Made by a program: the position numbers and the translations under genes
DNA from: Acidobacteriota bacterium
GTDB lineage: Bacteria; Acidobacteriota; Terriglobia; UBA7540
Direction of reading: 5' to 3'
Assembly: GCA_004298155.1 (NCBI GenBank)
Contig: SCRD01000018.1
Coordinates: 248,001-312,000, forward strand
DNA length: 64,000 nucleotides
In this document: one piece after another, positions 1-64,000 of the stretch
Layout of the letters: each line of letters opens with the position of its first letter
Position numbering within the stretch: the first letter of the stretch is position 1
The notes under the pieces: generated by a model
What the model saw: only the letters and a program-made list of their open reading frames with translations
Database searches by the model: none
What the model was told of the DNA's origin: nothing

Positions 1-2159
1 AAACTGACCAGGCCGGTGATCCGATCGTTTGCTTCTGATCGGGCCATTTGCGGGTTGAGAAAGTGGATTTGGTCCAGCGGAAAGTTCCGGCCGTGGAGGT
101 TAGCGGAAAACGTGCGCTCGGCCGGATTAATCTGCATGCTTCCATCCGCGCGTCCATGGCCTTCAACGAGCTTAAAGTTACTGATATTCCAGTTGGATTT
201 AGTGGCAAGGATATCCGCCGATAACAAATCAAACGGGACTCCGGCGAACTCCCCTTCGTGAACGGCGATCTGGCCGTGGCCGGACAGGCTTTCCACCGTA
301 CCTTCAACCTGGGCCTGGCCAGAGATCAGGCCCTGCATTGAAGGTTTCAAATTCAGGGCAGCGCGCAGGCCCGCCACAGGGGTTTCCTTCGCTGCGGCAC
401 TCAATCGAACTTTGCTGTGGGGTTCGAGCCTCCAGCCCTCGAGGCCTGCATCGACATCCAAGACCAGCGAACTCGTTCCCAGCTTCAACTGCCCAGATTC
501 AATCTGGGCCCTCTGGGCAGAAACTGCGATGCCAGCCTGAAAGCTGTCCCATGTCCACCCTCCGTAATTGAAGGTCCCGGTGCTGACTTGGCCCTCGATC
601 TCAGGGTTTGAAAAAGTTCCGGATATTTTGCCAGTGAAGACGGCCTGACTGTGCAGCACAACCGGAAGCGGATTTCGAGTCTCAATCAGGATCCTGGCAG
701 CAGGACGCCATTCTTCGAAGTCTGAAGTCACGAATCTAAGGGTCAGCGAAGACCGGTTGTCGCCAAGAGCGCCTTGAGCAGCCATTGTAGAGCGGGGCGC
801 CGAAATCTGCGCGTAATTGAGCGTCATCATGAAGCGTCTTCCCATCGCGAACGACCCTTTTGCTTGTCCGCTCAATGGGAGTCCCGTAACCTTCTGCTCT
901 CGCGGAGGGCTGAATCGAAGGTCGAACTGGCTTTGCAACCCGGTACGCTCCCGCCATTTTGCACTGACCGTTCCGTTGACGACAGATTGAGGGTGCAAAT
1001 CCTCAAAGGCACCCATTAGATGCGGTGTAGCTTGCATCAGGGCGGTAAGGTCCAGGTTCCTGAATTGACTATGCAGGGCCACTTGCCGGGGAGTTTTAGC
1101 CAACCACACGGTGGCGTCGCCTTCTGCTCTTGCCTTGAGGCCAGTGAGCGTGAAGTTGGGGACTCTCAGCACGTTCCCGGCAATTTGGTAATCGGAAGTG
1201 AAATTCAAATTACCAGGGTTGATTTGCCGCGTCCTCAGCTTCAGATCACGCGCACGAATGCGGCCTTGTGCTGAAATCCCCTTTGCATCATAGTTCCCCG
1301 TCCCGTCCACATAGAGATAACCGCTTTCAAGCGGTGTAATCCTGAAAGCACGGGCGAATTTCTGAAGGCCGCCGTTTGTACGGAATTCAAAGTTTGCGGC
1401 GACCTGCGGCGCCCAACGCAGGGCCCCGGCAAGATGTCCACGAAAGTTTTCGATTTGCCAGGTAAGGGCCGGCACTTCAATCTGGTTGCCCGAGAGCCTG
1501 AATGTAGCGGCTAATGAGAGGTGCGGCCAGGTGCGGCCATGCCAGTCGATTGCGCTATCGGACGAGGCGATAGAGCCCAGGTAATGGCGGTCCCGGCTGA
1601 ATTGCACCTGGACCGCAGCGTTCCGGCCGGCCAACTGGAAAGGAATGCGCTGATTATTCCATCGCAAGGTAATGTGGCTTAGCGTCAGACGTTCGATCTC
1701 CAGGTTCAGCAATTCAGTCAGGCTCCGGTCGTTGGGGGGCTTTGCGGTGGCGCCTGGAAGATTGGTTGAGCCATCCGGGTAAGTTTGGACACGCAGTTCG
1801 GCCTCCTGCCACTGGAGGCTCCGAAGCAGAAGTCTGAACTGCGAAAGGGATTGCGGGCTGATGTTTGCCACCACATCGCTGGCTGAAAACAGAGGTTGAC
1901 TGAAGTCTTTCTCAAGTCCGTGGATTACCAGCCTGCGGATCCTGACTCTGAGGCGTAGAGGGCTGAACTCCATTCCTGCGAGCTCGACCTTTCCTCCGGT
2001 GGCCTGCGCCAGGCCAGCCTCAATCCGGTGCTCGAGAATATTTCGGAACCAGGCTGTGCCGGCCAGGATGACGATGACGGCCAGGAAGACGGGGATAATC
2101 CCGGCGGTGTAAATCAGCCAGCGAACCAGCTTCCGTAATTTCAAATTCCTCAAGGTCAA
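1..2159 (-). CDS. AsmA/TamB-like envelope protein, C-terminus cut by window edge
   Basis: An open frame reads leftwards from about 2159 to the window edge without a stop, giving about 719 residues. The first residues are basic, followed by one hydrophobic segment (IIPVFLAVIVILAGTAWF), then a very long beta-rich region with no enzyme motif, typical of the AsmA/TamB family: inner-membrane anchored proteins that span the periplasm and help move lipids or outer-membrane proteins. Nearby phrases such as GKVELAGMEFSPLRLRV match the usual family start. No ATG fits; a TTG at 2159 with AGGG eight bases upstream is the best start, with a second TTG at 2153. It follows the SurA-like gene by about 20 bases and the Omp85 gene, the arrangement expected of a TamA-TamB pair. 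The C-terminal domain that would decide between TamB (DUF490) and AsmA lies outside the window. Confidence 0.8.
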   Translation of the reverse strand, partial: MTLRNLKLRKLVRWLIYTAGIIPVFLAVIVILAGTAWFRNILEHRIEAGLAQATGGKVELAGMEFSPLRLRVRIRRLVIHGLEKDFSQPLFSASDVVANISPQSLSQFRLLLRSLQWQEAELRVQTYPDGSTNLPGATAKPPNDRSLTELLNLEIERLTLSHITLRWNNQRIPFQLAGRNAAVQVQFSRDRHYLGSIASSDSAIDWHGRTWPHLSLAATFRLSGNQIEVPALTWQIENFRGHLAGALRWAPQVAANFEFRTNGGLQKFARAFRITPLESGYLYVDGTGNYDAKGISAQGRIRARDLKLRTRQINPGNLNFTSDYQIAGNVLRVPNFTLTGLKARAEGDATVWLAKTPRQVALHSQFRNLDLTALMQATPHLMGAFEDLHPQSVVNGTVSAKWRERTGLQSQFDLRFSPPREQKVTGLPLSGQAKGSFAMGRRFMMTLNYAQISAPRSTMAAQGALGDNRSSLTLRFVTSDFEEWRPAARILIETRNPLPVVLHSQAVFTGKISGTFSNPEIEGQVSTGTFNYGGWTWDSFQAGIAVSAQRAQIESGQLKLGTSSLVLDVDAGLEGWRLEPHSKVRLSAAAKETPVAGLRAALNLKPSMQGLISGQAQVEGTVESLSGHGQIAVHEGEFAGVPFDLLSADILATKSNWNISNFKLVEGHGRADGSMQINPAERTFSANLHGRNFPLDQIHFLNPQMARSEANDRITGLVS

Positions 2160-2180
2160 ACTTCAAGCCCTCATGGCATT

Positions 2181-2816
2181 TCAGTCCGTGTGAATCGTCA
2201 CCCGGTGCGTGGATTTCAATCGATCGAGCCAGTTGTCCAGCAACACGTTCATTTTCTTCTGCACCAGAATTTCATTGATCTGTTCTCTAATGTTATCCAG
2301 GGCAGGCGGTGGGCCGGCATGCGCTTTGGCGTATTCGGGGACAAAAGTGTTTTTGTAGTAATCTTCCACCTCGCTGGGATCTGGCAATGCGGCGGCCCGC
2401 AGCCGATTGTTAATCATTTGCAGGGTGCGCTCATAAAGCTCGAGGCGCTTCAGTACCTGCGGTTCAGTCATCCCAAGCAATTGCAGGGCTGCGAGGTAGG
2501 CCGCCGGATTTGGAAATTTCTCGCGGATACCCTTCAGGGTATCCGCGGCGCTCTTCGCTCCGTTTTTCGATGATCTTTCTGGCTGCTGCATCTGCTCAGC
2601 AAGGAGCTTCTGGCTGATGAGCCTGCTGAGGGCGTCCTTGCTTTCCTCAGGGGAGGGATCACCCGCCGGCGCTTTCCCTTCAAGGAAGCGTTCGAAATGG
2701 TACTCCTCGATCAGGTCGCGCCGCGTGATGGCGTCATCGCCCACCGAGGCGACCACGCTGTTGAGCGTTTCTGCTTTTGCAGTGGCAGCCAGGGAACCAA
2801 TCATCGCGAGCAGCAT
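2181..2816 (-). CDS. SurA-like periplasmic chaperone without a parvulin domain
   Basis: The 211-residue product begins with a hydrophobic stretch ending in ATAKA, then NSVVASVGDDAITRRDL, the usual N-terminal signature of SurA/PpiD-type chaperones. The rest is mostly helical, with the trailing helix (VEDYYKNTFVPEYAK) seen before and after the PPIase domain in that family. No parvulin domain is present, so it probably acts only as a holdase for outer-membrane proteins. The ATG at 2816 gives a signal peptide without a positive n-region; in-frame upstream codons encode KHRPKF directly before it, so the true start may be a rare codon further upstream, inside the end of the Omp85 gene (gap only 11 bases). 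Its place between the Omp85 and TamB-like genes supports a role in barrel biogenesis. Family assignment is from motif resemblance only. Confidence 0.7.
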   Translation of the reverse strand: MLLAMIGSLAATAKAETLNSVVASVGDDAITRRDLIEEYHFERFLEGKAPAGDPSPEESKDALSRLISQKLLAEQMQQPERSSKNGAKSAADTLKGIREKFPNPAAYLAALQLLGMTEPQVLKRLELYERTLQMINNRLRAAALPDPSEVEDYYKNTFVPEYAKAHAGPPPALDNIREQINEILVQKKMNVLLDNWLDRLKSTHRVTIHTD

Positions 2817-2827
2817 GCCGCATGCGA

Positions 2828-5716
2828 TCAGAAACTTTGGCCGATGCTTAGAAAATATTGTATGCGTGGCAATCGACGCACCTCCAGGCCAGTCTGGCCG
2901 GCAACCTGGTACTGTGTTGGGTTTAGAGCATAGCCCACATCGAACCGCAGCGGGCCGACGGGTGTTTTGTAAAGAAATCCCAGGCCCACGGCGTGGACAG
3001 TGTAATCAAAATCGGTCGGGGAACTCTGCGAAAACTTCAGCAGGCGCATTTTGCGGATAGTGGAATATACATTCCCCATATCGTGAAAAAGGACCACTCC
3101 AAGGCGGTCCTGAGCGAAGGAAAAGCGCAGTTCGAGCGAATTCAGAAAAAGGGCGTTCCCGCCGATTGGAAATCCCGTTTGCGGGTCGCGCGGCCCGGCC
3201 TGGTTGATGGAAAACCCGCGGAGCGAATCACTGCCACCCGAAAACAACCGTTCCGGCAGGGGAATTTCATGGGTCAGAATGACCTGCTGCGTTCCGCCGG
3301 GATTGGTGACCGTCACCGCCCTGAGCTTGCCGTAGGGCGATTCAATTGCCAACTGGGTATTGCGGGCGAAAACCAGGAAGGGAGTCAGGCGGTAGTAGGT
3401 TGCATTCTGAGTTATCAGGCGCAGGAAGTTTGCTTGTGACCCCAGGCCGGACCACGAGACGCCGGCGTCGGCCAGCGAATACGAGCCGCGCGTGGGATCG
3501 ACGGGATTGTCACGGTGATCATTGACGTAGCTGAGGGCAAACATGCCGATCTGAGCAGGACGGCTGGCCAGAGGGATCTCCTCTGCAGAAATCTTGTTTG
3601 ACAGGTCAAGCGCCTGGACATTGCGAAAAGAATATCGGGCTGACAGAAAGGTAGTCTGGCTCCAGCGCTTTTCCACAACCACCGAGGCTTCCTTTCGTCT
3701 TGCCGTGAATGTGAGAACGTTGCTGCTGGAGTCGGCATTGCCGCTGAAGCGGACGCTGATGTCCCGGCGCGTCGGGAACTTGGGAATGTAGTAGCTGATG
3801 TCAGCCCCCTTATCGAGCGTCGAAAACCTGCCACGAAGGGTCACCGTCTGGTTACGTCCACCGACGCTGATGCGGGAGACTTCCAGAGAGACGCGGGGAC
3901 TGGCCTTTAGCTGCCCCTGAGGTTGATTGCTGCCCAACCGCTGGACCTCAACGCCGCCGCCGTATCCAACCGTCCAGCGGGGCGCCTCCTCCATGCTGAC
4001 CAGGACGGACTTTTCGGTCTCCTCTGTCTGCGGGTTTTGAGGGGCGATCTGGACCTGGTTAAAAAGTCCGAGGTCGTAAAGTTTGCGCTGAGACTCAAGC
4101 AGAGCGCTCTCGTTGATCGGCTGCTTTCGGCCGAATGTCAGTTCGCGGCGAACAATACCCTCGCGTGTGTGCTTGTTGCCAAGCAGCACCACTCGTTCGA
4201 TCATTTCCTGGTTTCCGGGCGACACCTCGTACTCTACATCCATCAGATGGTCCTGCCCCGCCGGAGAGCTGTTGGTGGTGACTCTGGCGTGACTATAGCC
4301 CCGGTTAGTGAAGTAGCGAAGGATCGAGTCGCGATCTTTTTGTTCATTTTCAGGCGAATAAAACAGGCCGGTCTGGTTGGCCAGGCGCGACATCAACAGC
4401 TTACGCTGCTCGTCTGTCACGCCCTGGATTTCAACCTTCCCCACCATTGTTCTCTTGCCTTCCTGAATATCGAAGGTGACGAAAAGGTGTTGCGGCAAAT
4501 CCCGATAGTAGTAATTAAAATTGGGAGTGATGTTCGCGTCCAGAAAGCCCTGCGACTGGTAGACGCCCTTCAGGGAATTGATGTCGTTATCAAGCATTTT
4601 GCTGCTGAAAGCAGCGCTCTGAAACGGAAATTCTGCAGGACGGATCGTCATGACTGGTGATAGCGCTGCATCGGAAACATGGCTGTTTCCAGCGAATTTG
4701 TATCCCGCAAAAGTGCCGATGGGGCCGAGCGTTACCCTGTAAACCACCCGCATGTGATCGGCTTTAACATACTCGACAGGGTCGACCGTCACATGGGCAT
4801 GCAGGTAATCTTTTTTCTGGTAGAAGTCGGTTAGAGCTTCGCTGCCCCTTTCGAGTGAAGGCTGGTCAATCACGCCATCCTGATACAGGGGAAGAATATC
4901 TCGCAGCTTATTTCCGGATATGCCGGCCCCTTTCACATGGACCTCGACGACCGGCCCGGCTTCGCATTGGACGAAGAGGCCTTCCGTATTCGTTTTGGGA
5001 TCATAAACCCGCTTTTGAACGGTTGTGCTTGCCTGGATATAACCGCGTTGCAGGTAGAAGTTGTGTATTTTGTAAAGGCCCTTCTCGATTTCTGCGGAAG
5101 TCAGCTTTTCTCCCGGATGCCAGCCTGTTACCGATCGCAGGCGTTCAGCGGAGTAGGCCGGATGACCATTGAAGGTCACTCCTCTCAAGCGTGCCTGCGT
5201 TCCCGGCGTAATGGTCACCAGGACATTGGCTTCCTGAGTGGATGGATTCCGCTCAACTGTGTTCTGAATCTTTGCCTGATAGAACGCGTTGTCGTGAAGG
5301 ACATCAAGGATGTCCTGATTAGCCGTCGAGAGTTCGTCCTCGTAAAGAGGACGTCCCAGTGGCAGCCGGGCGGCCGCCACAAGGGTACTGGTATCCAGAG
5401 GCTTGGGGGTCCCCTTCACTTGTACAAGCCCGATGTAGTAGCGGGTCTTGCCCACAAATGTGAGCGCTACCCCGCCTGATTCCTGCAAGGCATCGGCGCG
5501 AAGGCTGGTAAAACGTCCCGTTGCATACAGGTTTTTCAGGCTTTCATCCACCTTTACGGGATCGAGTGTCCTGCCGGTTTGCTGTACGATCTCCTTCTTG
5601 AATTGGTAGAGATAGAGCTGCGCGTCAGTCTTAAGTTCAATGCGAACGACGGTTTGGCCCGCACTAGGAGGCATGGCAATTGCGGGAATGGCAATTTCCA
5701 GCCACGCGAGAGTCAA
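2828..5716 (-). CDS. Omp85-family outer membrane assembly factor (BamA/TamA-like)
   Basis: This 962-residue protein has a cleavable-looking signal (ending IAIPAIA), a long run of POTRA domains over about residues 22-570, and a C-terminal 16-strand barrel. Seen in the barrel are the FSGGSDSLRGF loop-6 motif, HDMGNVY, a GPLRFDVGYAL strand, and a final aromatic residue (QSF) as required by the BAM machinery. Omp85 proteins insert beta-barrel proteins into the outer membrane. Length and number of POTRA repeats are larger than E. coli BamA (about 810). Position beside a SurA-like gene and a TamB-like gene leaves BamA and TamA both possible. The start is TTG at 5716; hydrophobic in-frame codons continue upstream (FLSKLIYLL), so a non-standard earlier start would give a stronger signal peptide. 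No alternative ATG/GTG is visible. Confidence 0.92.
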   Translation of the reverse strand: MTLAWLEIAIPAIAMPPSAGQTVVRIELKTDAQLYLYQFKKEIVQQTGRTLDPVKVDESLKNLYATGRFTSLRADALQESGGVALTFVGKTRYYIGLVQVKGTPKPLDTSTLVAAARLPLGRPLYEDELSTANQDILDVLHDNAFYQAKIQNTVERNPSTQEANVLVTITPGTQARLRGVTFNGHPAYSAERLRSVTGWHPGEKLTSAEIEKGLYKIHNFYLQRGYIQASTTVQKRVYDPKTNTEGLFVQCEAGPVVEVHVKGAGISGNKLRDILPLYQDGVIDQPSLERGSEALTDFYQKKDYLHAHVTVDPVEYVKADHMRVVYRVTLGPIGTFAGYKFAGNSHVSDAALSPVMTIRPAEFPFQSAAFSSKMLDNDINSLKGVYQSQGFLDANITPNFNYYYRDLPQHLFVTFDIQEGKRTMVGKVEIQGVTDEQRKLLMSRLANQTGLFYSPENEQKDRDSILRYFTNRGYSHARVTTNSSPAGQDHLMDVEYEVSPGNQEMIERVVLLGNKHTREGIVRRELTFGRKQPINESALLESQRKLYDLGLFNQVQIAPQNPQTEETEKSVLVSMEEAPRWTVGYGGGVEVQRLGSNQPQGQLKASPRVSLEVSRISVGGRNQTVTLRGRFSTLDKGADISYYIPKFPTRRDISVRFSGNADSSSNVLTFTARRKEASVVVEKRWSQTTFLSARYSFRNVQALDLSNKISAEEIPLASRPAQIGMFALSYVNDHRDNPVDPTRGSYSLADAGVSWSGLGSQANFLRLITQNATYYRLTPFLVFARNTQLAIESPYGKLRAVTVTNPGGTQQVILTHEIPLPERLFSGGSDSLRGFSINQAGPRDPQTGFPIGGNALFLNSLELRFSFAQDRLGVVLFHDMGNVYSTIRKMRLLKFSQSSPTDFDYTVHAVGLGFLYKTPVGPLRFDVGYALNPTQYQVAGQTGLEVRRLPRIQYFLSIGQSF

Positions 5717-6043
5717 GAGATATATAAGCTTAGAGAGGAATGTGAGGAAGGAATTTGCGTGCGAAAGGCTTCTGCGGTACCCACAAGCTGTACCCGCGAA
5801 AGATGATATATGAGAATGCCTGCCGCAAATCCTTATCCAAGAGATTGGTCTTTACTCCCACATGGTTTTCGACCCCGAAACCAAGACCTTATTATATCTT
5901 TCTTTCTGGGAAGCTTCGAGAAGCCGAACCCTGCGCAGTATGGAAACTTGGGCGCTGCGGCCACTTACCCCGGACGAATTGTTACCACCCGCTGTAAAGA
6001 TGCCCTGCCTGGAAAAGCTCCCACCACACTGGTCAGAACCAGA
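5717..6043. other. 327-base gap upstream of the Omp85 gene
   Basis: No convincing gene. Short open frames here lack ribosome binding sites and family motifs. The region separates the end of the PIG-L gene from the start of the Omp85 gene, both on the minus strand, so it should hold the Omp85 promoter; a TATAAT on the minus strand at 5896-5891 is the only clear element. Confidence 0.5.
5891..5896 (-). promoter_or_regulatory. Candidate -10 box for the Omp85 operon
   Basis: The minus strand reads TATAAT here, about 170 bases before the TTG start of the Omp85 gene. No good -35 hexamer is found at the usual distance, so this is a weak call. Confidence 0.3.
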
Positions 6044-6808
6044 TTAGCGGACAAGTCCATCCAATAATTCCTTCAGCAGATTCGATGCCGGGAATCCCTG
6101 TCCGAGGTGCTGGCGGAACCCTTCGGCCCAGCGAAAACCGGCGCGCTTCCCCGCTTCCTGTGCCATCTTCCTCATAGTAGCGACCGTTCCAGGAACCTCT
6201 TGTTGGGTTTTGAGCCAGGCCTGCTGGCTATCATGGCAGGCAAGCATTTCTTCCTTCCGCCTGAGGGTGGTGCTGATGTTGACGGAAATGCAGGATTCAA
6301 TTTTGTTCCCCAGAATATCGCGCCTTCCGAACGCGTCGGCGTAGTACAGGTGGGGCACCTTCTTGAGCGCCGGCGCTGGGCTGTGGATGCCGGTCTTGAA
6401 GTTAGGAGCCATCGCTCCGAAGCAGGCGCTCTGGCAGAGATGGCTCACTGTTTCGTGATCAATCATGTAATCAACAGGAGAATGCGTCAGCACCAGAGTG
6501 GGACGAGTTTGCCGAACCAGTTCCATTACCCTGTTCAGGTGGGAGTGGTCGTAAAAAACCAGCAGGTCCTTGCTCTGCAGGCAATAATATCGGGCGCCGA
6601 TCAGCGCAGCAGACCGCGACGCTTCCTTCTGCCGCAGCGCAGAAATCCTGGCCGCCGGAAGGGTCGTGCTGCCGCAGTCTCCTGCCGTCAGGGTAGCCAT
6701 GTGGATCTTGGCGCCACGCGCGGCGAGATGGGCCAGCGTCCCGGCACAAAGGAACTCAGCATCATCGGGGTGCGCAAACAGTGCCAGAACGTTGATGGCA
6801 TTGGGCAT
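6044..6808 (-). CDS. PIG-L/LmbE family N-deacetylase
   Basis: The protein (254 residues from the chosen start) opens with NVLALFAHPDDAEF, the zinc-binding AHPDD signature of the PIG-L/LmbE family at residues 12-16, and carries the second metal-site motif DHETVSHLC near the middle. Members remove N-acetyl groups from GlcNAc-linked lipids, mycothiol or bacillithiol precursors, or related sugars; the substrate here is unknown. The ATG at 6808 is preferred over the upstream ATG at 6865 because AAGGAG lies 11 bases before it and the family normally starts just before the AHPDD strand. Head-to-tail with a DUF2911 gene upstream (gap about 80 bases). No signal peptide, so probably cytoplasmic. Confidence 0.88.
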   Translation of the reverse strand: MPNAINVLALFAHPDDAEFLCAGTLAHLAARGAKIHMATLTAGDCGSTTLPAARISALRQKEASRSAALIGARYYCLQSKDLLVFYDHSHLNRVMELVRQTRPTLVLTHSPVDYMIDHETVSHLCQSACFGAMAPNFKTGIHSPAPALKKVPHLYYADAFGRRDILGNKIESCISVNISTTLRRKEEMLACHDSQQAWLKTQQEVPGTVATMRKMAQEAGKRAGFRWAEGFRQHLGQGFPASNLLKELLDGLVR

Positions 6809-6890
6809 CAGGTGGGGTCTCCTTTGGAGGTCCAGGTTAACGTGCTTCGTCTCCAGCGGCGGCAAGAAAGCTTGCAGTCAATTTCCGCAT

Positions 6891-7409
6891 TCATTCGGCC
6901 ACACGGAAGGTTGCTGCCAGACGCGAGGTGCCCCAGGAAACTTCAAGATCACCCTGGTTCCCGTTGGCGGAAAGCTTGATGGTCAGCTGGTTCACTGAAT
7001 CCTGGCCGTTTTCCACTTTCATCGGTGTTTCGGCGATCTTTGCGCCGGAATCATATTCGTCGTAGGTTTTCGTCGACGCCAGCAGGACCCACTTTCCAGG
7101 TTCGACGAACTGGGCGAGCAGAATATGTTTCCCCTTTGGGACCCGCGTGTTTCCAAAAAGCAGGTCGTGGTCTGAGTCGATGGTTGTCGGCGTATTTGCC
7201 CCCAGGCGCCATACCTGGCCGGATTGGAGCATGCTCAAGGGATCGCGCCCCCTGAGTATCGGGCGGCCGTAGTCAACCGAAACGTGCGCAGAGCCGATCG
7301 TTGCGCTGGCTTCTCCGCGGCGGCTGCTCTGTGCAAGTAAAACAATTGTTCCCAGGCTGAGGGCCGCAATGGCAGCGATGCTAAGGCTGGTGAGTTTAAG
7401 GCACTTCAT
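6891..7409 (-). CDS. DUF2911 family secreted protein
   Basis: The 172-residue product has an N-terminal hydrophobic segment (SLSIAAIAALSLGTIVLLAQ) fitting a signal peptide or single anchor, then the DUF2911 core: VSVDYGRPILRGR, VWRLGANTPTTI, and KGKHILLA. DUF2911 proteins are predicted beta-sandwich periplasmic proteins of unknown function common in Bacteroidetes and Acidobacteria. Start choice is strong: AAAGGAGG sits nine bases before the ATG. It precedes the PIG-L gene in the same direction. No catalytic residues can be named. Confidence 0.85.
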   Translation of the reverse strand: MKCLKLTSLSIAAIAALSLGTIVLLAQSSRRGEASATIGSAHVSVDYGRPILRGRDPLSMLQSGQVWRLGANTPTTIDSDHDLLFGNTRVPKGKHILLAQFVEPGKWVLLASTKTYDEYDSGAKIAETPMKVENGQDSVNQLTIKLSANGNQGDLEVSWGTSRLAATFRVAE

Positions 7410-7470
7410 CGATATCTCCTCCTTTAATCGTGTTTTACTGGTTCCTTGATGAAGACCCTTTTAAATGAGA

Positions 7471-8394
7471 TTACTGTTTCCCGGATGGTTCAGCTACGGT
7501 CCTGGCAACGGCCTCTCGAAGCGTTGCCGGGCTTGTGAATCCTACCCAATGGCCCGTGATCCTGCCTTGCCGGTTGATGAGAAAAAGCGTGGGATAAATG
7601 GAAATGTTGCCGTATGCCTGGTCGCTTTCCTTGTTCCAGTGCACGATGGGGAATGTGATTCCTTCCTTCTCCGCATAACGCTGGCGGGCCTGGTCGCTGA
7701 CGTCGAGCCCCAGCAGGTCGTCAGCGTTGGCCCCCACGACTTCAAACCCTTTGGCCCTGAACTCGCGCTGGATCCGTGCAAGTTTCGGGGCCTCTTTCAT
7801 GCAGGGCGGGCAGCCGGTGAACCAGACGTAGAGCAGTACTGCCTTACCGTCAAGCCCAGCGGAGCTGAGGCGCTTGTCGTCGGCTCCCATCAGGTTAAAG
7901 ATCGGCGCGGTTCGGCCTACCCATCCCCCAAGCTCGTGAGCTGCTCCCTGGGCAAATCGCGGATCGTTGCGGATCATTTCCACGTCGACTCTGCTGATTT
8001 CTCCCGTTGCAGGGTTACGGGTTATGAATTTTGGCACTCGAGGGTCAGTTTCCATCACGCGGAGCAAAGTGTCGGCTTCTTCCGGAGTCTGCAGCGCAAA
8101 CTGTTCGGCGATGGTTTTGAGGCTCGGTGGAGTGGAAAACCGTTGCTGGTATTGGGCGACGAATGTGGGAATTCTGAAAAAGTCCTTGTAAAGTTTGTCC
8201 AGCGCCGCGTGATCTTCCGGCGTGGTGAAGACACTGTTATATAAGTCTGTCACTCGAACAGGTTGGCCCGCCTTCAGGTGGCCGCGAATGTAGCCGAGGA
8301 TTTCTGCCTGGGGATCGGATTGTGCCATCTGGCAGCGAACGCCAAAACCGAAAACTGCGGCTGCTATCAGGGTAGACCGCAACAGATTTTTCAA
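7471..8394 (-). CDS. TlpA-like thioredoxin-fold protein with N-terminal extension
   Basis: Residues 1-25 form a signal peptide or lipoprotein-type signal (a Cys sits at 21). A helical domain of about 125 residues of unknown type follows, then a thioredoxin/AhpC-TSA domain from about 160 with a CPPC active site at 195-198 (WFTGCPPCMKEAP) and a cis-proline at ISIYPTLFLI. TlpA/ResA proteins reduce or oxidise cysteines in periplasmic proteins, often for cytochrome c maturation. Its ATG overlaps the stop of the upstream esterase gene by four bases, so the two are translationally coupled. The N-terminal extension is larger than in ResA (about 175 residues in total) and resembles sensor-like or client-binding extensions, but I do not recognise it. 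Confidence 0.85.
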   Translation of the reverse strand: MKNLLRSTLIAAAVFGFGVRCQMAQSDPQAEILGYIRGHLKAGQPVRVTDLYNSVFTTPEDHAALDKLYKDFFRIPTFVAQYQQRFSTPPSLKTIAEQFALQTPEEADTLLRVMETDPRVPKFITRNPATGEISRVDVEMIRNDPRFAQGAAHELGGWVGRTAPIFNLMGADDKRLSSAGLDGKAVLLYVWFTGCPPCMKEAPKLARIQREFRAKGFEVVGANADDLLGLDVSDQARQRYAEKEGITFPIVHWNKESDQAYGNISIYPTLFLINRQGRITGHWVGFTSPATLREAVARTVAEPSGKQ

Positions 8395-9368
8395 TGGGCA
8401 TGGGCCTCCGCAGAGGAATTTGCCGCTTGCACTGCTTTTTCAAAGCATTGCCATTCAAAATGCATGGGATATTGCATGTACTGGTCGAGGAATTCCCATC
8501 CGTGGCCGCCAGGCCGCAACGCGTAGGTATGAGGGTAATTCTCCTTGCTGAGAATCTCGTCCAGGATGGCGGCGCCTTTCTCAAATCCGTAGCGGTCCTG
8601 GTCTCCGACATCGAAATAGATCTTCAGGCCTTCGAATTTCGACGGGTCTCTGGCCAGGGTCAGCGGGTTATTTTTTTCCCAGTAAGCCTGGTTGATCGGC
8701 GAACCGAACGCCTGGCTCAGGATGCGTGAGTAGAACTGCCACCGGCCTTCGGCGGGAAGAGGATTCGGCAGCTTGTCAATCAGGACGGCGCTCGTCGCGG
8801 CCACGGAACCGAACAGATCGGAATGGCGCATCGCCAGGTGCAGTGCGCCATAGCCGCCCATGGAAAGTCCGCTGATCCCGCGCGCTCCTTTGGCGTCAAT
8901 GGTCCTGTAATGGTGATCAATAAACGGCACCAGCTCTTGAACGAAAAATTCTTCATAACGTTCCTTGCCGTCTTCCGAATCGATATAAAAGGTTTCGCCT
9001 CCATTTGGCAGGACCACTATGAATTGGCCGATCGTCCCATCGGCAGTCAAGTGGTCGAAGACCTCTTTGCCGCCGCGGTCAATCCATCGGCGATCATTCT
9101 CGAACAGACCGTGCAGAAAATAGAGCACGGGGTAGCGGCTGGTTGAAGTTGCGTAATCAGCCGGGAGGTCGATGCAGTAATCGACCGGATGGCCGAGGAT
9201 CTTACTCGGGACTGAATCGCAATTGATAGTGCCGGGAGCGGCAGCCAGAGCGTTGCTTCCGTTTCCCAGAGGCCACAAAAAGAATAAGGCTGCGGCTGCG
9301 CACATGACCGCATCATGCAGTCGTCCACTGCGCGAACCAAGGTTCTCCAGGTAAATTGTTCTGTTCAT
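8391..9368 (-). CDS. Secreted esterase (Esterase D / PF00756-like alpha/beta hydrolase)
   Basis: The 325-residue product has an N-terminal hydrophobic stretch (AAAALFFLWPLG) and a full alpha/beta hydrolase core: YFLHGLF at about 83-89 (oxyanion region), the nucleophile elbow GLSMGG with Ser169, an acid in YFDVGDQDRYG, and the catalytic His in RPGGHGWEF. This pattern is that of the S-formylglutathione hydrolase / feruloyl esterase / mycolyltransferase family. Substrate is not predictable; export suggests action on envelope or plant-derived esters. It starts three bases after the end of the secreted low-complexity gene and overlaps the next TlpA gene by four bases, so the three are one operon. 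Confidence 0.88.
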   Translation of the reverse strand: MNRTIYLENLGSRSGRLHDAVMCAAAALFFLWPLGNGSNALAAAPGTINCDSVPSKILGHPVDYCIDLPADYATSTSRYPVLYFLHGLFENDRRWIDRGGKEVFDHLTADGTIGQFIVVLPNGGETFYIDSEDGKERYEEFFVQELVPFIDHHYRTIDAKGARGISGLSMGGYGALHLAMRHSDLFGSVAATSAVLIDKLPNPLPAEGRWQFYSRILSQAFGSPINQAYWEKNNPLTLARDPSKFEGLKIYFDVGDQDRYGFEKGAAILDEILSKENYPHTYALRPGGHGWEFLDQYMQYPMHFEWQCFEKAVQAANSSAEAHAH

Positions 9369-9371
9369 AGC

Positions 9372-9908
9372 TTAATGGGGATCAGGCGTGCTGGCACGAC
9401 CGCGCTCGCCTTCCACGTAGATGTTGACCTTGCCGCCACGCGAATCCGCGCCAACGGCCCCGCCCTCACTGTTTGCGCGGCCAGTTGCGGATGCCGCCGA
9501 CCCGTAGGCGCTCCCATGGATGTTTTTCAGCACAGATTTCTTGCTGTCATTTTCCTGAAACCCGCCCCTGGGGACATCTGCACCGGGCAGGCTGTCAGCG
9601 GGGTGAAATTCAAGCACAGCGCGGTCTGCGGCCTTGCCGGGTTCTGCCTGTTTTGGATTCCCTGGACCCGCCTTGCTTGGCTGCGCCCTGGCCCTCACTT
9701 CCTCCGCTGCCTGGCGTGCTGCTTCTTCAGTGCTGACCAGCGTCACGGACTGGAGCGGCAGTTGGGCCGTCGGCTTCTCAGCTTTTGGGTTTTTGGGATC
9801 CGCTGCCTGGGAGCTGCCAATCTTCTGCTTCTGCGCGGTGGCTGCGGGAGGCAGCAAAAGAATTAACGCCAGAACAAGCAGCGCTGTCTGCGGGAGTGCT
9901 CTGCTCAT
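9372..9908 (-). CDS. Secreted low-complexity protein of unknown function
   Basis: I do not recognise this 178-residue protein. It has a clean signal peptide (ALLVLALILLLPPAATAQ) and then a polar, Ala/Pro/Lys/Gly-rich sequence without predicted domains, probably disordered. AGGGG six bases before the ATG supports the start. It is the first gene of an operon with the esterase and the TlpA-like protein. Codon use and gene spacing look native, which argues it is real despite the low complexity. Confidence 0.7.
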   Translation of the reverse strand: MSRALPQTALLVLALILLLPPAATAQKQKIGSSQAADPKNPKAEKPTAQLPLQSVTLVSTEEAARQAAEEVRARAQPSKAGPGNPKQAEPGKAADRAVLEFHPADSLPGADVPRGGFQENDSKKSVLKNIHGSAYGSAASATGRANSEGGAVGADSRGGKVNIYVEGERGRASTPDPH

Positions 9909-9956
9909 GTTTTTTCCCCTCAGATGCTACTATTCTGGCCTTGTTAATGGGCTGCG

Positions 9957-11258
9957 TCAAGACGCGTGCGCTTTTCCGGCAGCCCTCTCAAAAGGCGACA
10001 CAAGGTTGCCGGCATTGTCAAAACACACCGGGAGGTTTTCCGGCAACATTTCCCATCCGGCGAGCGCGGCGGCCTCCTGAGCCAGGCGTGAGGAAAGGGC
10101 AATGCGGTTGAGTTCAAGCGTGTTTCGAATCCAGACAATGCGTTGATCCACCGCATCCGGGCCGCCCAGTGTTGCCAGCATATAATCGAGCGCCTCGCGG
10201 TCAGAGGGCAGATGCATCGGTACGCGGGCCATCATCGGATTCAGCGAGGTGCGGGCGTTCATGTACATCTTGCTGAGATCAATTTTGCGGTAAAAGCGCT
10301 CGTGAATGGCATCCGCCATGCCGACTCCAATCGAGTTCCCATTGCTCTCCAGGGTCAGGTCGCGAACGTAAATCAGTTCGATCTCGGGACTGTCAACCGG
10401 TTGAGGCCTTGCACCCCGGCCCACAACCTTGGTGTCCATGCCGGTCCCGCTGATGTTCTTGCCCATTTCGTCCACCACCAGCAGATGACACTTCGCAAAC
10501 GGAAGCCGCGGAACCAGGTTGCGCGCCATGGGCAATGTTGCTTCCTCCATTGCGATGATCCCATCCGGTAGCGCGGCGCGGACCACTGCGATCTGGTGCA
10601 TCTCATTTTCGGCGACGGCCAGCCCGCAGAGGATTTTTCCCGTGCCGAGTATGACGCCGGCTATCGAACGTATCACCCGCTCGTTGCCATACCTCCGGCT
10701 CGCCCGATGCGTCACCGCGGCGCCCTCACGCTTGCCCAGGCCGACGGCAATCATCTTCAGCAGGCCGCTCTCGATGCTTCCGCTGAAATCGGTATGCGGC
10801 TTGATGCGGTTCACCACCAGAATGCTGTCAGCTTCCCAGGCGTTACGGTCCACGGTGGCCTTGAAGCCTTCGGCTGTTTCGCCCACTTCCACCGTGGCCA
10901 TGTCAGACCTGACCTCGGCGCCGACAGAATCAGAAGTAACGCCGTACTCCTCAAGAATCAGGCGCTGGCCTTCAGCGGTGGCCCCACCGTGGCTGCCCAT
11001 TGCGGGGATAACAAAAGGCTGCGCGCCCTCGGACTTCAACCAGTCACACGATGCCTTGATGATCTCCTTCAGATTGGCAATACCGCGGCTTCCAGCCGTA
11101 ACGGCAACGCGGCGGGCAACGAGCCGGTCGCGGGGTATGCCAAGCCCTGAAAGCGACTGCCCGATTTCGCCCTCAAGGTCTACGAGGCCGCGCATGCTGG
11201 GCGAGGTACGCTCGAGGAGTCTAAAACTGCTGATCGGAACATTACCGTTATTTGACAT
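9957..11258 (-). CDS. Lactate racemase N-terminal domain (DUF2088/LarA-like) protein
   Basis: The 433-residue protein contains IPAMGSHGGATAEGQ and NRIKPHTDFSG, motifs of the DUF2088/LarA_N superfamily. LarA is a nickel-pincer lactate racemase, and relatives racemise or epimerise other 2-hydroxyacids. The canonical LarA DHTRP-type start is not seen, so this is a divergent subgroup whose substrate and cofactor are unknown. No larB, larC or larE cofactor genes are in the window. GAGG eight bases before the ATG supports the start. It is monocistronic as far as seen, and divergent from the copper ATPase. Confidence 0.78.
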   Translation of the reverse strand: MSNNGNVPISSFRLLERTSPSMRGLVDLEGEIGQSLSGLGIPRDRLVARRVAVTAGSRGIANLKEIIKASCDWLKSEGAQPFVIPAMGSHGGATAEGQRLILEEYGVTSDSVGAEVRSDMATVEVGETAEGFKATVDRNAWEADSILVVNRIKPHTDFSGSIESGLLKMIAVGLGKREGAAVTHRASRRYGNERVIRSIAGVILGTGKILCGLAVAENEMHQIAVVRAALPDGIIAMEEATLPMARNLVPRLPFAKCHLLVVDEMGKNISGTGMDTKVVGRGARPQPVDSPEIELIYVRDLTLESNGNSIGVGMADAIHERFYRKIDLSKMYMNARTSLNPMMARVPMHLPSDREALDYMLATLGGPDAVDQRIVWIRNTLELNRIALSSRLAQEAAALAGWEMLPENLPVCFDNAGNLVSPFERAAGKAHAS

Positions 11259-11726
11259 ATAAGGTCCTCATTAGTGAGCTTACGGATGGCCGGGCAGTGT
11301 GGTCAAGCCTAAAAGTTGCAACATCTTGCGCCAGTGCTAACTTCGTCTCCGTCTGCTTGTTCAGTCCACATTTTTTTGAACTCCAACCGGAGACGATTAA
11401 ATCGCCCTTCCGCTGGCTGTCCCGTGGCCGCGCTTTTAACCGCCGGAAACCATTCGATTCACAGGGACGCGGGGGTTGCAACGGGCGCATCTTGCTGCAA
11501 GGATAGAGGCATGAGTTCCTGGTTGTGGTTGCCGTCACTGGGATGGTGGCATCATTAAATGCCGCACATGCCGCGCATCCGATGCCATGAATGGGTGGGC
11601 TAAAGCTCAGGCGCGCCGGAGTGAAGCGGCTGTTTGGTGCATCATACTGGCCAGGCGGAATAACCATCAACATTGGCTGGCTGCGGGGTTGGTTCGGCCA
11701 GGGGTTTGATGAGGGAGGGTTGGCGG
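11259..11726. other. Divergent intergenic region between LarA-like and copper ATPase genes
   Basis: This gap of about 470 bases must carry both promoters. The only long open frame (minus strand, 141 codons) has atypical composition and no ribosome binding site, and I regard it as spurious. No clear CueR or CsoR-type operator could be picked out by eye. Confidence 0.4.
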
Positions 11727-14189
11727 ATGAGTGACGAGTTGCAAGCAGGAGGTTTCGCGCAGCAGGAAGATCCGATGCAGGCCGGCGTGACGTTCAAAGA
11801 CCCCATTTGCGGCATGGACGTAGAGCCCGCGACCGCGGCGGGAAGCTATGAGTACCAGGGAACCACCTATTATTTCTGTTGCGAGCCGTGCCTGGAGAAA
11901 TTCCGGGCGTCGCCTGAAGAGTATATCGGCGCGACAAAGCGCGGGCCCAGGCCCGTTGATCCCATCCCCAGGGCCGACTACACCTGCCCGATGGATCCGG
12001 AGGTCCACCAGTCAAAACCTGGCGCGTGCCCCAAGTGCGGCATGGCGCTCGAGCCCGCCACAGTTGCACTACCGCAAACCAAAACGCAATACGTGTGCCC
12101 CATGCATCCCGAAGTCGTGCAGGATAGGCCGGGATCATGCCCCAAGTGCGGCATGGCCCTCGAGCCGCGCACAGTGACGCTCGAAGAGGAAGTCAACCCC
12201 GAATATGTTGATATGAAGCGCCGCTTCTGGATCAGCGTTGTCCTGACGGTCCCGCTGATGGCTCTCGACATGTCGCACATGATTTCGGGCCACGCGGCCG
12301 TTTCAGGCTCGATTGCGAACTGGATCCAGCTCGCCCTGGCCACGCCGGTAGTGCTCTATTGCGGCCTGCCGTTTTTCCAGCGCGGCTGGGCTTCCATTGT
12401 GAACCGCAGCCCCAACATGTTCACCCTGATCGCCATTGGCACCGGCACCGCGTACTTCTATAGCGCGATTGCGACCATCGCGCCGGGGATCTTTCCGGCA
12501 TCTTTTCGCGGCGCGGCCGGGACCGTGGCCGTCTACTTTGAAGCAGCCGCAGGCATCACCGCCCTGGTGCTGCTGGGGCAGGTGCTCGAATTGCGCGCCC
12601 GCAGCCATACTTCGAGCGCCATCAAGGCGCTGCTGGGGCTTGCTCCAAAAACTGCGCGGCGGATTCTGGACAACGGCACAGAAGAAGACGTTCCGCTCGA
12701 CCGCGTAAATCAAGGCGACCGCCTGCGCGTGCGCCCGGGAGAAAAGGTTCCAGTGGATGGCAAGGTGCTCGACGGATCAAGCTTTGTGGATGAGTCGATG
12801 ATCACCGGCGAGCCCACGCCCGTTGAAAAAACCGCGGGCGGGCGCGTCACCGGCGGAACCGTGAACGGGAAGGGGAGCCTTGTCATCCGCGCCGAGCGCG
12901 TGGGCAGCGAGATGCTGCTCGCGCAAATCGTGAAGATGGTAAGCGAGGCGCAGCGCAGCCGCGCGCCCATCCAGCGCCTGGCGGACGTGGTGGCTTCATA
13001 CTTTGTTCCCGCGGTGGTAGCGGCTGCCATTCTCACCTTCATTGTGTGGTCCATCGTGGGCCCCTCGCCGCGCATGGCCTACGCGCTGGTCAACGCGGTT
13101 GCGGTGCTCATCATCGCCTGCCCCTGCGCGCTGGGGCTGGCCACGCCCATGTCCATCATGGTGGGCACGGGCCGCGGCGCAATGGCGGGAGTGCTGATCA
13201 AAAACGCTGAAAGCCTCGAGGTGCTTGAGAAAGTTGACACCGTTGTGGTGGATAAGACCGGCACGCTGACGGAAGGAAAACCGCGGCTGGTATCGGTTGA
13301 GCCGATGGAAGGCTGGAACGAGCACGACCTGTTGCGGCTGGCCGCCAGCCTCGAGCGCGCAAGCGAGCATCCGCTCGCCGAAGCCATCGTGAGCGGCGCG
13401 CGCGAAAAAGGCGTGGAGCTCGCGGAAGGGCGCGATTTTGAATCCGTCACGGGCAAGGGTGTCACCGGCAAAGTGGACGGCCACAAAGTGGGCCTGGGCA
13501 ACAGCAGCCTGTTGGAGGAGCAGGGCGCGGACGCCGGCCTGTTCGAACAGCGCGCGGAAGCCCTGCGCAAAGATGGCCAGACGGTGATGTTTGTTGTGGT
13601 AGACGGAAAGCCCGCCGGCCTCCTCGGTGTGGCGGACCCGATCAAGGAATCGACGCCGGAAGCCATTCGGCTTCTGCACGATGAAGGAATCCGCATCGTG
13701 ATGCTGACCGGCGACAGCCGCACCACCGCCCAGACCGTGGCGAAGAAACTGGGCATCGATGAAGTGGAGGCGGAAGTCCTGCCGCAGCAGAAGGGCGAAG
13801 TGGTGAAGCGGCTGCAAAAGGAAGGGCGCATTGTTGCCATGGCCGGCGACGGCATCAATGACGCTCCGGCACTCGCTCAGGCGCAGGTAGGGATCGCCAT
13901 GGGCAGCGGCACCGACGTGGCTATTGAAAGCGCCGGCATCACGCTGCTGAAAGGCGACCTGCGTGGCATCGCCAGGGCCCGCCGCCTGAGCCGCGGCACC
14001 ATGCGCAACATCCGCCAGAACCTTTTCTTTGCGTTTGTCTACAACTCGCTTGGTATCCCGCTCGCCGCCGGAGTGCTCTATCCGTTTTTCGGATTGCTGC
14101 TCAGCCCGCTCGTGGCCAGCGCCGCCATGACGTTCAGCTCGGTTTCGGTGATTACCAACGCCCTGCGGCTGCGACGTTTGCCGTTGTAA
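11727..14189 (+). CDS. copA: Cu(I)-exporting P1B-type ATPase with YHS and two HMBD domains
   Basis: The 820-residue protein has, in order: a YHS domain (KDPICGMDV at about 24-32, FCCEPC at 50-55), two heavy-metal-binding repeats ([19 protein letters not shown] at 85-110 and [19 protein letters not shown] at 122-147), then a P1B ATPase core with eight membrane helices, [10 protein letters not shown] in TM6, the phosphorylation site DKTGTLT, HPLAEAI and [12 protein letters not shown]7 YN and TM8 MTFSSVSV residues match the P1B-1 Cu(I)-transporting class. It pumps copper out of the cytoplasm. The ATG at 11727 follows GGAGGG by eight bases; ATGs at 11673 and 11709 would add up to 18 residues. No dedicated regulator or chaperone is adjacent. 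Function is firm; physiological role (detoxification versus cuproenzyme loading) is open. Confidence 0.95.
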
Positions 14190-14210
14190 TCACATTGACA
14201 CGCCGCCCAC

Positions 14211-14291
14211 GTCATTCTGAGCGCAGCGAAGAATCCCCGCATTTTGGTGTTGGACTCAAATACAGAGATCCTTCGCTGCGCTCAGGATGAC
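14211..14291. repeat. Inverted repeat, family A (arms about 25 bases)
   Basis: The left arm (14211-14236) starts GTCATTCTGAGCGCAGCGAA; the right arm (14267-14291) is its near-exact reverse complement, ending GCTGCGCTCAGGATGAC. Degenerate copies of the same words are found at 24618-24684 and 42096-42180. Together the arms can form a long hairpin just after the copA stop. Confidence 0.8.
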
Positions 14292-14317
14292 GGGTGGGGA
14301 GTGCTGGTGCAAAAATC

Positions 14318-14357
14318 CGCATACATCGCAAACGGCGCGACGTATGCGCGGCCCGCG
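14318..14357. repeat. Hairpin repeat, family B, copy 1
   Basis: The element begins CGCATACATCGCA and returns as ACGTATGCG, giving a hairpin, followed by CGGCCCGCG. Related copies are at 15735-15772 and 16478-16517. Confidence 0.75.
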
Positions 14358-14467
14358 AGAAATTCAAGAGAGAATCTACAGGCTACGGGCTCTGACCTTT
14401 TGGAGCAGTTTCTTTATAGCCTTGCGGCCCAGACATCTGATCTCTTTGTCGTCCTGATAGCGGGTAG

Positions 14468-14492
14468 CGCAGAGTTGTTGTTCAACTCTGCG
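14468..14492. repeat. Perfect hairpin, family C, copy 1
   Basis: CGCAGAGTTG pairs perfectly with CAACTCTGCG across a five-base loop, preceded by GTAG. A second pair of arms (14589-14596 with 14615-14622, ending in GCGCTACC) lies about 100 bases on. The same design occurs at 18442-18468. Confidence 0.75.
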
Positions 14493-14750
14493 GTTTGCAA
14501 CCTTGAAACCATTATAAACTTAGGAACGACGTAATTTGACAATATAGTTGAAACGGGCTGAGAGGCGAATCATCTGGAGAAAAGAGCCGCAGAGTAATCC
14601 CAAACGGCGGGACAACTCTGCGCTACCCTGCTCAGGATGATAAAGTGGTAGCCACGGCCAGTGCTTTCCTGGCAGTGGGCATTTCGGAAGGCTGTTACGA
14701 CAGCTTAAGCTGTTGGCATTTCGTTTGAACACGTAGAGGAGGGGTGAATC

Positions 14751-15626
14751 ATGCTTCGACGGGTCATCCTGGTTTCTCTGTTTGTCATTTGTGCGGCACC
14801 TATTGCACGTTCAGCGCCGAAGCTCGATACGGCGAAGATTGATGCAGCGCTCGGCCGGAAAGGCTCCTCGACGGGAGGTCTTTACGTCGTCGATTTTTTC
14901 CGTCCTAACCTGACGGTAACGCTCGAGGGAGTGCGGCTAGCACCCGAAAGCGTCGATTCCTTCGTAACGTTCTTGCAGACCGGTGATCAGGCTGAAATGA
15001 TGGGCGAAGTTTGCGCCCTCCAGGGCGAAGTCACGGCAGCGGTGGGGAAGCTTCGAGCCGGAGGCGTTGAAATCACGGGCATCCACAATCATTTTCTCAG
15101 GGAGTCGCCGCGCCTTATGTTTATTCACTTCATGGCCCGCGGGCGAGCGGCAGACCTCGCGCGCACATTCCGGGCGGCGCTTGCAGTAACTTCCACGCCG
15201 CTCGCCGCAGTTCCGCCTGTCAGGCAGGTGACTGCGACGCCAGCCTGGGCCGGGACCGTAGGGAACGTATTGGGCTTTAAGGAGGACGCGCAGTATTCGT
15301 CAGATTACGGCGGCCTGACGGTCGGGGTCCCGCATGCCGGCTTCGCCCCGAGCCCAATGCTCAGCTACTGGTTCGTGAACTATATGTTCTTTCAAGAGGC
15401 GCCTGGAGGCAAGATCGCTGCAACAGGGGACCTGGCGACGACTTCGAGTGAACTCAACCCGGTACTGTCGGTCCTCACTGCGCAGGGGTTCCAGATTTTT
15501 GGTGTCCACAACCACATGATCGACGAGAATCCGCGCCTGTTCTTCGTTCACTTTTGGAAGATCGGCGCGCCCGCTGAGCTGGCACGCGGCCTGAAAGCAG
15601 CGCTGGCCGTCGTCCATACACAATAG
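14751..15626 (+). CDS. Secreted tandem DUF1259 (LppY/LpqO-like) protein
   Basis: After a signal peptide (VILVSLFVICAAPIARSA), the 291-residue protein has two homologous DUF1259 units of about 120 residues. Each carries a matching block: ITGIHNHFLRESPRLMFIHF in the first and IFGVHNHMIDENPRLFFVHF in the second, each followed by a short helix ending in a similar RAAL/KAAL motif. The family is known from mycobacterial lipoproteins LppY and LpqO; its function is unknown. The conserved HNH and IHF/VHF residues could bind metal or form an active site. GAGGAGGGG before the ATG supports the start. The next gene in the same direction, after a repeat, encodes another small secreted protein. Confidence 0.85.
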   Translation: MLRRVILVSLFVICAAPIARSAPKLDTAKIDAALGRKGSSTGGLYVVDFFRPNLTVTLEGVRLAPESVDSFVTFLQTGDQAEMMGEVCALQGEVTAAVGKLRAGGVEITGIHNHFLRESPRLMFIHFMARGRAADLARTFRAALAVTSTPLAAVPPVRQVTATPAWAGTVGNVLGFKEDAQYSSDYGGLTVGVPHAGFAPSPMLSYWFVNYMFFQEAPGGKIAATGDLATTSSELNPVLSVLTAQGFQIFGVHNHMIDENPRLFFVHFWKIGAPAELARGLKAALAVVHTQ

Positions 15627-15734
15627 TTGTGCTGGAATCCCACGGCTCATGACCTGGGCTAAAGTCTGCCGGCCCTCCGGGCCTTGAGAAAGGCAGAAGA
15701 CAGGAGGCAGGAGGCGGAAAGCCGCCGCAGCTCT

Positions 15735-15772
15735 CGCATACATCGCACACGCCGCGACGTATGCGCGACCCG
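15735..15772. repeat. Hairpin repeat, family B, copy 2
   Basis: Starts CGCATACATCGCACACG and closes with CGACGTATGCGCG. It sits about 110 bases after the DUF1259 stop. The same sequence logic as copies 1 and 3. Confidence 0.75.
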
Positions 15773-15919
15773 TCCGACGCAATCTTGCGACGGCCGGACA
15801 ATCCTTTGCATTTGCCTCGAACCGGATGTACACTGCCGGGCAGGCCAGGCTCTTTGGGGAGAGCCTATCTTCGGTAACCATCACAGGGCAAGAATCCAAA
15901 AATTGAGGGAGGGCGTAGC

Positions 15920-16381
15920 ATGAAGAGCACGCGAATTGGTCTGGTCATGGTAGGAGTGGTCTGTTTCCTTGGCGGCACGATGATCCCTTCGGGACGGTCG
16001 GCGCCTCCGGCACCGGTGGAACCACAGTTGATGAAATACCACATCGTGAATTGCATGAAAGTGAAGCCCGGCAAATACCAGCAGGCTATGCAGAATGAAA
16101 AGGATTGGAAGCGAATTGAGCAGGCATACAACGCGGCAGGCAAGAGGCGGGGCTGGGCCCTGTACGGCCATCAGTTCCCTGGATCAGACGACAGATGCGA
16201 CTATGTGACCGTGGATTCTTTTGAGAATTGGGGAGACCTCGAAGACCCGTACCCCGACCTTCCAAATATGTTCAAGAAAGTCTATCCCGACAAGAATTTT
16301 GACGAGTTCCTGCAACAGACGGATGACTCCCATCAAATAGTGCACAGGGATGTCTCGGTGCTGGTCGACCACGTGGAATAG
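15920..16381 (+). CDS. Small secreted protein of unknown function
   Basis: I do not recognise this 153-residue protein with certainty. It has a signal peptide (GLVMVGVVCFLGGTMIPSGRSA) and a mature part of about 125 residues with MKYHIVNCMKVKPGKYQQAM and later CDYVTVDSFENWGDL. This resembles dimeric alpha/beta-barrel (NIPSNAP/EthD-like) proteins, where a strand, helix and strand repeat forms a small-molecule pocket; this is only a visual similarity. GAGGGAGGG nine bases before the ATG supports the start. It lies downstream of the DUF1259 gene in the same direction, with repeat copies on both sides. Confidence 0.78.
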   Translation: MKSTRIGLVMVGVVCFLGGTMIPSGRSAPPAPVEPQLMKYHIVNCMKVKPGKYQQAMQNEKDWKRIEQAYNAAGKRRGWALYGHQFPGSDDRCDYVTVDSFENWGDLEDPYPDLPNMFKKVYPDKNFDEFLQQTDDSHQIVHRDVSVLVDHVE

Positions 16382-16477
16382 CGAGTGAATGCGCGAGCGC
16401 GCTCAAAGCAGTGGCAGGCCACGGCCGGATTAATTCCGTCCGTGGTTCGCCCATACCGCCCCATTACAAGACACAAC

Positions 16478-16517
16478 CGCACACATCGCAAAGGATGCGG
16501 CGGATGCGCGGCCCGCG
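16478..16517. repeat. Hairpin repeat, family B, copy 3 (diverged)
   Basis: Begins CGCACACATCGCAAAGG and ends GGATGCGCGGCCCGCG, a diverged copy of the family B element, located in the convergent gap before the TlpA gene. Confidence 0.65.
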
Positions 16518-16601
16518 CAACAGCAGGTTCCTCGCTGGGCCCGGAATAACAAGCGAATGGGCCCAGGATGATATGGGCGCCCATGCCACGGGCTGGGAGG
16601 T

Positions 16602-17138
16602 TTACCGTGACGCCTGGGTGTTGCCGGTGAGGGATTTCACAAACGTGATCATGCGGGGATCGGTCCAGTTGGTGGCGCCGATAATTTTTTCGGCCACGCG
16701 GCCGTCGCGATCGATGATGTAGGTTTCGGGAAGCTTGTAAGTGCCGTAGCGGTGGGTGAGCGAGTAGCGGGGGTCGCGGGCCACGGGATAGCTGACATGA
16801 TAGTACTGGACGAACTGGCTGAGCGCCTGCGCGTTTTCATCAACGCTCACGCCGATAACCGTGACGCCCTGGGATTTCATCTCGGTGGCGAACTGTTCGA
16901 GGCTGGGCGCTTCCATCACGCAGGGCGGGCACCAGGTGGCCCAGAAATTCAGCACTACCACCTGTCCCTTGAATTGCGAGAGCGACAACCGGCCAGACGG
17001 CAACTGCGGCAGCGTGAATCCGGGCGCGCGGTCGCCCAGTTTGACCGGCGCTCGCTGGCGCGGATGCAGCGCCAGCCACAGAACACCCACACCAGCGACG
17101 GCAACCACAATCCATTTGGCAATGGTGATTTTGCGCAT
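16602..17138 (-). CDS. Membrane-anchored ResA/TlpA-type thiol-disulfide oxidoreductase
   Basis: The 178-residue protein has an N-terminal membrane anchor (IAKWIVVAVAGVGVLWLAL), then a compact thioredoxin fold with WATWCPPC (Cys70 and Cys73) and the cis-proline in YKLPETYIIDRDG. This is the classical ResA/TlpA layout: a periplasmic domain that reduces cysteine pairs, for example in apocytochrome c. Length matches ResA. No cytochrome or ccm gene is adjacent. The start lacks a strong ribosome binding site. The divergent neighbour is a GT2 gene, and the short gap contains a palindromic repeat. Confidence 0.9.
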   Translation of the reverse strand: MRKITIAKWIVVAVAGVGVLWLALHPRQRAPVKLGDRAPGFTLPQLPSGRLSLSQFKGQVVVLNFWATWCPPCVMEAPSLEQFATEMKSQGVTVIGVSVDENAQALSQFVQYYHVSYPVARDPRYSLTHRYGTYKLPETYIIDRDGRVAEKIIGATNWTDPRMITFVKSLTGNTQASR

Positions 17139-17189
17139 ATTACAACCGTCTATTATAATCGCTTGGTTGTTTGAGGTGCACGTTTTGAT

Positions 17190-17237
17190 GTAGCGGCGGC
17201 TTTATGCCGCCATGTGGCGAGGTGAACTCGCCGCTAC
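17190..17237. repeat. Double-hairpin palindrome bounded by GTAGCGGCG / CGCCGCTAC
   Basis: Outer arms GTAGCGGCG and CGCCGCTAC enclose two inner hairpins: GGCGGC-TTTAT-GCCGCC and GGCGAG-GTGAA-CTCGCC. A shorter relative (GTAGCGGCGAG...CCGCTAC) occurs near 28719-28742. The element is in the divergent gap between the tlpA and GT2 genes. Confidence 0.7.
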
Positions 17238-17280
17238 GTCTCCCTGAACCACTGCCTATCAAGGAGTGAATTGCCGCAAC

Positions 17281-18330
17281 ATGCCTGAACGCGATGATGG
17301 CGCAGTGTCCGTCATCATTCCCGCCCGCAATGAAGAGGTGAACATTGAGCGCGTGGTGCGGTCCATCGCGCCCGAGCGGCGCCTGCGGGAGATGATTGTG
17401 GTGGACGACCAATCCACCGACCGCACGGCGGAAATCCTGGCCAGGCTCGAACGCGAGATTCCCTTGCTGCGCACGCTGCGGCTGGAGTCTCTTCCGGAAG
17501 GCTGGACCGGCAAGAGTCACGCCGCGGCGGCAGGCGCACAAATCGCCACCGGCGAGTGGCTGCTTTTTACCGACGCCGATACGGAACACCTGCCGGGCAG
17601 CCTGGAGGCGATGCTGGCGCGGGCCACGGAGGAAAACGCCGGACTGCTTTCCCTATCGCCGAGGCAGCAGACACCGACGTGGTGGGAAAAGGCAATCATC
17701 CCGTTTGTGTTTGTCCAACTGGCGCGGATTTTTCCTTTTGAAGAAGTTTCAGACCCTGCATCGCCAAGCGCCGCCGCGAATGGCCAATACCTGCTGGTGA
17801 GGCGAAGCGTTTACAATGAGATTGGCGGATTTGCGGCGGTGCGGGGCGAAATTCTTGATGACGTTGCGCTGGCAGGCCTGGTGAAGCAGCGCGGAGGCCG
17901 GCTGGTTTTTCTGCCGGGCGCGGAATGGGTGCGAACAAGGATGTACACGCGCTTCCGCGACATGTGGCAGGGCTGGAGCAAAAACCTCTATCTGCTCTAT
18001 GGCCGGAAACTCGGGCTGGTGCTCAAGGCCCTGAGCGAGGCGCTTATTCTGGATTTTTTGCTGCCGCTCGGTTTCCTGGTGCTGGCGGTACTGATCGCCG
18101 TGGGGCACGGCAGCGGCTGGGTGTTGATTGCACTCGTTCTGTGCTTTGTAGGCGCTGTTCTGCGAGAATGGAAATATGAGCGCAGCCTCACGCGACTGGG
18201 TTTTGACCCGCGGCTCGATATTTACCAGTTGGCGGGCGCCGGGTTGTTTGCTCTGCTCCTGCTGAATTCTGTGTGGGCACACACGGTGGCGGGCGGCATC
18301 CGGTGGAAGGGGCGGAAGTATCCGGCGTGA
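17281..18330 (+). CDS. GT2 glycosyltransferase with C-terminal membrane helices
   Basis: The protein (349 residues from this start) has a GT-A fold domain: VSVIIPARNEEVNIERVV, VVDDQSTDRTAE, the GEWLLFTDADTEH metal-binding DxD, and a later EILDDVALAGLVK acceptor motif, followed by QGWSKNL. The last third has three or four hydrophobic helices. The pattern GWTGKSHAAAAGA is like HpnB (hopanoid-associated) and CrtQ-type (carotenoid) glycosyltransferases, so a lipid acceptor is likely. The ATG at 17281 has AAGGAG 14 bases upstream, rather far; a GTG at 17266 overlaps that motif. No hopanoid or carotenoid genes lie nearby. Confidence 0.88.
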   Translation: MPERDDGAVSVIIPARNEEVNIERVVRSIAPERRLREMIVVDDQSTDRTAEILARLEREIPLLRTLRLESLPEGWTGKSHAAAAGAQIATGEWLLFTDADTEHLPGSLEAMLARATEENAGLLSLSPRQQTPTWWEKAIIPFVFVQLARIFPFEEVSDPASPSAAANGQYLLVRRSVYNEIGGFAAVRGEILDDVALAGLVKQRGGRLVFLPGAEWVRTRMYTRFRDMWQGWSKNLYLLYGRKLGLVLKALSEALILDFLLPLGFLVLAVLIAVGHGSGWVLIALVLCFVGAVLREWKYERSLTRLGFDPRLDIYQLAGAGLFALLLLNSVWAHTVAGGIRWKGRKYPA

Positions 18331-18393
18331 GGCGAAAAAAATGCCGAGATCCCATCGGTAAGCCCGGCGCACGCTCTTCGCGGAGCAGGTAGC

Positions 18394-18427
18394 GTGGGCC
18401 TCCGGTTTTGAGGCCCGCGGTTCTTTT
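18394..18427 (+). terminator. Candidate intrinsic terminator after the GT2 gene
   Basis: GTGGGCCTC pairs with GAGGCCCGC across CGGTTTT and is followed by GGTTCTTTT. It lies about 60 bases after the GT2 stop. Confidence 0.55.
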
Positions 18428-18441
18428 CGAATTGCAAAACC

Positions 18442-18468
18442 CGCAGACCGCAAAGACGGCGGTCTGCG
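18442..18468. repeat. Perfect hairpin, family C, copy 2
   Basis: CGCAGACCGC pairs perfectly with GCGGTCTGCG over a seven-base loop and is followed by CTACC, as in the 14.5-kb copy. It lies just upstream of the first pterin synthase gene. Confidence 0.75.
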
Positions 18469-18531
18469 CTACCGGCTTTGGCTCCTCGGAATGACGGGGG
18501 GACGAACCAGACGAGGGGGATGGAAAACAGA

Positions 18532-18939
18532 ATGATCTATCTGACCCGGCGCGCCGAATTTTCGGCTTCGCACTATTATCACAATCCGGATTTCAGCCCG
18601 GAAGAGAATCAGCGTATCTTCGGCAAGTGCAATAATCCGCACGGCCACGGGCATAATTATACCGTCGAGGTGACGGTGGCGGGCGAGGTGGATGCCACCA
18701 CCGGCATGGTCCTTGACCTCAAAGACCTGAAAGCCGTGCTTGAAACGGAAGTGATGCAGCGGATGGACCATAAGTTTCTGAACAAGGAAGTTCCGGCATT
18801 CGCAAGGTTGATTCCGACCACGGAGAACATCGCGGTGGAGATCTGGAACCTGCTGGCGGCGAAACTTCCGAGCGGCCGCCTGCATCGAATCCGCTTGTAT
18901 GAAACGGCGGACCTGTTTGTGGATTATTACGGGGACTGA
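18532..18939 (+). CDS. 6-pyruvoyltetrahydropterin synthase, first tandem copy
   Basis: The 135-residue protein is a full-length member of the PTPS/QueD T-fold family. Zinc ligands His14, His39 and His41, catalytic Cys33 and the Asp79-His80 pair, and the pterin-anchoring Glu124 (YETAD) are all present. The spacing C-x5-HGH (GKCNNPHGHGHNY) is that of true 6-pyruvoyltetrahydropterin synthase, rather than the C-x3-HGH of QueD. PTPS converts dihydroneopterin triphosphate to 6-pyruvoyltetrahydropterin, the precursor of biopterin. The ATG at 18532 gives the family start; in-frame ATGs at 18478 and 18520 are alternatives. Its TGA overlaps the next gene's ATG (TGATG), and that gene overlaps folE, so three pterin genes are coupled. 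Confidence 0.92.
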   Translation: MIYLTRRAEFSASHYYHNPDFSPEENQRIFGKCNNPHGHGHNYTVEVTVAGEVDATTGMVLDLKDLKAVLETEVMQRMDHKFLNKEVPAFARLIPTTENIAVEIWNLLAAKLPSGRLHRIRLYETADLFVDYYGD

Positions 18940-19394
18940 TGGTTTCACTGACCAGGCGTTACCGATTTTCAGCATCGCACCGTCTGCATAATGAAGCGCT
19001 GAGCGCGGAAGAGAACAGCCGTGTGTTCGGCAAGTGCAACAGCCCTTACGGCCACGGGCACAACTACATTGTGGAGGTCACCGTGCGCGGGCCGGTTGAT
19101 GCGGCCACGGGAATGGTGATGGACCTGGGGATGCTGGACCAGGCTGTCGAAAAGGAAGTGCTGGACCGCTTTGACCATACCTACCTGAACCTGGACGTCC
19201 CCAATTTTCAGGGAAAAGTGCCGACCACGGAAAACCTTTGCGTCGAGATTTACAACCTGCTCTGCGCAAAGCTCGACGGCGGAAAGGGAGGCGCGCAGCT
19301 TGAGAAAGTGCGCCTGGAAGAGACGAGCTCAAATTCCTTCGAGTACTCGGGCACGGCGGCTGGCGCGGAATTGACCCATAGAGAGAGAAAATGA
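18939..19394 (+). CDS. 6-pyruvoyltetrahydropterin synthase, second tandem copy
   Basis: This 151-residue paralogue aligns with the first copy from residue 1 with no gap through residue 110. It keeps His14, Cys33, His39, His41, Asp79-His80 and a C-terminal glutamate (RLEETSS), with the same C-x5-HGH spacing ([13 protein letters not shown]). It differs by a 16-residue C-terminal tail. Both copies therefore look catalytically intact rather than one being a decayed duplicate. PTPS enzymes are homohexamers, and a mixed hexamer or two distinct pterin substrates are possible. Start and stop both overlap the neighbours (TGATG with the first copy; ATGA with folE). Confidence 0.92.
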
Positions 19395-19999
19395 AGACAA
19401 ACGATAAATCAACAGTAGCGGAACCAGAGCAATTGGACCAACTGGACCCTCTGGAAGAAGCAATGCGCCGCGCGCTACGCGAACTGGGAGAAGATCCCGA
19501 CCGCGAAGGGCTGAAGGAGACGCCGCAGCGCGTGGCAAAGTCGCTGAGGTTCCTCACCAGCGGCTATCGCCAGGACGTGAAGAAGGTGCTGAACGGGGCT
19601 GTCTATTCCGTCGCCTATGACCAGATGGTGATCGTGAAAGATATCGAAATCTTCAGCCTGTGCGAGCACCACATGCTGCCGTTCTTCGGCCGCTGCCACG
19701 TAGCCTATGTCCCCACGGAGAAAGTAATCGGGCTGAGCAAGATCCCCCGGCTGGTGGACGTTTTCGCGCGCCGATTGCAGATCCAGGAGCGGCTCACCAC
19801 CGAGATTGCCGAGACCATCATGGAGACCATCAAGCCGCAGGGAGTGGGCGTTATTATCGAAGCCAAACACCTTTGCATGATTATGCGCGGCGTTGAAAAG
19901 CAGAATTCCGTCGCGGTGACGTCGTCCATGCTGGGCATCTTCCGCGATTGCGATCAGACACGCTCGGAATTCCTGCGGCTGGTGAAGCAGCGGAGCTAG
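19391..19999 (+). CDS. folE: GTP cyclohydrolase I
   Basis: The 202-residue protein has the GTP cyclohydrolase I signature: zinc ligands Cys91 and His94 in [18 protein letters not shown], a third ligand Cys162 in [10 protein letters not shown], and a conserved VGLSK-like IGLSKIPR. It makes 7,8-dihydroneopterin triphosphate from GTP, the first step of both folate and tetrahydrobiopterin synthesis. Length and motifs are normal. Coupling by a four-base ATGA overlap to two PTPS genes puts it in a biopterin rather than folate setting; no folB, folK or folP is nearby. Confidence 0.95.
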
Positions 20000-20140
20000 G
20001 AAGCAGAAAATAGGAAGTTGCGAGTAGGAAATAGGGGCTAGGGAACGGACCCTCACCCGCGCCGACGAAGTTGGGGACTGTCAGGTTTCCGTTTTCCTAC
20101 TTCAGGTTTACTACTCCCTACTTCCTGTTTTTTTCTACTT
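19998..20140. repeat. Imperfect inverted repeat of GGAAGTAGG-type words
   Basis: Between folE and the reductase gene, purine-rich words (AGGAAGCAG, AGGAAGTTGCGAGTAGGAAA) are mirrored by pyrimidine-rich words on the same strand (TTTTCCTACTTC, ACTCCCTACTTCCTG). They could fold into a long imperfect hairpin. It probably separates the two transcripts or belongs to another repeat family. Confidence 0.45.
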
Positions 20141-20184
20141 GCTCGGCCTCTACAGTTCGACGGAACCAGAGAACCCGGCTTTTC

Positions 20185-20895
20185 ATGCACACGTTAAAAA
20201 ACAGGGTAGCTGTTGTGACCGGAGCCAGCCGCGGCATCGGCCTGGCGATTGCGCAGGCTCTCGATCGCGAGGGCGCGGAAGTGGTGCTGGTGGCGCGCAA
20301 CAGGAAGGCGCTGGAATCCGCCCGGAAAACGCTGGGGGCGGGCGCGAGCGTTGTAGCGGCGGACGTCGGGCAGCCTGCTGACGTCGGTCGTGTTTTCCGG
20401 CAGGTGAAGAAGCAGCATGGCCGGCTCGATATCCTGGTGAATTGTGCGGGTATTTTTACATACAAGCCGTTCGTTAAAACTACGCTTGAAGATTGGCATC
20501 ACAACATCGGAACCAACCTCACCTCGCTTTTCCTGACTGCCAAGGCAGCCCTTCCACTGTGGGAAGGCAGCCGTCATGCGCACCTTGTGAATATCCTTTC
20601 CACTTCAAGCCGGCAGGCATTTACGAACTGCTCGGCCTATACGGCGGCAAAGTTCGGGGCGCTGGGGCTGACGCGGGTGCTCAGGAAAGAATTGCAGCCG
20701 AAGGGCATCCGAGTTACGGCCATTCTTCCGGGCCTGACGGACACGGAGATGCTGAAGGAATTTGGATTTGACGTTCCACGCGGCAAACTGATGCAGCCCG
20801 AAGATGTTGCGGCGGCGGTGATTTCTGCCCTTCAGCAGCCGGCACGGACGGCCGTGCATGAGGTGCTGCTGATGCCCGCGGCGGGTGCAATATAG
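20185..20895 (+). CDS. Short-chain dehydrogenase/reductase, possible pterin side-chain reductase
   Basis: The 236-residue protein is a classical SDR: TGASRGIG nucleotide-binding loop at 12-19, NCAG at about 86-89, and a catalytic Ser near 141-142 with Tyr152 and Lys156 (YTAAK). Family members are NADP-dependent reductases of many carbonyl substrates; 3-oxoacyl reductases and sepiapterin reductase both belong here. It lies 185 bases after folE in the same direction, so a role as the sepiapterin reductase that would complete a BH4 pathway is possible. The sequence alone does not prove this. ATG at 20185 is preferred to upstream frame extension from 20071 because the family begins just before the TGASRGIG strand. 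Confidence 0.88.
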   Translation: MHTLKNRVAVVTGASRGIGLAIAQALDREGAEVVLVARNRKALESARKTLGAGASVVAADVGQPADVGRVFRQVKKQHGRLDILVNCAGIFTYKPFVKTTLEDWHHNIGTNLTSLFLTAKAALPLWEGSRHAHLVNILSTSSRQAFTNCSAYTAAKFGALGLTRVLRKELQPKGIRVTAILPGLTDTEMLKEFGFDVPRGKLMQPEDVAAAVISALQQPARTAVHEVLLMPAAGAI

Positions 20896-20983
20896 GGAGT
20901 ATCGTCTAGCAGCCTGCACGCTACGTTGCGCCGGGCCGCGTGCCGGGAGCTCTGTGACGCAGGAACACCTGGCGGCCAAACTT

Positions 20984-21013
20984 TTGCCAAATGGGTGAAA
21001 ACAATGCTATGCT
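20984..21013 (+). promoter_or_regulatory. Candidate promoter of rpsO
   Basis: TTGCCA at 20984-20989 and TATGCT at 21008-21013 are separated by 18 bases, about 50 bases upstream of the rpsO start. Confidence 0.6.
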
Positions 21014-21062
21014 ATCCCATGAAAATGTGGGAGAAATAGTCGGAAACGAGGAGAATTAGCGG

Positions 21063-21332
21063 ATGGCGTTAACCCGTGATTCAAAGTCGCAAGTTATTTC
21101 AAAATACAAGGTCCATGCTTCGGATACGGGTTCGCCTGAGGTGCAGGTTGCTCTTTTGACCGAGCGCATCTCTTACCTGACGGAGCACTTTCGCGCACAC
21201 CGGAAAGATCACGCTTCAAGACGGGGCCTGCTGACGATGGTCAGCAAACGGAAGCGGCTGCTTGATTATCTGAGACGGCACAATGCCGATCGTTACAAGC
21301 AGGTGATCGATCGGTTAGGGATCCGCAAATAA
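21063..21332 (+). CDS. rpsO: 30S ribosomal protein S15
   Basis: The 89-residue product is a standard S15: [19 protein letters not shown] and [25 protein letters not shown] are the family blocks that contact 16S rRNA helices 20-22. GAGGAG about nine bases before the ATG supports the start. The rpsO-pnp order is conserved across bacteria, and in E. coli S15 represses its own translation; no such site could be assessed here. A terminator follows it before pnp. Confidence 0.98.
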
Positions 21333-21386
21333 GCGGCTGTGAAGGAAAGCGAGAAGACACTGGGTCAAACCGCCCCTTCTGGATCG

Positions 21387-21424
21387 AGCGACCCCCGGCA
21401 GGAGTGCCAAGGGTCGCTTTTTGT
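21387..21424 (+). terminator. Terminator between rpsO and pnp
   Basis: AGCGACCC pairs with GGGTCGCT, with an inner CGGCA/TGCC stem, followed by TTTTTG. It lies about 55 bases after rpsO. In many bacteria a leaky terminator or an RNase III stem sits at this spot. Confidence 0.75.
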
Positions 21425-21625
21425 TTAGTGGGGCGTCTGGGTGTCTTGAGTTGGTCCGTTCGTTAATTGCAGTACCCACCTCGGTCCGTGGTTCCCACGC
21501 CAAAATGACAAGGCTTTCTGAGGTCCCTGCCGCGAATGGCTGGCGCCGGAAGTGAATCCGGAGCGTTCTCACGGCACAAAGTGGAGGGGGGGCAGGCGAG
21601 CCGGCAAAATTCGGAGGTTAAATTA

Positions 21626-23728
21626 ATGGAGCAAGTCAGTATTCAACTGGGAGGAAGTACCCTATCAATTGAGGTCGGCAAGCTGGCCAAGCAGGCGAAC
21701 GGCTCGGCCTTTGTGCGTTACGGCGACACGGTTGTGCTGGCAACGGCATGTTCAACCAAACCGCGTGAAGGAATCGATTTCTTTCCGCTCACAGTCGACT
21801 ATCGCGAGTATACCTACGCAGCAGGGAAGATCCCCGGCGGTTTTTTCAAACGTGAAGGACGCCCTACGGAAAAGGAAATTCTCAGCAGCCGGCTGATTGA
21901 CCGTCCGGTGCGGCCCATGTTTCCCGAGGGGTTCAAGGACGAGACCCAGGTGATCGCCATGGTGCTTTCGGCAGACACCGACAACAACCCGGACGTCATC
22001 GGCCTGGTGGCCGGAGCGGCGGCCCTTTACCTTTCAGATATTCCGTTTCCAACGCCGGTGGCGGCGGTGCGTGTGGGCCTGGTGGAAGGCCACCTGGTTA
22101 CCAATCCGACTTATACAGAAGTAAAGGCAAGCATTTTGAACATGGTGGTTGCAGGCAGCGAGGACGCCATCGTGATGGTAGAAGCCGGGGCCACCGAGGT
22201 TTCCGAGGAAACCATCAATGACGCCATCCAGTACGCGCACGGGGAAATCAAAAAGATCGTGGCGGTTGAAAAAGAGCTGTTCGCGAAACTGGGAATCAGC
22301 AAGAAGCATTTTGTGGCCGCTGAATTCGACAAAGCCATCGAAGCCGAGGTCCGGCAGAAAGTGGAGGCGAACCTCCGCGAGGCCATGAATACCTCGAAGT
22401 ACCCCAAGCTCGAAAGCCAGAGCAAGATTTCCGGACTCAGGGAAGCGCTGGTGGCGAGTTATCCGGAGACTGACGAGGAAAAGCGCCGGAAAGCGGGCGA
22501 AGCCTTCGACCGGCTGGAAGAGCGTGTCTTTCGCGAGGATACTCTGCTGAAACGCCAGCGTCCTGACCGGCGGGCTTTTGACCAGGTCCGGACGATCACC
22601 TGCGAAGTGGGACTGCTGCCGCGCACCCACGGCTCCGCGCTGTTCACGCGCGGCGAGACGCAGGCCCTGGTGACGGCAACGCTTGGCACCGCAGAAGACC
22701 AGCAGCGCCTGGATGTGCTGGAAGGCGAGTCGTTCAAGCGCTTCATGCTGCACTACAATTTCCCGCCCTTCAGCGTGGGCGAAGTGGGGTTCCTGCGCGG
22801 GCCCGGACGGCGCGAAGTGGGGCACGGCGCGCTGGCCGAACGCGCTCTTGCCAGAGTTATTCCGGATGAAGCGGCCTTCCCCTACACCGTCCGCGTGGTT
22901 TCCGACATTCTCGAATCCAACGGATCGTCATCGATGGCGAGCGTTTGCGGAGGCTGCCTCGCCCTGATGGACGCCGGAGTTCCCATCAAATCGCCCGTGG
23001 CCGGAATCGCCATGGGACTGGTAAAGGAAGGCGACAAATACGCCATCCTCACCGACATTGCCGGCGCCGAGGACCATTACGGCGACATGGACTTCAAAGT
23101 GGCCGGAACCAAGGACGGCATCACGGCGCTCCAGATGGACATTAAGGTGACCGGCATCACGCCCGCGATCATGGCGGAAGCCCTGGCACAGGCAAAGGCC
23201 GCGCGCCTGCATATCCTGGAGAAAATGGTGGCAACAATTCCCGAGCCTCGCACCAAGATTTCCGCATACGCCCCGCACATCCACACCATCCACATCAACC
23301 CGGCCAAGATCGGCGAGTTGATCGGGCCTGGCGGCAAGGTGATCCGCGGAATCGTGGAGCAGACCGGCGCCAAGATCGACGTGGAGAACGATGGACGCGT
23401 CAACGTGGCGGCCGTTGATGAAACCTCCGCCAGCAAGGCCCTCAAGATCATCAGGGACATGATGGCCGAGGCCGAACTCGGCAAGACCTACCTTGGCAAA
23501 GTGGTCCGGCTGGCTGATTTCGGCGCCTTTGTCGAAATCTTCTCCGGCACCGACGGCCTGCTGCACATCAGCGAGGTAGCCGAACATCGCATTCGCGATA
23601 TTCGGGAAGAATTGAAGGAAGGCGACCAGTTGCTGGTGAAAGTGATTTCGATTGACGGCAACAAGATCCGTCTTTCACGCAAGGCTGTCCTGCGCGAGCA
23701 GCGCCAGAAGACGGGGAAAGAAAACTAA
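21626..23728 (+). CDS. pnp: Polyribonucleotide nucleotidyltransferase
   Basis: The 700-residue protein shows the PNPase layout: first RNase PH domain (FVRYGDTVVLATAC, GGFFKREGRPTEKE), a helical linker, second RNase PH domain (PFSVGEVGFLRGPGRREVGHG, and the catalytic-site DIAGAEDHYGDMDFKVAGT), a KH domain (IGPGGKVIRGI) and an S1 domain ending LRLSRKAVL-like. It degrades mRNA 3' to 5' by phosphorolysis. GGAGG eight bases before the ATG at 21626 decides the start; the longer frame from 21536 is not needed. Length matches the family. Confidence 0.97.
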   Translation: MEQVSIQLGGSTLSIEVGKLAKQANGSAFVRYGDTVVLATACSTKPREGIDFFPLTVDYREYTYAAGKIPGGFFKREGRPTEKEILSSRLIDRPVRPMFPEGFKDETQVIAMVLSADTDNNPDVIGLVAGAAALYLSDIPFPTPVAAVRVGLVEGHLVTNPTYTEVKASILNMVVAGSEDAIVMVEAGATEVSEETINDAIQYAHGEIKKIVAVEKELFAKLGISKKHFVAAEFDKAIEAEVRQKVEANLREAMNTSKYPKLESQSKISGLREALVASYPETDEEKRRKAGEAFDRLEERVFREDTLLKRQRPDRRAFDQVRTITCEVGLLPRTHGSALFTRGETQALVTATLGTAEDQQRLDVLEGESFKRFMLHYNFPPFSVGEVGFLRGPGRREVGHGALAERALARVIPDEAAFPYTVRVVSDILESNGSSSMASVCGGCLALMDAGVPIKSPVAGIAMGLVKEGDKYAILTDIAGAEDHYGDMDFKVAGTKDGITALQMDIKVTGITPAIMAEALAQAKAARLHILEKMVATIPEPRTKISAYAPHIHTIHINPAKIGELIGPGGKVIRGIVEQTGAKIDVENDGRVNVAAVDETSASKALKIIRDMMAEAELGKTYLGKVVRLADFGAFVEIFSGTDGLLHISEVAEHRIRDIREELKEGDQLLVKVISIDGNKIRLSRKAVLREQRQKTGKEN

Positions 23729-23794
23729 AAACTGGAGGGGCCTGTAGAACTCTGACGGGTGATATCAGGTTCCTTGGATTGCATTTCACGACCG

Positions 23795-23839
23795 CTGCCG
23801 GCGAGAGGATAAGTCCTTCGCGCCGGCAGTTTCTTTTTT
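23795..23839 (+). terminator. Intrinsic terminator of pnp
   Basis: CTGCCGGCG pairs exactly with CGCCGGCAG and is followed by TTTCTTTTTT. It lies about 65 bases after the pnp stop. Confidence 0.9.
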
Positions 23840-24179
23840 ACAGCGCTGATGTCTGCTGCGCTGCCTGTATGTTTGGGGTCTCGTTTCTGCAAATCGATGA
23901 TCGGGAACATTCAGAGCACGTTGTGCGTATTCATTTGTGTGAGTTTGTTCTGTATCCTCTGTGCAAGGAGAAGAGCAAAAGGCGGAGAACACGGAGCCTG
24001 TCTGCCCTCTGTGTTAAGTTTTTGACGGCACAGAGATATCGTGCGGGCCTGGCGCTGCATGGAAATGCAGGCTTCCTTGCCCTCACTGGCGCCGAATGAG
24101 TGCGAGCTTTTCTACTCGCTTGACACTCTTTCGCGGGTTTCATAGCATAAAAGTTGGCGGGCTTATAAATTCAGAAATC
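23840..24179. other. Gap between pnp terminator and STAS gene
   Basis: A 106-codon frame crosses this stretch but has poor composition and no family motif. Words like CCTCTGTG recur in both orientations and may be a decayed repeat. The promoter of the STAS gene should be here, but no clear element was seen. Confidence 0.4.
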
Positions 24180-24533
24180 ATGGATATAAGAGTCGATTCT
24201 CGCAATGACGTAACAATTGTGCGGCTGCAAGGAAAGTTCCTGGCTGACCGCGACGGCCCGCTTTGCCGCGACAAAATGAATGAATTGATCCAGTCGGGAA
24301 GGCGGAAGTTTCTCTTTGATTTTTCCGGCGTGCCCTACATTGATTCGACGGGGCTGGGATTTCTTGCCGGGTGCCGTGCCGCGGCCCAGAGAGCCGGAGC
24401 GGGGCTGGTGCTGGCATCGCTCGACGAACGCGTCAGGCGCGTGCTCGACGAGGTGAAGCTTTCCGAATATTTCCTGATTGCTGAAGATGAAGCACACGGC
24501 ATCGCGCGGCTGGACGAAATTTCACAGAGTTGA
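24180..24533 (+). CDS. STAS-domain anti-sigma factor antagonist
   Basis: The 117-residue protein is a single STAS domain: VTIVRLQGKFLADRDGP at the N-terminal strand and VPYIDSTGLGFLAGCRAA, with the phosphorylatable serine at about residue 56, near the centre. Such proteins (SpoIIAA/RsbV type) free a sigma factor or act in partner-switching when unphosphorylated. No anti-sigma kinase or phosphatase is adjacent, so the partner is unknown. The ATG at 24180 matches the family start; a longer frame from 24096 adds 28 atypical residues. A ribosome binding site is not evident for either. Confidence 0.85.
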   Translation: MDIRVDSRNDVTIVRLQGKFLADRDGPLCRDKMNELIQSGRRKFLFDFSGVPYIDSTGLGFLAGCRAAAQRAGAGLVLASLDERVRRVLDEVKLSEYFLIAEDEAHGIARLDEISQS

Positions 24534-24876
24534 CCGGGGTCTCCTGCCGAAATCTTCCTGACGACTCCATCTGCCATTTCATCCTGATCCCGTTCGCCCT
24601 CCGCTTGCGAACTGCCGTGATCCTTCGCTTTGCTCAGGATGACAGACGAAGGGGCCCGGAATGACACGAAGGGCTCAGGATGACTTGGCACGCGGAATTT
24701 CCAACGGCCAGTAAAATCCTTACATAGGCCCCTGCCAGTTAGATTTGTTACCGCATCCTCGCAACAGGCTAATCTTTTTTCTCCATTCAGCCGATTTTCT
24801 ATACTGCATTAGAGAAAAAGGGTCTGAAACTTTGGGACCACTTGACCAGAGGAGCGGAGGTTGACTGTACTGACCC
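24534..24876. other. Repeat-bearing gap between STAS and PilZ genes
   Basis: No gene. The left half carries degenerate family A repeat words (see 24618-24684). The right half is relatively AT-rich and may hold the promoter of the PilZ gene (TATACTG near 24798), without a clear -35. Confidence 0.4.
24618..24684. repeat. Degenerate family A repeat cluster
   Basis: Several partial copies in both orientations: TGATCCTTCGCTTTGCTCAG, GGAATGACACGAAGGG and GGCTCAGGATGAC. These match the arms of the inverted repeat at 14211-14291. Confidence 0.6.
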
Positions 24877-25677
24877 ATGCCGGAAGAGCAGAAACGACGG
24901 ACAGATCGTGTACTGGCGCCCGTTCGCATTCGAGTAATCGGAAATGACGTTTCCGGAGTATCGTTTAGTGAAGAGACCATAACCGTCAGCTTCAGCCCGG
25001 GCGGGGCCCGCATCAGCCTTACCCATCCTCTTCTGCCGGACGACATCATTCTCATCAAGAACCTCGCGAATGACATCGAAGAAGAGTTCCGCGTTGTGGG
25101 GGCTTTCCAGCAGGTTTTTGGCGACCGCCGCGAGTGGGGAGTCGAGGCGCTGAACCCGGAGAGCGGAATCTGGGGTATCGACTATACGCCGCCGAGGGAA
25201 GGCCTGCAGCCCAAAGTGCTGATTGAGTGCGCGGCATGCAGGAACGCAATTCAAAGTCCGCTTTCAACCATCGAGTATGACGTGCTTCTGGCTACCGGGC
25301 TGATTTCCCGCCATTGTGAACGCTGCAAGGAAACCACCCGGTGGAAACCAAGCGACCAGCCCCTTACCTCTGAAATCATCCAGCAGAGCCACAGCCAGGG
25401 ACCGCCATTGACAGAGCGGCGAAAATCAAGGCGGCTGCAACTTGTCATGCGGCTCATGGTCCGCAACAGCTGGGGCGTAACGGACATTGCTCAAACCCGT
25501 AACGTCTCAAAAGGCGGGCTATGTTTTGTGAGCGCCAAAGTCTTTAACGTAGGAGACGAACTCTTCATCACGCTGCCCTTTGCCTACAACCAGGCCCCGG
25601 TCGAGACCCCCGCGCGAGTCGTGTGGACGCAGTTGACGGAATCAGGACGCCAATACGGCGTCTGCTACCTGAAATAG
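24877..25677 (+). CDS. PilZ protein: two PilZ-like domains flanking a CxxC zinc ribbon
   Basis: The 266-residue protein has an N-terminal PilZ-like half (R7-x3-R11, then SFSPGGARI at 39-46, where the usual D/N is Ser), a middle segment with Cys118, Cys121, Cys147 and Cys150 as two CxxC pairs 25 residues apart, and a C-terminal PilZ domain with R181-x3-R185 and the intact NVSKGG (N209-x-S211-x2-G214) motif. PilZ domains bind cyclic di-GMP. The C-terminal domain should bind it; the N-terminal one is degenerate. The cysteine pairs suggest a structural zinc ribbon. No signal peptide or membrane segment, so it is cytoplasmic. Neighbours (STAS protein, secreted protein) give no direct partner. Confidence 0.85.
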   Translation: MPEEQKRRTDRVLAPVRIRVIGNDVSGVSFSEETITVSFSPGGARISLTHPLLPDDIILIKNLANDIEEEFRVVGAFQQVFGDRREWGVEALNPESGIWGIDYTPPREGLQPKVLIECAACRNAIQSPLSTIEYDVLLATGLISRHCERCKETTRWKPSDQPLTSEIIQQSHSQGPPLTERRKSRRLQLVMRLMVRNSWGVTDIAQTRNVSKGGLCFVSAKVFNVGDELFITLPFAYNQAPVETPARVVWTQLTESGRQYGVCYLK

Positions 25678-25937
25678 GCCGCCGACTGTACTCCTCATCC
25701 CGGGTGGAACGGTCGTAGGCGCGCCCGTGACGAAATTTCAAGCCGCCTCCACAGGTAACTCTGTGGCCTTACGGGTGCTTTGACTATTGCGCTCACCCTG
25801 TTGATTCTTGCGCCCTTAACTCTTTAAGTGGGCTTTTTGCTGGACGTGTGCCCTATAATGCTGGAGCGGCGCCACCAGCCCAGCAAGCAGGAACTGAGGG
25901 CTGTGAGCGGGAATCGGACCCGGCGAGGGATCGGTCA

Positions 25938-27164
25938 ATGATGAAAATGCGCCTGAGACGTATTGTGACGATGGGGCTGTGCCTTGTGTCGTTATGCTGC
26001 CTGGGGGCGCGCCTCACGCTTGCCCAGGTAAACGCACGCCTCGTGCTGGTGAGCGGCTCGGCGGTTCCCGGCCATCCCGGCTTCACCTTCGGCCCGTTTT
26101 ACGATCTGTCGATGAACGAAAACGACCAGATTGTTTTTCGCACCACGCTGGAAAGCCCCCGCAACACCGTGCGGGCCGTGGTGAGGTCAATGGGAGTTTC
26201 GTTTTCAGTGGTGGCATTCGAGGGGTTGGTTTCTCCCGCGTCGCACGAGCAATATGAATCATTCAGTGCGCCCTGCATTAATGACGCTGGCATGGTGGCC
26301 TTCAAAGCGGTTTTGAAGGGCGGCGGAGACGCGCCGACAGAGGCCATCGTTCGGGTGAATGGCTCAAGTGAAGACCTGGTTGCTTCTAACGCCAGTGGTG
26401 GAAAGAGTTTTGGCGCCGGCTTCAAGGCATTTTCAGCCCCGGTCATCGGGTCGAGCGGGGCGGTCCTGTTTGCGGCTCGAACGGGGGGCTCGAACCCGCA
26501 ATCGGGCCTCTTCCTCTGGTCGGGGGGAGGAATCCGCCAGGTGGAGCTGCCCAAAGATTTTCAGCTTGGTCCCCGCGAGGTTCTGGAACCGCTCTTTGCC
26601 AGCCGTGACGAGGCCGTTTTTGTGCGACACGGCGTGGATATGGCGGCGGCGCGCGAGCAGTTTTTCCGGGCCATTGCCGTGCGGAATTTCCAGCAACTGG
26701 ACCCACCCCCGAAGCCTTCCGACACGGTCCAGGTGCTCCCGGGGCGCTCGAACCAGAAGCCAGTGCAACTGCTGCTGGTCCTCTTGCAGGGAAACAATGT
26801 TCAGACGGCGGAACTGGCCGGTGCGCCCTCACAGCCGGTGAAGGCGCAGATCGCTTCCGGAGGGGGCCCGGCAAGCGACTCCGCGTTTGATGCCATCCAG
26901 GGCCAGGCGGCAGGCAGGCAGGCGGGCAGCATTATCTTTGCTGGCGTCCCGTCCGGCCAGGCGGATGGTTTCGGCATCTTTTGTTTCTGTGGCGGGCAGG
27001 TGGTGCGCTTGACCACGCAGGCGGACTTTGGACTCCTTATCGGCAACCTGAACGGGAAAACAATCGGGTCTTTTGCGGGTGACGGCCAGGGAACAGTAGC
27101 GCTGGTCGCTCCGGTCGGAAATCAGCAAGGCTCGAACGCCATCTTTGTGTGTGACACCCCGTGA
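25938..27164 (+). CDS. Secreted beta-repeat protein (NxxGxxxF-type repeats)
   Basis: The product (408 residues from this start) has a signal peptide (IVTMGLCLVSLCCLGARLTLA) and then repeating units of about 60 residues with the form N-x-x-G/D-x-[IV]-x-F: MNENDQIVFRTTL, INDAGMVAFKAVL and GSSGAVLFAAR. This resembles the tandem-repeat surface proteins called choice-of-anchor NxxGxxxF proteins in Acidobacteria and Planctomycetes, of unknown function. The ATG at 25938 has GAGGG eight bases upstream and starts the signal peptide; the longer frame from 25848 adds unlikely residues. No C-terminal anchor is obvious. Confidence 0.75.
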   Translation: MMKMRLRRIVTMGLCLVSLCCLGARLTLAQVNARLVLVSGSAVPGHPGFTFGPFYDLSMNENDQIVFRTTLESPRNTVRAVVRSMGVSFSVVAFEGLVSPASHEQYESFSAPCINDAGMVAFKAVLKGGGDAPTEAIVRVNGSSEDLVASNASGGKSFGAGFKAFSAPVIGSSGAVLFAARTGGSNPQSGLFLWSGGGIRQVELPKDFQLGPREVLEPLFASRDEAVFVRHGVDMAAAREQFFRAIAVRNFQQLDPPPKPSDTVQVLPGRSNQKPVQLLLVLLQGNNVQTAELAGAPSQPVKAQIASGGGPASDSAFDAIQGQAAGRQAGSIIFAGVPSGQADGFGIFCFCGGQVVRLTTQADFGLLIGNLNGKTIGSFAGDGQGTVALVAPVGNQQGSNAIFVCDTP

Positions 27165-27316
27165 AGCTCGTATCACTGATACATTGTCTTTCTCAAGAAT
27201 CAGATTTAAATTACGGGTTACTAATTACGAATTACAGAATCCATTGTTAGTCCGGCTTGTACCTGATAATTTAATTCATAAATCGTAATTTGCTTTCATC
27301 CTTCAGATGATCTCTA

Positions 27317-28687
27317 TCACACTGCCAGCTTCCACGGCGCGCGGTAATCGCGGGTGACGTATCGCTGGGCCTTGCCGCCGCCCGAGAGCAGCTTCTGGTT
27401 TTTGACGTCCCACTCAATCCGTTCCTTGCTGCGGAAAGCGACGTTGCCCAGCAGGCAGGCGCTGGTGGAGCGGTGCCCGATTTCAATGTCGGAGATCGGC
27501 CTCTTGCGCGACTTCATGCAATCGAGGAAGTTCCGCACGTGATCGGAGTGCGCATTGTTGGCGGACTTCATCTGCACAGCAGCAGTCCTTGGTGCTTCCT
27601 GCGGCGTTCTGCCTTCGCGTCGTGGCGGTTCAGCACGGTTTTCGGGAACCACATCGAAGCCGCCGCGGTCGACGAACAGGGTCCCGTCGGTGCCGTGGAA
27701 TTCAATTCCGTAGCCCTTGCCATACATGGAATTGGCGTTGTCCCAGCGGTTTTCGTAGACGCAGACAAAATCAGGATTCCGGTATTCGTAGGTCACCTGA
27801 AGAGTGTCGGGAGTTTCAGCGTTGTCTTTAATGTAGTATCTCCCGCCCATGCTGGCAATCACCGAAGGAGCTTCCACCTGCATGGCCCACTGGACGATGT
27901 CGATCAAATGGACGCCCCAGTCGGTCATGAAGCCGCCTGCATAGTCCCAGAAATAGCGGAAGGTTGACCATCGGGGAGGAAGCGCGGGGTCCGGGCCGAA
28001 GCGGTTCCAGTTGAAGGGAACCCTGGGCGCCGGGCCAAGCCAGGCATCCCAGTCGAGGCTCGATGGCGGATTGGAGTCCGCGGCATTTCCGATGCCTTCC
28101 GGGCAGGAGTTGCCGTAGTTCCAGGTGCGGACAAAACTGACCTTGCCGATAAATCCGTCCTGCACAAGTTTTACGGCCTTCTGGAAGTGGATGCCGGAAC
28201 GCTGCTGGGTTCCCACCTGCACCACTCGATTGTAATTGCGCGCCGCTTCCACCATCAGGATGCCCTCGTCGATGGTGTGGCAAATGGGCTTCTCCACGTA
28301 AACGTCTTTGCCGGCCTTGCAGGCTTCAACCATCACCAGAGGGTGCCAGTGGTCGGGCGTGCCGATGATGACGGCGTCAATGTCCTTACGGTCAAGCACC
28401 TGGCGGAAGTCGGTGTAGGTTTGAGCCTTGCCGCGGGCATCTTTCAGCCCCTCGTCGAGGTTATCTTTGTAAACGTCGCAGACGGCCGCGATTTCAACGT
28501 CTGGTTGGTCGCGAAATGCCATGAGGTCGCCGCGCCCCTGGCGGCCTGTGCCGATCACTCCCACAATCACCTTGTCGCTGGGGGCCGCCTGAGCGGTTTT
28601 GCCCAGAGCAGGGAACGCCAGTCCCGCTGCGGCGGTCCCGATGGCTGCCCTTTTCATGAATTCACGTCGGTCAAGTTCTTCGGCCAT
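27317..28687 (-). CDS. Tat-exported Gfo/Idh/MocA family oxidoreductase
   Basis: The 456-residue protein begins LDRREFMKRAAIGTAAAG, a twin-arginine signal with RREFM, and then the Gfo/Idh/MocA fold: VIVGVIGTGRQGRGDL (Rossmann), AAVCDVY, a VIIGTPDHWHP block and the active-site lysine motif YVEKPICH. Family enzymes oxidise sugars or inositols with NAD(P); exported ones hold the cofactor tightly, as in glucose-fructose oxidoreductase. GGAGG about 11 bases before the ATG supports the start. It is alone in its operon; a second Tat-exported family member sits at 54994-56427. Confidence 0.9.
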   Translation of the reverse strand: MAEELDRREFMKRAAIGTAAAGLAFPALGKTAQAAPSDKVIVGVIGTGRQGRGDLMAFRDQPDVEIAAVCDVYKDNLDEGLKDARGKAQTYTDFRQVLDRKDIDAVIIGTPDHWHPLVMVEACKAGKDVYVEKPICHTIDEGILMVEAARNYNRVVQVGTQQRSGIHFQKAVKLVQDGFIGKVSFVRTWNYGNSCPEGIGNAADSNPPSSLDWDAWLGPAPRVPFNWNRFGPDPALPPRWSTFRYFWDYAGGFMTDWGVHLIDIVQWAMQVEAPSVIASMGGRYYIKDNAETPDTLQVTYEYRNPDFVCVYENRWDNANSMYGKGYGIEFHGTDGTLFVDRGGFDVVPENRAEPPRREGRTPQEAPRTAAVQMKSANNAHSDHVRNFLDCMKSRKRPISDIEIGHRSTSACLLGNVAFRSKERIEWDVKNQKLLSGGGKAQRYVTRDYRAPWKLAV

Positions 28688-29042
28688 GATTTATTAATCC
28701 TCCAAATATTGGGTGGGCGTAGCGGCGAGCTAATTCCGCTACATCGCGCAGCAATTCTTATCACATTGTGGCGCGGAGTTAAAGGAAAGTTCTTGCAGGC
28801 GACATTCGGCTCACAGGACTGCGGGGCGCGCAGCGGCAGAAACTTGATTTCAGGTGGTCCTCGTTATAACGTGAATTTCTGCCGCATCATGATGTTCGGG
28901 CAGCAGGCGTGGCCATCTGCGCGCCATATTCCGGTTAGCTGGCTCGCGGGTCCGCGTCTGCGCACCTCATGGAGTCTGAAGCCGGCCCGGCGCAGAATGA
29001 CGCGCCCTTTGCCCCAAAGCGAATAAAAACGGAGATGCCACC
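28688..29042. other. Divergent gap upstream of the Gfo/Idh gene
   Basis: No gene. A GTAGCGGCGAG...CCGCTAC repeat relative is at about 28719-28742. It must hold the promoters for the oxidoreductase (left) and the small membrane protein (right); a weak TTGATT / TATAAC pair at 28844-28870 has only 15 bases between boxes. Confidence 0.4.
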
Positions 29043-29267
29043 ATGTATGATCCGCAAACCATGCAAATGATCGCCATCCTGGTGTCTGTGGCTTTTGTTG
29101 TGGTCCTCATCGTGTGCCTGTTCTACGGTTTGTATCTACTTGGCAGGATCCGTAAGCAGGCTGTAGGGATTAATCAGCGACTGGATGAGCTACTGGCCAG
29201 GATGTCCCCCGGGCGGGGAGGCGCAGGCAGCGCAGGGGGCGCAGGCAGCACCGGCATGTCGCTTTAG
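29043..29267 (+). CDS. Small single-span membrane protein
   Basis: I do not recognise this 74-residue protein. It has one strong transmembrane segment (MIAILVSVAFVVVLIVCLFY), then a short amphipathic helix (IRKQAVGINQRLDELLARM) and a Gly/Ala/Ser tail. GGAG ten bases before the ATG and normal codon use argue it is real. It is alone on the plus strand. Confidence 0.65.
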   Translation: MYDPQTMQMIAILVSVAFVVVLIVCLFYGLYLLGRIRKQAVGINQRLDELLARMSPGRGGAGSAGGAGSTGMSL

Positions 29268-29332
29268 GCAATCACAGACGCGCGCAACCCTTCCGATGGC
29301 AGAGCGAGCCTTTCCGCGAGGATAGGTCGTGA

Positions 29333-29671
29333 CTATTCCTTGCCCAGCTTGCTGGCGAGTGTGAGGATCAGCTTGCGATTGGGGGTTGTCATCTCGTCGA
29401 AGTACTTGATCAGCTTGCGGACAGATTTTGACTGGCTCGCCTGCGGCGGAACACGCGGCGCGATGGGATGCCCAGACCCTCGAAAAAAGAGCTGGTAAGT
29501 TTCCACTTCCAGCGCTTTGGCGAATTTGTCCAAGGTCGTCAGCGAGGGGGCTGTGTACCCGCCCTCAACCCGCGAAATATACGACCGGAGCAAGCCCGAT
29601 CGCTTTTCAATATCCCCCTGCGAGAGCCCTTTGGCTTCACGCAGCGTTCGTATTCTCTTTCCTATTTCCAT
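29333..29671 (-). CDS. XRE-family transcriptional regulator
   Basis: The 112-residue protein starts with a complete HTH_3/XRE DNA-binding domain: IGKRIRTLREAKGLSQGDIEK, then RSYISRVEGGYTAPSLTTLDKFAKAL. The C-terminal 40 residues are basic and probably drive dimerisation. The ATG has no ribosome binding site, and the best -10-like sequence lies directly upstream, so the mRNA may be leaderless. A TCAAC-N4-GTTGA palindrome overlapping a TTGACA sits about 40 bases upstream (see 29703-29716), suggesting self-repression. The SIS gene ends about 115 bases upstream in the same direction. Confidence 0.9.
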   Translation of the reverse strand: MEIGKRIRTLREAKGLSQGDIEKRSGLLRSYISRVEGGYTAPSLTTLDKFAKALEVETYQLFFRGSGHPIAPRVPPQASQSKSVRKLIKYFDEMTTPNRKLILTLASKLGKE

Positions 29672-29702
29672 ATATTAATAAAATCAGAAACGCCGTTTGT
29701 TG

Positions 29703-29716
29703 TCAACGATTGTTGA
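29703..29716. promoter_or_regulatory. Candidate operator/-35 region of the XRE gene
   Basis: TCAACGATTGTTGA is a palindrome with arms TCAAC and GTTGA. On the minus strand it overlaps a perfect -35 TTGACA, 30-45 bases before the XRE start. This is where an autorepressor would bind. Confidence 0.45.
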
Positions 29717-29784
29717 AATATCCTATATTTAAAACAATGTCATAATATGCAACAGAGAGTTACCGGAGTCCGCCGCTCGCGCTT

Positions 29785-30834
29785 TTATGGTTTTGCCGCC
29801 TGCCGCCGGGTAGAAGGGCGCAAGGGCGTCTGGTGTGCGTAAGAGGCCACCAGCTCAAGAAAGACAAGAGTGAGCAGTGCCGAGCCGGCTTCCGTCAGCA
29901 CAGGAAGCAGAATAGCGATGTCTGCCCGGTCAGCCAATGGACGGTCGTTGCCGTCCGTAACGGCAAAAATCTTCCGATTTCCCTGCTGCCTCATCTCGCG
30001 GACCGACTGGTGTGCCTGCGACCTCAGCCCACAGCGCGACGACGAAAGATAGAGAATGCCCGAGCCGGGTTGTGAAATCTGCCGGCAGGACTGCTCAAAA
30101 TCCAGCAGCTCAAAACCAAGGGCGGGAAAGTTTCCCACCTGCCGCAACCGGCTTGCCGCCTGGAGCGCAACGGGGAAAAACGCCCCGCCGCCTGTCACGT
30201 AAACCCCGGGCAATGGAGCCATCTCCTTTGCCAGCGCGCCGGCCGCATCAGAAATCTGGTTCAGCACCCAGTCGACGTGCACCCCAATTTTGGCGAGGTC
30301 CTCTTCCTGGGCCCTCGTCGATTTCCCATGCGCTTTCAGCACTCGCGCCGCCGATGCCGCCAGAAAGAGCATCGCCGCGTACCGGCAGAATACGGCCCTG
30401 CCGCCCTCTGCGGCCGGACCTCCCGAATAGTCGCTTATGGCACCGTCAGCGGATGCGGCCAGTTCGCTTGCTGAATCTGGCGTTATTGCCCAGACAATCG
30501 CGCCATGGCTTCTGGCCTTCCTGGCTGCCGCGAGAGTCTCTTCGCCCCCGTGCGGATCCGCCAGGACGATAACCAGCGAACGCGGAGCAAGCGTGCGGCT
30601 GGTATAAGCGGTGAAGATTCCCGGCCGCTCCACAACCACCGGAACTCCCAGCAGCGACTCGAACGCCCAGGCGCCGCTCAAGGCGGCCGGGTAGGAGGGG
30701 CCGTCGCCCAGGATAAAAACGGGCTTCTCGCTCCAACTGACGCGACGGACAAGGGCGTCGTAAAGCGGTAGCCCTTCCTCGCGCATCTGCTGCAAGGCGC
30801 CGGGGATTTCGAAAAGTTCTTTTCTGACGTTCAA
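29785..30834 (-). CDS. Double-SIS sugar isomerase-domain protein
   Basis: The 349-residue protein has two sugar isomerase (SIS) domains, as in GlmS C-termini and AgaS-like enzymes. The first holds VFILGDGPSYPAALSGAWAFE and SLVIVLADPHGGEETL, and the second VYVTGGGAFFPVALQAASRLR followed by FAVTDGND. There is no glutamine amidotransferase domain. Related proteins isomerise or deaminate phosphosugars. The start is TTG at 30834 with GAGG five bases before it. It may share an operon with the XRE regulator downstream, which could control it. Confidence 0.8.
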   Translation of the reverse strand: MNVRKELFEIPGALQQMREEGLPLYDALVRRVSWSEKPVFILGDGPSYPAALSGAWAFESLLGVPVVVERPGIFTAYTSRTLAPRSLVIVLADPHGGEETLAAARKARSHGAIVWAITPDSASELAASADGAISDYSGGPAAEGGRAVFCRYAAMLFLAASAARVLKAHGKSTRAQEEDLAKIGVHVDWVLNQISDAAGALAKEMAPLPGVYVTGGGAFFPVALQAASRLRQVGNFPALGFELLDFEQSCRQISQPGSGILYLSSSRCGLRSQAHQSVREMRQQGNRKIFAVTDGNDRPLADRADIAILLPVLTEAGSALLTLVFLELVASYAHQTPLRPSTRRQAAKP

Positions 30835-31250
30835 ATTGACCTCGATCTGGACTGCGCGCTCCTGGTTTCGGCCTCTATAGGCCTGCCGCGCGGCCGCGTC
30901 GTCCGCAGTCGGGACGCCCGCCTCTCAAACCTGAAGGCGGAACGCCGCCACTCGCGTGGAGAGTGCCAGCGCGCCCGGTTTTCAATTATAATGGGATGGA
31001 GCGCAAACTGGTGATCAGTTGCTGCAGGAGGGTTTGCCGGGTCTTCGTTTGGACTCTTTCCTGAGTCTGCCCAATCTCATTGTGATGCCCGAGTGGGCCA
31101 TGCTGTGAGTCCACTTGCGCCCTGCGGTGTATTCGAATTTTGCGCCCGGCGTTCCGACCGATAATCGGAGCAGTGGGCGGGGCGGCTTCGCAACTGATTA
31201 ATTGTAACGTTTACGCGACTCGGAACGTCAAAACCTGAATGAGGTGAGGC
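30835..31250. other. Divergent gap between the SIS and efflux genes
   Basis: No supported gene. A TATAAT is at about 30984-30989 on the plus strand. A short unannotated frame ending in RLDSFLSLPNLIVMPEWAML (stop near 31108) looks coding-like but has no start; it may be a gene remnant. The efflux operon promoter should lie here. Confidence 0.4.
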
Positions 31251-32411
31251 TTGGGAAAAGCGGGTTTTTCAATAACAAAACTCACAGGGTTGTTCATGGC
31301 TTTGTCCGTGGTTGCCTTGGTCTTTACCGGCTGTTCTGACAAGGGATCTGCAAACGCAGCGACGCCGTCGCCGATGGCCATGGCAGTGCCTGTGGTTGTG
31401 GCGAAAGCAATCCAGCGGGACATGCCGGTGCAAGTGACCGCCATCGGGAACGTGCAGGCGTATTCCACGGTAACCGTCAAGTCGCTGGTAGACGGAGAAA
31501 TCCAGCAGGCCTTCTTTACCGAAGGGCAGGACGTCCGAAAGGGAGATCAGTTGTTCAGCATAGATGCGCGGCCGTTCCAGGCGGCCCTCCACCAGGCGGA
31601 AGCGAACCTGGCCCGAGACCAGGCCCAGGCGCAGTACGCAAAGGCGGAGGCCAAACGGTACACGGAGCTGGAAAAGGAAGGGATCGTATCGCAAATCCAG
31701 TTTGAGCAGTTCACTTCGAATTCCCAGGCCCTGGATGCCGCAGTCCGCGCCGACGAGGCCGCAGTCGAAGACGCCAAAATCAAATTGAGCTACTGCTCGA
31801 TTTCCTCTCCTATCGGCGGGCGGACCGGAAGCCTTCTGGTGCATCCCGGCAACCTGGTGAAGACCAATGACACCAGCCTGGTGGTCATTAACAAGGTAAC
31901 GCCTATTTACGTGGATTTCTCCGTCCCGGAGCAGTACCTCGCGCAAGTGAAGCAGCACCAGGAACGGGGAAAGCTTCGAGTGCTTGCGTATCCCTCGGAC
32001 AACAAGGCCAACGCCTCGCCGGGGATTCTGAGTTTCATCAATAACTCGGTGGATGCCAGCACGGGAACGATTGAGCTGAAGGGAACATTTGAGAACGGCG
32101 ACCGGCGGCTGTGGCCCGGACAGTTTGTCAACGTCGTGCTGGACCTTACCGTACAGCGGAACGCAACGGTGGTGCCTTCGCAGGCGGTGCAGAACGGCGA
32201 GCGCGGCCAATACATCTACATTGTCAAGGCTGACCACACGGTTGATTATCGTCCCGTAACGGCCGGGAACACTCTGGAAGGCGTCACCATTGTGGAAAAG
32301 GGTGTCCAACCCGGAGAAACGGTAGTCACCAACGGACAGCTTCGGCTTTATCCGGGCGCGAAGGTTTCGCCCAAGAGCGAGCCCGCTACCCAGCAGGACA
32401 GCACCACATGA
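31251..32411 (+). CDS. RND efflux periplasmic adaptor (membrane fusion protein)
   Basis: The 386-residue protein has an N-terminal signal with a possible lipobox (VALVFTGCS), a split biotinyl-lipoyl domain (VKSLVDGEIQQAFFTEGQDVRKGDQL and later SPIGGRTGSLLVHPGNLV), a coiled-coil hairpin between them, and a beta-barrel region (VDFSVPEQYL). This is the MdtA/MexA family that couples an inner-membrane RND pump to an outer-membrane channel. The start is TTG preceded by GAGGTGAGG. Its stop overlaps the pump gene by four bases (ATGA). No TolC-type gene is adjacent. Confidence 0.92.
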   Translation: MGKAGFSITKLTGLFMALSVVALVFTGCSDKGSANAATPSPMAMAVPVVVAKAIQRDMPVQVTAIGNVQAYSTVTVKSLVDGEIQQAFFTEGQDVRKGDQLFSIDARPFQAALHQAEANLARDQAQAQYAKAEAKRYTELEKEGIVSQIQFEQFTSNSQALDAAVRADEAAVEDAKIKLSYCSISSPIGGRTGSLLVHPGNLVKTNDTSLVVINKVTPIYVDFSVPEQYLAQVKQHQERGKLRVLAYPSDNKANASPGILSFINNSVDASTGTIELKGTFENGDRRLWPGQFVNVVLDLTVQRNATVVPSQAVQNGERGQYIYIVKADHTVDYRPVTAGNTLEGVTIVEKGVQPGETVVTNGQLRLYPGAKVSPKSEPATQQDSTT

Positions 32412-35400
32412 ACCTCTCTGAAATCTTCATACGCCGGCCGGTCATGACCACGCTGGTCATGCTTGGCATTCTTCTGTTCGGCATCATGGCCTACCGCTTC
32501 CTGCCAGTCAGCGACCTGCCCAGCGTGGACTATCCCACCATTACGGTGAGGGCGGATCTACCTGGAGCCAGCCCGGATACCATGGCTTCTTCGGTGGCGA
32601 CGCCGCTCGAGCGGCAATTTTCAACAATTGCCGGCCTCGATTCCATGTCGTCCACCAATACGCAGGGCAGCACACAAATCAGCCTGCAGTTTGACCTGAG
32701 CCGGAACATTGACGCGGCCGCGCAGGATGTGCAGTCCATGATCACCCAGGCGCAGGGGCAGCTTCCTCCCAACATGCCCTCTCCACCGACGTTCCGCAAA
32801 GTAAACCCTGCCGACCAGCCGATCATTTACATGGCGGTCTGGTCCGACACGCTTCCGCTCTATACGACCAGCGAATACGCGGATACGATGATGGCCCAGC
32901 GCATCTCCATGATCAGCGGAGTCGCGCAAGTCCAGGTGTTTGGTGAACAGAAATACGCGGTGCGCGTGCAGTTTGACCCCAAGGCGCTGGCCGCCCGGAA
33001 GATCGGAATCGATGAAGCCACGCAGGCCATTCAGCAGGCCAACGTCAACCTGCCGACGGGGACGCTTTACGGCTCGCACAAGGCTTTTGTAGTCCAGGCC
33101 GAAGGGCAGCTTAACGATGCGGCCGCCTACCGGCCCGTGATCATCGCCTATCGCAACGGCGCTCCGGTCCGCCTGGATGAAGTGGCCAACGTCGTCAACG
33201 GGAGCCAAAGCGACAAAATCGCAATGTGGTTTGGCCAGCATCGTGCGATGGTGGTGGCCATCCAGCGCCAGCCTGGGACAAACACCGTCGAAGTCGTGGA
33301 CAACGTCAGGAAACTGCTGCCCAGCTTCCGGTCGGAATTCCCGGCCTCCATCAATTTCCAGATTCAATACGACCGTTCTCAAACGATCCGAGACTCCATT
33401 AACGACGTCAAGTTCACGCTTTACCTGACGCTCTGCCTGGTCATCCTGGTGATCTTTATTTTTCTTCGCAACGTGTCCGCGACCATCATTCCCAGCCTGG
33501 CGCTTCCCATGTCGATCATCGGCACGTTTGCCGTGATGTACCTTGCAGGTTATACGGTAGACAACTTGTCCCTCATGGCCCTTGTGCTCGCCGTGGGCTT
33601 CGTCGTGGACGACGCCATCGTCATGCTGGAAAACATTGTGCGGCACATGGAGCTGGGTGAAAGCGTGATGGAAGCCGCACTGAACGGCTCGAAGGAAATC
33701 AGCTTCACCATTCTCTCGATGACGTTGTCTCTGACTGCCGTCTTTATTCCCGTGCTCTTCATGAGCGGGATCATGGGGCGCCTGCTGCACGAATTCGCAG
33801 TCACTATCATGAGCGCAGTCCTGGTGTCGGGCCTGGTATCCCTGACCCTCACCCCCATGCTTTGCAGCCGCTTCCTGCGGCATCCGCGGATGCAGAAACA
33901 CGGCCACGTGTTTGAAGTTTCCGAGCGCTATTTTAATTATCTTCGGGATGGCTATGACTGGAGCTTGCGCACTGTTCTCCGGTACCGCTTCGCGGTCCTG
34001 GTGATCTCTATCCTGATTCTGGCCCTCACCGGATATTTGTTCGTACTGATCCCCAAAGGCTTTCTGCCCAGCGAGGACAGCGGAGGGATTTTTGCCTTCA
34101 GCCAGGCAGCCCAGGGCACTTCATTTAACCAGATGAAGAAGATCCAGAGGCAGGTGGCCGACGTCGTTGGGGAAAATCCCAATGTGAGCTCAATCTTTGC
34201 GCTGGCAGGCGCTGGGGGGCCATCCGGCGGAGGCAATTCTGGAATTTTCTTCTGCCACCTGAAAAATCATCCATCCGCCAGCCAGGAATTCATTGCGGGC
34301 ATTAAAAGATTCTTCCATATTCCCCACAAGCCCTTTGGCCCCAATTACCGAGTGGTCAGCACAGACGAGGTCATTCAACAATTGCGCCCCAAGCTTGCCG
34401 CCATTCCGGGCGTGTTTGTCTTCATGCAAAATCCTCCCCCCATCCAGCTCAGCGCGCATCTGACGAAGAGCCAATATCAATACTCTCTGGAGGGGCCCAA
34501 CACGGCGGAGCTTTACCAGGTTTCCAAGAATATGGAAGCTCAAATCCGCAAGCTTCCAGGTTTTCTGGATGTGACTTCCGATCTCGAGATCAGCAACCCG
34601 CAGGTGAACGTCCACATTGACCGCGACAAGGCCAAGGCCCTGGGCGTGACGGCGTACCAAATCGAAAGCGCCTTGACCACCGCCTACGGCCAGGGCCGGG
34701 TTTCAACCATCTACGCGCCCAATAATGAATACTGGGTGATCTCCGAGCTGGAACCCCAATATCAGGCGAACCCGGATGACCTGTCGCTGCTTTACATCCG
34801 CTCAACGAGCGGGCAACTCGTTCCCCTGAGCACGGTGTCGTCCATGTCGGAGGGCCTTGGGCCGCTTTCAGTGAACCACTTTGGCCAGCTTCCTTCCGTC
34901 ACCATCTCCTTCAATCTGGCGCCCGGAGTGGCCCTCGGCGACGCCGTCAATGGAGTGGACCGGATTGCCCGGGATGCCCTTCCGGCTGACATCAGCGCGA
35001 GTTTTGAGGGAACGGCCCAGCAATTCCAGTCCTCGCTGGTCGGCCTCGGAATCCTGCTGCTTGCCACCGTGCTGGTGATTTACCTGGTCCTTGGTATCCT
35101 CTACGAAAGCTTTATCCATCCCATCACGATCCTTTCGGGCCTGCCCTCTGCCGCCCTGGGCGCTCTGGTGACGCTGATGGCCTTTAACATGGAGCTTGAC
35201 CTGTACGGGTTTGTCGGCATCATCATGCTGATCGGTATTGTCAAGAAGAACGCCATCATGATGATTGACTTTGCGCTCGACGCCGAGCGAACCGGTGGGA
35301 AATCCACCGCGGAAGCGATCTATCACGGGGCCATCGTTCGTTTCCGTCCTATTATGATGACGACGTTTGCCGCCCTGATGGGAATTCTGCCCATTGCTCT

Positions 35401-35641
35401 GGGCCTCGGAGCTGGTGCTGAGTCACGCCGGCCCCTGGGGATGGTTGTCGTCGGAGGCCTTGTCTTTTCACAGATTATTACGCTATATATCACCCCGGTC
35501 TATTACACGTACCTGGACCAGTTGCAGCACTGGCTTGGGAAGCTCTTCCAACGCCGGCCTGCTGAGGGGGACATCGAGGCTCCCGGGCCGATTCCGGAGT
35601 CCGTTCTGGCCGACACGGGTGAGAGACCTCGCGCTCGTTAG
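32408..35641 (+). CDS. RND family multidrug efflux permease (MdtB/MdtC/HAE1-like)
   Basis: The 1077-residue protein matches the HAE1 RND permease layout of 12 membrane helices and two large periplasmic loops. The proton-relay pair DD is seen in AVGFVVDDAIVMLEN (TM4), and the family signature FIRRPVMTTLVMLGILLFG opens the protein. The last helices contain IGIVKKNAIMMIDFAL. It exports drugs, bile-like or lipid compounds by proton antiport together with the adaptor gene it overlaps. Substrate is not predictable from sequence. Confidence 0.95.
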   Translation: MNLSEIFIRRPVMTTLVMLGILLFGIMAYRFLPVSDLPSVDYPTITVRADLPGASPDTMASSVATPLERQFSTIAGLDSMSSTNTQGSTQISLQFDLSRNIDAAAQDVQSMITQAQGQLPPNMPSPPTFRKVNPADQPIIYMAVWSDTLPLYTTSEYADTMMAQRISMISGVAQVQVFGEQKYAVRVQFDPKALAARKIGIDEATQAIQQANVNLPTGTLYGSHKAFVVQAEGQLNDAAAYRPVIIAYRNGAPVRLDEVANVVNGSQSDKIAMWFGQHRAMVVAIQRQPGTNTVEVVDNVRKLLPSFRSEFPASINFQIQYDRSQTIRDSINDVKFTLYLTLCLVILVIFIFLRNVSATIIPSLALPMSIIGTFAVMYLAGYTVDNLSLMALVLAVGFVVDDAIVMLENIVRHMELGESVMEAALNGSKEISFTILSMTLSLTAVFIPVLFMSGIMGRLLHEFAVTIMSAVLVSGLVSLTLTPMLCSRFLRHPRMQKHGHVFEVSERYFNYLRDGYDWSLRTVLRYRFAVLVISILILALTGYLFVLIPKGFLPSEDSGGIFAFSQAAQGTSFNQMKKIQRQVADVVGENPNVSSIFALAGAGGPSGGGNSGIFFCHLKNHPSASQEFIAGIKRFFHIPHKPFGPNYRVVSTDEVIQQLRPKLAAIPGVFVFMQNPPPIQLSAHLTKSQYQYSLEGPNTAELYQVSKNMEAQIRKLPGFLDVTSDLEISNPQVNVHIDRDKAKALGVTAYQIESALTTAYGQGRVSTIYAPNNEYWVISELEPQYQANPDDLSLLYIRSTSGQLVPLSTVSSMSEGLGPLSVNHFGQLPSVTISFNLAPGVALGDAVNGVDRIARDALPADISASFEGTAQQFQSSLVGLGILLLATVLVIYLVLGILYESFIHPITILSGLPSAALGALVTLMAFNMELDLYGFVGIIMLIGIVKKNAIMMIDFALDAERTGGKSTAEAIYHGAIVRFRPIMMTTFAALMGILPIALGLGAGAESRRPLGMVVVGGLVFSQIITLYITPVYYTYLDQLQHWLGKLFQRRPAEGDIEAPGPIPESVLADTGERPRAR

Positions 35642-35677
35642 GGCACATCCGGAAAAATTGCCTGCGCCTTTCAGAAA

Positions 35678-35709
35678 TTCGCAATCAGAATTTTTCGTGG
35701 TGTTATAAT
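35678..35709 (+). promoter_or_regulatory. Candidate promoter of the molybdenum hydroxylase operon
   Basis: A TATAAT at 35704-35709 lies about 110 bases before the first operon gene. The best -35 partner, TTCGCA at 35678, is 20 bases away, so only the -10 is convincing. Confidence 0.35.
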
Positions 35710-35817
35710 ACTGCACCTGATCACTCAATAAGACCGTCAGAAGTCTTGTCCGCAAAATGGCTTTTAGATACTGAATTCACAGACTGGCAGAAGTAAAAAC
35801 CCAAGAAGGAGCCCCCC

Positions 35818-36474
35818 ATGAGACGGAAAAAGGACCGGCCGCGAAAAGCTGGGCCGGAGAGGTCTGCATTGACACGCCGGGATTTCCTGAAGGGAGCAGG
35901 CGTTACGGTATCGGGCGGCTTGCTGGTTGGCAGCACTGTAGCCAGCGCTGCGCCTGCTGGCCCGGATGCCGGATTTGTAGGGCCAGGGGCCGTTCCCGTG
36001 ACCCTTCGCGTGAATGGCAGGACCCAGAAACTGAGCCTTGAGCCACGCGTCACGCTGCTGGATGCCTTGCGTGACCGGCTGTCGATCACCGGGTCCAAGA
36101 AGGTTTGTGACCGCGCCACCTGCGGAGCCTGCACGGTGATGATTGATCGCAAGCCGGTGTATGCCTGCACGGTGCTGGCGATTGAAGCCCAGGGGCACAA
36201 CATTACCACCATCGAAGGGCTCGCCGGCGAAGGGAAGCTTTCGCCCGTGATGGAAGCCTTTGTCAAGCATGACGCCCAGCAATGCGGCTTCTGCACGCCG
36301 GGCTTTGTGATGGCCTGCACGGCCTATCTGGAGCGGGACCAGAATCCGACGATGGAAGAAATGGAGAAGAACCTGGGTGGGAACATTTGCCGCTGCGGAA
36401 CATACTGGGGAATACGGCATGCGGTTCTTGATGCCGCCAAAGGAATGAAGGGAGGCACTCATGGCAACGTGTAA
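35818..36474 (+). CDS. Tat-exported 2Fe-2S subunit of a molybdenum hydroxylase
   Basis: The 218-residue protein opens with a twin-arginine signal (LTRRDFLKGAGVTVSGG), then two 2Fe-2S domains typical of xanthine dehydrogenase family small subunits: CDRATCGACTVMI (plant-type ferredoxin-like) and QQCGFCTPG with NICRCGTYW. It passes electrons from the molybdopterin subunit to FAD. AAGGAG before the ATG supports the start. The large subunit gene overlaps it by 14 bases. Because only this subunit has a signal, the other subunits are probably exported bound to it through Tat, as with PaoABC. Confidence 0.93.
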   Translation: MRRKKDRPRKAGPERSALTRRDFLKGAGVTVSGGLLVGSTVASAAPAGPDAGFVGPGAVPVTLRVNGRTQKLSLEPRVTLLDALRDRLSITGSKKVCDRATCGACTVMIDRKPVYACTVLAIEAQGHNITTIEGLAGEGKLSPVMEAFVKHDAQQCGFCTPGFVMACTAYLERDQNPTMEEMEKNLGGNICRCGTYWGIRHAVLDAAKGMKGGTHGNV

Positions 36475-38629
36475 ATACGATTGGCCAGCAGAGGGACACC
36501 GCGGGCTGATTGGGAAATCCATCGAGCGTATTGACGGGCCGGATAAATCAAGTGGCCGGGCCCAATATACCTATGACACCAATCCGTCTGGAAGGCTGAT
36601 TGCCAAACTCTGCAGCTGCCCTTACGCGCACGCGAAAGTAACCGCGCTCGATGTTTCCGCTGCGGAAAAGCTGCCTGGGGTGAAGGGCGTCCTGGTTGTC
36701 CACCCGGTTGGGGATGAAATCCAATGGGCCGGAGACGAAGTTGTGGTGGTTGCCGCCACAACGGAGGAAATTGCCGAGGACGCGGTCCGCCTCATCAAGG
36801 TTGAATATGAGCAGCTTCCGCACCTGGTGCGCGAAGACGACCTGAAAGCAGCCGAAGCCGCGGGCCGGACCAAGGAAGGGGGCGAGCAGACGGCAGGCGA
36901 CCCCGCCAAAGCTTTCCAGGACCCGGATACCGTGGTCTCCGAGGGCTTTTATGGAATCCCGGTGATCACCCACTGCTGCCTGGAGTCTCACGGAAATGTG
37001 GTGGAGTGGCCCGATGCGAAGTCCATCAGGATGTGGTCATCAACGCAGAATGTTTCCGGCGGGCCCGGACAACTGGGCCAGGGTCTGCGGTTGAAGAAGG
37101 TCGCGGTGGAGGACAACAACATCGAGACCATCTGCAACTACATCGGGGGCGGGTTTGGAAGCAAGTTCTCGCCTGACCGGTGGGGCATTGAAGCTGCGAT
37201 GCTTTCCAAGATGGCGGGCGGAGCTCCGGTCCGGCTGATGCTGGACCGCGATAGAGAACTGCAGATGGCTGGATGCCGTCCTTCAGCCTACGCGAAGGTT
37301 CGTGTCGCCGCCAGGAGGGACGGCACCCTGACGGCATGGGATTCTGAATCCTGGGGGACCGGCGGCCCCGGACCCGCGGGACACCCTCCCCTGCCTTACG
37401 TTATCGAACCTCCAAACCGTCACTGGAAGCATACGGCGGTCCTGGCCAATATCGGCGAAGCCCGCGCCTGGAGGGCGCCAAACCATCCTCAGGCTTGCCT
37501 CATTACAATGTGCGCGCTCGACGACCTGGCCCACAAGCTTGAAATGGACCCGGTCGAACTGCTGTTGAAGAACGTAGACCTGGCGCCGGAGGTCCTGCGG
37601 AAAGCGTATACAGACGAGCTCCACAAAGCCTCGGAACTTGCCGACTGGAAGAAGAACTGGCATCCACGGGGCGACAAGACGCCCGGATACATCAAGCGCG
37701 GCATGGGTGTCAGCATGCATACGTGGGGCGGACGCGGCCACAACAGTACGTGCAACGTTATTATTCGGCCGGACGGTTCCGTCAGCGTGCAACTGGGAAG
37801 CCAGGACCTGGGGACCGGGACCCGCACGGTGATTGCAATTACTGTGGCGGAAACGCTTGGCCTTCCGGTTGATGCGGTCAAGGTTGAGATCGGGACCACC
37901 CGGTATCCTGCTTCCGGCGCCAGCGGTGGAAGCACCACGGTGGGTGGAGTTTCAAATTCCACGCGCCGCGGCGCTGTTGACGCTCGCGATGAACTTTTCG
38001 CTGTGGTGGCGCCGTCACTGGGCGTTCAACCTGCGGACCTTGAGGCCTGGAATGGAAATATCCGGGCGAAAGGAGATTCCTCGAAGAGCCTGGCATGGAA
38101 AGACGCCTGCGCTAAACTCGGCGTGAAAACCATCCAGACCACCGGGAAGAATCCTGGCCCCTGCCACCTGGGTGACAGTGGCGTGGGCGGGGTCCAGATT
38201 GCCGATGTCTCCGTGGATACTGAAACCGGCCAGGTGAAGGTGAACCGCATCATTGCCGCCCAGGATTGCGGGCTGATTATCGACATGAAGACGGCCGAAA
38301 GCCAGGTGTACGGCGCGCTGATCATGGGCGTCAGCTACTCTCTGTTTGAGCAGAAAGTGATGGATGAGACGCTCGGTGCGATGCTTAACCCCAACATGGA
38401 ATTCTACAAGCTGGCCACGATCGGCGACTTTGGAGAATTCATCGTTCACATGATGACAGGGCCTGGATATGACGAGCGCGGTGTGATCGGCCTTGGCGAG
38501 CCGCCTGTGATTTCACCTGGGGCTGCCATTTCCAACGCCGTCGCCAACGCCATTGGCGTCCGGGTACCAACACTTCCACTGACCCCTGACAAGGTCCTTG
38601 CGGCACTTGAGAAAGGAGCGATGGCCTGA
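36461..38629 (+). CDS. Molybdopterin-binding subunit, xanthine dehydrogenase family
   Basis: The 722-residue protein has the aldehyde oxidase/xanthine dehydrogenase large-subunit layout: GKSIERIDGPDKSSGRAQYT at the start, CNYIGGGFGSKFSPDRWG (Moco loop), GEARAWRAPNHPQA, and the catalytic glutamate in GVIGLGEPPVISPGA near the C-terminus. It is the PaoC/YagR-like size class. It oxidises aldehydes or N-heterocycles with water as oxygen donor. It lacks its own signal peptide. No XdhC-like maturation gene lies in the operon. Confidence 0.93.
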   Translation: MATCKYDWPAEGHRGLIGKSIERIDGPDKSSGRAQYTYDTNPSGRLIAKLCSCPYAHAKVTALDVSAAEKLPGVKGVLVVHPVGDEIQWAGDEVVVVAATTEEIAEDAVRLIKVEYEQLPHLVREDDLKAAEAAGRTKEGGEQTAGDPAKAFQDPDTVVSEGFYGIPVITHCCLESHGNVVEWPDAKSIRMWSSTQNVSGGPGQLGQGLRLKKVAVEDNNIETICNYIGGGFGSKFSPDRWGIEAAMLSKMAGGAPVRLMLDRDRELQMAGCRPSAYAKVRVAARRDGTLTAWDSESWGTGGPGPAGHPPLPYVIEPPNRHWKHTAVLANIGEARAWRAPNHPQACLITMCALDDLAHKLEMDPVELLLKNVDLAPEVLRKAYTDELHKASELADWKKNWHPRGDKTPGYIKRGMGVSMHTWGGRGHNSTCNVIIRPDGSVSVQLGSQDLGTGTRTVIAITVAETLGLPVDAVKVEIGTTRYPASGASGGSTTVGGVSNSTRRGAVDARDELFAVVAPSLGVQPADLEAWNGNIRAKGDSSKSLAWKDACAKLGVKTIQTTGKNPGPCHLGDSGVGGVQIADVSVDTETGQVKVNRIIAAQDCGLIIDMKTAESQVYGALIMGVSYSLFEQKVMDETLGAMLNPNMEFYKLATIGDFGEFIVHMMTGPGYDERGVIGLGEPPVISPGAAISNAVANAIGVRVPTLPLTPDKVLAALEKGAMA

Positions 38630-39615
38630 TGGAAGCTTTCGAATACGCAAGTCCAAAGAACGTGCAGAACGCCGTCAAATTGCTGGGAAGCACCTGGGGC
38701 GGCACAGAAATAATGGCTGGAGGAACTGACCTGATCAGCGCCATGAAGGACGGGGTGGTTTCTCTCAAACGCGTGGTGAGCCTGAAAAATGTAAAGGCCC
38801 TGGATCGCATTCAAGGTGGTGCCGGGGCGGGTTTGCGGATGGGAGCGCTGGTGACCATCCGCCAGCTTCTGGACCATTCACAGGCCCGGCAGGAATATCC
38901 CGGCCTCTTCCAGGCGGCGGACGGCATTCGCGGCGAGCAGATGCGCCACATGGGGACCGTGGGCGGCGAGCTGCTTCAGCGTCCTCGTGACTGGTACTTC
39001 CGCAACGGTTACGGCCTGCTGGCACAGCACAACGGCAAATCGCTGGTCCCGGACGGCCAGAATAGCTATTCAGCGATTCTGGGCAATTCCGGGCCGGCGT
39101 ATTTTGTGAACCCGTCCAGCCTCGCTCCCATCCTGATCGCGCTCAATGCCAAAGTGACGCTGCACGGGCAGAATGGCCAGCGCGAGGTGGAACTGAGCAA
39201 GTTCTACACCACGCCTGGATCCGAAAACGATCGGGAATATGTGATCAAACCGGATGAAATCCTGACCGAGATCACGGTTCCCGCCGCCGGTGGCGCCAAA
39301 ACCGCCACGTATGAAATCCGCGAGAAGGAAGGCCTGGACTGGCCCCTTGCGGCCGCAGCCGTAGCATTGCAGATGGACGGAAACACCGTGAAGAGCGCAC
39401 GCGTGGTTCTGGGACATGTGGCGCCCGTACCCTGGCCGTCTTCCGAGGCGGAGGAAGCCCTCAACGGAAAGGACCTCACCGAGGAAGTGGCGGATGCCGC
39501 GGGCAAAGCGGCGGTGAGCAAAGCAACACCCTTAAGCCAGAACGGTTACAAGGTGCAACTTGCCCGCGTAGCCGTAAAGCGCGCTCTCATGCGTGCTGCG
39601 AAAGGAGAAGCGTGA
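38629..39615 (+). CDS. FAD-binding subunit, xanthine dehydrogenase family
   Basis: The 328-residue protein is the medium (FAD) subunit: EIMAGGTDLISAMKDGVVSL near the start binds FAD, with QMRHMGTVGGELLQRPRD and a C-terminal CO-dehydrogenase flavoprotein domain (EKEGLDWPLAAAAVAL). It takes electrons from the 2Fe-2S subunit. The start overlaps the large-subunit stop (TGATG), and its stop overlaps the alternative start of the small Cys/His-rich gene. PaoB (YagS)-like size. Confidence 0.92.
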   Translation: MEAFEYASPKNVQNAVKLLGSTWGGTEIMAGGTDLISAMKDGVVSLKRVVSLKNVKALDRIQGGAGAGLRMGALVTIRQLLDHSQARQEYPGLFQAADGIRGEQMRHMGTVGGELLQRPRDWYFRNGYGLLAQHNGKSLVPDGQNSYSAILGNSGPAYFVNPSSLAPILIALNAKVTLHGQNGQREVELSKFYTTPGSENDREYVIKPDEILTEITVPAAGGAKTATYEIREKEGLDWPLAAAAVALQMDGNTVKSARVVLGHVAPVPWPSSEAEEALNGKDLTEEVADAAGKAAVSKATPLSQNGYKVQLARVAVKRALMRAAKGEA

Positions 39616-39617
39616 TT

Positions 39618-39836
39618 ATGCCTGAACCTTTGAACGTGAATATCATCGGCCACGCCGCGTGCCGTTGCCTTCATTCCAAGGAAACGTTTATCCACGCTGA
39701 ACCTGATCCCAGGATTCCCAGCATGAGCAGCGGCATCCACTGGTGCGTCCACACCCATACCTGCCTGGGGCCGGATGGCCAGATTGCTGAGCCTGAAAGC
39801 TGCAAGCCGGGCCGGAGCTGCTACGATCCGCTTTAG
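39618..39836 (+). CDS. Small Cys/His-rich protein at the end of the hydroxylase operon
   Basis: I do not recognise this 72-residue protein. It holds six cysteines (15, 17, 43, 49, 62, 68) and six histidines (12, 19, 26, 41, 45, 47), arranged as CRC near the N-terminus and WCVHTHTC plus SCKPGRSC towards the C-terminus. That density suggests binding of a metal or an Fe-S cluster. AAAGGAG ten bases before the ATG at 39618 gives a good start; a GTG at 39612 overlaps the FAD subunit stop. Being the last gene of the operon, it may be a maturation factor, an electron partner or a cap for the oxidoreductase; this is inference. Confidence 0.72.
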   Translation: MPEPLNVNIIGHAACRCLHSKETFIHAEPDPRIPSMSSGIHWCVHTHTCLGPDGQIAEPESCKPGRSCYDPL

Positions 39837-39878
39837 GCCCGCAGTATCCTGTCCGCGAGCTTGTCTTGGTGAGAATGG

Positions 39879-39906
39879 GAGCGTGCGCCCGTAAGGGCAC
39901 ACGCTC
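39879..39906. repeat. Hairpin after the Cys/His-rich gene
   Basis: GAGCGTGCGCCC pairs with GGGCACACGCTC across GTAA with one mismatch. No T-run follows, so it may stabilise the 3' end or be a repeat element. Confidence 0.6.
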
Positions 39907-39952
39907 TGCGCGCCCGCTTCAATCATTTACCACAAAACCTGAAGGAATATTT

Positions 39953-39980
39953 GGGCATCTTAGGGTTGATGCCCCTTTTT
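39953..39980 (+). terminator. Intrinsic terminator of the molybdenum hydroxylase operon
   Basis: GGGCATC pairs with GATGCCC across TTAGGGTT, followed by CTTTTT. It lies about 115 bases after the last operon gene. Confidence 0.85.
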
Positions 39981-40044
39981 ATTCTGCGTTAAAATATTAA
40001 TACCCGATACGGGGCAACGCATAAGCAGTCGAAGGAGGGCAAAT

Positions 40045-40716
40045 ATGCGGAACATTCTTGGAGCAGGTCTGGCGGCACTTATTCTGGCGGGGCTGGCAAT
40101 TGTTCCGGCGAAAGCAGCCGTCACCGGCGATTATCTGGAAGTAAGGAACGCTGACGTATGGACAGGGCCTTGCTATGCCAATTCAGAGGTTGACCTGACT
40201 GGCAAGCAGGCGATCCTGGCGTGGAAAATCAATAAGGGATCATGGGAAGGTACTGATATCAGCGGTTTGACAGTGGTTGCAGTGGTGAAGGCCAAAGCAA
40301 CTCTTGGCGATCCATACCGGAACCCCTACCCGAGTGAGTCGGTTCTGATTCTCGACCGCAACGCGACCTCGCAGCAACGTGCGGCCCTGGTGGGTTTTGT
40401 GAAGGCACGGGCAGGAAAACTGGTGGATCGCGTGGTCCGCGTTGATGTGGCTCGCGTCAGCCTGGAAGTGGGAAGGGGAGCGGACCACGGGACTGATGTA
40501 CTGCAGGCCGGCAACCTTGCAGTCGTGAAGACGCGTCCTCTTTGCCACGGCGACATCATGTGCGGCAACGAAACGGTCTATTACCCGCCGCTGACCAGGA
40601 CTGAGATGTCCATGCCGGCATACAGCGAGGAAGACGCTTTCAATGGCAAAGGCCTTGGCGTGGTGTGGACCAACCGGAATGCCCGCAGCGCCTTTATCGG
40701 CACCTTTTCCGACTGA
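40045..40716 (+). CDS. Secreted DUF1326 protein
   Basis: The 223-residue protein has a signal peptide (ILGAGLAALILAGLAIVPAKA) and the DUF1326 signature GDYLEVRNADVWTGPCYANSE near the start of the mature part, with later Cys residues in RPLCHGDIMCGNE. DUF1326 is widespread and of unknown function; some members lie by copper-related genes. GAAGGAGG before the ATG supports the start. It is first of three secreted proteins in the same direction, separated from the next gene by a terminator-like hairpin. Confidence 0.85.
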   Translation: MRNILGAGLAALILAGLAIVPAKAAVTGDYLEVRNADVWTGPCYANSEVDLTGKQAILAWKINKGSWEGTDISGLTVVAVVKAKATLGDPYRNPYPSESVLILDRNATSQQRAALVGFVKARAGKLVDRVVRVDVARVSLEVGRGADHGTDVLQAGNLAVVKTRPLCHGDIMCGNETVYYPPLTRTEMSMPAYSEEDAFNGKGLGVVWTNRNARSAFIGTFSD

Positions 40717-40760
40717 CGCGTTCAAGGCTGTAGAAAGAACGTGCTTCCAGAACAGGAAGT

Positions 40761-40785
40761 GGGAAGTGCGCCTGCTTCCCGTTTT
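40761..40785 (+). terminator. Candidate terminator after the DUF1326 gene
   Basis: GGGAAG pairs with CTTCCC across TGCGCCTG, followed by GTTTT. Short but correctly placed, 45 bases after the stop. Confidence 0.55.
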
Positions 40786-40826
40786 GTATCTTTGATATTC
40801 CGGCAAGTCGATCAGGGAGGTTCGAG

Positions 40827-41501
40827 ATGCGACGGCTCGTAGTTTTCTCAGTGGCTTCTATTTTGGCTTTCAGTGTTGCTGCCTTCGCTCAAGGTACCTA
40901 CAAGGGACAAGCGGCCCAGGGATTGCCCGGAGGCGATGTCCCGCAGGCCATTCAGAGCGGTCTTCAGCCTCAGGGCGAGAGCGTGCTGGATAGTTCAGGC
41001 AAGATTGTATGCGAGGTGTGGCTGCGCAAGGACCTCGCGCCCGCTTCCAGCCCTGATGCGGCTTCAAACGTGCTTTACGGCAAGATTGCGCAGGGGTCGC
41101 TGGTGGGCGTTATTCACTTCCCGGACGCCGCAAAAGACTTTCGAGGGCAGGGAATCAAGGCGGGCTATTACACCCTCCGCTACGAACTGGTTCCTGAGGA
41201 TGGGAACCACATGGGCGTCAGCCAATACCGCGATTTCCTCCTTCTGGTGCCCGCTGCCAAGGACACGGACGGCGACAAGGCCGTGACGTTCAACGACGCC
41301 CTCAAGCTGTCGCGCGAATCCACCGATACGGGGCATCCCGGCGTCATGCTGATGGATTCGGTGAGCGATACGGAGAAGACGTTCCCGGCAGTGTTCCAGG
41401 ACTATTCCCAGAACTGGGCGCTGCAGATGGAGTCGCAGCTTGGGAACGGCGGATCAAAATTGCCGCTGGCAATTGTGCTGGTGGGGCAGTACCAGGGCTA
41501 G
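40827..41501 (+). CDS. Secreted protein of unknown function
   Basis: The 224-residue product has a signal peptide (VVFSVASILAFSVAAFAQG) and a beta-rich mature part (VCEVWLRKDLAPA, GKIAQGSLVGVIHFPDAAKDFRG, YYTLRYELVPEDGNH). I do not recognise the family. GGGAGG nine bases before the ATG supports the start. It is followed 37 bases later by another secreted protein, so these two probably form an operon. Confidence 0.75.
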   Translation: MRRLVVFSVASILAFSVAAFAQGTYKGQAAQGLPGGDVPQAIQSGLQPQGESVLDSSGKIVCEVWLRKDLAPASSPDAASNVLYGKIAQGSLVGVIHFPDAAKDFRGQGIKAGYYTLRYELVPEDGNHMGVSQYRDFLLLVPAAKDTDGDKAVTFNDALKLSRESTDTGHPGVMLMDSVSDTEKTFPAVFQDYSQNWALQMESQLGNGGSKLPLAIVLVGQYQG

Positions 41502-41538
41502 CCGCGGGGTGCTCCAGCCGCCATCGGTGGAGAGCATT

Positions 41539-42048
41539 ATGCAGTTCGAGAGACCCATGACTCCGGCAAATAACCTGGCGGGCGCATTCAGCTCGCGGCC
41601 GCGCCGCCCGGGTCTCGTGGCGCTGTTGTTGTGCAGTGCTGTGTTCCTATTAGCCGCCACCCCGGCCCGCGCCGCGGACACTCAGGATTCCCAGCACACG
41701 GTGGAAGGGAAGCTCGTGTTCATCCAGGGAACCGGCCCTGTGGTAAAAACCGCGACGAAACAGATTCCCCTGGCCGGGCGCTATGACTATATTTCCCGGA
41801 CGCTCGAAGACGGCCGGCTTCGAAATGACGAAGTTCGCCTGAAAGGCGAGTTCCAGGCGGGCGGTAATTTCCGTGTGGACAACATCTTTACCATCCATAA
41901 CGGAGAGGCCTATCGCGTCCGTTATTTCTGCGAGACGTGCAACATTGTGGGGCTGGGGCCGGGGAAATGTGTCTGCTGCCAGCAGCCTACAGAGCTTCAG
42001 GAAGTCCCGGTCGATAAGAACGACACGAAAACCCTGATCACGCACTGA
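41539..42048 (+). CDS. Secreted Cys-cluster protein of unknown function
   Basis: The 169-residue protein has a long signal region (hydrophobic core LVALLLCSAVFLLAATPARA), a beta-rich middle and a C-terminal metal-binding-like motif C-x2-C-x9-C-x-C-C (Cys131, 134, 144, 146, 147: FCETCNIVGLGPGKCVCC). The motif looks like a zinc or copper site. I do not recognise the family. GGAGAGC about six bases before the ATG at 41539 fixes the start; the longer frame from 41440 overlaps the previous gene and is unlikely. Confidence 0.72.
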   Translation: MQFERPMTPANNLAGAFSSRPRRPGLVALLLCSAVFLLAATPARAADTQDSQHTVEGKLVFIQGTGPVVKTATKQIPLAGRYDYISRTLEDGRLRNDEVRLKGEFQAGGNFRVDNIFTIHNGEAYRVRYFCETCNIVGLGPGKCVCCQQPTELQEVPVDKNDTKTLITH

Positions 42049-42095
42049 CGACACCGTGTCATTATAAAGCCCAACACATAGATGCCATCCTGGGC

Positions 42096-42180
42096 CCTTC
42101 GTGTCGTTCGGAGCCCGCTCGACCTCCGCTTACGAAGGGCTCTGAGTGCAGCGAAGGGGTAAACTCCGCGAAGGATCTTT
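42096..42180. repeat. Degenerate family A repeat cluster
   Basis: Words such as CCCTTCGTGTCGTTCGGAGC, ACGAAGGGCTCTGAGTGCAG and GCGAAGGATC repeat the family A arms in both orientations, upstream of tRNA-His. Confidence 0.5.
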
Positions 42181-42341
42181 TCTGCTCGTTTTCTGTAAGG
42201 CACAGCAGATGCTTCTCCCGCTTTGCGGGATCAGCATGACGGGCGGTCCTTTTGAGCAATCTCCGAAATGTGCGGCTTTCCTTGACACTTTCGCCGTGTC
42301 AATGGTTAGATAAAACGAGGCGTCCAAACCTAACCACTTGT

Positions 42342-42418
42342 GGTGAGCGTAGCTCAGCCGGTAGAGCGCCAGATTGTGGATCTGGAAGTCGCGGGTTCGA
42401 ACCCCGTCGCTCACCCCA
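42342..42418 (+). tRNA. tRNA-His (GTG)
   Basis: A complete cloverleaf: acceptor GTGAGCG/CGCTCAC, D-arm GCTC..GAGC, anticodon stem CCAGA/TCTGG with loop TTGTGGA (anticodon GTG), and T-arm GCGGGTTCGAACCCCGT. An extra G at 42342 pairs with C at 42415, the G-1:C73 pair unique to tRNA-His, and CCA is encoded. Confidence 0.97.
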
Positions 42419-42584
42419 ACCTAACTAACTGATAATAATGGAGAATTGTAATTTAGGCGCGTCCATTTGCGTCCAAAACGCCTGAAGATATCCCGTCGTT
42501 CACCTCAATATTCTTACCAGCAACGCTCGCCGCCGGCCTTGCCAGTAAAAGGCCTGAAGTGCGAGCACGTTATGAAGGAAAGCG

Positions 42585-43064
42585 TCAGCTTGCCTTGCCG
42601 GGTTTTATTCTCGCGAGGAGAGTTGTTTCACCCTTCTGCACCACGCGGCCTTCCTGCTGGGTTACTTCAAGGTGAAGGGTCAGGACTGCTTTTCCCTTGC
42701 TGGATAGGCGCTTCTCCTGGATTGTAATTCTGGCGCCGATCCGGTCGCCGGCGAAGATCGGCCCAGTGAACTGCCAGTTCCACCCGAGCGATGCGATCAC
42801 CATCAGGCGAACGGAGGCCCGGTTCTTGAGCCCGTCGGCCAGCGCCAATCCCAGCAGTCCATGCGCGATGCGCTTTGGGAAGCCCTGCGCGCGCGCAAAA
42901 TCGTCATCCATGTGAACGTCAAAGAAATCTCCGGACAGCCCGGCAAAATTGACGATGTGGGCTTCGGTCACGACAATGCGTCCTGTTTCAAACCAGTCGC
43001 CCTCTTGAAGGTCCTCGAACCAGTAGTAGCCCGGCGGCAGTTGCCTGCCTTTCGCAGTGGTCAT
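42585..43064 (-). CDS. MaoC-family (R)-specific enoyl-CoA hydratase-like protein
   Basis: The 159-residue protein is a single hot-dog-fold MaoC domain: VTEAHIVNFAGLSGDFFDVHMD contains the Asp/His catalytic pair, followed by the GFPKRIAHGLLGLALADG signature. Members hydrate enoyl-CoA or act in 3-hydroxyacyl-CoA, mesaconyl-CoA or methylmalonyl pathways. It lies 49 bases downstream of the CoA-transferase gene in the same direction, so it is the last gene of an acyl-CoA operon. No strong ribosome binding site precedes the start. Confidence 0.9.
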   Translation of the reverse strand: MTTAKGRQLPPGYYWFEDLQEGDWFETGRIVVTEAHIVNFAGLSGDFFDVHMDDDFARAQGFPKRIAHGLLGLALADGLKNRASVRLMVIASLGWNWQFTGPIFAGDRIGARITIQEKRLSSKGKAVLTLHLEVTQQEGRVVQKGETTLLARIKPGKAS

Positions 43065-43113
43065 GGCAATCTTACCCGCCTACGCTGGCCGGCGCTTGGC
43101 CACGGCCGGCCGC

Positions 43114-44649
43114 TTAAACAAAGCATGAACTCTCCATCTGTTTGACGTCACCCACGATGGGCCGAAACGCCATGTACGGAAAGATGTCGCGCCCCGGATC
43201 AATTCCCGGAGCAATCTCGATAAGGCGCAGCCCTCCCGTATCAAGCTGAAAGACGCACCGCTCGGTAACGTAGAGGACTTCCTGTTTATTCTGCCGGGCA
43301 TACTCCCCGGAGAAGGTAATGCGTTCCACCGCCTTGACGAACTTCTGGATCCTTCCAGGCCTTACGATGCGAAGTTTGCCGTTTTCGAACGCAACTTCGC
43401 TTCCCTGAGCGTCAAAGGTACCGCAGAAAACCACGCACTTCGCATTCTGCGCAATTTCCATGAAACCGCCGGGACCCACCAGGTTTCCGCCCAGGTGTGA
43501 GACGTTCACGTTTCCCTGGGCGTCCGCTTCACCCATTCCCAGAAAGGTCTGGTCAATGCCGCCGCCACTATAAAAATCGAATTGGTCCACCGACGGGACC
43601 AGCGCATCCGGATTGCGCGCGGCCCCAAACAACCGCTCATCCAGCATCCGGCCGTTGTGCGTGCCCTGTTCAACGCTGATCCATAGATCGTCCTCGATGC
43701 CCTGTTCAGCGATCACGCCGAAGATTCCGCCGGGAATGCCGAAGCCAAAGTTCAGAGACGCTCCGGGGCGAAGTTCCATCGCAGCCCGCCGGGCGATGAT
43801 CCGCCGCGCGAGCTTTTCCGGGAGCCCGCTGGACAGCCGCTTGAGGTGCGCTCGCTGTGAGCCGCTGATAGTTGGATCGTAGGGCAGGCCGTAGAACAAT
43901 TCCTGCGCGCTGTCCTCGACCACAGCGTCAACCATGATGCCCGGTACGTGCACGCTTCTCGCCTTCAACGTACCAGGCTCTACTACCTGGCGCACCTGCG
44001 CCAGAACGGTTCCGTTGCAATTGTGCGCCGCCATCGCCATGGTGTAAATGTCGAGGTCAACCGCTTCCTCTTCAGGGCTGATGTTTCCCTTCAAATCGGC
44101 ATAGGTGCCGCGAATGATGGCGATGTCCACTTTAAAGGGCTTGTAACGCAGCGCCTCACCCCCATCGATATTCATCAGTTCCACAAGTTCGGCCGTGCTC
44201 CGCTTGTTGCAGCGGCCTCCGTCCTGCCGTGGGTCGACAAAGGTGCCCAGGCCGGAATGGGTGATGAGGCCGGGCCGTCCGGCGCCAATCTCACGCAGGA
44301 GCTGCTGCACCACGCCGCCGGGAAAACAATAGGCTTCAATCTTTTCGTCGCGGATAAGCTGCTGGATGCGCGCTGACCAGGTGAAATGTGAAGCGATGAC
44401 CCTGGCCAGCATCCCCTCGTGCGCGAAGCGGTTTGTTCCCAATTCGCCTCGGTCGCCGAGGCCGAGCGAGTGGACGAGGGTGATGCCCCGCGGTTCGCCG
44501 GTTGTAAGAAAACGCTTCTCAATCGCCGCGAAAATCGCTTCGGCTGAGGTCATCCCCGCGCCGTTGCCGCTGACGGCCACAGTATCGCCGTTCCTGACCG
44601 TCCGTGCGGCCTCTTCCGCACTGAGGAACCTGGTCTTGCTCATGTTCAT
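43114..44649 (-). CDS. Family I CoA-transferase (acetate/propionate/3-ketoacid type)
   Basis: The 511-residue protein is a fused alpha-beta family I CoA-transferase: VAVSGNGAGMTSAEAIFAA binding the CoA phosphates near the start and the catalytic Glu327 in WISVEQGTHNG, with the GGGIDQTFLGMGEADAQGNVNVS block after it. It moves CoA between short-chain acyl groups (propionate-, acetate- or acetoacetate-CoA transferase). It starts three bases after the stop of the enoyl-CoA hydratase gene, so the two are coupled, pointing to a short-chain acid pathway. Length matches the single-chain Pct family. Confidence 0.92.
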   Translation of the reverse strand: MNMSKTRFLSAEEAARTVRNGDTVAVSGNGAGMTSAEAIFAAIEKRFLTTGEPRGITLVHSLGLGDRGELGTNRFAHEGMLARVIASHFTWSARIQQLIRDEKIEAYCFPGGVVQQLLREIGAGRPGLITHSGLGTFVDPRQDGGRCNKRSTAELVELMNIDGGEALRYKPFKVDIAIIRGTYADLKGNISPEEEAVDLDIYTMAMAAHNCNGTVLAQVRQVVEPGTLKARSVHVPGIMVDAVVEDSAQELFYGLPYDPTISGSQRAHLKRLSSGLPEKLARRIIARRAAMELRPGASLNFGFGIPGGIFGVIAEQGIEDDLWISVEQGTHNGRMLDERLFGAARNPDALVPSVDQFDFYSGGGIDQTFLGMGEADAQGNVNVSHLGGNLVGPGGFMEIAQNAKCVVFCGTFDAQGSEVAFENGKLRIVRPGRIQKFVKAVERITFSGEYARQNKQEVLYVTERCVFQLDTGGLRLIEIAPGIDPGRDIFPYMAFRPIVGDVKQMESSCFV

Positions 44650-44652
44650 CGC

Positions 44653-45441
44653 CTATCGATTTCGAAAAGCCGGTTTCCTTTTGGCTTGGAAAGCCGCGAT
44701 GCCTTCGCTCGAATCCTCCGTCGATCGCGCCAGTCCGGCAGACGCCGCGTGATGAGCACTCAAGTCTGCGTGCATGGTTCCCAGCAGGCCTTTTGTTAAA
44801 GCCATAGCGTCCCCGGAGTTGGCAAAAATCTGGTCGAGCCAGGCCTCAATCTGGACTTCCATTTCGACGGCATCTTCAGCCAGGCTGTTCAAAAGACCCC
44901 AGTCGCAGGCTTTTTCAGCGGAGATGGGAGAGCCTAGCAGCGTAAGCTCCGTGGCGCGGGCTACGCCGATGATTTCCGCAAGCCGGCGAACCCCGGTCCA
45001 GCCCGCAATCATGCCCAAACCCACTTCTGGCGTTCCGAGTTTCGCTGCTTTCACCGCAACTCGAAGGTCTGCCATCAGGGCGAGTTCCAGCCCGCCGCCC
45101 AGGGCGTGGCCGGAAATAGCGGCGATCACCGGCTGAGGTAATGCTGCGATCATCTCAAGCACCTGGATACCGCGGCGAACCCAAACATTGGACATTTCAT
45201 TGGGATTGAGAACGCCCCATGCCTCAATGTCTCCTCCTGTACAGAAGAACCGCCCGCCGCCCCGCAGCACCAGCGCGCGGACGTTTCGCGCCGTCTTCAG
45301 CCGCCGCACGTGGCCCTCGATTTCGCTGAGCATCGGCAGCGTGAGAGCATTGCCTTTTTGCGGGCGGTTGAGCGTGATCTCCGCCCACTCGCCCCCCTTG
45401 CGTTTCTTCTCCTCGTACAGTACGGTGGCTTCCAATTTCAT
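44653..45441 (-). CDS. Enoyl-CoA hydratase/isomerase (crotonase family)
   Basis: The 262-residue protein has the crotonase signature: oxyanion-hole segments RFFCTGGDI and GHALGGGLELALMADLRVA, the first catalytic Glu in GGGLEL, and the second in KLGTPEVGLGMIAGW. Members hydrate trans-2-enoyl-CoA or perform related reactions (isomerase, dehalogenase, carboxyl). GGAGA sits just before the ATG. It is the first gene of an operon with a CoA-transferase and a MaoC protein, so the operon probably degrades or makes a short acyl acid. Confidence 0.9.
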   Translation of the reverse strand: MKLEATVLYEEKKRKGGEWAEITLNRPQKGNALTLPMLSEIEGHVRRLKTARNVRALVLRGGGRFFCTGGDIEAWGVLNPNEMSNVWVRRGIQVLEMIAALPQPVIAAISGHALGGGLELALMADLRVAVKAAKLGTPEVGLGMIAGWTGVRRLAEIIGVARATELTLLGSPISAEKACDWGLLNSLAEDAVEMEVQIEAWLDQIFANSGDAMALTKGLLGTMHADLSAHHAASAGLARSTEDSSEGIAAFQAKRKPAFRNR

Positions 45442-45678
45442 TCTCCAGTCCGCTGGAATTCAGAATCCCTGCGAGATATAAACATCATCTGAATCTATAT
45501 GCTTGGACGGCACATGGGTCATGGCTGCGCATCATGCTAGCGTGAACCAGGGGGTGGCGGCTTCCGCCAGGATGTTGTAAAGGGTGAATCTTATGTTTGC
45601 GGCGATGGAGTGTCAAGCTGCTGCGTGCTCAGCATGCAATCCATCGGAGTAATCCAGGCGGCTTCATGCCGGATTCAT

Positions 45679-46668
45679 TCAGTGGAAGCCCGGAATCGAC
45701 TTCTTCAGGATCTCCGCGCCGGCGGTGTATTGCAGGCTGGCGATTGGAGCCATCTGGTAGACATTCACTCGAAAGTCAGGATTGACTCCCAGCAGTAAAT
45801 AGGACATGCGCTGGCTGCATCCATAATCCTCCATCAGCCATTCCATCAACTGGATACTGGCGCGCCACACGGCCTCCTCCAGCGGTTTGGCGCAGGCGAG
45901 CGAAATGAGGCTCTCTTGCTTCTCAAGGCGCACGAAGGGTTTGCGCTTTCCCTTCAGAACGCGGCAGCGTAAAGTCAGGGTGCTCCGGGTTTCCATGGCT
46001 GTCCCGTAAAACTCGGTGTCGCCCTGGCAGGCGTGGACGTCGCCCACATAAAGCAGCGCGCCGGCGTGGTAGCAGGGAATCAGAATGCGCGTACCAGGCC
46101 GGATGTCGCGCACGTCCATGTTACCGCCCCAGCTCCCCTGGCCGAGACCGGGTGTCGCCACTTCGCGTTCCGGGGCCACTGCGATCGTGCCAATAAAGGG
46201 CGACTGAGGGAAGCGCAGACCTAACGGATACTGGCGGACCTGGCCATCTTCCCAAGTGACCGCTTCACTCAAGACCACTTCACCTTTTTCGTGGCGACCG
46301 ATGGCAAACGTCGGAGTACTCAGCTCCTTCCATCGCGCGGAATCTCCCAATGGTTTGTGGCCGGGGCGCCAGTAGGTGACGCTCTGGTCGTCGAGTTCCA
46401 GCTTGTCGATCTCGATTGCCAGCGTATCGCCGGGCTCCGCCCCTCGAATGTAAACCGGTCCGGTAACCGGATTGGCCTTGGGCGGAGAATATTTCAGATA
46501 CCAGGCTTCAAGGAGTTGCGCGGCATCTTGAGGCCTGCGGTAGGTTCCCGAAGGCGCGTCTTCTGTTTCCAAAGTGAAGGCTTCGTCCTGTTCAACTTCC
46601 AGAACAGGCATGTGGCGGTGGTCAAGGGTGTACTTCAGAGAGTCGCGGTTGCGCGCAACACGTTTCAT
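45679..46668 (-). CDS. Acetamidase/formamidase family protein
   Basis: The 329-residue protein is of the FmdA/AmdA family: GPVYIRGAEPGDTLAIEI, GTIAVAP, GSWGGNMDVRDIRPGTRILIPCYHAGALLYVGDVHACQGDTEFYGTAME (the latter carrying the conserved metal-site Asp, His and Glu). Such enzymes hydrolyse formamide, acetamide or similar small amides, although many homologues have unknown substrates. AAGGAG 11 bases before the ATG supports the start. It stands alone, between the acyl-CoA operon and a divergent histidine kinase. Confidence 0.88.
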   Translation of the reverse strand: MKRVARNRDSLKYTLDHRHMPVLEVEQDEAFTLETEDAPSGTYRRPQDAAQLLEAWYLKYSPPKANPVTGPVYIRGAEPGDTLAIEIDKLELDDQSVTYWRPGHKPLGDSARWKELSTPTFAIGRHEKGEVVLSEAVTWEDGQVRQYPLGLRFPQSPFIGTIAVAPEREVATPGLGQGSWGGNMDVRDIRPGTRILIPCYHAGALLYVGDVHACQGDTEFYGTAMETRSTLTLRCRVLKGKRKPFVRLEKQESLISLACAKPLEEAVWRASIQLMEWLMEDYGCSQRMSYLLLGVNPDFRVNVYQMAPIASLQYTAGAEILKKSIPGFH

Positions 46669-47108
46669 TGTTCCTATAACTCCTTTTCAGCGCTTCCGTT
46701 GAGTTTAATCCTGTGATGAAGTGCTGTCTATCGAGATGATGGGCCAATTGCACTAAAGCGGCAAAGAATCCCGTCGATAAATTAAATGGGGAGGCTTTGG
46801 CGGAGCCTTCTGCCCGGAGTTGTGCTGTGAAGTCGAGCAGGAAGCCGGGTTCCCACTTGTTCGGTTCAGGGGCGGCGCCCGTTCGCACAATTACGGCCGC
46901 AAATTCGAGACTTCTGCAGGAGGACTTTCCGAAGGAGGCTGAGACAGCGAGTTACGGTTGTAAATCAGAAGCAACAAGTTTCCGGGCTTGTCGGAGTGCA
47001 TTCTGGGCCGTTTTTTAAACTGGGAATTTTCCATTCCGAAAGCGAGAGAGGCCGAAGATTTTTCCTGTAGCACGATTTTTTCGCCGCTATTGACGACCAG
47101 GACCTCAG
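46669..47108. other. Divergent gap between the formamidase and histidine kinase genes
   Basis: No convincing gene. Candidate frames lack ribosome binding sites and compositional bias. A GGAGGCTTTGGCGGAGCCTTC-like imperfect palindrome lies near 46790-46810. It must carry both promoters. Confidence 0.4.
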
Positions 47109-49229
47109 GTGAGGCCCAAATCGAGTCAAATGGAAGGCAGGACACCCAATAAAAAGGACCTCTTGTACGAAATCGCCGGGCTCCGTGAGAGGCTGGCCGA
47201 AGCCCAGAAGACTATCAATGGTCTGAAGGGCCGGAAAGCTGCCGGTCAAAAGAACGGAAACGGAGACGCGGGTGATTTCAGCTTGGGGGTGCGAGGCGCC
47301 TCCGACACGGAAGGGAAAAGGGCCGTGCCGGAGAATGAATTTCTCAGGTTTCATAGCGCTTTCGCCCACTCGAAGGCAGCCATCGCCATCCAGGACAATG
47401 ATGGCCGTATTACAGAACAAAATGCCGCCCACCGGACGTTGCTGGGCTACCCCAACGGGGAGTTGAAAGGCAAGACGCCGGGCCATTACCTTGCCGGAGG
47501 CATGGGTGAGTTCGGGCGGACCAGGGACGAGCTTCTGCACTGGGGCAGCTACTTTGGGGAGACCCGATGCCGAACACGGACCGGGCGATGGGTTGACGCA
47601 GAAATTTCCATGGCCATTGTCCGCAATTCTGAAGGCGACACCATCGGTTACACAACGTTTATTTTCGACGTTACGCAAAAGAAACGCATGGAAGGCGCGC
47701 TTCGCGAGAGTGAAGAGCGCTTTACCACGTTTATGAACAACAGTTTTATGCTCGCTCTGATGTGCGACGCGCGGGGCCGCTACGTTTACGTCAATCGGGC
47801 GTTTGAAGAATATGTCGGAAAGCCTTCGGCTGAAATTCTGGGAAAAACGCCTTATGATATCTGGCCCAAAGAGTGTGCCGAAGATTTTATTGCGGCTGAC
47901 CAGGTGGTCTTGTCCACCGGACGTTCGATTGAGAAATACGAAAAAACGGTCCTTCCGAGGCGTGACACGAAAGAGTGGCTGGCCATAAGGTTCCCGTTCC
48001 ATGACAGGAAAAGGAAGGCTTTCGTAGGCTGTGTATCGATCGATGTCACTGAGCGGAAGAGCCTTGAGGAACAGCTACGCCAGTCGCAGAAAATGGAGGC
48101 TGTCGGCCGGCTGGCCGGTGGAATAGCGCATGACTTTAACAACCTGCTGACCATCATCACTGGCTATTCCGAGTTATTACTGGATTCTGCTCCGATTGAG
48201 GAAGAGCAGCGGAGCAAGATTGAAGAAATTAAAAAGGCCGGTGAGCGGGCGGCATTGCTCACGCGGCAACTTTTGGCCTTCAGCCGCAAGCAGGTACTTG
48301 CCCCGCGAGTTCTGGATCTGAATGTTGTTATTGAAAACCTGCGAAAGATGATCGAACGCCTGATTGGAGAAGATATTGAGTTCGTCACCATTCCATATGC
48401 CGCGCTGGGCCGGGCAAAAGCAGACCCGGGGCAGGTTGAGCAAATCATCATGAATCTGGTCGTGAACGCCCGCGATGCGATGCCCCAGGGAGGAAAGTTG
48501 ACGATTGAAACGGCCAATGTGGAATTCGACGAAGAGTACGCACGCTCTCATGTCCCGAGTGTGCCGGGCCATTACGTAATGGTCGCGGTGGGCGATACAG
48601 GAACGGGAATGGATCCGGGAGTACAAAAGCACATCTTTGAGCCGTTCTTCACAACGAAGGAAACGGGGAAAGGCACGGGGCTTGGTCTCGCCACGGCCTA
48701 CGGGATTGTCAAGCAGAGCGGCGGCTTTATATGGGTTTACAGCGAAGTGGGCGTCGGTACCGTATTTAAGATCTACTTTCCCAGGGTTCTCGAAGAGAAC
48801 GAAGTGCCAACGGTCATTCAGCACGAGCCTGAGCAGTTAAAGGGGACAGAAACCATTCTGGTGGCTGAAGATGAGGTGGCCCTTCGAACGTTGATTTGCG
48901 AAACTCTGGAACGATTCGGCTACAAAGTATTGCTGGCCGCTGATGGGGAAGAAGCTGTCCGGCTCAGCGAGCAGATCGGCGAGGCAATCCACCTCCTGAT
49001 TGCTGACGTAGTGATGCCCCGGATGAGTGGGCGCGAGGTGGCCGAGCATGTCACGGCTGCTCGCCCAAAAATTGAAGTCCTATATATTTCAGGTTATACG
49101 GATGACGCCATTATTCACCATGGCGCCATTGGCCCCAATATCGCCTTCCTGCAAAAGCCCTTTACGCCTGCTGCGCTAGCCAGGAAAGTCCGCCAAATTC
49201 TCGAACACAAGTCTGACGCAAAGTCCTGA
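47109..49229 (+). CDS. Hybrid sensor histidine kinase (PAS-PAS-HisKA-HATPase-REC)
   Basis: The 706-residue protein has a short coiled start ([15 protein letters not shown]), two PAS domains (about 80-190 and 200-315), a HisKA domain with the phosphorylated His341 ([19 protein letters not shown]), a HATPase_c domain ([33 protein letters not shown]) and a C-terminal receiver with the phospho-acceptor Asp633 ([14 protein letters not shown]). No membrane segment is present, so it senses a cytoplasmic signal, possibly redox or light through the PAS domains. The lack of an output domain means its receiver passes phosphate onward or modulates the kinase. Start is uncertain (GTG at 47109 or ATG at 47130). 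The downstream gene is a DeoR regulator, 289 bases later. Confidence 0.9.
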
Positions 49230-49518
49230 TCGGTTTTGTGTCGCGGGCGCCGTTCGCAACAGCTATCCCAAACATTCCAAAGGATATTTCAAATATTTTC
49301 CAACTGGATTGTCGAGGCATGGCGATTTTTTATTCTGTAGCAATGTCCATCATTGCGCCCCTCAACTGTACCTTTCTGGTACATCTCGGCCTATTGGGTT
49401 GCAGGTAGTTTTCCCAAGTGTTCGGTTACCAAGCGGAGGAAATTGCTTTGACAAACGAAACGAAAGGCATTAAAAACAAAACGGCTGAAATCTGAAGGAT
49501 CGGAAGGACAGGAATACC

Positions 49519-50280
49519 ATGCTGGCCGAAGAACGGCGACGGGCAATTCTTGAAATTATGGCACGTGAGGGCAGGGTGCTGGTTCGCGAACTGGCCGACC
49601 GTTTTGATACCTCTCACGTTACGATTCGCAATGACCTCAAGATATTACATACCGAGGGACTTATTCAGCGTGCGCACGGCGGGGGTCTGCCAGCGGGTGG
49701 GGGCACACTGATCGATCCAAGTCTCAAGGAAAAGGAAATTGTGCATCAGGACGAGAAGAGGAGGATCGGAGAAGCTGCAGCGGCGATGGTAAAAGAAGGG
49801 CAATCCGTGCTGCTCGATTCGGGTACAACTACGACGGCCGTGGCGCGGGCGATGCGCCAGCACCGCGATCTTACGATTATCACAAACGCCGTCAATATTG
49901 CTGCTGAGCTGGCTCCCACTCCGATGGAATTGATCTTGACTGGCGGCATCCTTCGGGAACGGTCGTTTTCGCTGGTGGGTCCTCTGGCCGAAGAGACCCT
50001 GCGGCAGTTGCAGGCGGATATCCTGTTCCTCGGTGTTGACGGATTTGACGTTGAATACGGTTTGACAACACCGAATCTGCTGGAGGCCAAGGTGAACCGC
50101 GTGATGGTGGATATCGCCCGGCGCGTCGTGATGGTCTGCGACTCCAGCAAGTTCGGGCGGCGCAGTCTGTGCCTGATTGTCCCCCCCTCTTCCATCGACG
50201 AGGTGATTACGGATGCTGGTATCGGAAAGAGCGAATTGCGGGCACTCGAAAAAGTTGGGATCAAGGTAAACGTCGTATAG
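49519..50280 (+). CDS. DeoR-family transcriptional regulator
   Basis: The 253-residue protein has a DeoR N-terminal HTH: RRRAILEIMAREGRVLVRELADRFDTSHVTIRNDLKIL, then a glycine-rich linker and a DeoR C-terminal sensor domain (SVLLDSGTTTTAVARAM, and a conserved LTGGILRERSFSLVGPLAEE) that binds phosphosugars. AGGA before ATACCATG supports the start. Members repress sugar or nucleoside catabolic operons. The nearest sugar gene on the same strand is galT at 53912, and cysS lies immediately downstream, so its target is unclear. Confidence 0.92.
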   Translation: MLAEERRRAILEIMAREGRVLVRELADRFDTSHVTIRNDLKILHTEGLIQRAHGGGLPAGGGTLIDPSLKEKEIVHQDEKRRIGEAAAAMVKEGQSVLLDSGTTTTAVARAMRQHRDLTIITNAVNIAAELAPTPMELILTGGILRERSFSLVGPLAEETLRQLQADILFLGVDGFDVEYGLTTPNLLEAKVNRVMVDIARRVVMVCDSSKFGRRSLCLIVPPSSIDEVITDAGIGKSELRALEKVGIKVNVV

Positions 50281-50449
50281 ATGAGAGCACGATCTCTCCG
50301 CCGGGCACACTCCGAGCTGGGAGCTTCAGAACTTTCTGGCGTAACCCCCTGACCATGGCCTGAATTGTGCGGGCGTGCAGTCCAGCGTTCTTGACTGGGT
50401 TTGAGCGCGCCGATAGAATGAAGGATTCTTCTAGCCGTGTGATATCAAT

Positions 50450-51946
50450 ATGATGGCGCTACACTTCTACAACACTATGGGCGGTAAGGTGGAAGAGTTC
50501 CGCCCTCTGGAAGATAAAAAGGTTCGGATCTACACCTGCGGGTTGACGGTTTACGGATACGCCCACATTGGCAACTACCGCACCTTTGTCTTCCAAGACA
50601 TCCTGAGGCGATTTCTGAAGTATCAAGGCTATCAAGTGGTGCAGGCGATGAATCTGACGGATGTGGATGACAAGACCATCCGAAACGCCGATGCCGCCGG
50701 ACTCAGCCTTCGTGACTACACCGACCGGTTTATTGAAGCCTTTGAAGTTGACCGGCAGCTACTGAACCTGGAAAAACCGGAATTTGTGGTTCGGGCCACC
50801 GACCACATTGACGACATGGTGAAGCTGGTCCAGAAGCTTGAGCAGAAAGGTTACGCCTACAAGAGCGAAGGTTCTTACTACTTCCCGGTTGAAAAGTTCC
50901 CGGATTACGGCAAACTTTCCAGGATTGACCTTTCGGGAATTCGGGCCGGGGCGCGCGTGGACGCTGATGAGTACGACAAAGCCAATGTTCGGGACTTTGT
51001 CCTTTGGAAAGCCGCCAAGGAAGGTGAGCCTTTCTGGGATACGGCGCTGGGGCCGGGGCGGCCGGGGTGGCACATCGAATGCTCGGCGATGTCGATGAAA
51101 TATCTGGGTGAGACGTTTGACATTCATTCAGGCGGGATCGACCTCGTCTTTCCTCACCATGAAAATGAAATTGCCCAGAGCGAGGCGGCAACGGGCAAGC
51201 CCTTTGTGCGGTTCTGGCTGCACGGCGAACACCTGGTGGTGAACGGCGAGAAGATGTCCAAATCGCTGGGCAACGTATATACATTGCGCGATCTTATTGC
51301 CAAAGGTTATCGGCCTACAGCGATCCGCTACCTGCTGGCCTCCGTCCCTTTTCGAAGCACCCTGAACTTTACGTTCGACGGACTTCACCAGGCCAGACAG
51401 TCTGTTGAGCGATTGAGGAATTTCCACTACCGCCTGACGAAAGAGGAGTTCTCGACGGGTATAAATGCTGGCCTTGAAGAGCTTGCGGCCAACGCGCGGC
51501 GGAAATTTGAGGAGGCCCTGGCGGACAACTTGAACACGGCCGAGGCGCTGGCTGCCATTTTTGAGATGGTCCGTGAAGGCAACACGGCGATGGATCACGG
51601 CAAGTTCTTGGATGGAAATCGGGGCGCTTTCCTGGATACTCTGGCTCGATGGGATCAGATCTTCGCTGTTCTTGAGGACAATGACCAGGCAAAACTCCGG
51701 GAATATGGCTTGTTGAAGGGCGAGCAGGAAGTTGAGCCAGGAGAAGCTTCGGAAGCGGGTGCCGAGCTGGATAATCTGCTTACCGAAACTCTGGACGAAG
51801 AAGAAATTGAAAAGCTTCTTTCAGAACGCGAAAGCGCGCGGCGGCAGGGAAACTTTGCGCGCGCCGACCAGATCCGCGACGAACTTCAGAACGGCGGAGT
51901 GCTCGTGGAAGACACCAAAGCGGGCACACGCTGGAAACGGAAGTGA
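50450..51946 (+). CDS. cysS: Cysteinyl-tRNA synthetase
   Basis: The 498-residue protein has the class I synthetase markers: zinc-binding YTCGLTVYG and WHIECSAM with HHENEIAQSEA, the HIGH-type motif in GYAHIGNYRTF, and KMSKSLGN. It charges tRNA-Cys. A second in-frame ATG three bases later gives the same protein without the first residue. Ribosome binding sites are weak. The tail includes a C-terminal extension (ARADQIRDELQNGGVLVEDTK) of the standard family type. Confidence 0.97.
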   Translation: MMALHFYNTMGGKVEEFRPLEDKKVRIYTCGLTVYGYAHIGNYRTFVFQDILRRFLKYQGYQVVQAMNLTDVDDKTIRNADAAGLSLRDYTDRFIEAFEVDRQLLNLEKPEFVVRATDHIDDMVKLVQKLEQKGYAYKSEGSYYFPVEKFPDYGKLSRIDLSGIRAGARVDADEYDKANVRDFVLWKAAKEGEPFWDTALGPGRPGWHIECSAMSMKYLGETFDIHSGGIDLVFPHHENEIAQSEAATGKPFVRFWLHGEHLVVNGEKMSKSLGNVYTLRDLIAKGYRPTAIRYLLASVPFRSTLNFTFDGLHQARQSVERLRNFHYRLTKEEFSTGINAGLEELAANARRKFEEALADNLNTAEALAAIFEMVREGNTAMDHGKFLDGNRGAFLDTLARWDQIFAVLEDNDQAKLREYGLLKGEQEVEPGEASEAGAELDNLLTETLDEEEIEKLLSERESARRQGNFARADQIRDELQNGGVLVEDTKAGTRWKRK

Positions 51947-52053
51947 TGCCCGTTCCCAGCCGTTCCTGGCTTGAACCTTTTTTTGAGAAGACATTTTTCC
52001 ACCGGGATGCCGCGTGAATGCAGCGGTGCCGAAGATGTTGGCAAGGAAATTTT

Positions 52054-53382
52054 ATGAACAACGGCTTACCTGAAATCAGAACGTCTCTGCCCGGACCGGA
52101 GGCGCAGAAAATACTGGACCTGGACCATCGCCTTGTTTCCCCGTCCTATGGCCGGGACTATCCGATGGTGGCAAAACGGGGCAGTGGCATGATGGTGGAA
52201 GATGTTGACGGCAACATCTTTCTGGATTTCAGCGCGGGCATCGCTTCGGTGTCCACCGGCCACTGCCATCCCGATGTCGTCCGGGCGATTCAGAAACAGG
52301 CCGAAACTCTGATCCACATGTCGGGAACGGACTTTTATTATCCGTTGCTCACTCAGGTTGCTGAAAAGATTACTTCCATTACGCCGGGTGATTTCCCCAA
52401 GCGCGTCTACTTTGCCAACTCCGGTACCGAAGGTATTGAAGCCGCAATGAAACTGGCCCGCTTTCATACGCGGCGGCACCGATTTATTGCCTTTCTGGGG
52501 TGCTTTCACGGCCGCACGTTCGGTTCTCTTTCGCTGACAGCCAGCAAAGCTGTCCAGCGGAATGGCTTTGGTCCGCTGCTTTCCGGCGTGAGCCACGTCC
52601 CCTACCCAAACCCGTACCGGTGCGCCAACCGGCATCCATCCGGCGATTGTGATTGCAGCGGCGTGGAGGCAATCAAAAAACTCTTCAAAACTTCAGTCCC
52701 GCCGGAAGAAGTTGCGGCCGTCGTTGTTGAACCGATCCAGGGTGAGGGCGGGTATGTTGTGCCGCCTCAGGGCTTTCTTCCGGAACTTCGTGAGCTGACA
52801 CAGCGTTACGGGATTCTGCTGATAGTGGACGAAATCCAGAGTGGCATGGGGCGCACCGGCCGCATGTGGGCCTGCCAGCACTCCGGAGTTGCGCCGGACA
52901 TCCTGGTGACGGCGAAAGGGATTGCCTCCGGATTGCCGCTCGGGCTTACGGTTGCCCGTGCCGACATCATGAACTGGCCTCCGGGCGCCCACGCCTCGAC
53001 TTTTGGCGGAAATCCCGTGGCGTGCGCTGCGGCGCTTGAAACTATTCGTCTGCTGGAAGAAAAGTATATTGCAAACGCCGACAAGGTGGGAAAGTACATC
53101 CTGGACCGGCTCCAGAGCTGGCCTGGAAAGCACCCCAACGTCGGCAATGTCAGGGGCAAGGGATTGATGATCGGCATTGAACTGGTCAAGGACCCGGCCA
53201 GCCGCGAGCCCCATCCGCAAATGCGCCAGAAGGTGATCCAGCGCGCTTTTGAACTGGGTGTTCTTGTGCTGGGTTGCGGAGAAAGCACCATCCGGCTGAT
53301 GCCTCCTCTGGTGGTGGAGCAATTCCAGGCGGATTTTGCCCTGGACGTTCTGGAACGCGTGATCGAAGAAACATCAAAATGA
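52054..53382 (+). CDS. Class III PLP aminotransferase (acetylornithine / 4-aminobutyrate type)
   Basis: The protein (442 residues from this start) has the class III fold: GSGMMVEDVDGNIFLDFSAG early, VYFANSGTEGIEAAMKLAR with phosphate binding, LIVDEIQSGMGRTGRMWA with the Asp that binds the PLP nitrogen, the PLP lysine in LVTAKGIASGLPLG, and HASTFGGNPVACAA near the end. It could be 4-aminobutyrate, acetylornithine or another omega-amino-acid aminotransferase. AAGG nine bases before the ATG at 52054 sets the start. It lies between cysS and yraN in the same direction. Confidence 0.9.
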   Translation: MNNGLPEIRTSLPGPEAQKILDLDHRLVSPSYGRDYPMVAKRGSGMMVEDVDGNIFLDFSAGIASVSTGHCHPDVVRAIQKQAETLIHMSGTDFYYPLLTQVAEKITSITPGDFPKRVYFANSGTEGIEAAMKLARFHTRRHRFIAFLGCFHGRTFGSLSLTASKAVQRNGFGPLLSGVSHVPYPNPYRCANRHPSGDCDCSGVEAIKKLFKTSVPPEEVAAVVVEPIQGEGGYVVPPQGFLPELRELTQRYGILLIVDEIQSGMGRTGRMWACQHSGVAPDILVTAKGIASGLPLGLTVARADIMNWPPGAHASTFGGNPVACAAALETIRLLEEKYIANADKVGKYILDRLQSWPGKHPNVGNVRGKGLMIGIELVKDPASREPHPQMRQKVIQRAFELGVLVLGCGESTIRLMPPLVVEQFQADFALDVLERVIEETSK

Positions 53383-53394
53383 GGCTGAGAAGCA

Positions 53395-53865
53395 TTGGAC
53401 TGGGTCGCTCATCTGGTCTATGGGGCGTTGGCCTGGCGCGAGAGGCGGCAGGCTAGCGCTGCCAGCCGGGGGCGGAAGGCCAGCGATCCCGGCGAGGCGC
53501 CCCGGCACTTGAAAGTCGGGGCACGCGGTGAGACGCTAGCTTATTGGCGCCTGCGCTGCGAGGGGTATGCCATTGTCACTCGGAACCGCCGCCCACACGG
53601 GCGGTCAGGCGAGTTGGATCTGGTAGGCTGGGATGGCCCTGTGCTGGCTTTTATCGAAGTAAAGACGCGGACCAGCGAACACGCCGGACCTCCAGAAATG
53701 GCCCTCAGTTTTGAACAGCAGCGCCGGATCGTTAAAAGCGCCAGGGTTTACATGCGACGGCTGACAAAACAACCGGCTGGATACAGGTTTGATATTGCAA
53801 GCGTCATGTGGGACCCTGCAGGGGGTTACCGGGTCCGGGTGATTAAAGACGCTTTCAAGGAATAG
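53395..53865 (+). CDS. YraN/UPF0102 endonuclease-fold protein
   Basis: The 156-residue protein has the YraN core: GARGETLAYWRLRCEGYAI, RPHGRSGELDLVGWDGPVLAFIEVKTR and YRFDIASVMWD, a restriction-endonuclease-like fold with Glu/Asp/Glu-Lys metal residues. Family members are widely conserved near ribosomal and DNA-processing genes, function unsettled. The start is TTG at 53395, with weak support; no ATG is available in the family-start position. The gene follows the aminotransferase by 12 bases. Confidence 0.9.
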   Translation: MDWVAHLVYGALAWRERRQASAASRGRKASDPGEAPRHLKVGARGETLAYWRLRCEGYAIVTRNRRPHGRSGELDLVGWDGPVLAFIEVKTRTSEHAGPPEMALSFEQQRRIVKSARVYMRRLTKQPAGYRFDIASVMWDPAGGYRVRVIKDAFKE

Positions 53866-53911
53866 AGCGACCTGACGCCTTTGGAAACCTGCGGTCAAAG
53901 GAGTAACAAAT

Positions 53912-54925
53912 TTGCCTGAGCTCAGGAAAGATCCTATCACAGGCCGCTGGGTGATTATCGCCACGGAGCGAGCTAAGAGGCCCAGCGATTTTGTTCGGGA
54001 TAAGGTGGAGATTCGAGGTTCGGGATTTTGTCCGTTTTGCTATGGGAACGAGTCGAAAACCCCACCTGAAATCATTGCCTACCGCGGCGACGGCAGCACG
54101 CGCAATTCGCCGGGGTGGTCTTTGCGGGTAGTCCCTAACAAGTTCCCGGCCCTTGGCATTGAGGGTTCTCTGAACCGGCAGGGCGAGGGCCTGTACGATA
54201 AGATGAACGGCATCGGGGCGCATGAGGTTATCATTGAAACTCCCGACCACCAGAAGACCCTGGCCATGCTTTCGCCCCGCCAGGTTGAAGACGTTCTCTG
54301 GGCTTACCGCGACCGTATCATAGACCTCAAGAAGGACCGCCGATTCAAGTACATCATGATTTTCAAAAACCATGGCGAAGCTGCGGGAGCGTCACTCGAG
54401 CACACTCACTCCCAGCTCATTGCCCTCCCCGTAGTCCCGAAGCAGGTGCGAGAGGAAACCGATGGCGCCCGCGAGTACTTCAATTTCAAAGAGCGGTGCA
54501 TCTTCTGCGACATCATCCGGCAGGAAACAGAGAGCGGCATTCGAGTGATTGCAGATACGCCTGCATTTATTGCCATTGCTCCCTTCGCTCCGCGGTTTCC
54601 ATTTGAGATCTGGATTATGCCTCGCGTTCACCAGTCCGCTTTTGAGGACTCGCAGAAGCAGGAATTTGAGCAACTGGCGGTGATGCTGAAGGACATGCTG
54701 ATGCGGCTGGACAAGGTCCTCGACTATCCGGCATACAATTACATTATCCACACGTCGCCGATCCCAGAGAGCCCCAACGAGCATTACCACTGGCATTTGG
54801 AAATCATGCCGAAGCTCACCAAGATTGCCGGATTCGAGTGGGGCACCGGATTCCACATCAATCCCACCCCGCCCGAGGAGTCGGCTAAATTCCTGCGAGA
54901 GGCTGCTGTGCCGGCAGTTTCCTGA
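53912..54925 (+). CDS. galT: Galactose-1-phosphate uridylyltransferase (GalT-like)
   Basis: The 337-residue protein has the GalT/HIT-like fold: ELRKDPITGRWVIIATERAKRP, a CxxC at 40-43 (FCPFC) in the zinc-site position, the nucleotidylated-histidine motif HTHSQ at 164-168 (HxHxQ), and a second half with FCDIIRQE and HYHWHLEIMP. It exchanges UMP between UDP-glucose and galactose-1-phosphate, or could be a related sugar-1-phosphate nucleotidyltransferase. The start is TTG with AAAGGAG ten bases before it. No galK or galE lies nearby. Confidence 0.88.
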   Translation: MPELRKDPITGRWVIIATERAKRPSDFVRDKVEIRGSGFCPFCYGNESKTPPEIIAYRGDGSTRNSPGWSLRVVPNKFPALGIEGSLNRQGEGLYDKMNGIGAHEVIIETPDHQKTLAMLSPRQVEDVLWAYRDRIIDLKKDRRFKYIMIFKNHGEAAGASLEHTHSQLIALPVVPKQVREETDGAREYFNFKERCIFCDIIRQETESGIRVIADTPAFIAIAPFAPRFPFEIWIMPRVHQSAFEDSQKQEFEQLAVMLKDMLMRLDKVLDYPAYNYIIHTSPIPESPNEHYHWHLEIMPKLTKIAGFEWGTGFHINPTPPEESAKFLREAAVPAVS

Positions 54926-54993
54926 AGAATGGGCCGCAGGCAGCGCCTGGCAAGCGGCACTGCCCTGGGCTGCAAACTGATCTCACCAGCTAC

Positions 54994-56427
54994 CTAAACA
55001 TTTTCCGGAACAACGAAAGGCGCGCGATAGCCGCGGTCGCCGTCGCGGAGCAGGTGGTTGGCATCATCATCCCCGATCGCCTGCAGACCATCAGGATCGA
55101 AATGGATCGTGCGGCCCAGGCGGTAGGAAACGTTGGCCAGTTGCATCAGGCCGGCGGAAATGAAGCCTTCTTCAATGGGAGCGTGCAAGTCCTGGGCACG
55201 CCGGCTGCGAACGCAGTCGATGAAATTCCCGAAGTGGCTGCCGCCCTGATGTTCGGTCGGGCCGGGTTCCATGTCCTTGCCCAGCCAGGTCTTGTAGGTG
55301 TCGGCGTCTTCATCGCCCATGGACATACAGCCCTTTGAGCCGTAGAAGATGTCACCGACGGTGTTGCGGCTGCCGGACAACGGGCCAAGTTTCGGCCCAT
55401 TGGCGGCCTGCCTCGGCGCCGGCGTTCCCAGTTCCGGAGTCCCGATTTCGGCTTCGTTGTTGGTTATCCAGTGCCGGACCTCGAATTCAATCATCTTGGG
55501 TTTCGCGTTGGGGATCTCATACTCGAATGCGCAGCTCAACGTGTTGGGCGTCTGCTGGTCGTCGTCAAACATAAAGTGCCCGCCGATGGCGGAAATCTTG
55601 TTCGGGAACTTCACACCCAGGCCCCAGCGCGCCACGTCAATCTGATGGACGCCCTGGTTGCCGATGTCGCCATTGCCGTACCACCAGAACCAGTGCCAGT
55701 TGTAGAGGAAGCGGTTCTTGGTGAATACGTGCTCGGGCGCTGGACCTTGCCACAGATTGTAATCGAGGCCCTGTGGGACATCGCTAGGCGGAGCATGGCC
55801 GATGGTGTCGCGCCACTTGTAGCACAGGCCGCGCGCCATGTAAACGTCACCGATTACTCCGCTGTGTAGTTTGTCCATGGCGTTACGGATGGCCACGGCG
55901 GAGCGAATCTGCGTTCCGTGCTGCACCATGCGGTTGTACCTCTGGGCCGCGCGCGCCAGTTGGCGCCCTTCCCACAGGTTGTGCGCACAGGGCTTTTCAA
56001 CATAGACGTCTTTGCCCGCCTGGCATGCCCAGATGCCCATCAGCGCGTGCCAGTGGTTTGGGGTGGCGATGGTGACGGCATCGATGGATTTGTCGTCAAA
56101 CAGCTTGCGCAGGTCCTGGTAACCTTTGGGTCTGGGGCGCCCCCTCTTTTCGATCTGGGCCTGCCGCTGGCTGATCAACGGTTCATACGCGTCGCACAGC
56201 GCGGCGATTTCAACGTTCTGGAGGCCGGATAATTCATGGATGTGGTCCTGCCCGCGCCCATGCAGTCCGATCACAGCCACGCGCACGCGATCGTTGGCCC
56301 CCAGAACGCGGGGTGGTACGATTTCCGCAAACCCACTCAGAGCTGCAATCCCTGCAGCCGTTGTGCCGACACCGGTCTTGAGAAAATGGCGCCGGCTGAC
56401 TTCAGATTTTTCTGGTCCTTTAGACAT
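54994..56427 (-). CDS. Tat-exported Gfo/Idh/MocA family oxidoreductase
   Basis: The 477-residue protein has a twin-arginine signal (EVSRRHFLKTGVGTTAAG), a Rossmann domain (VRVAVIGLHGRGQDHIHEL, AALCDAYE), VTIATPNHWHALMGI and the active-site lysine in YVEKPCAHNLW. It is longer than cytoplasmic family members and paralogous to the protein at 27317-28687. GGGAGG before the ATG supports the start. It lies beside a DUF6807 protein and a sugar isomerase-fold protein in the same direction, a common set for periplasmic handling of unusual sugars or polyols. Confidence 0.92.
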   Translation of the reverse strand: MSKGPEKSEVSRRHFLKTGVGTTAAGIAALSGFAEIVPPRVLGANDRVRVAVIGLHGRGQDHIHELSGLQNVEIAALCDAYEPLISQRQAQIEKRGRPRPKGYQDLRKLFDDKSIDAVTIATPNHWHALMGIWACQAGKDVYVEKPCAHNLWEGRQLARAAQRYNRMVQHGTQIRSAVAIRNAMDKLHSGVIGDVYMARGLCYKWRDTIGHAPPSDVPQGLDYNLWQGPAPEHVFTKNRFLYNWHWFWWYGNGDIGNQGVHQIDVARWGLGVKFPNKISAIGGHFMFDDDQQTPNTLSCAFEYEIPNAKPKMIEFEVRHWITNNEAEIGTPELGTPAPRQAANGPKLGPLSGSRNTVGDIFYGSKGCMSMGDEDADTYKTWLGKDMEPGPTEHQGGSHFGNFIDCVRSRRAQDLHAPIEEGFISAGLMQLANVSYRLGRTIHFDPDGLQAIGDDDANHLLRDGDRGYRAPFVVPENV

Positions 56428-56514
56428 AAGTGCCTCCCTTTAAGTTACGGCTCCCGCAGCCTCGCAGGTACACTCCAAGGGATATTAGACCTCATCCCCA
56501 GGAAATATTACACT

Positions 56515-57513
56515 CTATTGTCCCGCCGCGTATTGCTGATAGGCTTCGGCGACATGAGCCTGCTTGTAATCGCCATGGTGAATCAATACGCGGTAACGCA
56601 GGGTGAGCGATTTGCCCTGCGGAATGGTCCAACTGCCGTCGTTGTTGTAGTCGCCGGTAAACTCGCGAATGCCAAAAGGATTCACGGCGAACAACCCATA
56701 GCCCCGCGCGTGCCAGTAGGTTGGATGGCGAAAGCTCTTCGGGTTGTCAAAAATAGCAACCCCGAGATCTTCGTCGCCAACTTTCCCGTAATAGTCCACC
56801 CAGTTTGCGCGCTTTCCCCAGATCTGCTTTTCGCCCACGCCACCTTCGGAATTCACCATGTGCCCCGGGGGCGAATAGAGTTCTTTGACAACCCGGATGG
56901 CAAATGAACCTTCCTTTGTATCGCCCATCGTAACGTCCGCGCCGTGATTGGCAGTGATGGTGATCTCACAGTCGATGATGCGGGTCTCCGGGCTGCCGCG
57001 AAAGACGAAGGCCTGAGTTTCATCGGCAATGATTCGCCCCCGCGGGCCGACCAGGTGGAAAAGCGCCCGGATGGTGCCGGAGTCTTTCCCGCTCTGCACT
57101 TCCTCGATTTTGGCCAATTCGGTGCGCCCGAAAACGGTGCCATCGCTCCACTTCGGATAGATCGCTTCGCCCCAGAAGTCAATGCCGTCCACGTTGCCAT
57201 GGCCAAAATACATAGGCCGCTGGTGGGGCTCCAGATTCGGGTCGTGTTGGTGTTCGGGCGGAACGGTGTTTCCGATGGGGAAACCGCGGGTGATGATGGT
57301 TCCCTGGGCGCTGCGCAGCGGCATGAAATAAGGCTTTGCGACTTGCGGGTCAAAGTAATAGGTGGTGAAAGGCTTCCCTCCGATGACCACGTTGATCTGA
57401 GTGGCCTCGCGCTGAAGGTGGACGCTCTCGTCTGCGGCGTACAGGCAGGAAGCCGCCAGAACGGCGCCTGCAAATAGCAGGAACAATGGGAGAGAAATTC
57501 TGCTGCGGACCAT
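56515..57513 (-). CDS. DUF6807 (PmoA-like) secreted protein
   Basis: The protein (332 residues from this start) has a signal peptide (ISLPLFLLFAGAVLAASCLYAA) and the DUF6807/PmoA-family core: FTTYYFDPQVAKPYFMPLRS, PPEHQHDPNLEPHQRPMYFGHGNVDGIDFWGE, AFVFRGSPETRIIDCEI and GVAIFDNPKSFRHPTYWHARGYGLFAVNPFG. The fold is a galactose-mutarotase-like beta-sandwich, suggesting carbohydrate binding or epimerisation. GGAGG eight bases before the ATG at 57513 fixes the start over the 57609 alternative. It is adjacent to a Gfo/Idh gene and a sugar isomerase gene. Confidence 0.85.
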   Translation of the reverse strand: MVRSRISLPLFLLFAGAVLAASCLYAADESVHLQREATQINVVIGGKPFTTYYFDPQVAKPYFMPLRSAQGTIITRGFPIGNTVPPEHQHDPNLEPHQRPMYFGHGNVDGIDFWGEAIYPKWSDGTVFGRTELAKIEEVQSGKDSGTIRALFHLVGPRGRIIADETQAFVFRGSPETRIIDCEITITANHGADVTMGDTKEGSFAIRVVKELYSPPGHMVNSEGGVGEKQIWGKRANWVDYYGKVGDEDLGVAIFDNPKSFRHPTYWHARGYGLFAVNPFGIREFTGDYNNDGSWTIPQGKSLTLRYRVLIHHGDYKQAHVAEAYQQYAAGQ

Positions 57514-57722
57514 GGCTTGACCTCCAAAGAGATTGCGCGGCCCCCGCGGCCGGGGTTCAGCAACGGCGGCTGATTTAACCAGGATGTTCTTTCCGAATGG
57601 GACCAGCATGAGGTGCTCTTTCAGCAGGCTGCCTGTTTCTCAGGCCGTGGGGCAATGCGCCCGCTCTATCCTATCGCCGCCGGCTTGAAGCCTTTTCAAA
57701 TTGAACCCAATTCTGCGGCTGC

Positions 57723-58670
57723 CTAGGAAAGATAGCGCAATGTCTCTTTGACCAGCTTTTGAGTACCTTCAAAAGGATCACCCTCTTTTGTTTCCCACTC
57801 CATCGAAAAATAACCGCGATATCCGCTGGCCTTCGCAATCCCGAATGCCTTTGCAAGGTCGATTTTATAGATGGTACCGTTTTCGTCCACGACTTCGTCC
57901 TTCACGTGCACCATGTTGAAAACGTGTTTGAACATGGCGGTTACGCCATTGTAATTGTATGCCGCGTCGCCTTTCAGCATCGTGTTGCCGAAATCCGGCA
58001 GGGCCCGGAGGTAAGGGTTGCCCGCCTTTTCGATGACCTTGACAATGAAGAACGGGTCTTCGTTGTCGAGGCTGTCGTTTTCAAGGTTGACAACGATGTT
58101 CTTGCGGGCCCCGTAATCCGCCAGATCGCCCAGGCTTTGCGCCGTCAGGTCAACGTCAGGCTTGACGCCGCGAGAACCTCCCAGGTGCTGGCGCACGCTT
58201 GGAGAGCCCAGTACCACGGCGATGTCAATCCATCGCTTGCTGCTTTCAACAGAAGCCTTCCGGCGAGCCGGGTCCGGGTCATAAAACCTGCCCGCCCCCA
58301 GGCCCAGATCAACAAAATGCGAGCCTGCTTTAGCCATCTGTTCCCGAAGCGTGTTGAGATAACCTGGCTCGATTGAAGGAAAATGTGCGCTGAGAGGATT
58401 GATGTTATGGATGCCGAACTTCTCGATCGCCATTTTGGCAAAGCCAATGATATCCATCAGCGGCTTGTTGCGGCCCCGGTTCGAATTGTGAGGGCCTTGC
58501 ATGTAATCGCGGAAGGGCCATGATGTCAGCGCAAGGCGGCCATTGGGCCGGGCGGGGAATTTGATCTGCGGCTCACGCGCATAGGCAATCGAACCCAAGC
58601 TATCGTACAGAATGCCAACTCCCAGTGCTGCTGAGCCTTTTTTGAGAAGATCGCGTCGCGAAATATTCAT
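57723..58670 (-). CDS. Tat-exported sugar isomerase/epimerase (xylose isomerase-like TIM barrel)
   Basis: The 315-residue protein has a twin-arginine signal (ISRRDLLKKGSAALGVG) and an AP-endonuclease-2/xylose isomerase-like TIM barrel: LALTSWPFRDY, a HFVDLGLGAGR strand, ENDSLDN with metal ligand Glu, LPDFGNT, HVFNMVHVKDEV with metal His, and the C-terminal FSMEWE. Members isomerise or epimerise keto/aldo sugars with a divalent metal. GGAG upstream of the ATG supports the start. Its neighbours are the DUF6807 and Gfo/Idh genes. Export is notable because most family members are cytoplasmic. Confidence 0.88.
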   Translation of the reverse strand: MNISRRDLLKKGSAALGVGILYDSLGSIAYAREPQIKFPARPNGRLALTSWPFRDYMQGPHNSNRGRNKPLMDIIGFAKMAIEKFGIHNINPLSAHFPSIEPGYLNTLREQMAKAGSHFVDLGLGAGRFYDPDPARRKASVESSKRWIDIAVVLGSPSVRQHLGGSRGVKPDVDLTAQSLGDLADYGARKNIVVNLENDSLDNEDPFFIVKVIEKAGNPYLRALPDFGNTMLKGDAAYNYNGVTAMFKHVFNMVHVKDEVVDENGTIYKIDLAKAFGIAKASGYRGYFSMEWETKEGDPFEGTQKLVKETLRYLS

Positions 58671-59167
58671 GGTTTTGGCATCTCCATAGCGGCATGCTTC
58701 CCGGATGGCTAGGAACCTCTACCCACTGCGCAAGGCTGCCGCATCCAGAGGCAGCATGATGAGGCTGCGCACCCGTTAAGCTGCGCGTGCTATTCCTGAA
58801 AGAGGAAAACCGTTAGCAAGACAAAATACAGATATCACGGAGATTTGGATTGTGTCAATCAATAATAGGCACTACTTTTCTGAAACTTTCAAGAAACATT
58901 CTTTGAGATGTTTGAAATTATTTTGTCACGCCCCTTTGACTTCCGCCTTTCAGCAGGGCGCCGACGCAGGATCTACTGCAGAGCGAGTGATTGTGCTTCC
59001 AAAAGGATCCACCTTTCGATTTAGATCGACAACACCGCTGGTTCTTGTGTAATTTTGAGCCTTGCACCTCGTGCATTTAGACAAATGTTGGAACGGTTGG
59101 TGCGAGAGTGTGCTATCAACCGTGCTGGGAATAGAATGTCCTTCCTCAGGACACAAGGACTGATCGC
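58671..59167. other. Divergent gap between the sugar isomerase and DedA genes
   Basis: No confident gene. The middle (58840-58940) is AT-richer than the surroundings, consistent with promoters. A short frame on the plus strand (MLERLVRECAINRAGNRM..., ATG at about 59084) ends in a TGA that overlaps the GTG start of the DedA gene; it may be a leader peptide or chance. Confidence 0.4.
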
Positions 59168-59815
59168 GTGAAATTTCTGCATGCCCTGGCCAGTAAGCTC
59201 GAGCACGCACTGCTGATTTATGGGGGTTGGGGGCTTATCGGCATTGCCACGCTTGACTCCGCAGGGCTCTCGATGCCCGGAGTGAAGGATTTCCTTCTTA
59301 TTTACCTATCCAGCCGCGACCCGGGCCGGGCCTGGATCTACGCGCTGGGCTGCACTGTTGGAACGGTTGCGGGGTCATATTTTATCTACATCATTGGCCA
59401 CACTGGCGCTCGCCTGCTGAAGCGAAAACCCTCTGACCGTGAGATGGGCCGCGCCAAAAAGTGGCTGATCAAAAATGATTTCCTTACGGTCCTTGTTGCA
59501 TCACTGCTGCCTCCTCCGCTGCCCTTTAAGCCGATCCTGTTGGGATCGGGAGCGTTGCGGATCAGTCCCATCCGGTTTACGGGCGCGCTGGTGCTGGGAG
59601 GGATTCTACGGTTTGGCCTGGAAGCTTGGGTCGGAGTTCGTTACGGCGTAGGCGGGGAAGATTTCCTCAAGCGTAACCTTGTCTGGATTTCGTTGGCGTT
59701 TGTCGCGATTGTGGTGGTTTCAACCGTCCTCTATCGCTGGTGGTCGAGGCCAGGCGATAAGGGAGCAGAGAACTCAGCGGCCAACAAGGTGGCTTCAGAT
59801 GCCGGTCACGACTGA
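59168..59815 (+). CDS. DedA/VTT-family membrane protein
   Basis: The 215-residue protein has four or five membrane segments and DedA/SNARE-associated VTT domain features: LIGIATLDSAGLSMPGVKDFLLIYL, GTVAGSYFIYIIGHTGARLL, and the LPPPLPFKPILLGSGALR re-entrant loop with conserved Pro/Arg. DedA proteins flip undecaprenyl phosphate or other lipids. The start is GTG at 59168. Its last ten bases overlap the convergent YdjM-like gene. Confidence 0.85.
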   Translation: MKFLHALASKLEHALLIYGGWGLIGIATLDSAGLSMPGVKDFLLIYLSSRDPGRAWIYALGCTVGTVAGSYFIYIIGHTGARLLKRKPSDREMGRAKKWLIKNDFLTVLVASLLPPPLPFKPILLGSGALRISPIRFTGALVLGGILRFGLEAWVGVRYGVGGEDFLKRNLVWISLAFVAIVVVSTVLYRWWSRPGDKGAENSAANKVASDAGHD

Positions 59816-60825
59816 TTGTCACGGAACTTTCCCGAAAAATTGAATTCCTGCGAGTGGACGCGCAGTTCCTGATCGAGTTCAATTTTGATTGCGAACCCTC
59901 CGTTGCGGGCGTTTGCCGGCTGGAAGCGCAGATCCCGCACGATAACCGTGGTGCCGGTCTGGGTGGGTACCACTTCAGGCCAGGGAAAACGCGCGAAATC
60001 CATAAAGACCCCGGCAGTCCGGGTTTTCAGGGCTGCTTCCAAAGCGGGAGAGGGCTCAGATTTGTGGTAGACCCGCGCATCCTGGAGGTCAAGTCCATCG
60101 CTGATCACGTCGATTGGAAGCACATAGAAAGCTTGAGAGGTTTCGGCCACGCCGGTCCAATCGAACGGGCTTGCAAACCCTGGAAACGCGCCGATGCGCT
60201 CAGGGATTGCGTTGTGATAGCTGATGGAATCAAGCATGTTCAAGGCCCTGCTGTAGCTGAAATCGCGTAAACCCCACAAGGCTGCCATGGCACAGAGAGA
60301 AAAAACGGCTCCTGCTTTAAAGCCGGTTTTGCGTGCCCCGACTTCTTCAGTAATCAGCCGGAACAGGGCGGGGACGCCGAGGCCAGCAATTAGGACCAGC
60401 CAGAGCAGAGGATCAACAATCGGCTCGATACCCCACGCGTACCAGTGAGCGCTGAAGGGCAAAAAAGGGCGGACCCCATAAGAGTTGGTAAAATCCATGA
60501 GCAGGTGGGTCCCGGTTGCGGCACAACATGCCAAAAGCAGCCAGAGGCCGTTAAGAGGCGGACCGGAAGCTTTGGGGCGAAGCTTCCTGCCCAGAAAATA
60601 GAAGGCGCCTGCAAGCGCGATTCCCAGGACTATTACTCCCAGGATCGAGTGGGTTATGCCTCGATGATGTTCGAGGTAAGTAACGCTTCCCCAAAAACTG
60701 CTGACCGAGTCAACGTCGGGAAGGTTTGAACCGACGATGATGGCAAGCGTGGCATAGCGCGTCTTGCGGCTGAATCCCGCCTGACTAATCGCAATCCCGG
60801 TGAGAGTGTGGGTGATGTTGTCCAT
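59806..60825 (-). CDS. YdjM-like membrane-bound metal-dependent hydrolase family protein
   Basis: The protein (339 residues from this start) begins MDNITHTLTG, the hallmark of the YdjM (LexA-binding, inner membrane-bound putative hydrolase, PF04307) family, with SNLPDVDSV and HHRGITHSILG metal-site motifs and several membrane helices. Function is unknown; E. coli YdjM is in the SOS regulon. The ATG at 60825 fits the conserved start; a TTG at 60879 would add 18 residues. The C-terminal 130 residues are soluble and beta-rich, longer than E. coli YdjM (196 residues). Confidence 0.85.
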   Translation of the reverse strand: MDNITHTLTGIAISQAGFSRKTRYATLAIIVGSNLPDVDSVSSFWGSVTYLEHHRGITHSILGVIVLGIALAGAFYFLGRKLRPKASGPPLNGLWLLLACCAATGTHLLMDFTNSYGVRPFLPFSAHWYAWGIEPIVDPLLWLVLIAGLGVPALFRLITEEVGARKTGFKAGAVFSLCAMAALWGLRDFSYSRALNMLDSISYHNAIPERIGAFPGFASPFDWTGVAETSQAFYVLPIDVISDGLDLQDARVYHKSEPSPALEAALKTRTAGVFMDFARFPWPEVVPTQTGTTVIVRDLRFQPANARNGGFAIKIELDQELRVHSQEFNFSGKFRDNQS

Positions 60826-60896
60826 GTCAAGAGCGCGCCGCGCGTGGGGAGTGTAGAGTTTCTCCTCAGCCCCTGTCAAGCCAGGTCTGGCGGCGG

Positions 60897-61832
60897 TTAC
60901 GATGATAATGAACTGAGGAACGACCTGGGTGCCAGGAGCGTCAAAGCATCGGGGACGGTGTCAAAAGTGACAGGCACCCGCCCGGCCAACTCTCCATCCA
61001 CTTCAAAGTTGATGATGTCTACGGGGTTTTCGCTCGCGCAACGTACAATGGGGCCGCTCAGAAAGCGGACGTCGCCAAACCAATAATGGGTCCGTGAAAG
61101 TACGCCAAGGGCGTACTTAAAATAGCGGAGCGGATTGCACCCTTCAAAAAGACAGCAGGAAAAGCCGGACTCGTGAATGCTGTGCGGCCTTGCCAGGTTC
61201 AACCAGCCGGCGTAGCGGCTTGACCGCTGGACCACGGCAAAAGTTGCGGAAGCAGTTGAGCCGTTTACGACACATTGGAAAGGCGGGAAGTTGTACCGGA
61301 ACACCTGGCGGACCGCCTCCCAGCAATAAGCGATAACCCCCATTCGGAGTTTCATGGCGGCGTCAAGCTGGCTGATGGTGTGCGCATCGAAACCAACGCC
61401 CGCCACGGCCAGGAAGTAGCGTTGGTGAATGGACCCCGACTCCTCCCATGTTGCGCGTCCCAGCGGGACGCTGCAAGGGCGCCAGGAAGGGAGCTCCCTC
61501 GCGGCTTTCACAATGTGCCCGGGTAGCCCCAGGTCTTTGGCAACGATGTTCGCAGTTCCGCCTGGGAGCACCGCCAGCGGGGTTCGGGCCGTCGCGACGC
61601 CATTAGCAACCTCATTAATTGTGCCGTCGCCCCCACACACAATCACCAGGTCACAGCCATCCTTCACGGCTTTGCCGGCCAATTGCTTCGCGTCGCCTGG
61701 TTTGGCGGTGAAGCGCAAATCCGCCGCGATTCCACCCTCGCGCAGGACCGCAACCGCCTTCTGAATCTGGCCTGATCGACGGGAGCTTTTGGTTCCTGCC
61801 ACTGGGTTAGAGATTAAGATAGCGTTTTTCAA
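60897..61832 (-). CDS. Diacylglycerol kinase-like lipid kinase (DgkB/YegS family)
   Basis: The 311-residue protein has the DAGK catalytic fold: ILISNPVAGTKSS at the start, CGGDGTINEVANG at 66-78 with the GGDGT nucleotide motif, LPGGTANIVAKDLGLP, and VAGVGFDAHTI. Such enzymes phosphorylate diacylglycerol, sphingoid or other lipids. It is upstream of the YdjM-like gene on the same strand with about 70 bases between, and both act at the membrane. ATG start is standard for the family. Confidence 0.92.
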   Translation of the reverse strand: MKNAILISNPVAGTKSSRRSGQIQKAVAVLREGGIAADLRFTAKPGDAKQLAGKAVKDGCDLVIVCGGDGTINEVANGVATARTPLAVLPGGTANIVAKDLGLPGHIVKAARELPSWRPCSVPLGRATWEESGSIHQRYFLAVAGVGFDAHTISQLDAAMKLRMGVIAYCWEAVRQVFRYNFPPFQCVVNGSTASATFAVVQRSSRYAGWLNLARPHSIHESGFSCCLFEGCNPLRYFKYALGVLSRTHYWFGDVRFLSGPIVRCASENPVDIINFEVDGELAGRVPVTFDTVPDALTLLAPRSFLSSLSS

Positions 61833-61951
61833 AGGGAGGTTATCGGACGCTGTAGTTAACGCCCTTCTTCATTATCCCGAAGGCCACCCTTGCAGAGAAT
61901 CAGCCACCTGCCTGGAGGCCGGCGCAGGAGCCGTGCTAAGGCCAAAACGGT

Positions 61952-62356
61952 CTATTGCGAGACGGTTTTGGGGCCAACTCCGGTGATCACTTTCCTGGCA
62001 ATTTTATCGTCCGTCTTCTTATTTATCTTGGCATCGATCCAGACCATGTCGCCAACCTTCAGGTGTGCCAAGGTACTCTGCTTGCCGTTGTCAATAAATC
62101 TGGTGCCATGTTCCAGCTTGAACGTCTGGTCATCCCCATAACGAGTCTTGTCAAGAATGATCTGATCGTTCCCGATCTTCTTCACCACTCCATAAATGTA
62201 ATTCTGATATTTTCCTGCAGCAGAAATAGCATTTTCCAGGCGGCCTGTGGCTCCCGGCGCGTCGGGTGATTGATAAACCTGCGCCCGCGCCGGCCCGGCC
62301 GCCAGTGCGGCGCCCAGCAGAGTGTAAAGCAAAATGTTAGTAGTCCCCGTACTCAT
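61952..62356 (-). CDS. Small secreted protein, beta-barrel-like
   Basis: I do not recognise this 134-residue protein with certainty. It has a signal peptide (ILLYTLLGAALAAGPARA) and a short beta-rich mature part (GVVKKIGNDQIILDKTRYGDDQTFKLEHGTRF; HLKVGDMVWIDAKINKKTDDKIARKVI) that resembles OB-fold DUF5666-type domains. The start at 62356 begins the signal peptide. It lies 119 bases upstream of the lipid kinase gene on the same strand. Confidence 0.75.
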   Translation of the reverse strand: MSTGTTNILLYTLLGAALAAGPARAQVYQSPDAPGATGRLENAISAAGKYQNYIYGVVKKIGNDQIILDKTRYGDDQTFKLEHGTRFIDNGKQSTLAHLKVGDMVWIDAKINKKTDDKIARKVITGVGPKTVSQ

Positions 62357-62525
62357 AATGTTCGATCGTCCCCGTAGATATCCCTCATTCTACTAACGAA
62401 GCTAGCAATCGGATGATTGCGATGTCAAGCCCCATTGACCGCAGAATATGTGAGTGCGCGCGCGAGGCCCGATTTGTTGCCTCACGATCTCCAGGCCGCG
62501 CCGCACAGCGATTTGAGTGCAGGTG

Positions 62526-63230
62526 CTATCTGCTTGTGGTGACCGCCGCCTGAAGCGCGCTCATATCATAAATGATCACCTTACGGCCTTCGATCTTGAG
62601 GATCCCTTCGGACTGAAATTGGCTGAGGTTTCTGGAAACCAGTTCCCGAACGGTGCCGATCTGGAATGCAAGCTCCTGGTTGTTAACACTCAATGTAATT
62701 TCGATTCCATCTGGAGTCTTCCGGCCTTTGTTATTGGCTTGTTGCATCAGCCAGGACGCCAGGCGATTGCGGACCGTCGTGAAAGAAAGTTCCTCGATGA
62801 TTCCCACAAGGTGGCGCAGCCGTGAACTGACCACTTTCAGGACTTTCAAGGACACTTCAGGCCGTTCGAGGCACAACGTGCGGAGGTCTTTTTTGCTGAT
62901 GAAAAGGAGCGTACACCTGTCGATGGCGGCTGTTGAGGCCGGATAGTTCCCACCATCGAACACCGGAAGCTCAGCGAGGGAATTTCCGGCTTTCTCGATG
63001 TGCAGTACCTGCTCCCGCCCGCTTGCGGACGTGTTGAAAATCTTCACGCTTCCAGCCTGAACGATATACATGCCCTCGCAGATGTCGCCTTCGGAAAATA
63101 TAACTTCGCCCGGCCCGTATTCCCTGGACATTGCGCGGTCAGCCAGCATTCCCAGTTCACGGTCCGTTAGATCAGCAAAAAGCGGAACGCTGCGAAGTGA
63201 CTGAATACGGCTGGTCTTTGTGGCATCCAT
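62526..63230 (-). CDS. Crp/Fnr-family transcriptional regulator
   Basis: The 234-residue protein has a cyclic-nucleotide-binding-like domain (LFADLTDRELGMLADRAM, GEVIFSEGDICEGMYIVQAGSVKIF) and a C-terminal HTH_Crp (NNQELAFQIGTVRELVSRNLSQFQSEGILKIEGRKV). No N-terminal FNR cysteines are present, so it is not an oxygen-sensing Fe-S FNR. No ribosome binding site is seen. It is divergent from a second Crp/Fnr gene, with a palindrome between them. Confidence 0.93.
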   Translation of the reverse strand: MDATKTSRIQSLRSVPLFADLTDRELGMLADRAMSREYGPGEVIFSEGDICEGMYIVQAGSVKIFNTSASGREQVLHIEKAGNSLAELPVFDGGNYPASTAAIDRCTLLFISKKDLRTLCLERPEVSLKVLKVVSSRLRHLVGIIEELSFTTVRNRLASWLMQQANNKGRKTPDGIEITLSVNNQELAFQIGTVRELVSRNLSQFQSEGILKIEGRKVIIYDMSALQAAVTTSR

Positions 63231-63336
63231 GGGAATCTATTCTACTTCTGAAAACAGGCCTTGACTATGCTCCTGAAGGGCCAGGTCATAATTTTGGAGA
63301 GCGACGGATGACCTTGCGGGGTACATCACCCGATAG

Positions 63337-63352
63337 AGTGATTTACGTCACA
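63337..63352. promoter_or_regulatory. CRP-like operator palindrome between divergent regulators
   Basis: AGTGATTTACGTCACA fits the CRP/FNR-superfamily pattern GTGA-N6-TCAC with perfect arms. It is about 43 bases before the right-hand Crp/Fnr gene and 107 before the left-hand one. Confidence 0.55.
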
Positions 63353-63394
63353 TCATTGGCTGTTAATTTCTTCTTAAATAGGCATGAGTAACGA

Positions 63395-64000
63395 ATGAAG
63401 AGCTCTGGAAAGTCAGGCCCATTTGCCAAAATGAGAGCGGGTGCTCTGGCCTCGGGAAGGCCTTGGGACAAATGCCTTACGGAATTTGTCCAGGCGCTTG
63501 AACCTGTCAAGTCTCTTGTGAACCTGCCCAGGCACGCCAGACTGCTCGAAGAAGGAAAGGCGCCGGAAGGCATCTTTGTCCTCTTGCGCGGAAGCGTCAA
63601 GCTTTTTGTTGCCTTGAAGGGTGGTAAGACACTGATTCTACAAGTCATCCAGACCGGGAAAGTGCTCGGCTTGAGCGCCACGATGTCCTCCAAGGCGGCC
63701 GAATATACCGCTGAGACCCTGACCCCCACACAGTTTCTGTATGTGCCACGGAAGGATTTCCTCTCTTTGCTGGAGGAACGTCCGAGGATTTGTCTCTCAG
63801 TTGTTGAGATTTTGAGCCATCAACTTCGCGAAGCAGTGAATATGATTCATTATTCCTCCGGACCTCAACCCGCAGTGGAAAAACTCGCTGATCTGCTGGA
63901 GTTGTGGGTTGAGGAATGCGGAGAAGTCACGGAGCGTGGCATCGAACTCAAACTTCCGCTGACGCAGGAAGAGATCGGACAGATGATTGGCGTTTCGCGC
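63395..64000 (+). CDS. Crp/Fnr-family transcriptional regulator, C-terminus cut by window edge
   Basis: The frame from the ATG at 63395 is open to the window end (202 residues seen). It has the cNMP-binding fold (ARLLEEGKAPEGIFVLLRGSVKLFVALKGGKTLILQVI, GKVLGLSATMS) and the start of the HTH (LTQEEIGQMIGVSR), then is cut. A second divergent Crp/Fnr gene with similar length lies on the left. No FNR-type N-terminal cysteines. An upstream mini-ORF (ATGAGTAACGAATGA) overlaps the start. The missing part is the last part of the recognition helix and wing. Confidence 0.88.
   Translation, partial: MKSSGKSGPFAKMRAGALASGRPWDKCLTEFVQALEPVKSLVNLPRHARLLEEGKAPEGIFVLLRGSVKLFVALKGGKTLILQVIQTGKVLGLSATMSSKAAEYTAETLTPTQFLYVPRKDFLSLLEERPRICLSVVEILSHQLREAVNMIHYSSGPQPAVEKLADLLELWVEECGEVTERGIELKLPLTQEEIGQMIGVSR

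Follow-up and report, generated by a model that had tools for sequence, protein, structure and literature searches.

Tandem 6-pyruvoyltetrahydropterin synthase paralogues of Acidobacteriota show reciprocal loss of active-site residues and probably form one hetero-oligomeric enzyme

Why does a bacterium carry two genes for 6-pyruvoyltetrahydropterin synthase (PTPS) side by side, and do their products work as two enzymes or as one? The question is raised by a locus in the window, i.e. the whole stretch of 64,000 nucleotides analysed, which lies on contig C18 of an acidobacterial genome (G000, 5.2 Mb, 97.6% complete) and whose nearest named loci belong to Acidobacteria and Terriglobia MAGs. The upstream paralogue PTPS-A (18532..18939, plus strand, as are the other four genes located here; 135 aa) and the downstream paralogue PTPS-B (18939..19394, 151 aa) are intact ORFs. 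They are followed by folE, encoding GTP cyclohydrolase I (19391..19999, 202 aa; TIGR00063 251.9 bits, cut-off 181.6), and by a gene for an SDR-family oxidoreductase (20185..20895, 236 aa with the ATG at 20185 as the preferred start; PF00106 183.8 bits). The TGA of PTPS-A ends at 18939, where the ATG of PTPS-B starts (1 base of overlap), and PTPS-B ends at 19394, 4 bases into folE, which starts at 19391. Two intact PTPS genes, folE and an SDR, with 1- and 4-base overlaps, had been described in the initial annotation, and this description was borne out. The SDR gene starts 185 bp 3' of folE and is not translationally coupled to it. On the other side, a GT2 glycosyltransferase gene (17266..18330) was recognized in a family scan as HpnB/CruG-like, below both cut-offs. 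An Rfam scan of positions 10000-26000 gave no family at gathering score, and a sigma-70 scan of 18000-21200 no site 5' of PTPS-A. The latter region contained 6 terminator-like sites versus 4.3 expected, and two palindromic stretches in the gap 5' of PTPS-A occur as single copies within the window.

Both paralogues scored well above the cut-off (22.4) of the Pfam family PTPS, PF01242, with 127.7 bits for A and 121.4 bits for B. In a PDB search the best match of both copies was the PTPS chain 1b66 (1.7e-43 for A, 5.5e-34 for B), which we take to be rat PTPS; QueD chains followed at 4.5e-10 and weaker. The identity to the 1b66 segment is 53% for A and 51% for B, and the two window copies are 57-58% identical to each other. 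An AlphaFold2 model of PTPS-A (pLDDT 92.1, 27 sequences) had human PTPS 3i2b as its best PDB match (Z 21.0, 1.9 Å, 135 residues). The NCBIfam cut-offs were missed for PTPS (TIGR00039, 125.5; A 101.2, B 96.4 bits) as well as for QueD (TIGR03367, 89.25; A 76.0, B 74.9 bits). Catalytic positions are given in P0001 numbering (Cys33, His14/39/41, Asp79-His80, Glu98, Glu124), presumably equivalent to rat Cys42, His23/48/50, Asp88-His89, Glu107 and Glu133 minus 9. The three zinc-binding histidines, the Cys, the Asp-His and both Glu are retained in both window copies, so that the earlier claim that every catalytic residue is kept holds for this pair. His39 and His41 were present in 92/92 A and 92/92 B chains. 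Section 7 of PMC5041015 gives CxxxxxHGH as the motif of PTPS-II, C-x3-HGH as that of QueD and ExxHGH as that of PTPS-III. Both window copies contain C-x5-HGH, A reading NPHGHGH and B SPYGHGH, and neither contains CxxxHGH or ExxHGH.

A tree was calculated from 101 proteins, namely the chains of 38 out of 123 pairs, 14 PTPS from single-copy loci, two from animals and 9 QueD types; the contig-end fragments L180-L183 were left out, and clade support was moderate, on about 139 columns. A formed one clade (SH-aLRT 88), B another (92), and the two clades were sisters (89). The QueD types stood apart behind a branch with a support of 94, which separated them from A, B, the single-copy proteins and both animal enzymes, in agreement with the placement of both copies outside QueD proposed initially. 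The two clades and their sisterhood indicate that the pair goes back to one old tandem duplication of an animal-type PTPS. Motif and tree thus support that A and B are of the true PTPS (PTPS-II) type and not QueD, with 6-pyruvoyltetrahydropterin synthesis as the predicted activity.

The arrangement is widespread. A was followed by B in all 80 loci kept from a genome collection, a set biased to close relatives since the 80 best out of 532 confirmed ones entered it, and match coordinates put A and B on the same contig in 46 of the 61 related genomes; in G031 and G035, PTPS pieces are located at contig ends. Three genomes of family f25, outside the class, carry the pair, too. The conservation in 80/80 loci and 46/61 genomes argues against a chance arrangement, and it means that adjacent duplicate copies, called unusual in the initial annotation, are the normal state within the group. 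The proposed coupling to folE gained support, as the 4-base overlap is accompanied by a folE 3' of B in 84 of the 85 loci with room for it. Gene order was counted in a set of 92 loci, to which the window and 11 relatives from the class belong. Of the 82 loci with enough room 3' of folE, 42 have a detected SDR no more than about 1 kb away and 40 do not; the SDR is an optional part of the module. A GT2 gene lay directly 5' of A in 78 of the 92 gene strings.

Besides the pair, G000 contains a third PTPS copy on contig C6 (L001) with the QueD-like motif CENVHGH, and a strong queC match on contig C1, which does not adjoin the window on C18; the pair thus has no queC beside it. The match coordinates of many relatives place queC within a few kb of the third copy, on one contig. 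The Glu of CExxHGH was present in all 30 third copies analysed (L001, L089-L117, the best-scoring matches), with Ser in place of Cys in L107 from genome G012, and in none of the PTPS copies read from class genomes without the pair (L124-L132). CExxHGH is described in section 7 of PMC5041015 as the signature of a PTPS-I/III hybrid said to serve both pathways. Given the queC match and the linkage seen in relatives, queuosine synthesis is best assigned to the third copy. The separate QueD-like copy on C6 and the genome's own queC on C1 add to the motif and the tree in favour of the initial assignment of A and B to the true PTPS.

For folate synthesis, we considered that the pair might replace the missing dihydroneopterin aldolase FolB. 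The gene folB was missing in G000 and in all 46 tandem genomes vs a presence in 6 of the 15 other related genomes, folK was found in 57 of 61 related genomes, and four genomes that are 91-99% complete (G018, G025, G042, G056) show only the two tandem PTPS copies and no folB. We nevertheless judge this replacement improbable. Among 39 further genomes, chosen from the matches listed and represented by one PTPS copy each, 18 had a CE copy and all 18 were without folB; 12 had folB, none of these with CE, and 9 had neither. Eleven of the 18 CE genomes showed no other PTPS among the matches listed and hence no pair. Moreover, A and B lack the ExxHGH needed for PTPS-III, and G067 and G209 have both folB and a PTPS with C-x5-HGH. 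The loss of folB thus tracks CExxHGH even where there is no pair, which points to folate synthesis as probably being a job of the third copy. The replacement of FolB by the pair was dropped on these grounds, the CExxHGH of the third copy explaining the absence of folB with or without the pair; the four genomes remain as a residue. G018 contains a strong queC and no third copy was found in it, and contigs may be missing from these four genomes. In G012 (86% complete) there was no strong QueC among the matches listed, as would be expected if its third copy served folate only.

To compare the active sites of A and B, the sample was enlarged from 92 loci to 123 distinct pairs (from 148) and to 152 distinct pairs, with L266 left out as a repeat of L140. 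The three zinc-binding histidines were retained in both chains in 152/152 pairs. The catalytic Cys was present in every B and in 115 of 152 A chains (lost in 37), and the Asp-His in every A and in 84 of 152 B chains (66 altered; L150 and L295 unreadable). A composite of the Cys of B and the Asp-His of A is complete in 152/152 pairs, the opposite composite of the Cys of A and the Asp-His of B in 66/152. Neither chain has a full triad by itself in 18 pairs, e.g. in G022 (L165) and family f5, and A by itself has one in 115. In f5, where the best 30 of 60 matches scored against an f5 A chain were used, Cys33 is missing in 32/32 sampled A chains; position 16, which follows a zinc-binding His by two residues, is Cys in all 32, and 15 B chains keep the Asp-His. 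In G001 (L146), from the same genus as the window, B already reads Gly-His. Thus, A and B decay in opposite halves of the active site.

On a tree of 150 readable pairs (L150 and L295 left out) built with the catalytic columns removed, the minimum number of changes was 5 for the Cys of A, 24 for the Asp-His of B, 0 for the Cys of B, 0 for the Asp-His of A and 8 for the state with neither chain complete. Although the overall rate of evolution is higher in B (identity of 59% among B chains, 69% among A chains), its Cys is invariant, so that the retention of this residue does not reflect a general relaxation of B. Both genes are under purifying selection, with a median dN/dS of 0.05 for A and 0.09 for B by the simple NG86 method, in which dS was often high; in 18 comparisons with the Asp-His of B lost (one including the unreadable L150) the values were 0.06-0.16. 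Of the residues close to the pocket, R15 (151/152), L16 (152/152) and N128 (148/149 readable) are retained in B, as in rat, C. elegans and 14/14 single-copy PTPS, and are changed in A. Position 67 is Lys in A (152/152) and Asp in B (151/151 readable); our guess would be that it lies at the A/B contact.

The faster evolution of B, the altered Asp-His in 66 of its 150 readable chains and the complete triad of A in 115 of 152 pairs could be taken to mean that catalysis is the task of A, with B as a partly degenerate subunit of regulatory or structural function. This is very unlikely in our opinion, since the Cys is lost from 37 of 152 A chains, among them those of 32/32 sampled f5 pairs, which takes 5 or more changes on the tree, and since B is never without this Cys and keeps every zinc-binding His.

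The animal PTPS is a homohexamer whose active site extends across subunits, the zinc-binding histidines and Cys42 coming from one chain and Asp88-His89 from another (rat numbers), with the contact that donates His89 near the trimer-trimer interface. The title of Burgisser 1995, as cited in PMC2229834 and PMC7546909, contains the phrase 'intersubunit catalytic triad motif', and PTPS is described in PMC7546909 as two trimers head to head with each site between three adjacent monomers. A triad spanning subunits, together with the reciprocal decay, argues for an A/B heterohexamer. We infer from the sequences that A and B are very likely two subunits of one hetero-oligomeric 6-pyruvoyltetrahydropterin synthase, in its simplest form an A3B3 hexamer. 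An ancient tandem duplication of a PTPS gene would have given rise to A and B. B would have retained the pocket with the zinc and Cys33 (rat Cys42), and A the donated Asp79-His80 (rat Asp88-His89), which would be inserted into the pocket of B, so that the working site would be a pocket of B completed by residues of A. Joined in a hexamer, a trimer of A and a trimer of B would then provide three complete sites at all 152 loci, while the own pocket of A would be dead or altered in many lineages. 7,8-Dihydroneopterin triphosphate, made by the enzyme that the overlapping folE encodes, would feed the B/A site, and its output would be 6-pyruvoyltetrahydropterin or a close relative.

Against the heterohexamer it may be said that in the 115 pairs with a complete A this chain could act alone, that the animal enzyme works as a homohexamer, and that the subunit-by-subunit residue assignment as well as the A3B3 form depend on general knowledge of PTPS structure. 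Since the window pair shows no losses, its heteromeric state is deduced from its relatives, and homohexamers are possible in this organism. Alternatively it might be that A and B form two separate homohexamers making two pterins, the second possibility named in the initial annotation, with which the complete chains in the window and the fixed or nearly fixed A/B differences at positions 15, 16, 67 and 128 would agree. We give this reading little credence because of the 18 pairs without a complete triad in either chain and because the losses are strictly reciprocal, and are so again in family f42.

The f42 genomes G108, G146 and G221, outside the class, each contain two unlinked PTPS copies (3/3). 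The chains L198-L200 were at first classed as single-copy PTPS with an altered His80 and appeared to be counter-evidence; their partners L304, L305 and L306 were found by a search of the three genomes. The former keep the pocket, i.e. Cys33 and the zinc-binding His, and have Arg or Cys in place of His80. The partners keep the Asp-His, are without Cys33 and Glu124 and have Tyr in place of His39. None of the three genomes has a complete chain, and the composite is complete in each of them. Position 67 is Lys in the pocket chain and Asp in the partner, the same pairing as in tandem A and B. In a tree with three QueD rows excluded and 38 of 123 pairs included, the partner grouped with the B clade (93; on a long branch of 0.97), which took it in on its addition. 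Family f42 apparently represents a second split with reversed roles, in which a B-like chain would give the Asp-His and the other chain the pocket. The rule that B always keeps the pocket is thereby limited to the 152 tandem pairs. Intrachain triads would leave 18 tandem loci and three f42 genomes without a working enzyme, in spite of the kept genes. The mixed hexamers suggested in the initial annotation are thus backed by the reciprocal loss of catalytic residues in the 152 pairs and by f42, whereas the idea that both copies are active probably does not hold across the family, as many relatives allow only one complete composite site.

A more far-reaching version of the A/B heterohexamer would be an obligate one, in which the split had two or more origins of opposite polarity and the second pocket was recruited for another reaction. 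Such a recruitment is suggested by the zinc ligands of A, kept in 152/152 pairs, and by the loss of Cys33 with a Cys at position 16 in the A chains of f5; we regard this version as a tentative one. If it applied, the complex may yield two pterin products or carry out two consecutive steps.

What is made from the product of the B/A site is a separate matter. A full tetrahydrobiopterin pathway, as put forward in the initial annotation, in which the SDR would act as sepiapterin reductase and supply a hydroxylase, would be compatible with the heterohexamer and concerns the product only. The PTPS type with its C-x5-HGH and the coupling to folE stood, and a PCD-like gene is present in G000. The sepiapterin reductase 2bd0 was the second-best PDB match of the downstream SDR with 118.1 bits, after 2ehd with 122.5 and before a third with 116.7 bits, but among the 676 matches many other SDRs scored within a few bits of it, so that the score is unspecific. 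PCD was found in 54 of 61 genomes regardless, and the 40 of 82 loci without a detected SDR 3' of folE speak against the pathway as well. An aromatic amino acid hydroxylase (PF00351) was not found in G000 at 97.6% completeness; of the 46 tandem genomes, 4 have a match, which in one case is a fragment of 62 residues, and in 42 none was found. We therefore consider the full pathway rather doubtful, and give a biopterin-like final product about an even chance. Reduction of 6-pyruvoyltetrahydropterin or a sepiapterin-reductase-like step by the SDR is possible but unproven. Pterin glycosides occur in some cyanobacteria and Chlorobi, and by analogy a pterin glycoside formed via the upstream GT2 is a possible, putative product; the link of the GT2 to the module is unproven.

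In the titles and abstract openings covered by our literature search, with subscription papers outside its scope, neither a heteromeric PTPS nor an acidobacterial tandem PTPS was seen. The heterohexamer, if true, would add a heteromeric enzyme with a split active site to an otherwise homohexameric family, and the evolution of a dependent complex would be visible as reciprocal half-site loss across a bacterial class, with an apparent repeat in f42 where the roles are swapped. It would correct the reading of such copies as two active enzymes or as extra QueDs, and prompts one to ask which pterin is made in soil Acidobacteriota without a known pterin-dependent hydroxylase. To our knowledge, the PTPS family is known as homohexameric.

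The closest known systems are the animal PTPS (1b66/1gtq and human 3i2b), which have the same zinc-binding His, Cys, Asp-His and Glu residues at the 53% and 51% identity given above. In contrast to the one gene and the homohexamer of animals, there are two diverged genes here, with reciprocal loss of the triad halves in relatives. The bacterial PTPS-II of COG0720 (biopterin type) share the CxxxxxHGH motif, as far as PMC5041015 describes them. Synechococcus, by the account in PMC5041015, has one PTPS-II beside a PTPS-I, whereas in the window two genes of PTPS-II type overlap each other and folE. QueD (PTPS-I) and the PTPS-I/III hybrid have the same fold and zinc site as A and B, but are distinguished by C-x3-HGH or CExxHGH and are represented in this genome by the third copy on C6.

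In PTPS-A, the first gene of the tandem (window 18532-18939), the catalytic pocket is altered throughout the sampled members of family f5. Cys33 is absent from all 32 of these chains (L134, L138, L140, L267-L295), and every one of them carries a cysteine at position 16, two residues beyond a Zn histidine. This position is occupied by Tyr in 119 of the 120 PTPS-A chains from outside f5 and by Leu in the remaining one. The altered f5 pocket may serve a new role. In three genomes of family f42 (G221, G108 and G146), the PTPS pair is unlinked and the split of residues is reversed (L298-L300 with L304-L306). One chain keeps the Cys and has lost His80, and the B-like partner keeps Asp-His and lacks Cys33, His39 and Glu124.

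Immediately 5' of PTPS-A lies a gene for an HpnB/CruG-like GT2 glycosyltransferase (window 17266-18330), which adjoins PTPS-A on this side in 78 of the 92 loci compared; beyond it a TlpA/ResA-like gene is located on the opposite strand. The gap in front of PTPS-A contains a perfect 10-bp inverted repeat with a 7-nt loop (18442-18468), present as a single copy in the window. A CopA-like heavy-metal P-type ATPase is encoded about 4 kb upstream (11673-14189), and this ORF cluster was found within the fetched stretch in 42 of the 92 loci. Two further proteins (14751-15626 and 15920-16381) have N-termini resembling signal peptides by eye and gave no NCBIfam match at 1e-5. One tandem of the Acidobacteriota type (L071) is located on a contig labelled Betaproteobacteria (BOG_genome_mining.134); its source genome is probably mislabelled.

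The third PTPS of the window's genome (contig C6, 126691-127050) carries CENVHGH, a PTPS-I/III hybrid signature. In the sampled genomes this type of motif coincides with the absence of folB. Three genomes of family f9 (G044, G052, G059) and G050 possess folK, and no folB, tandem PTPS or CExxHGH copy was found in them; G050 (88% complete) gave no PTPS match at all. The third copy of G012 (L107) reads SENTHGH, retaining the Glu without the catalytic Cys, and no strong QueC match was detected in this genome. With these features, L107 appears to be a QueD-derived PTPS-III that serves folate only. A shorter PTPS without the Cys also occurs in two f42 genomes (L303 in G221, L307 in G146), both without a folB match. 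Its motif, EPVHGH, corresponds to the ExxHGH signature of PTPS-III.
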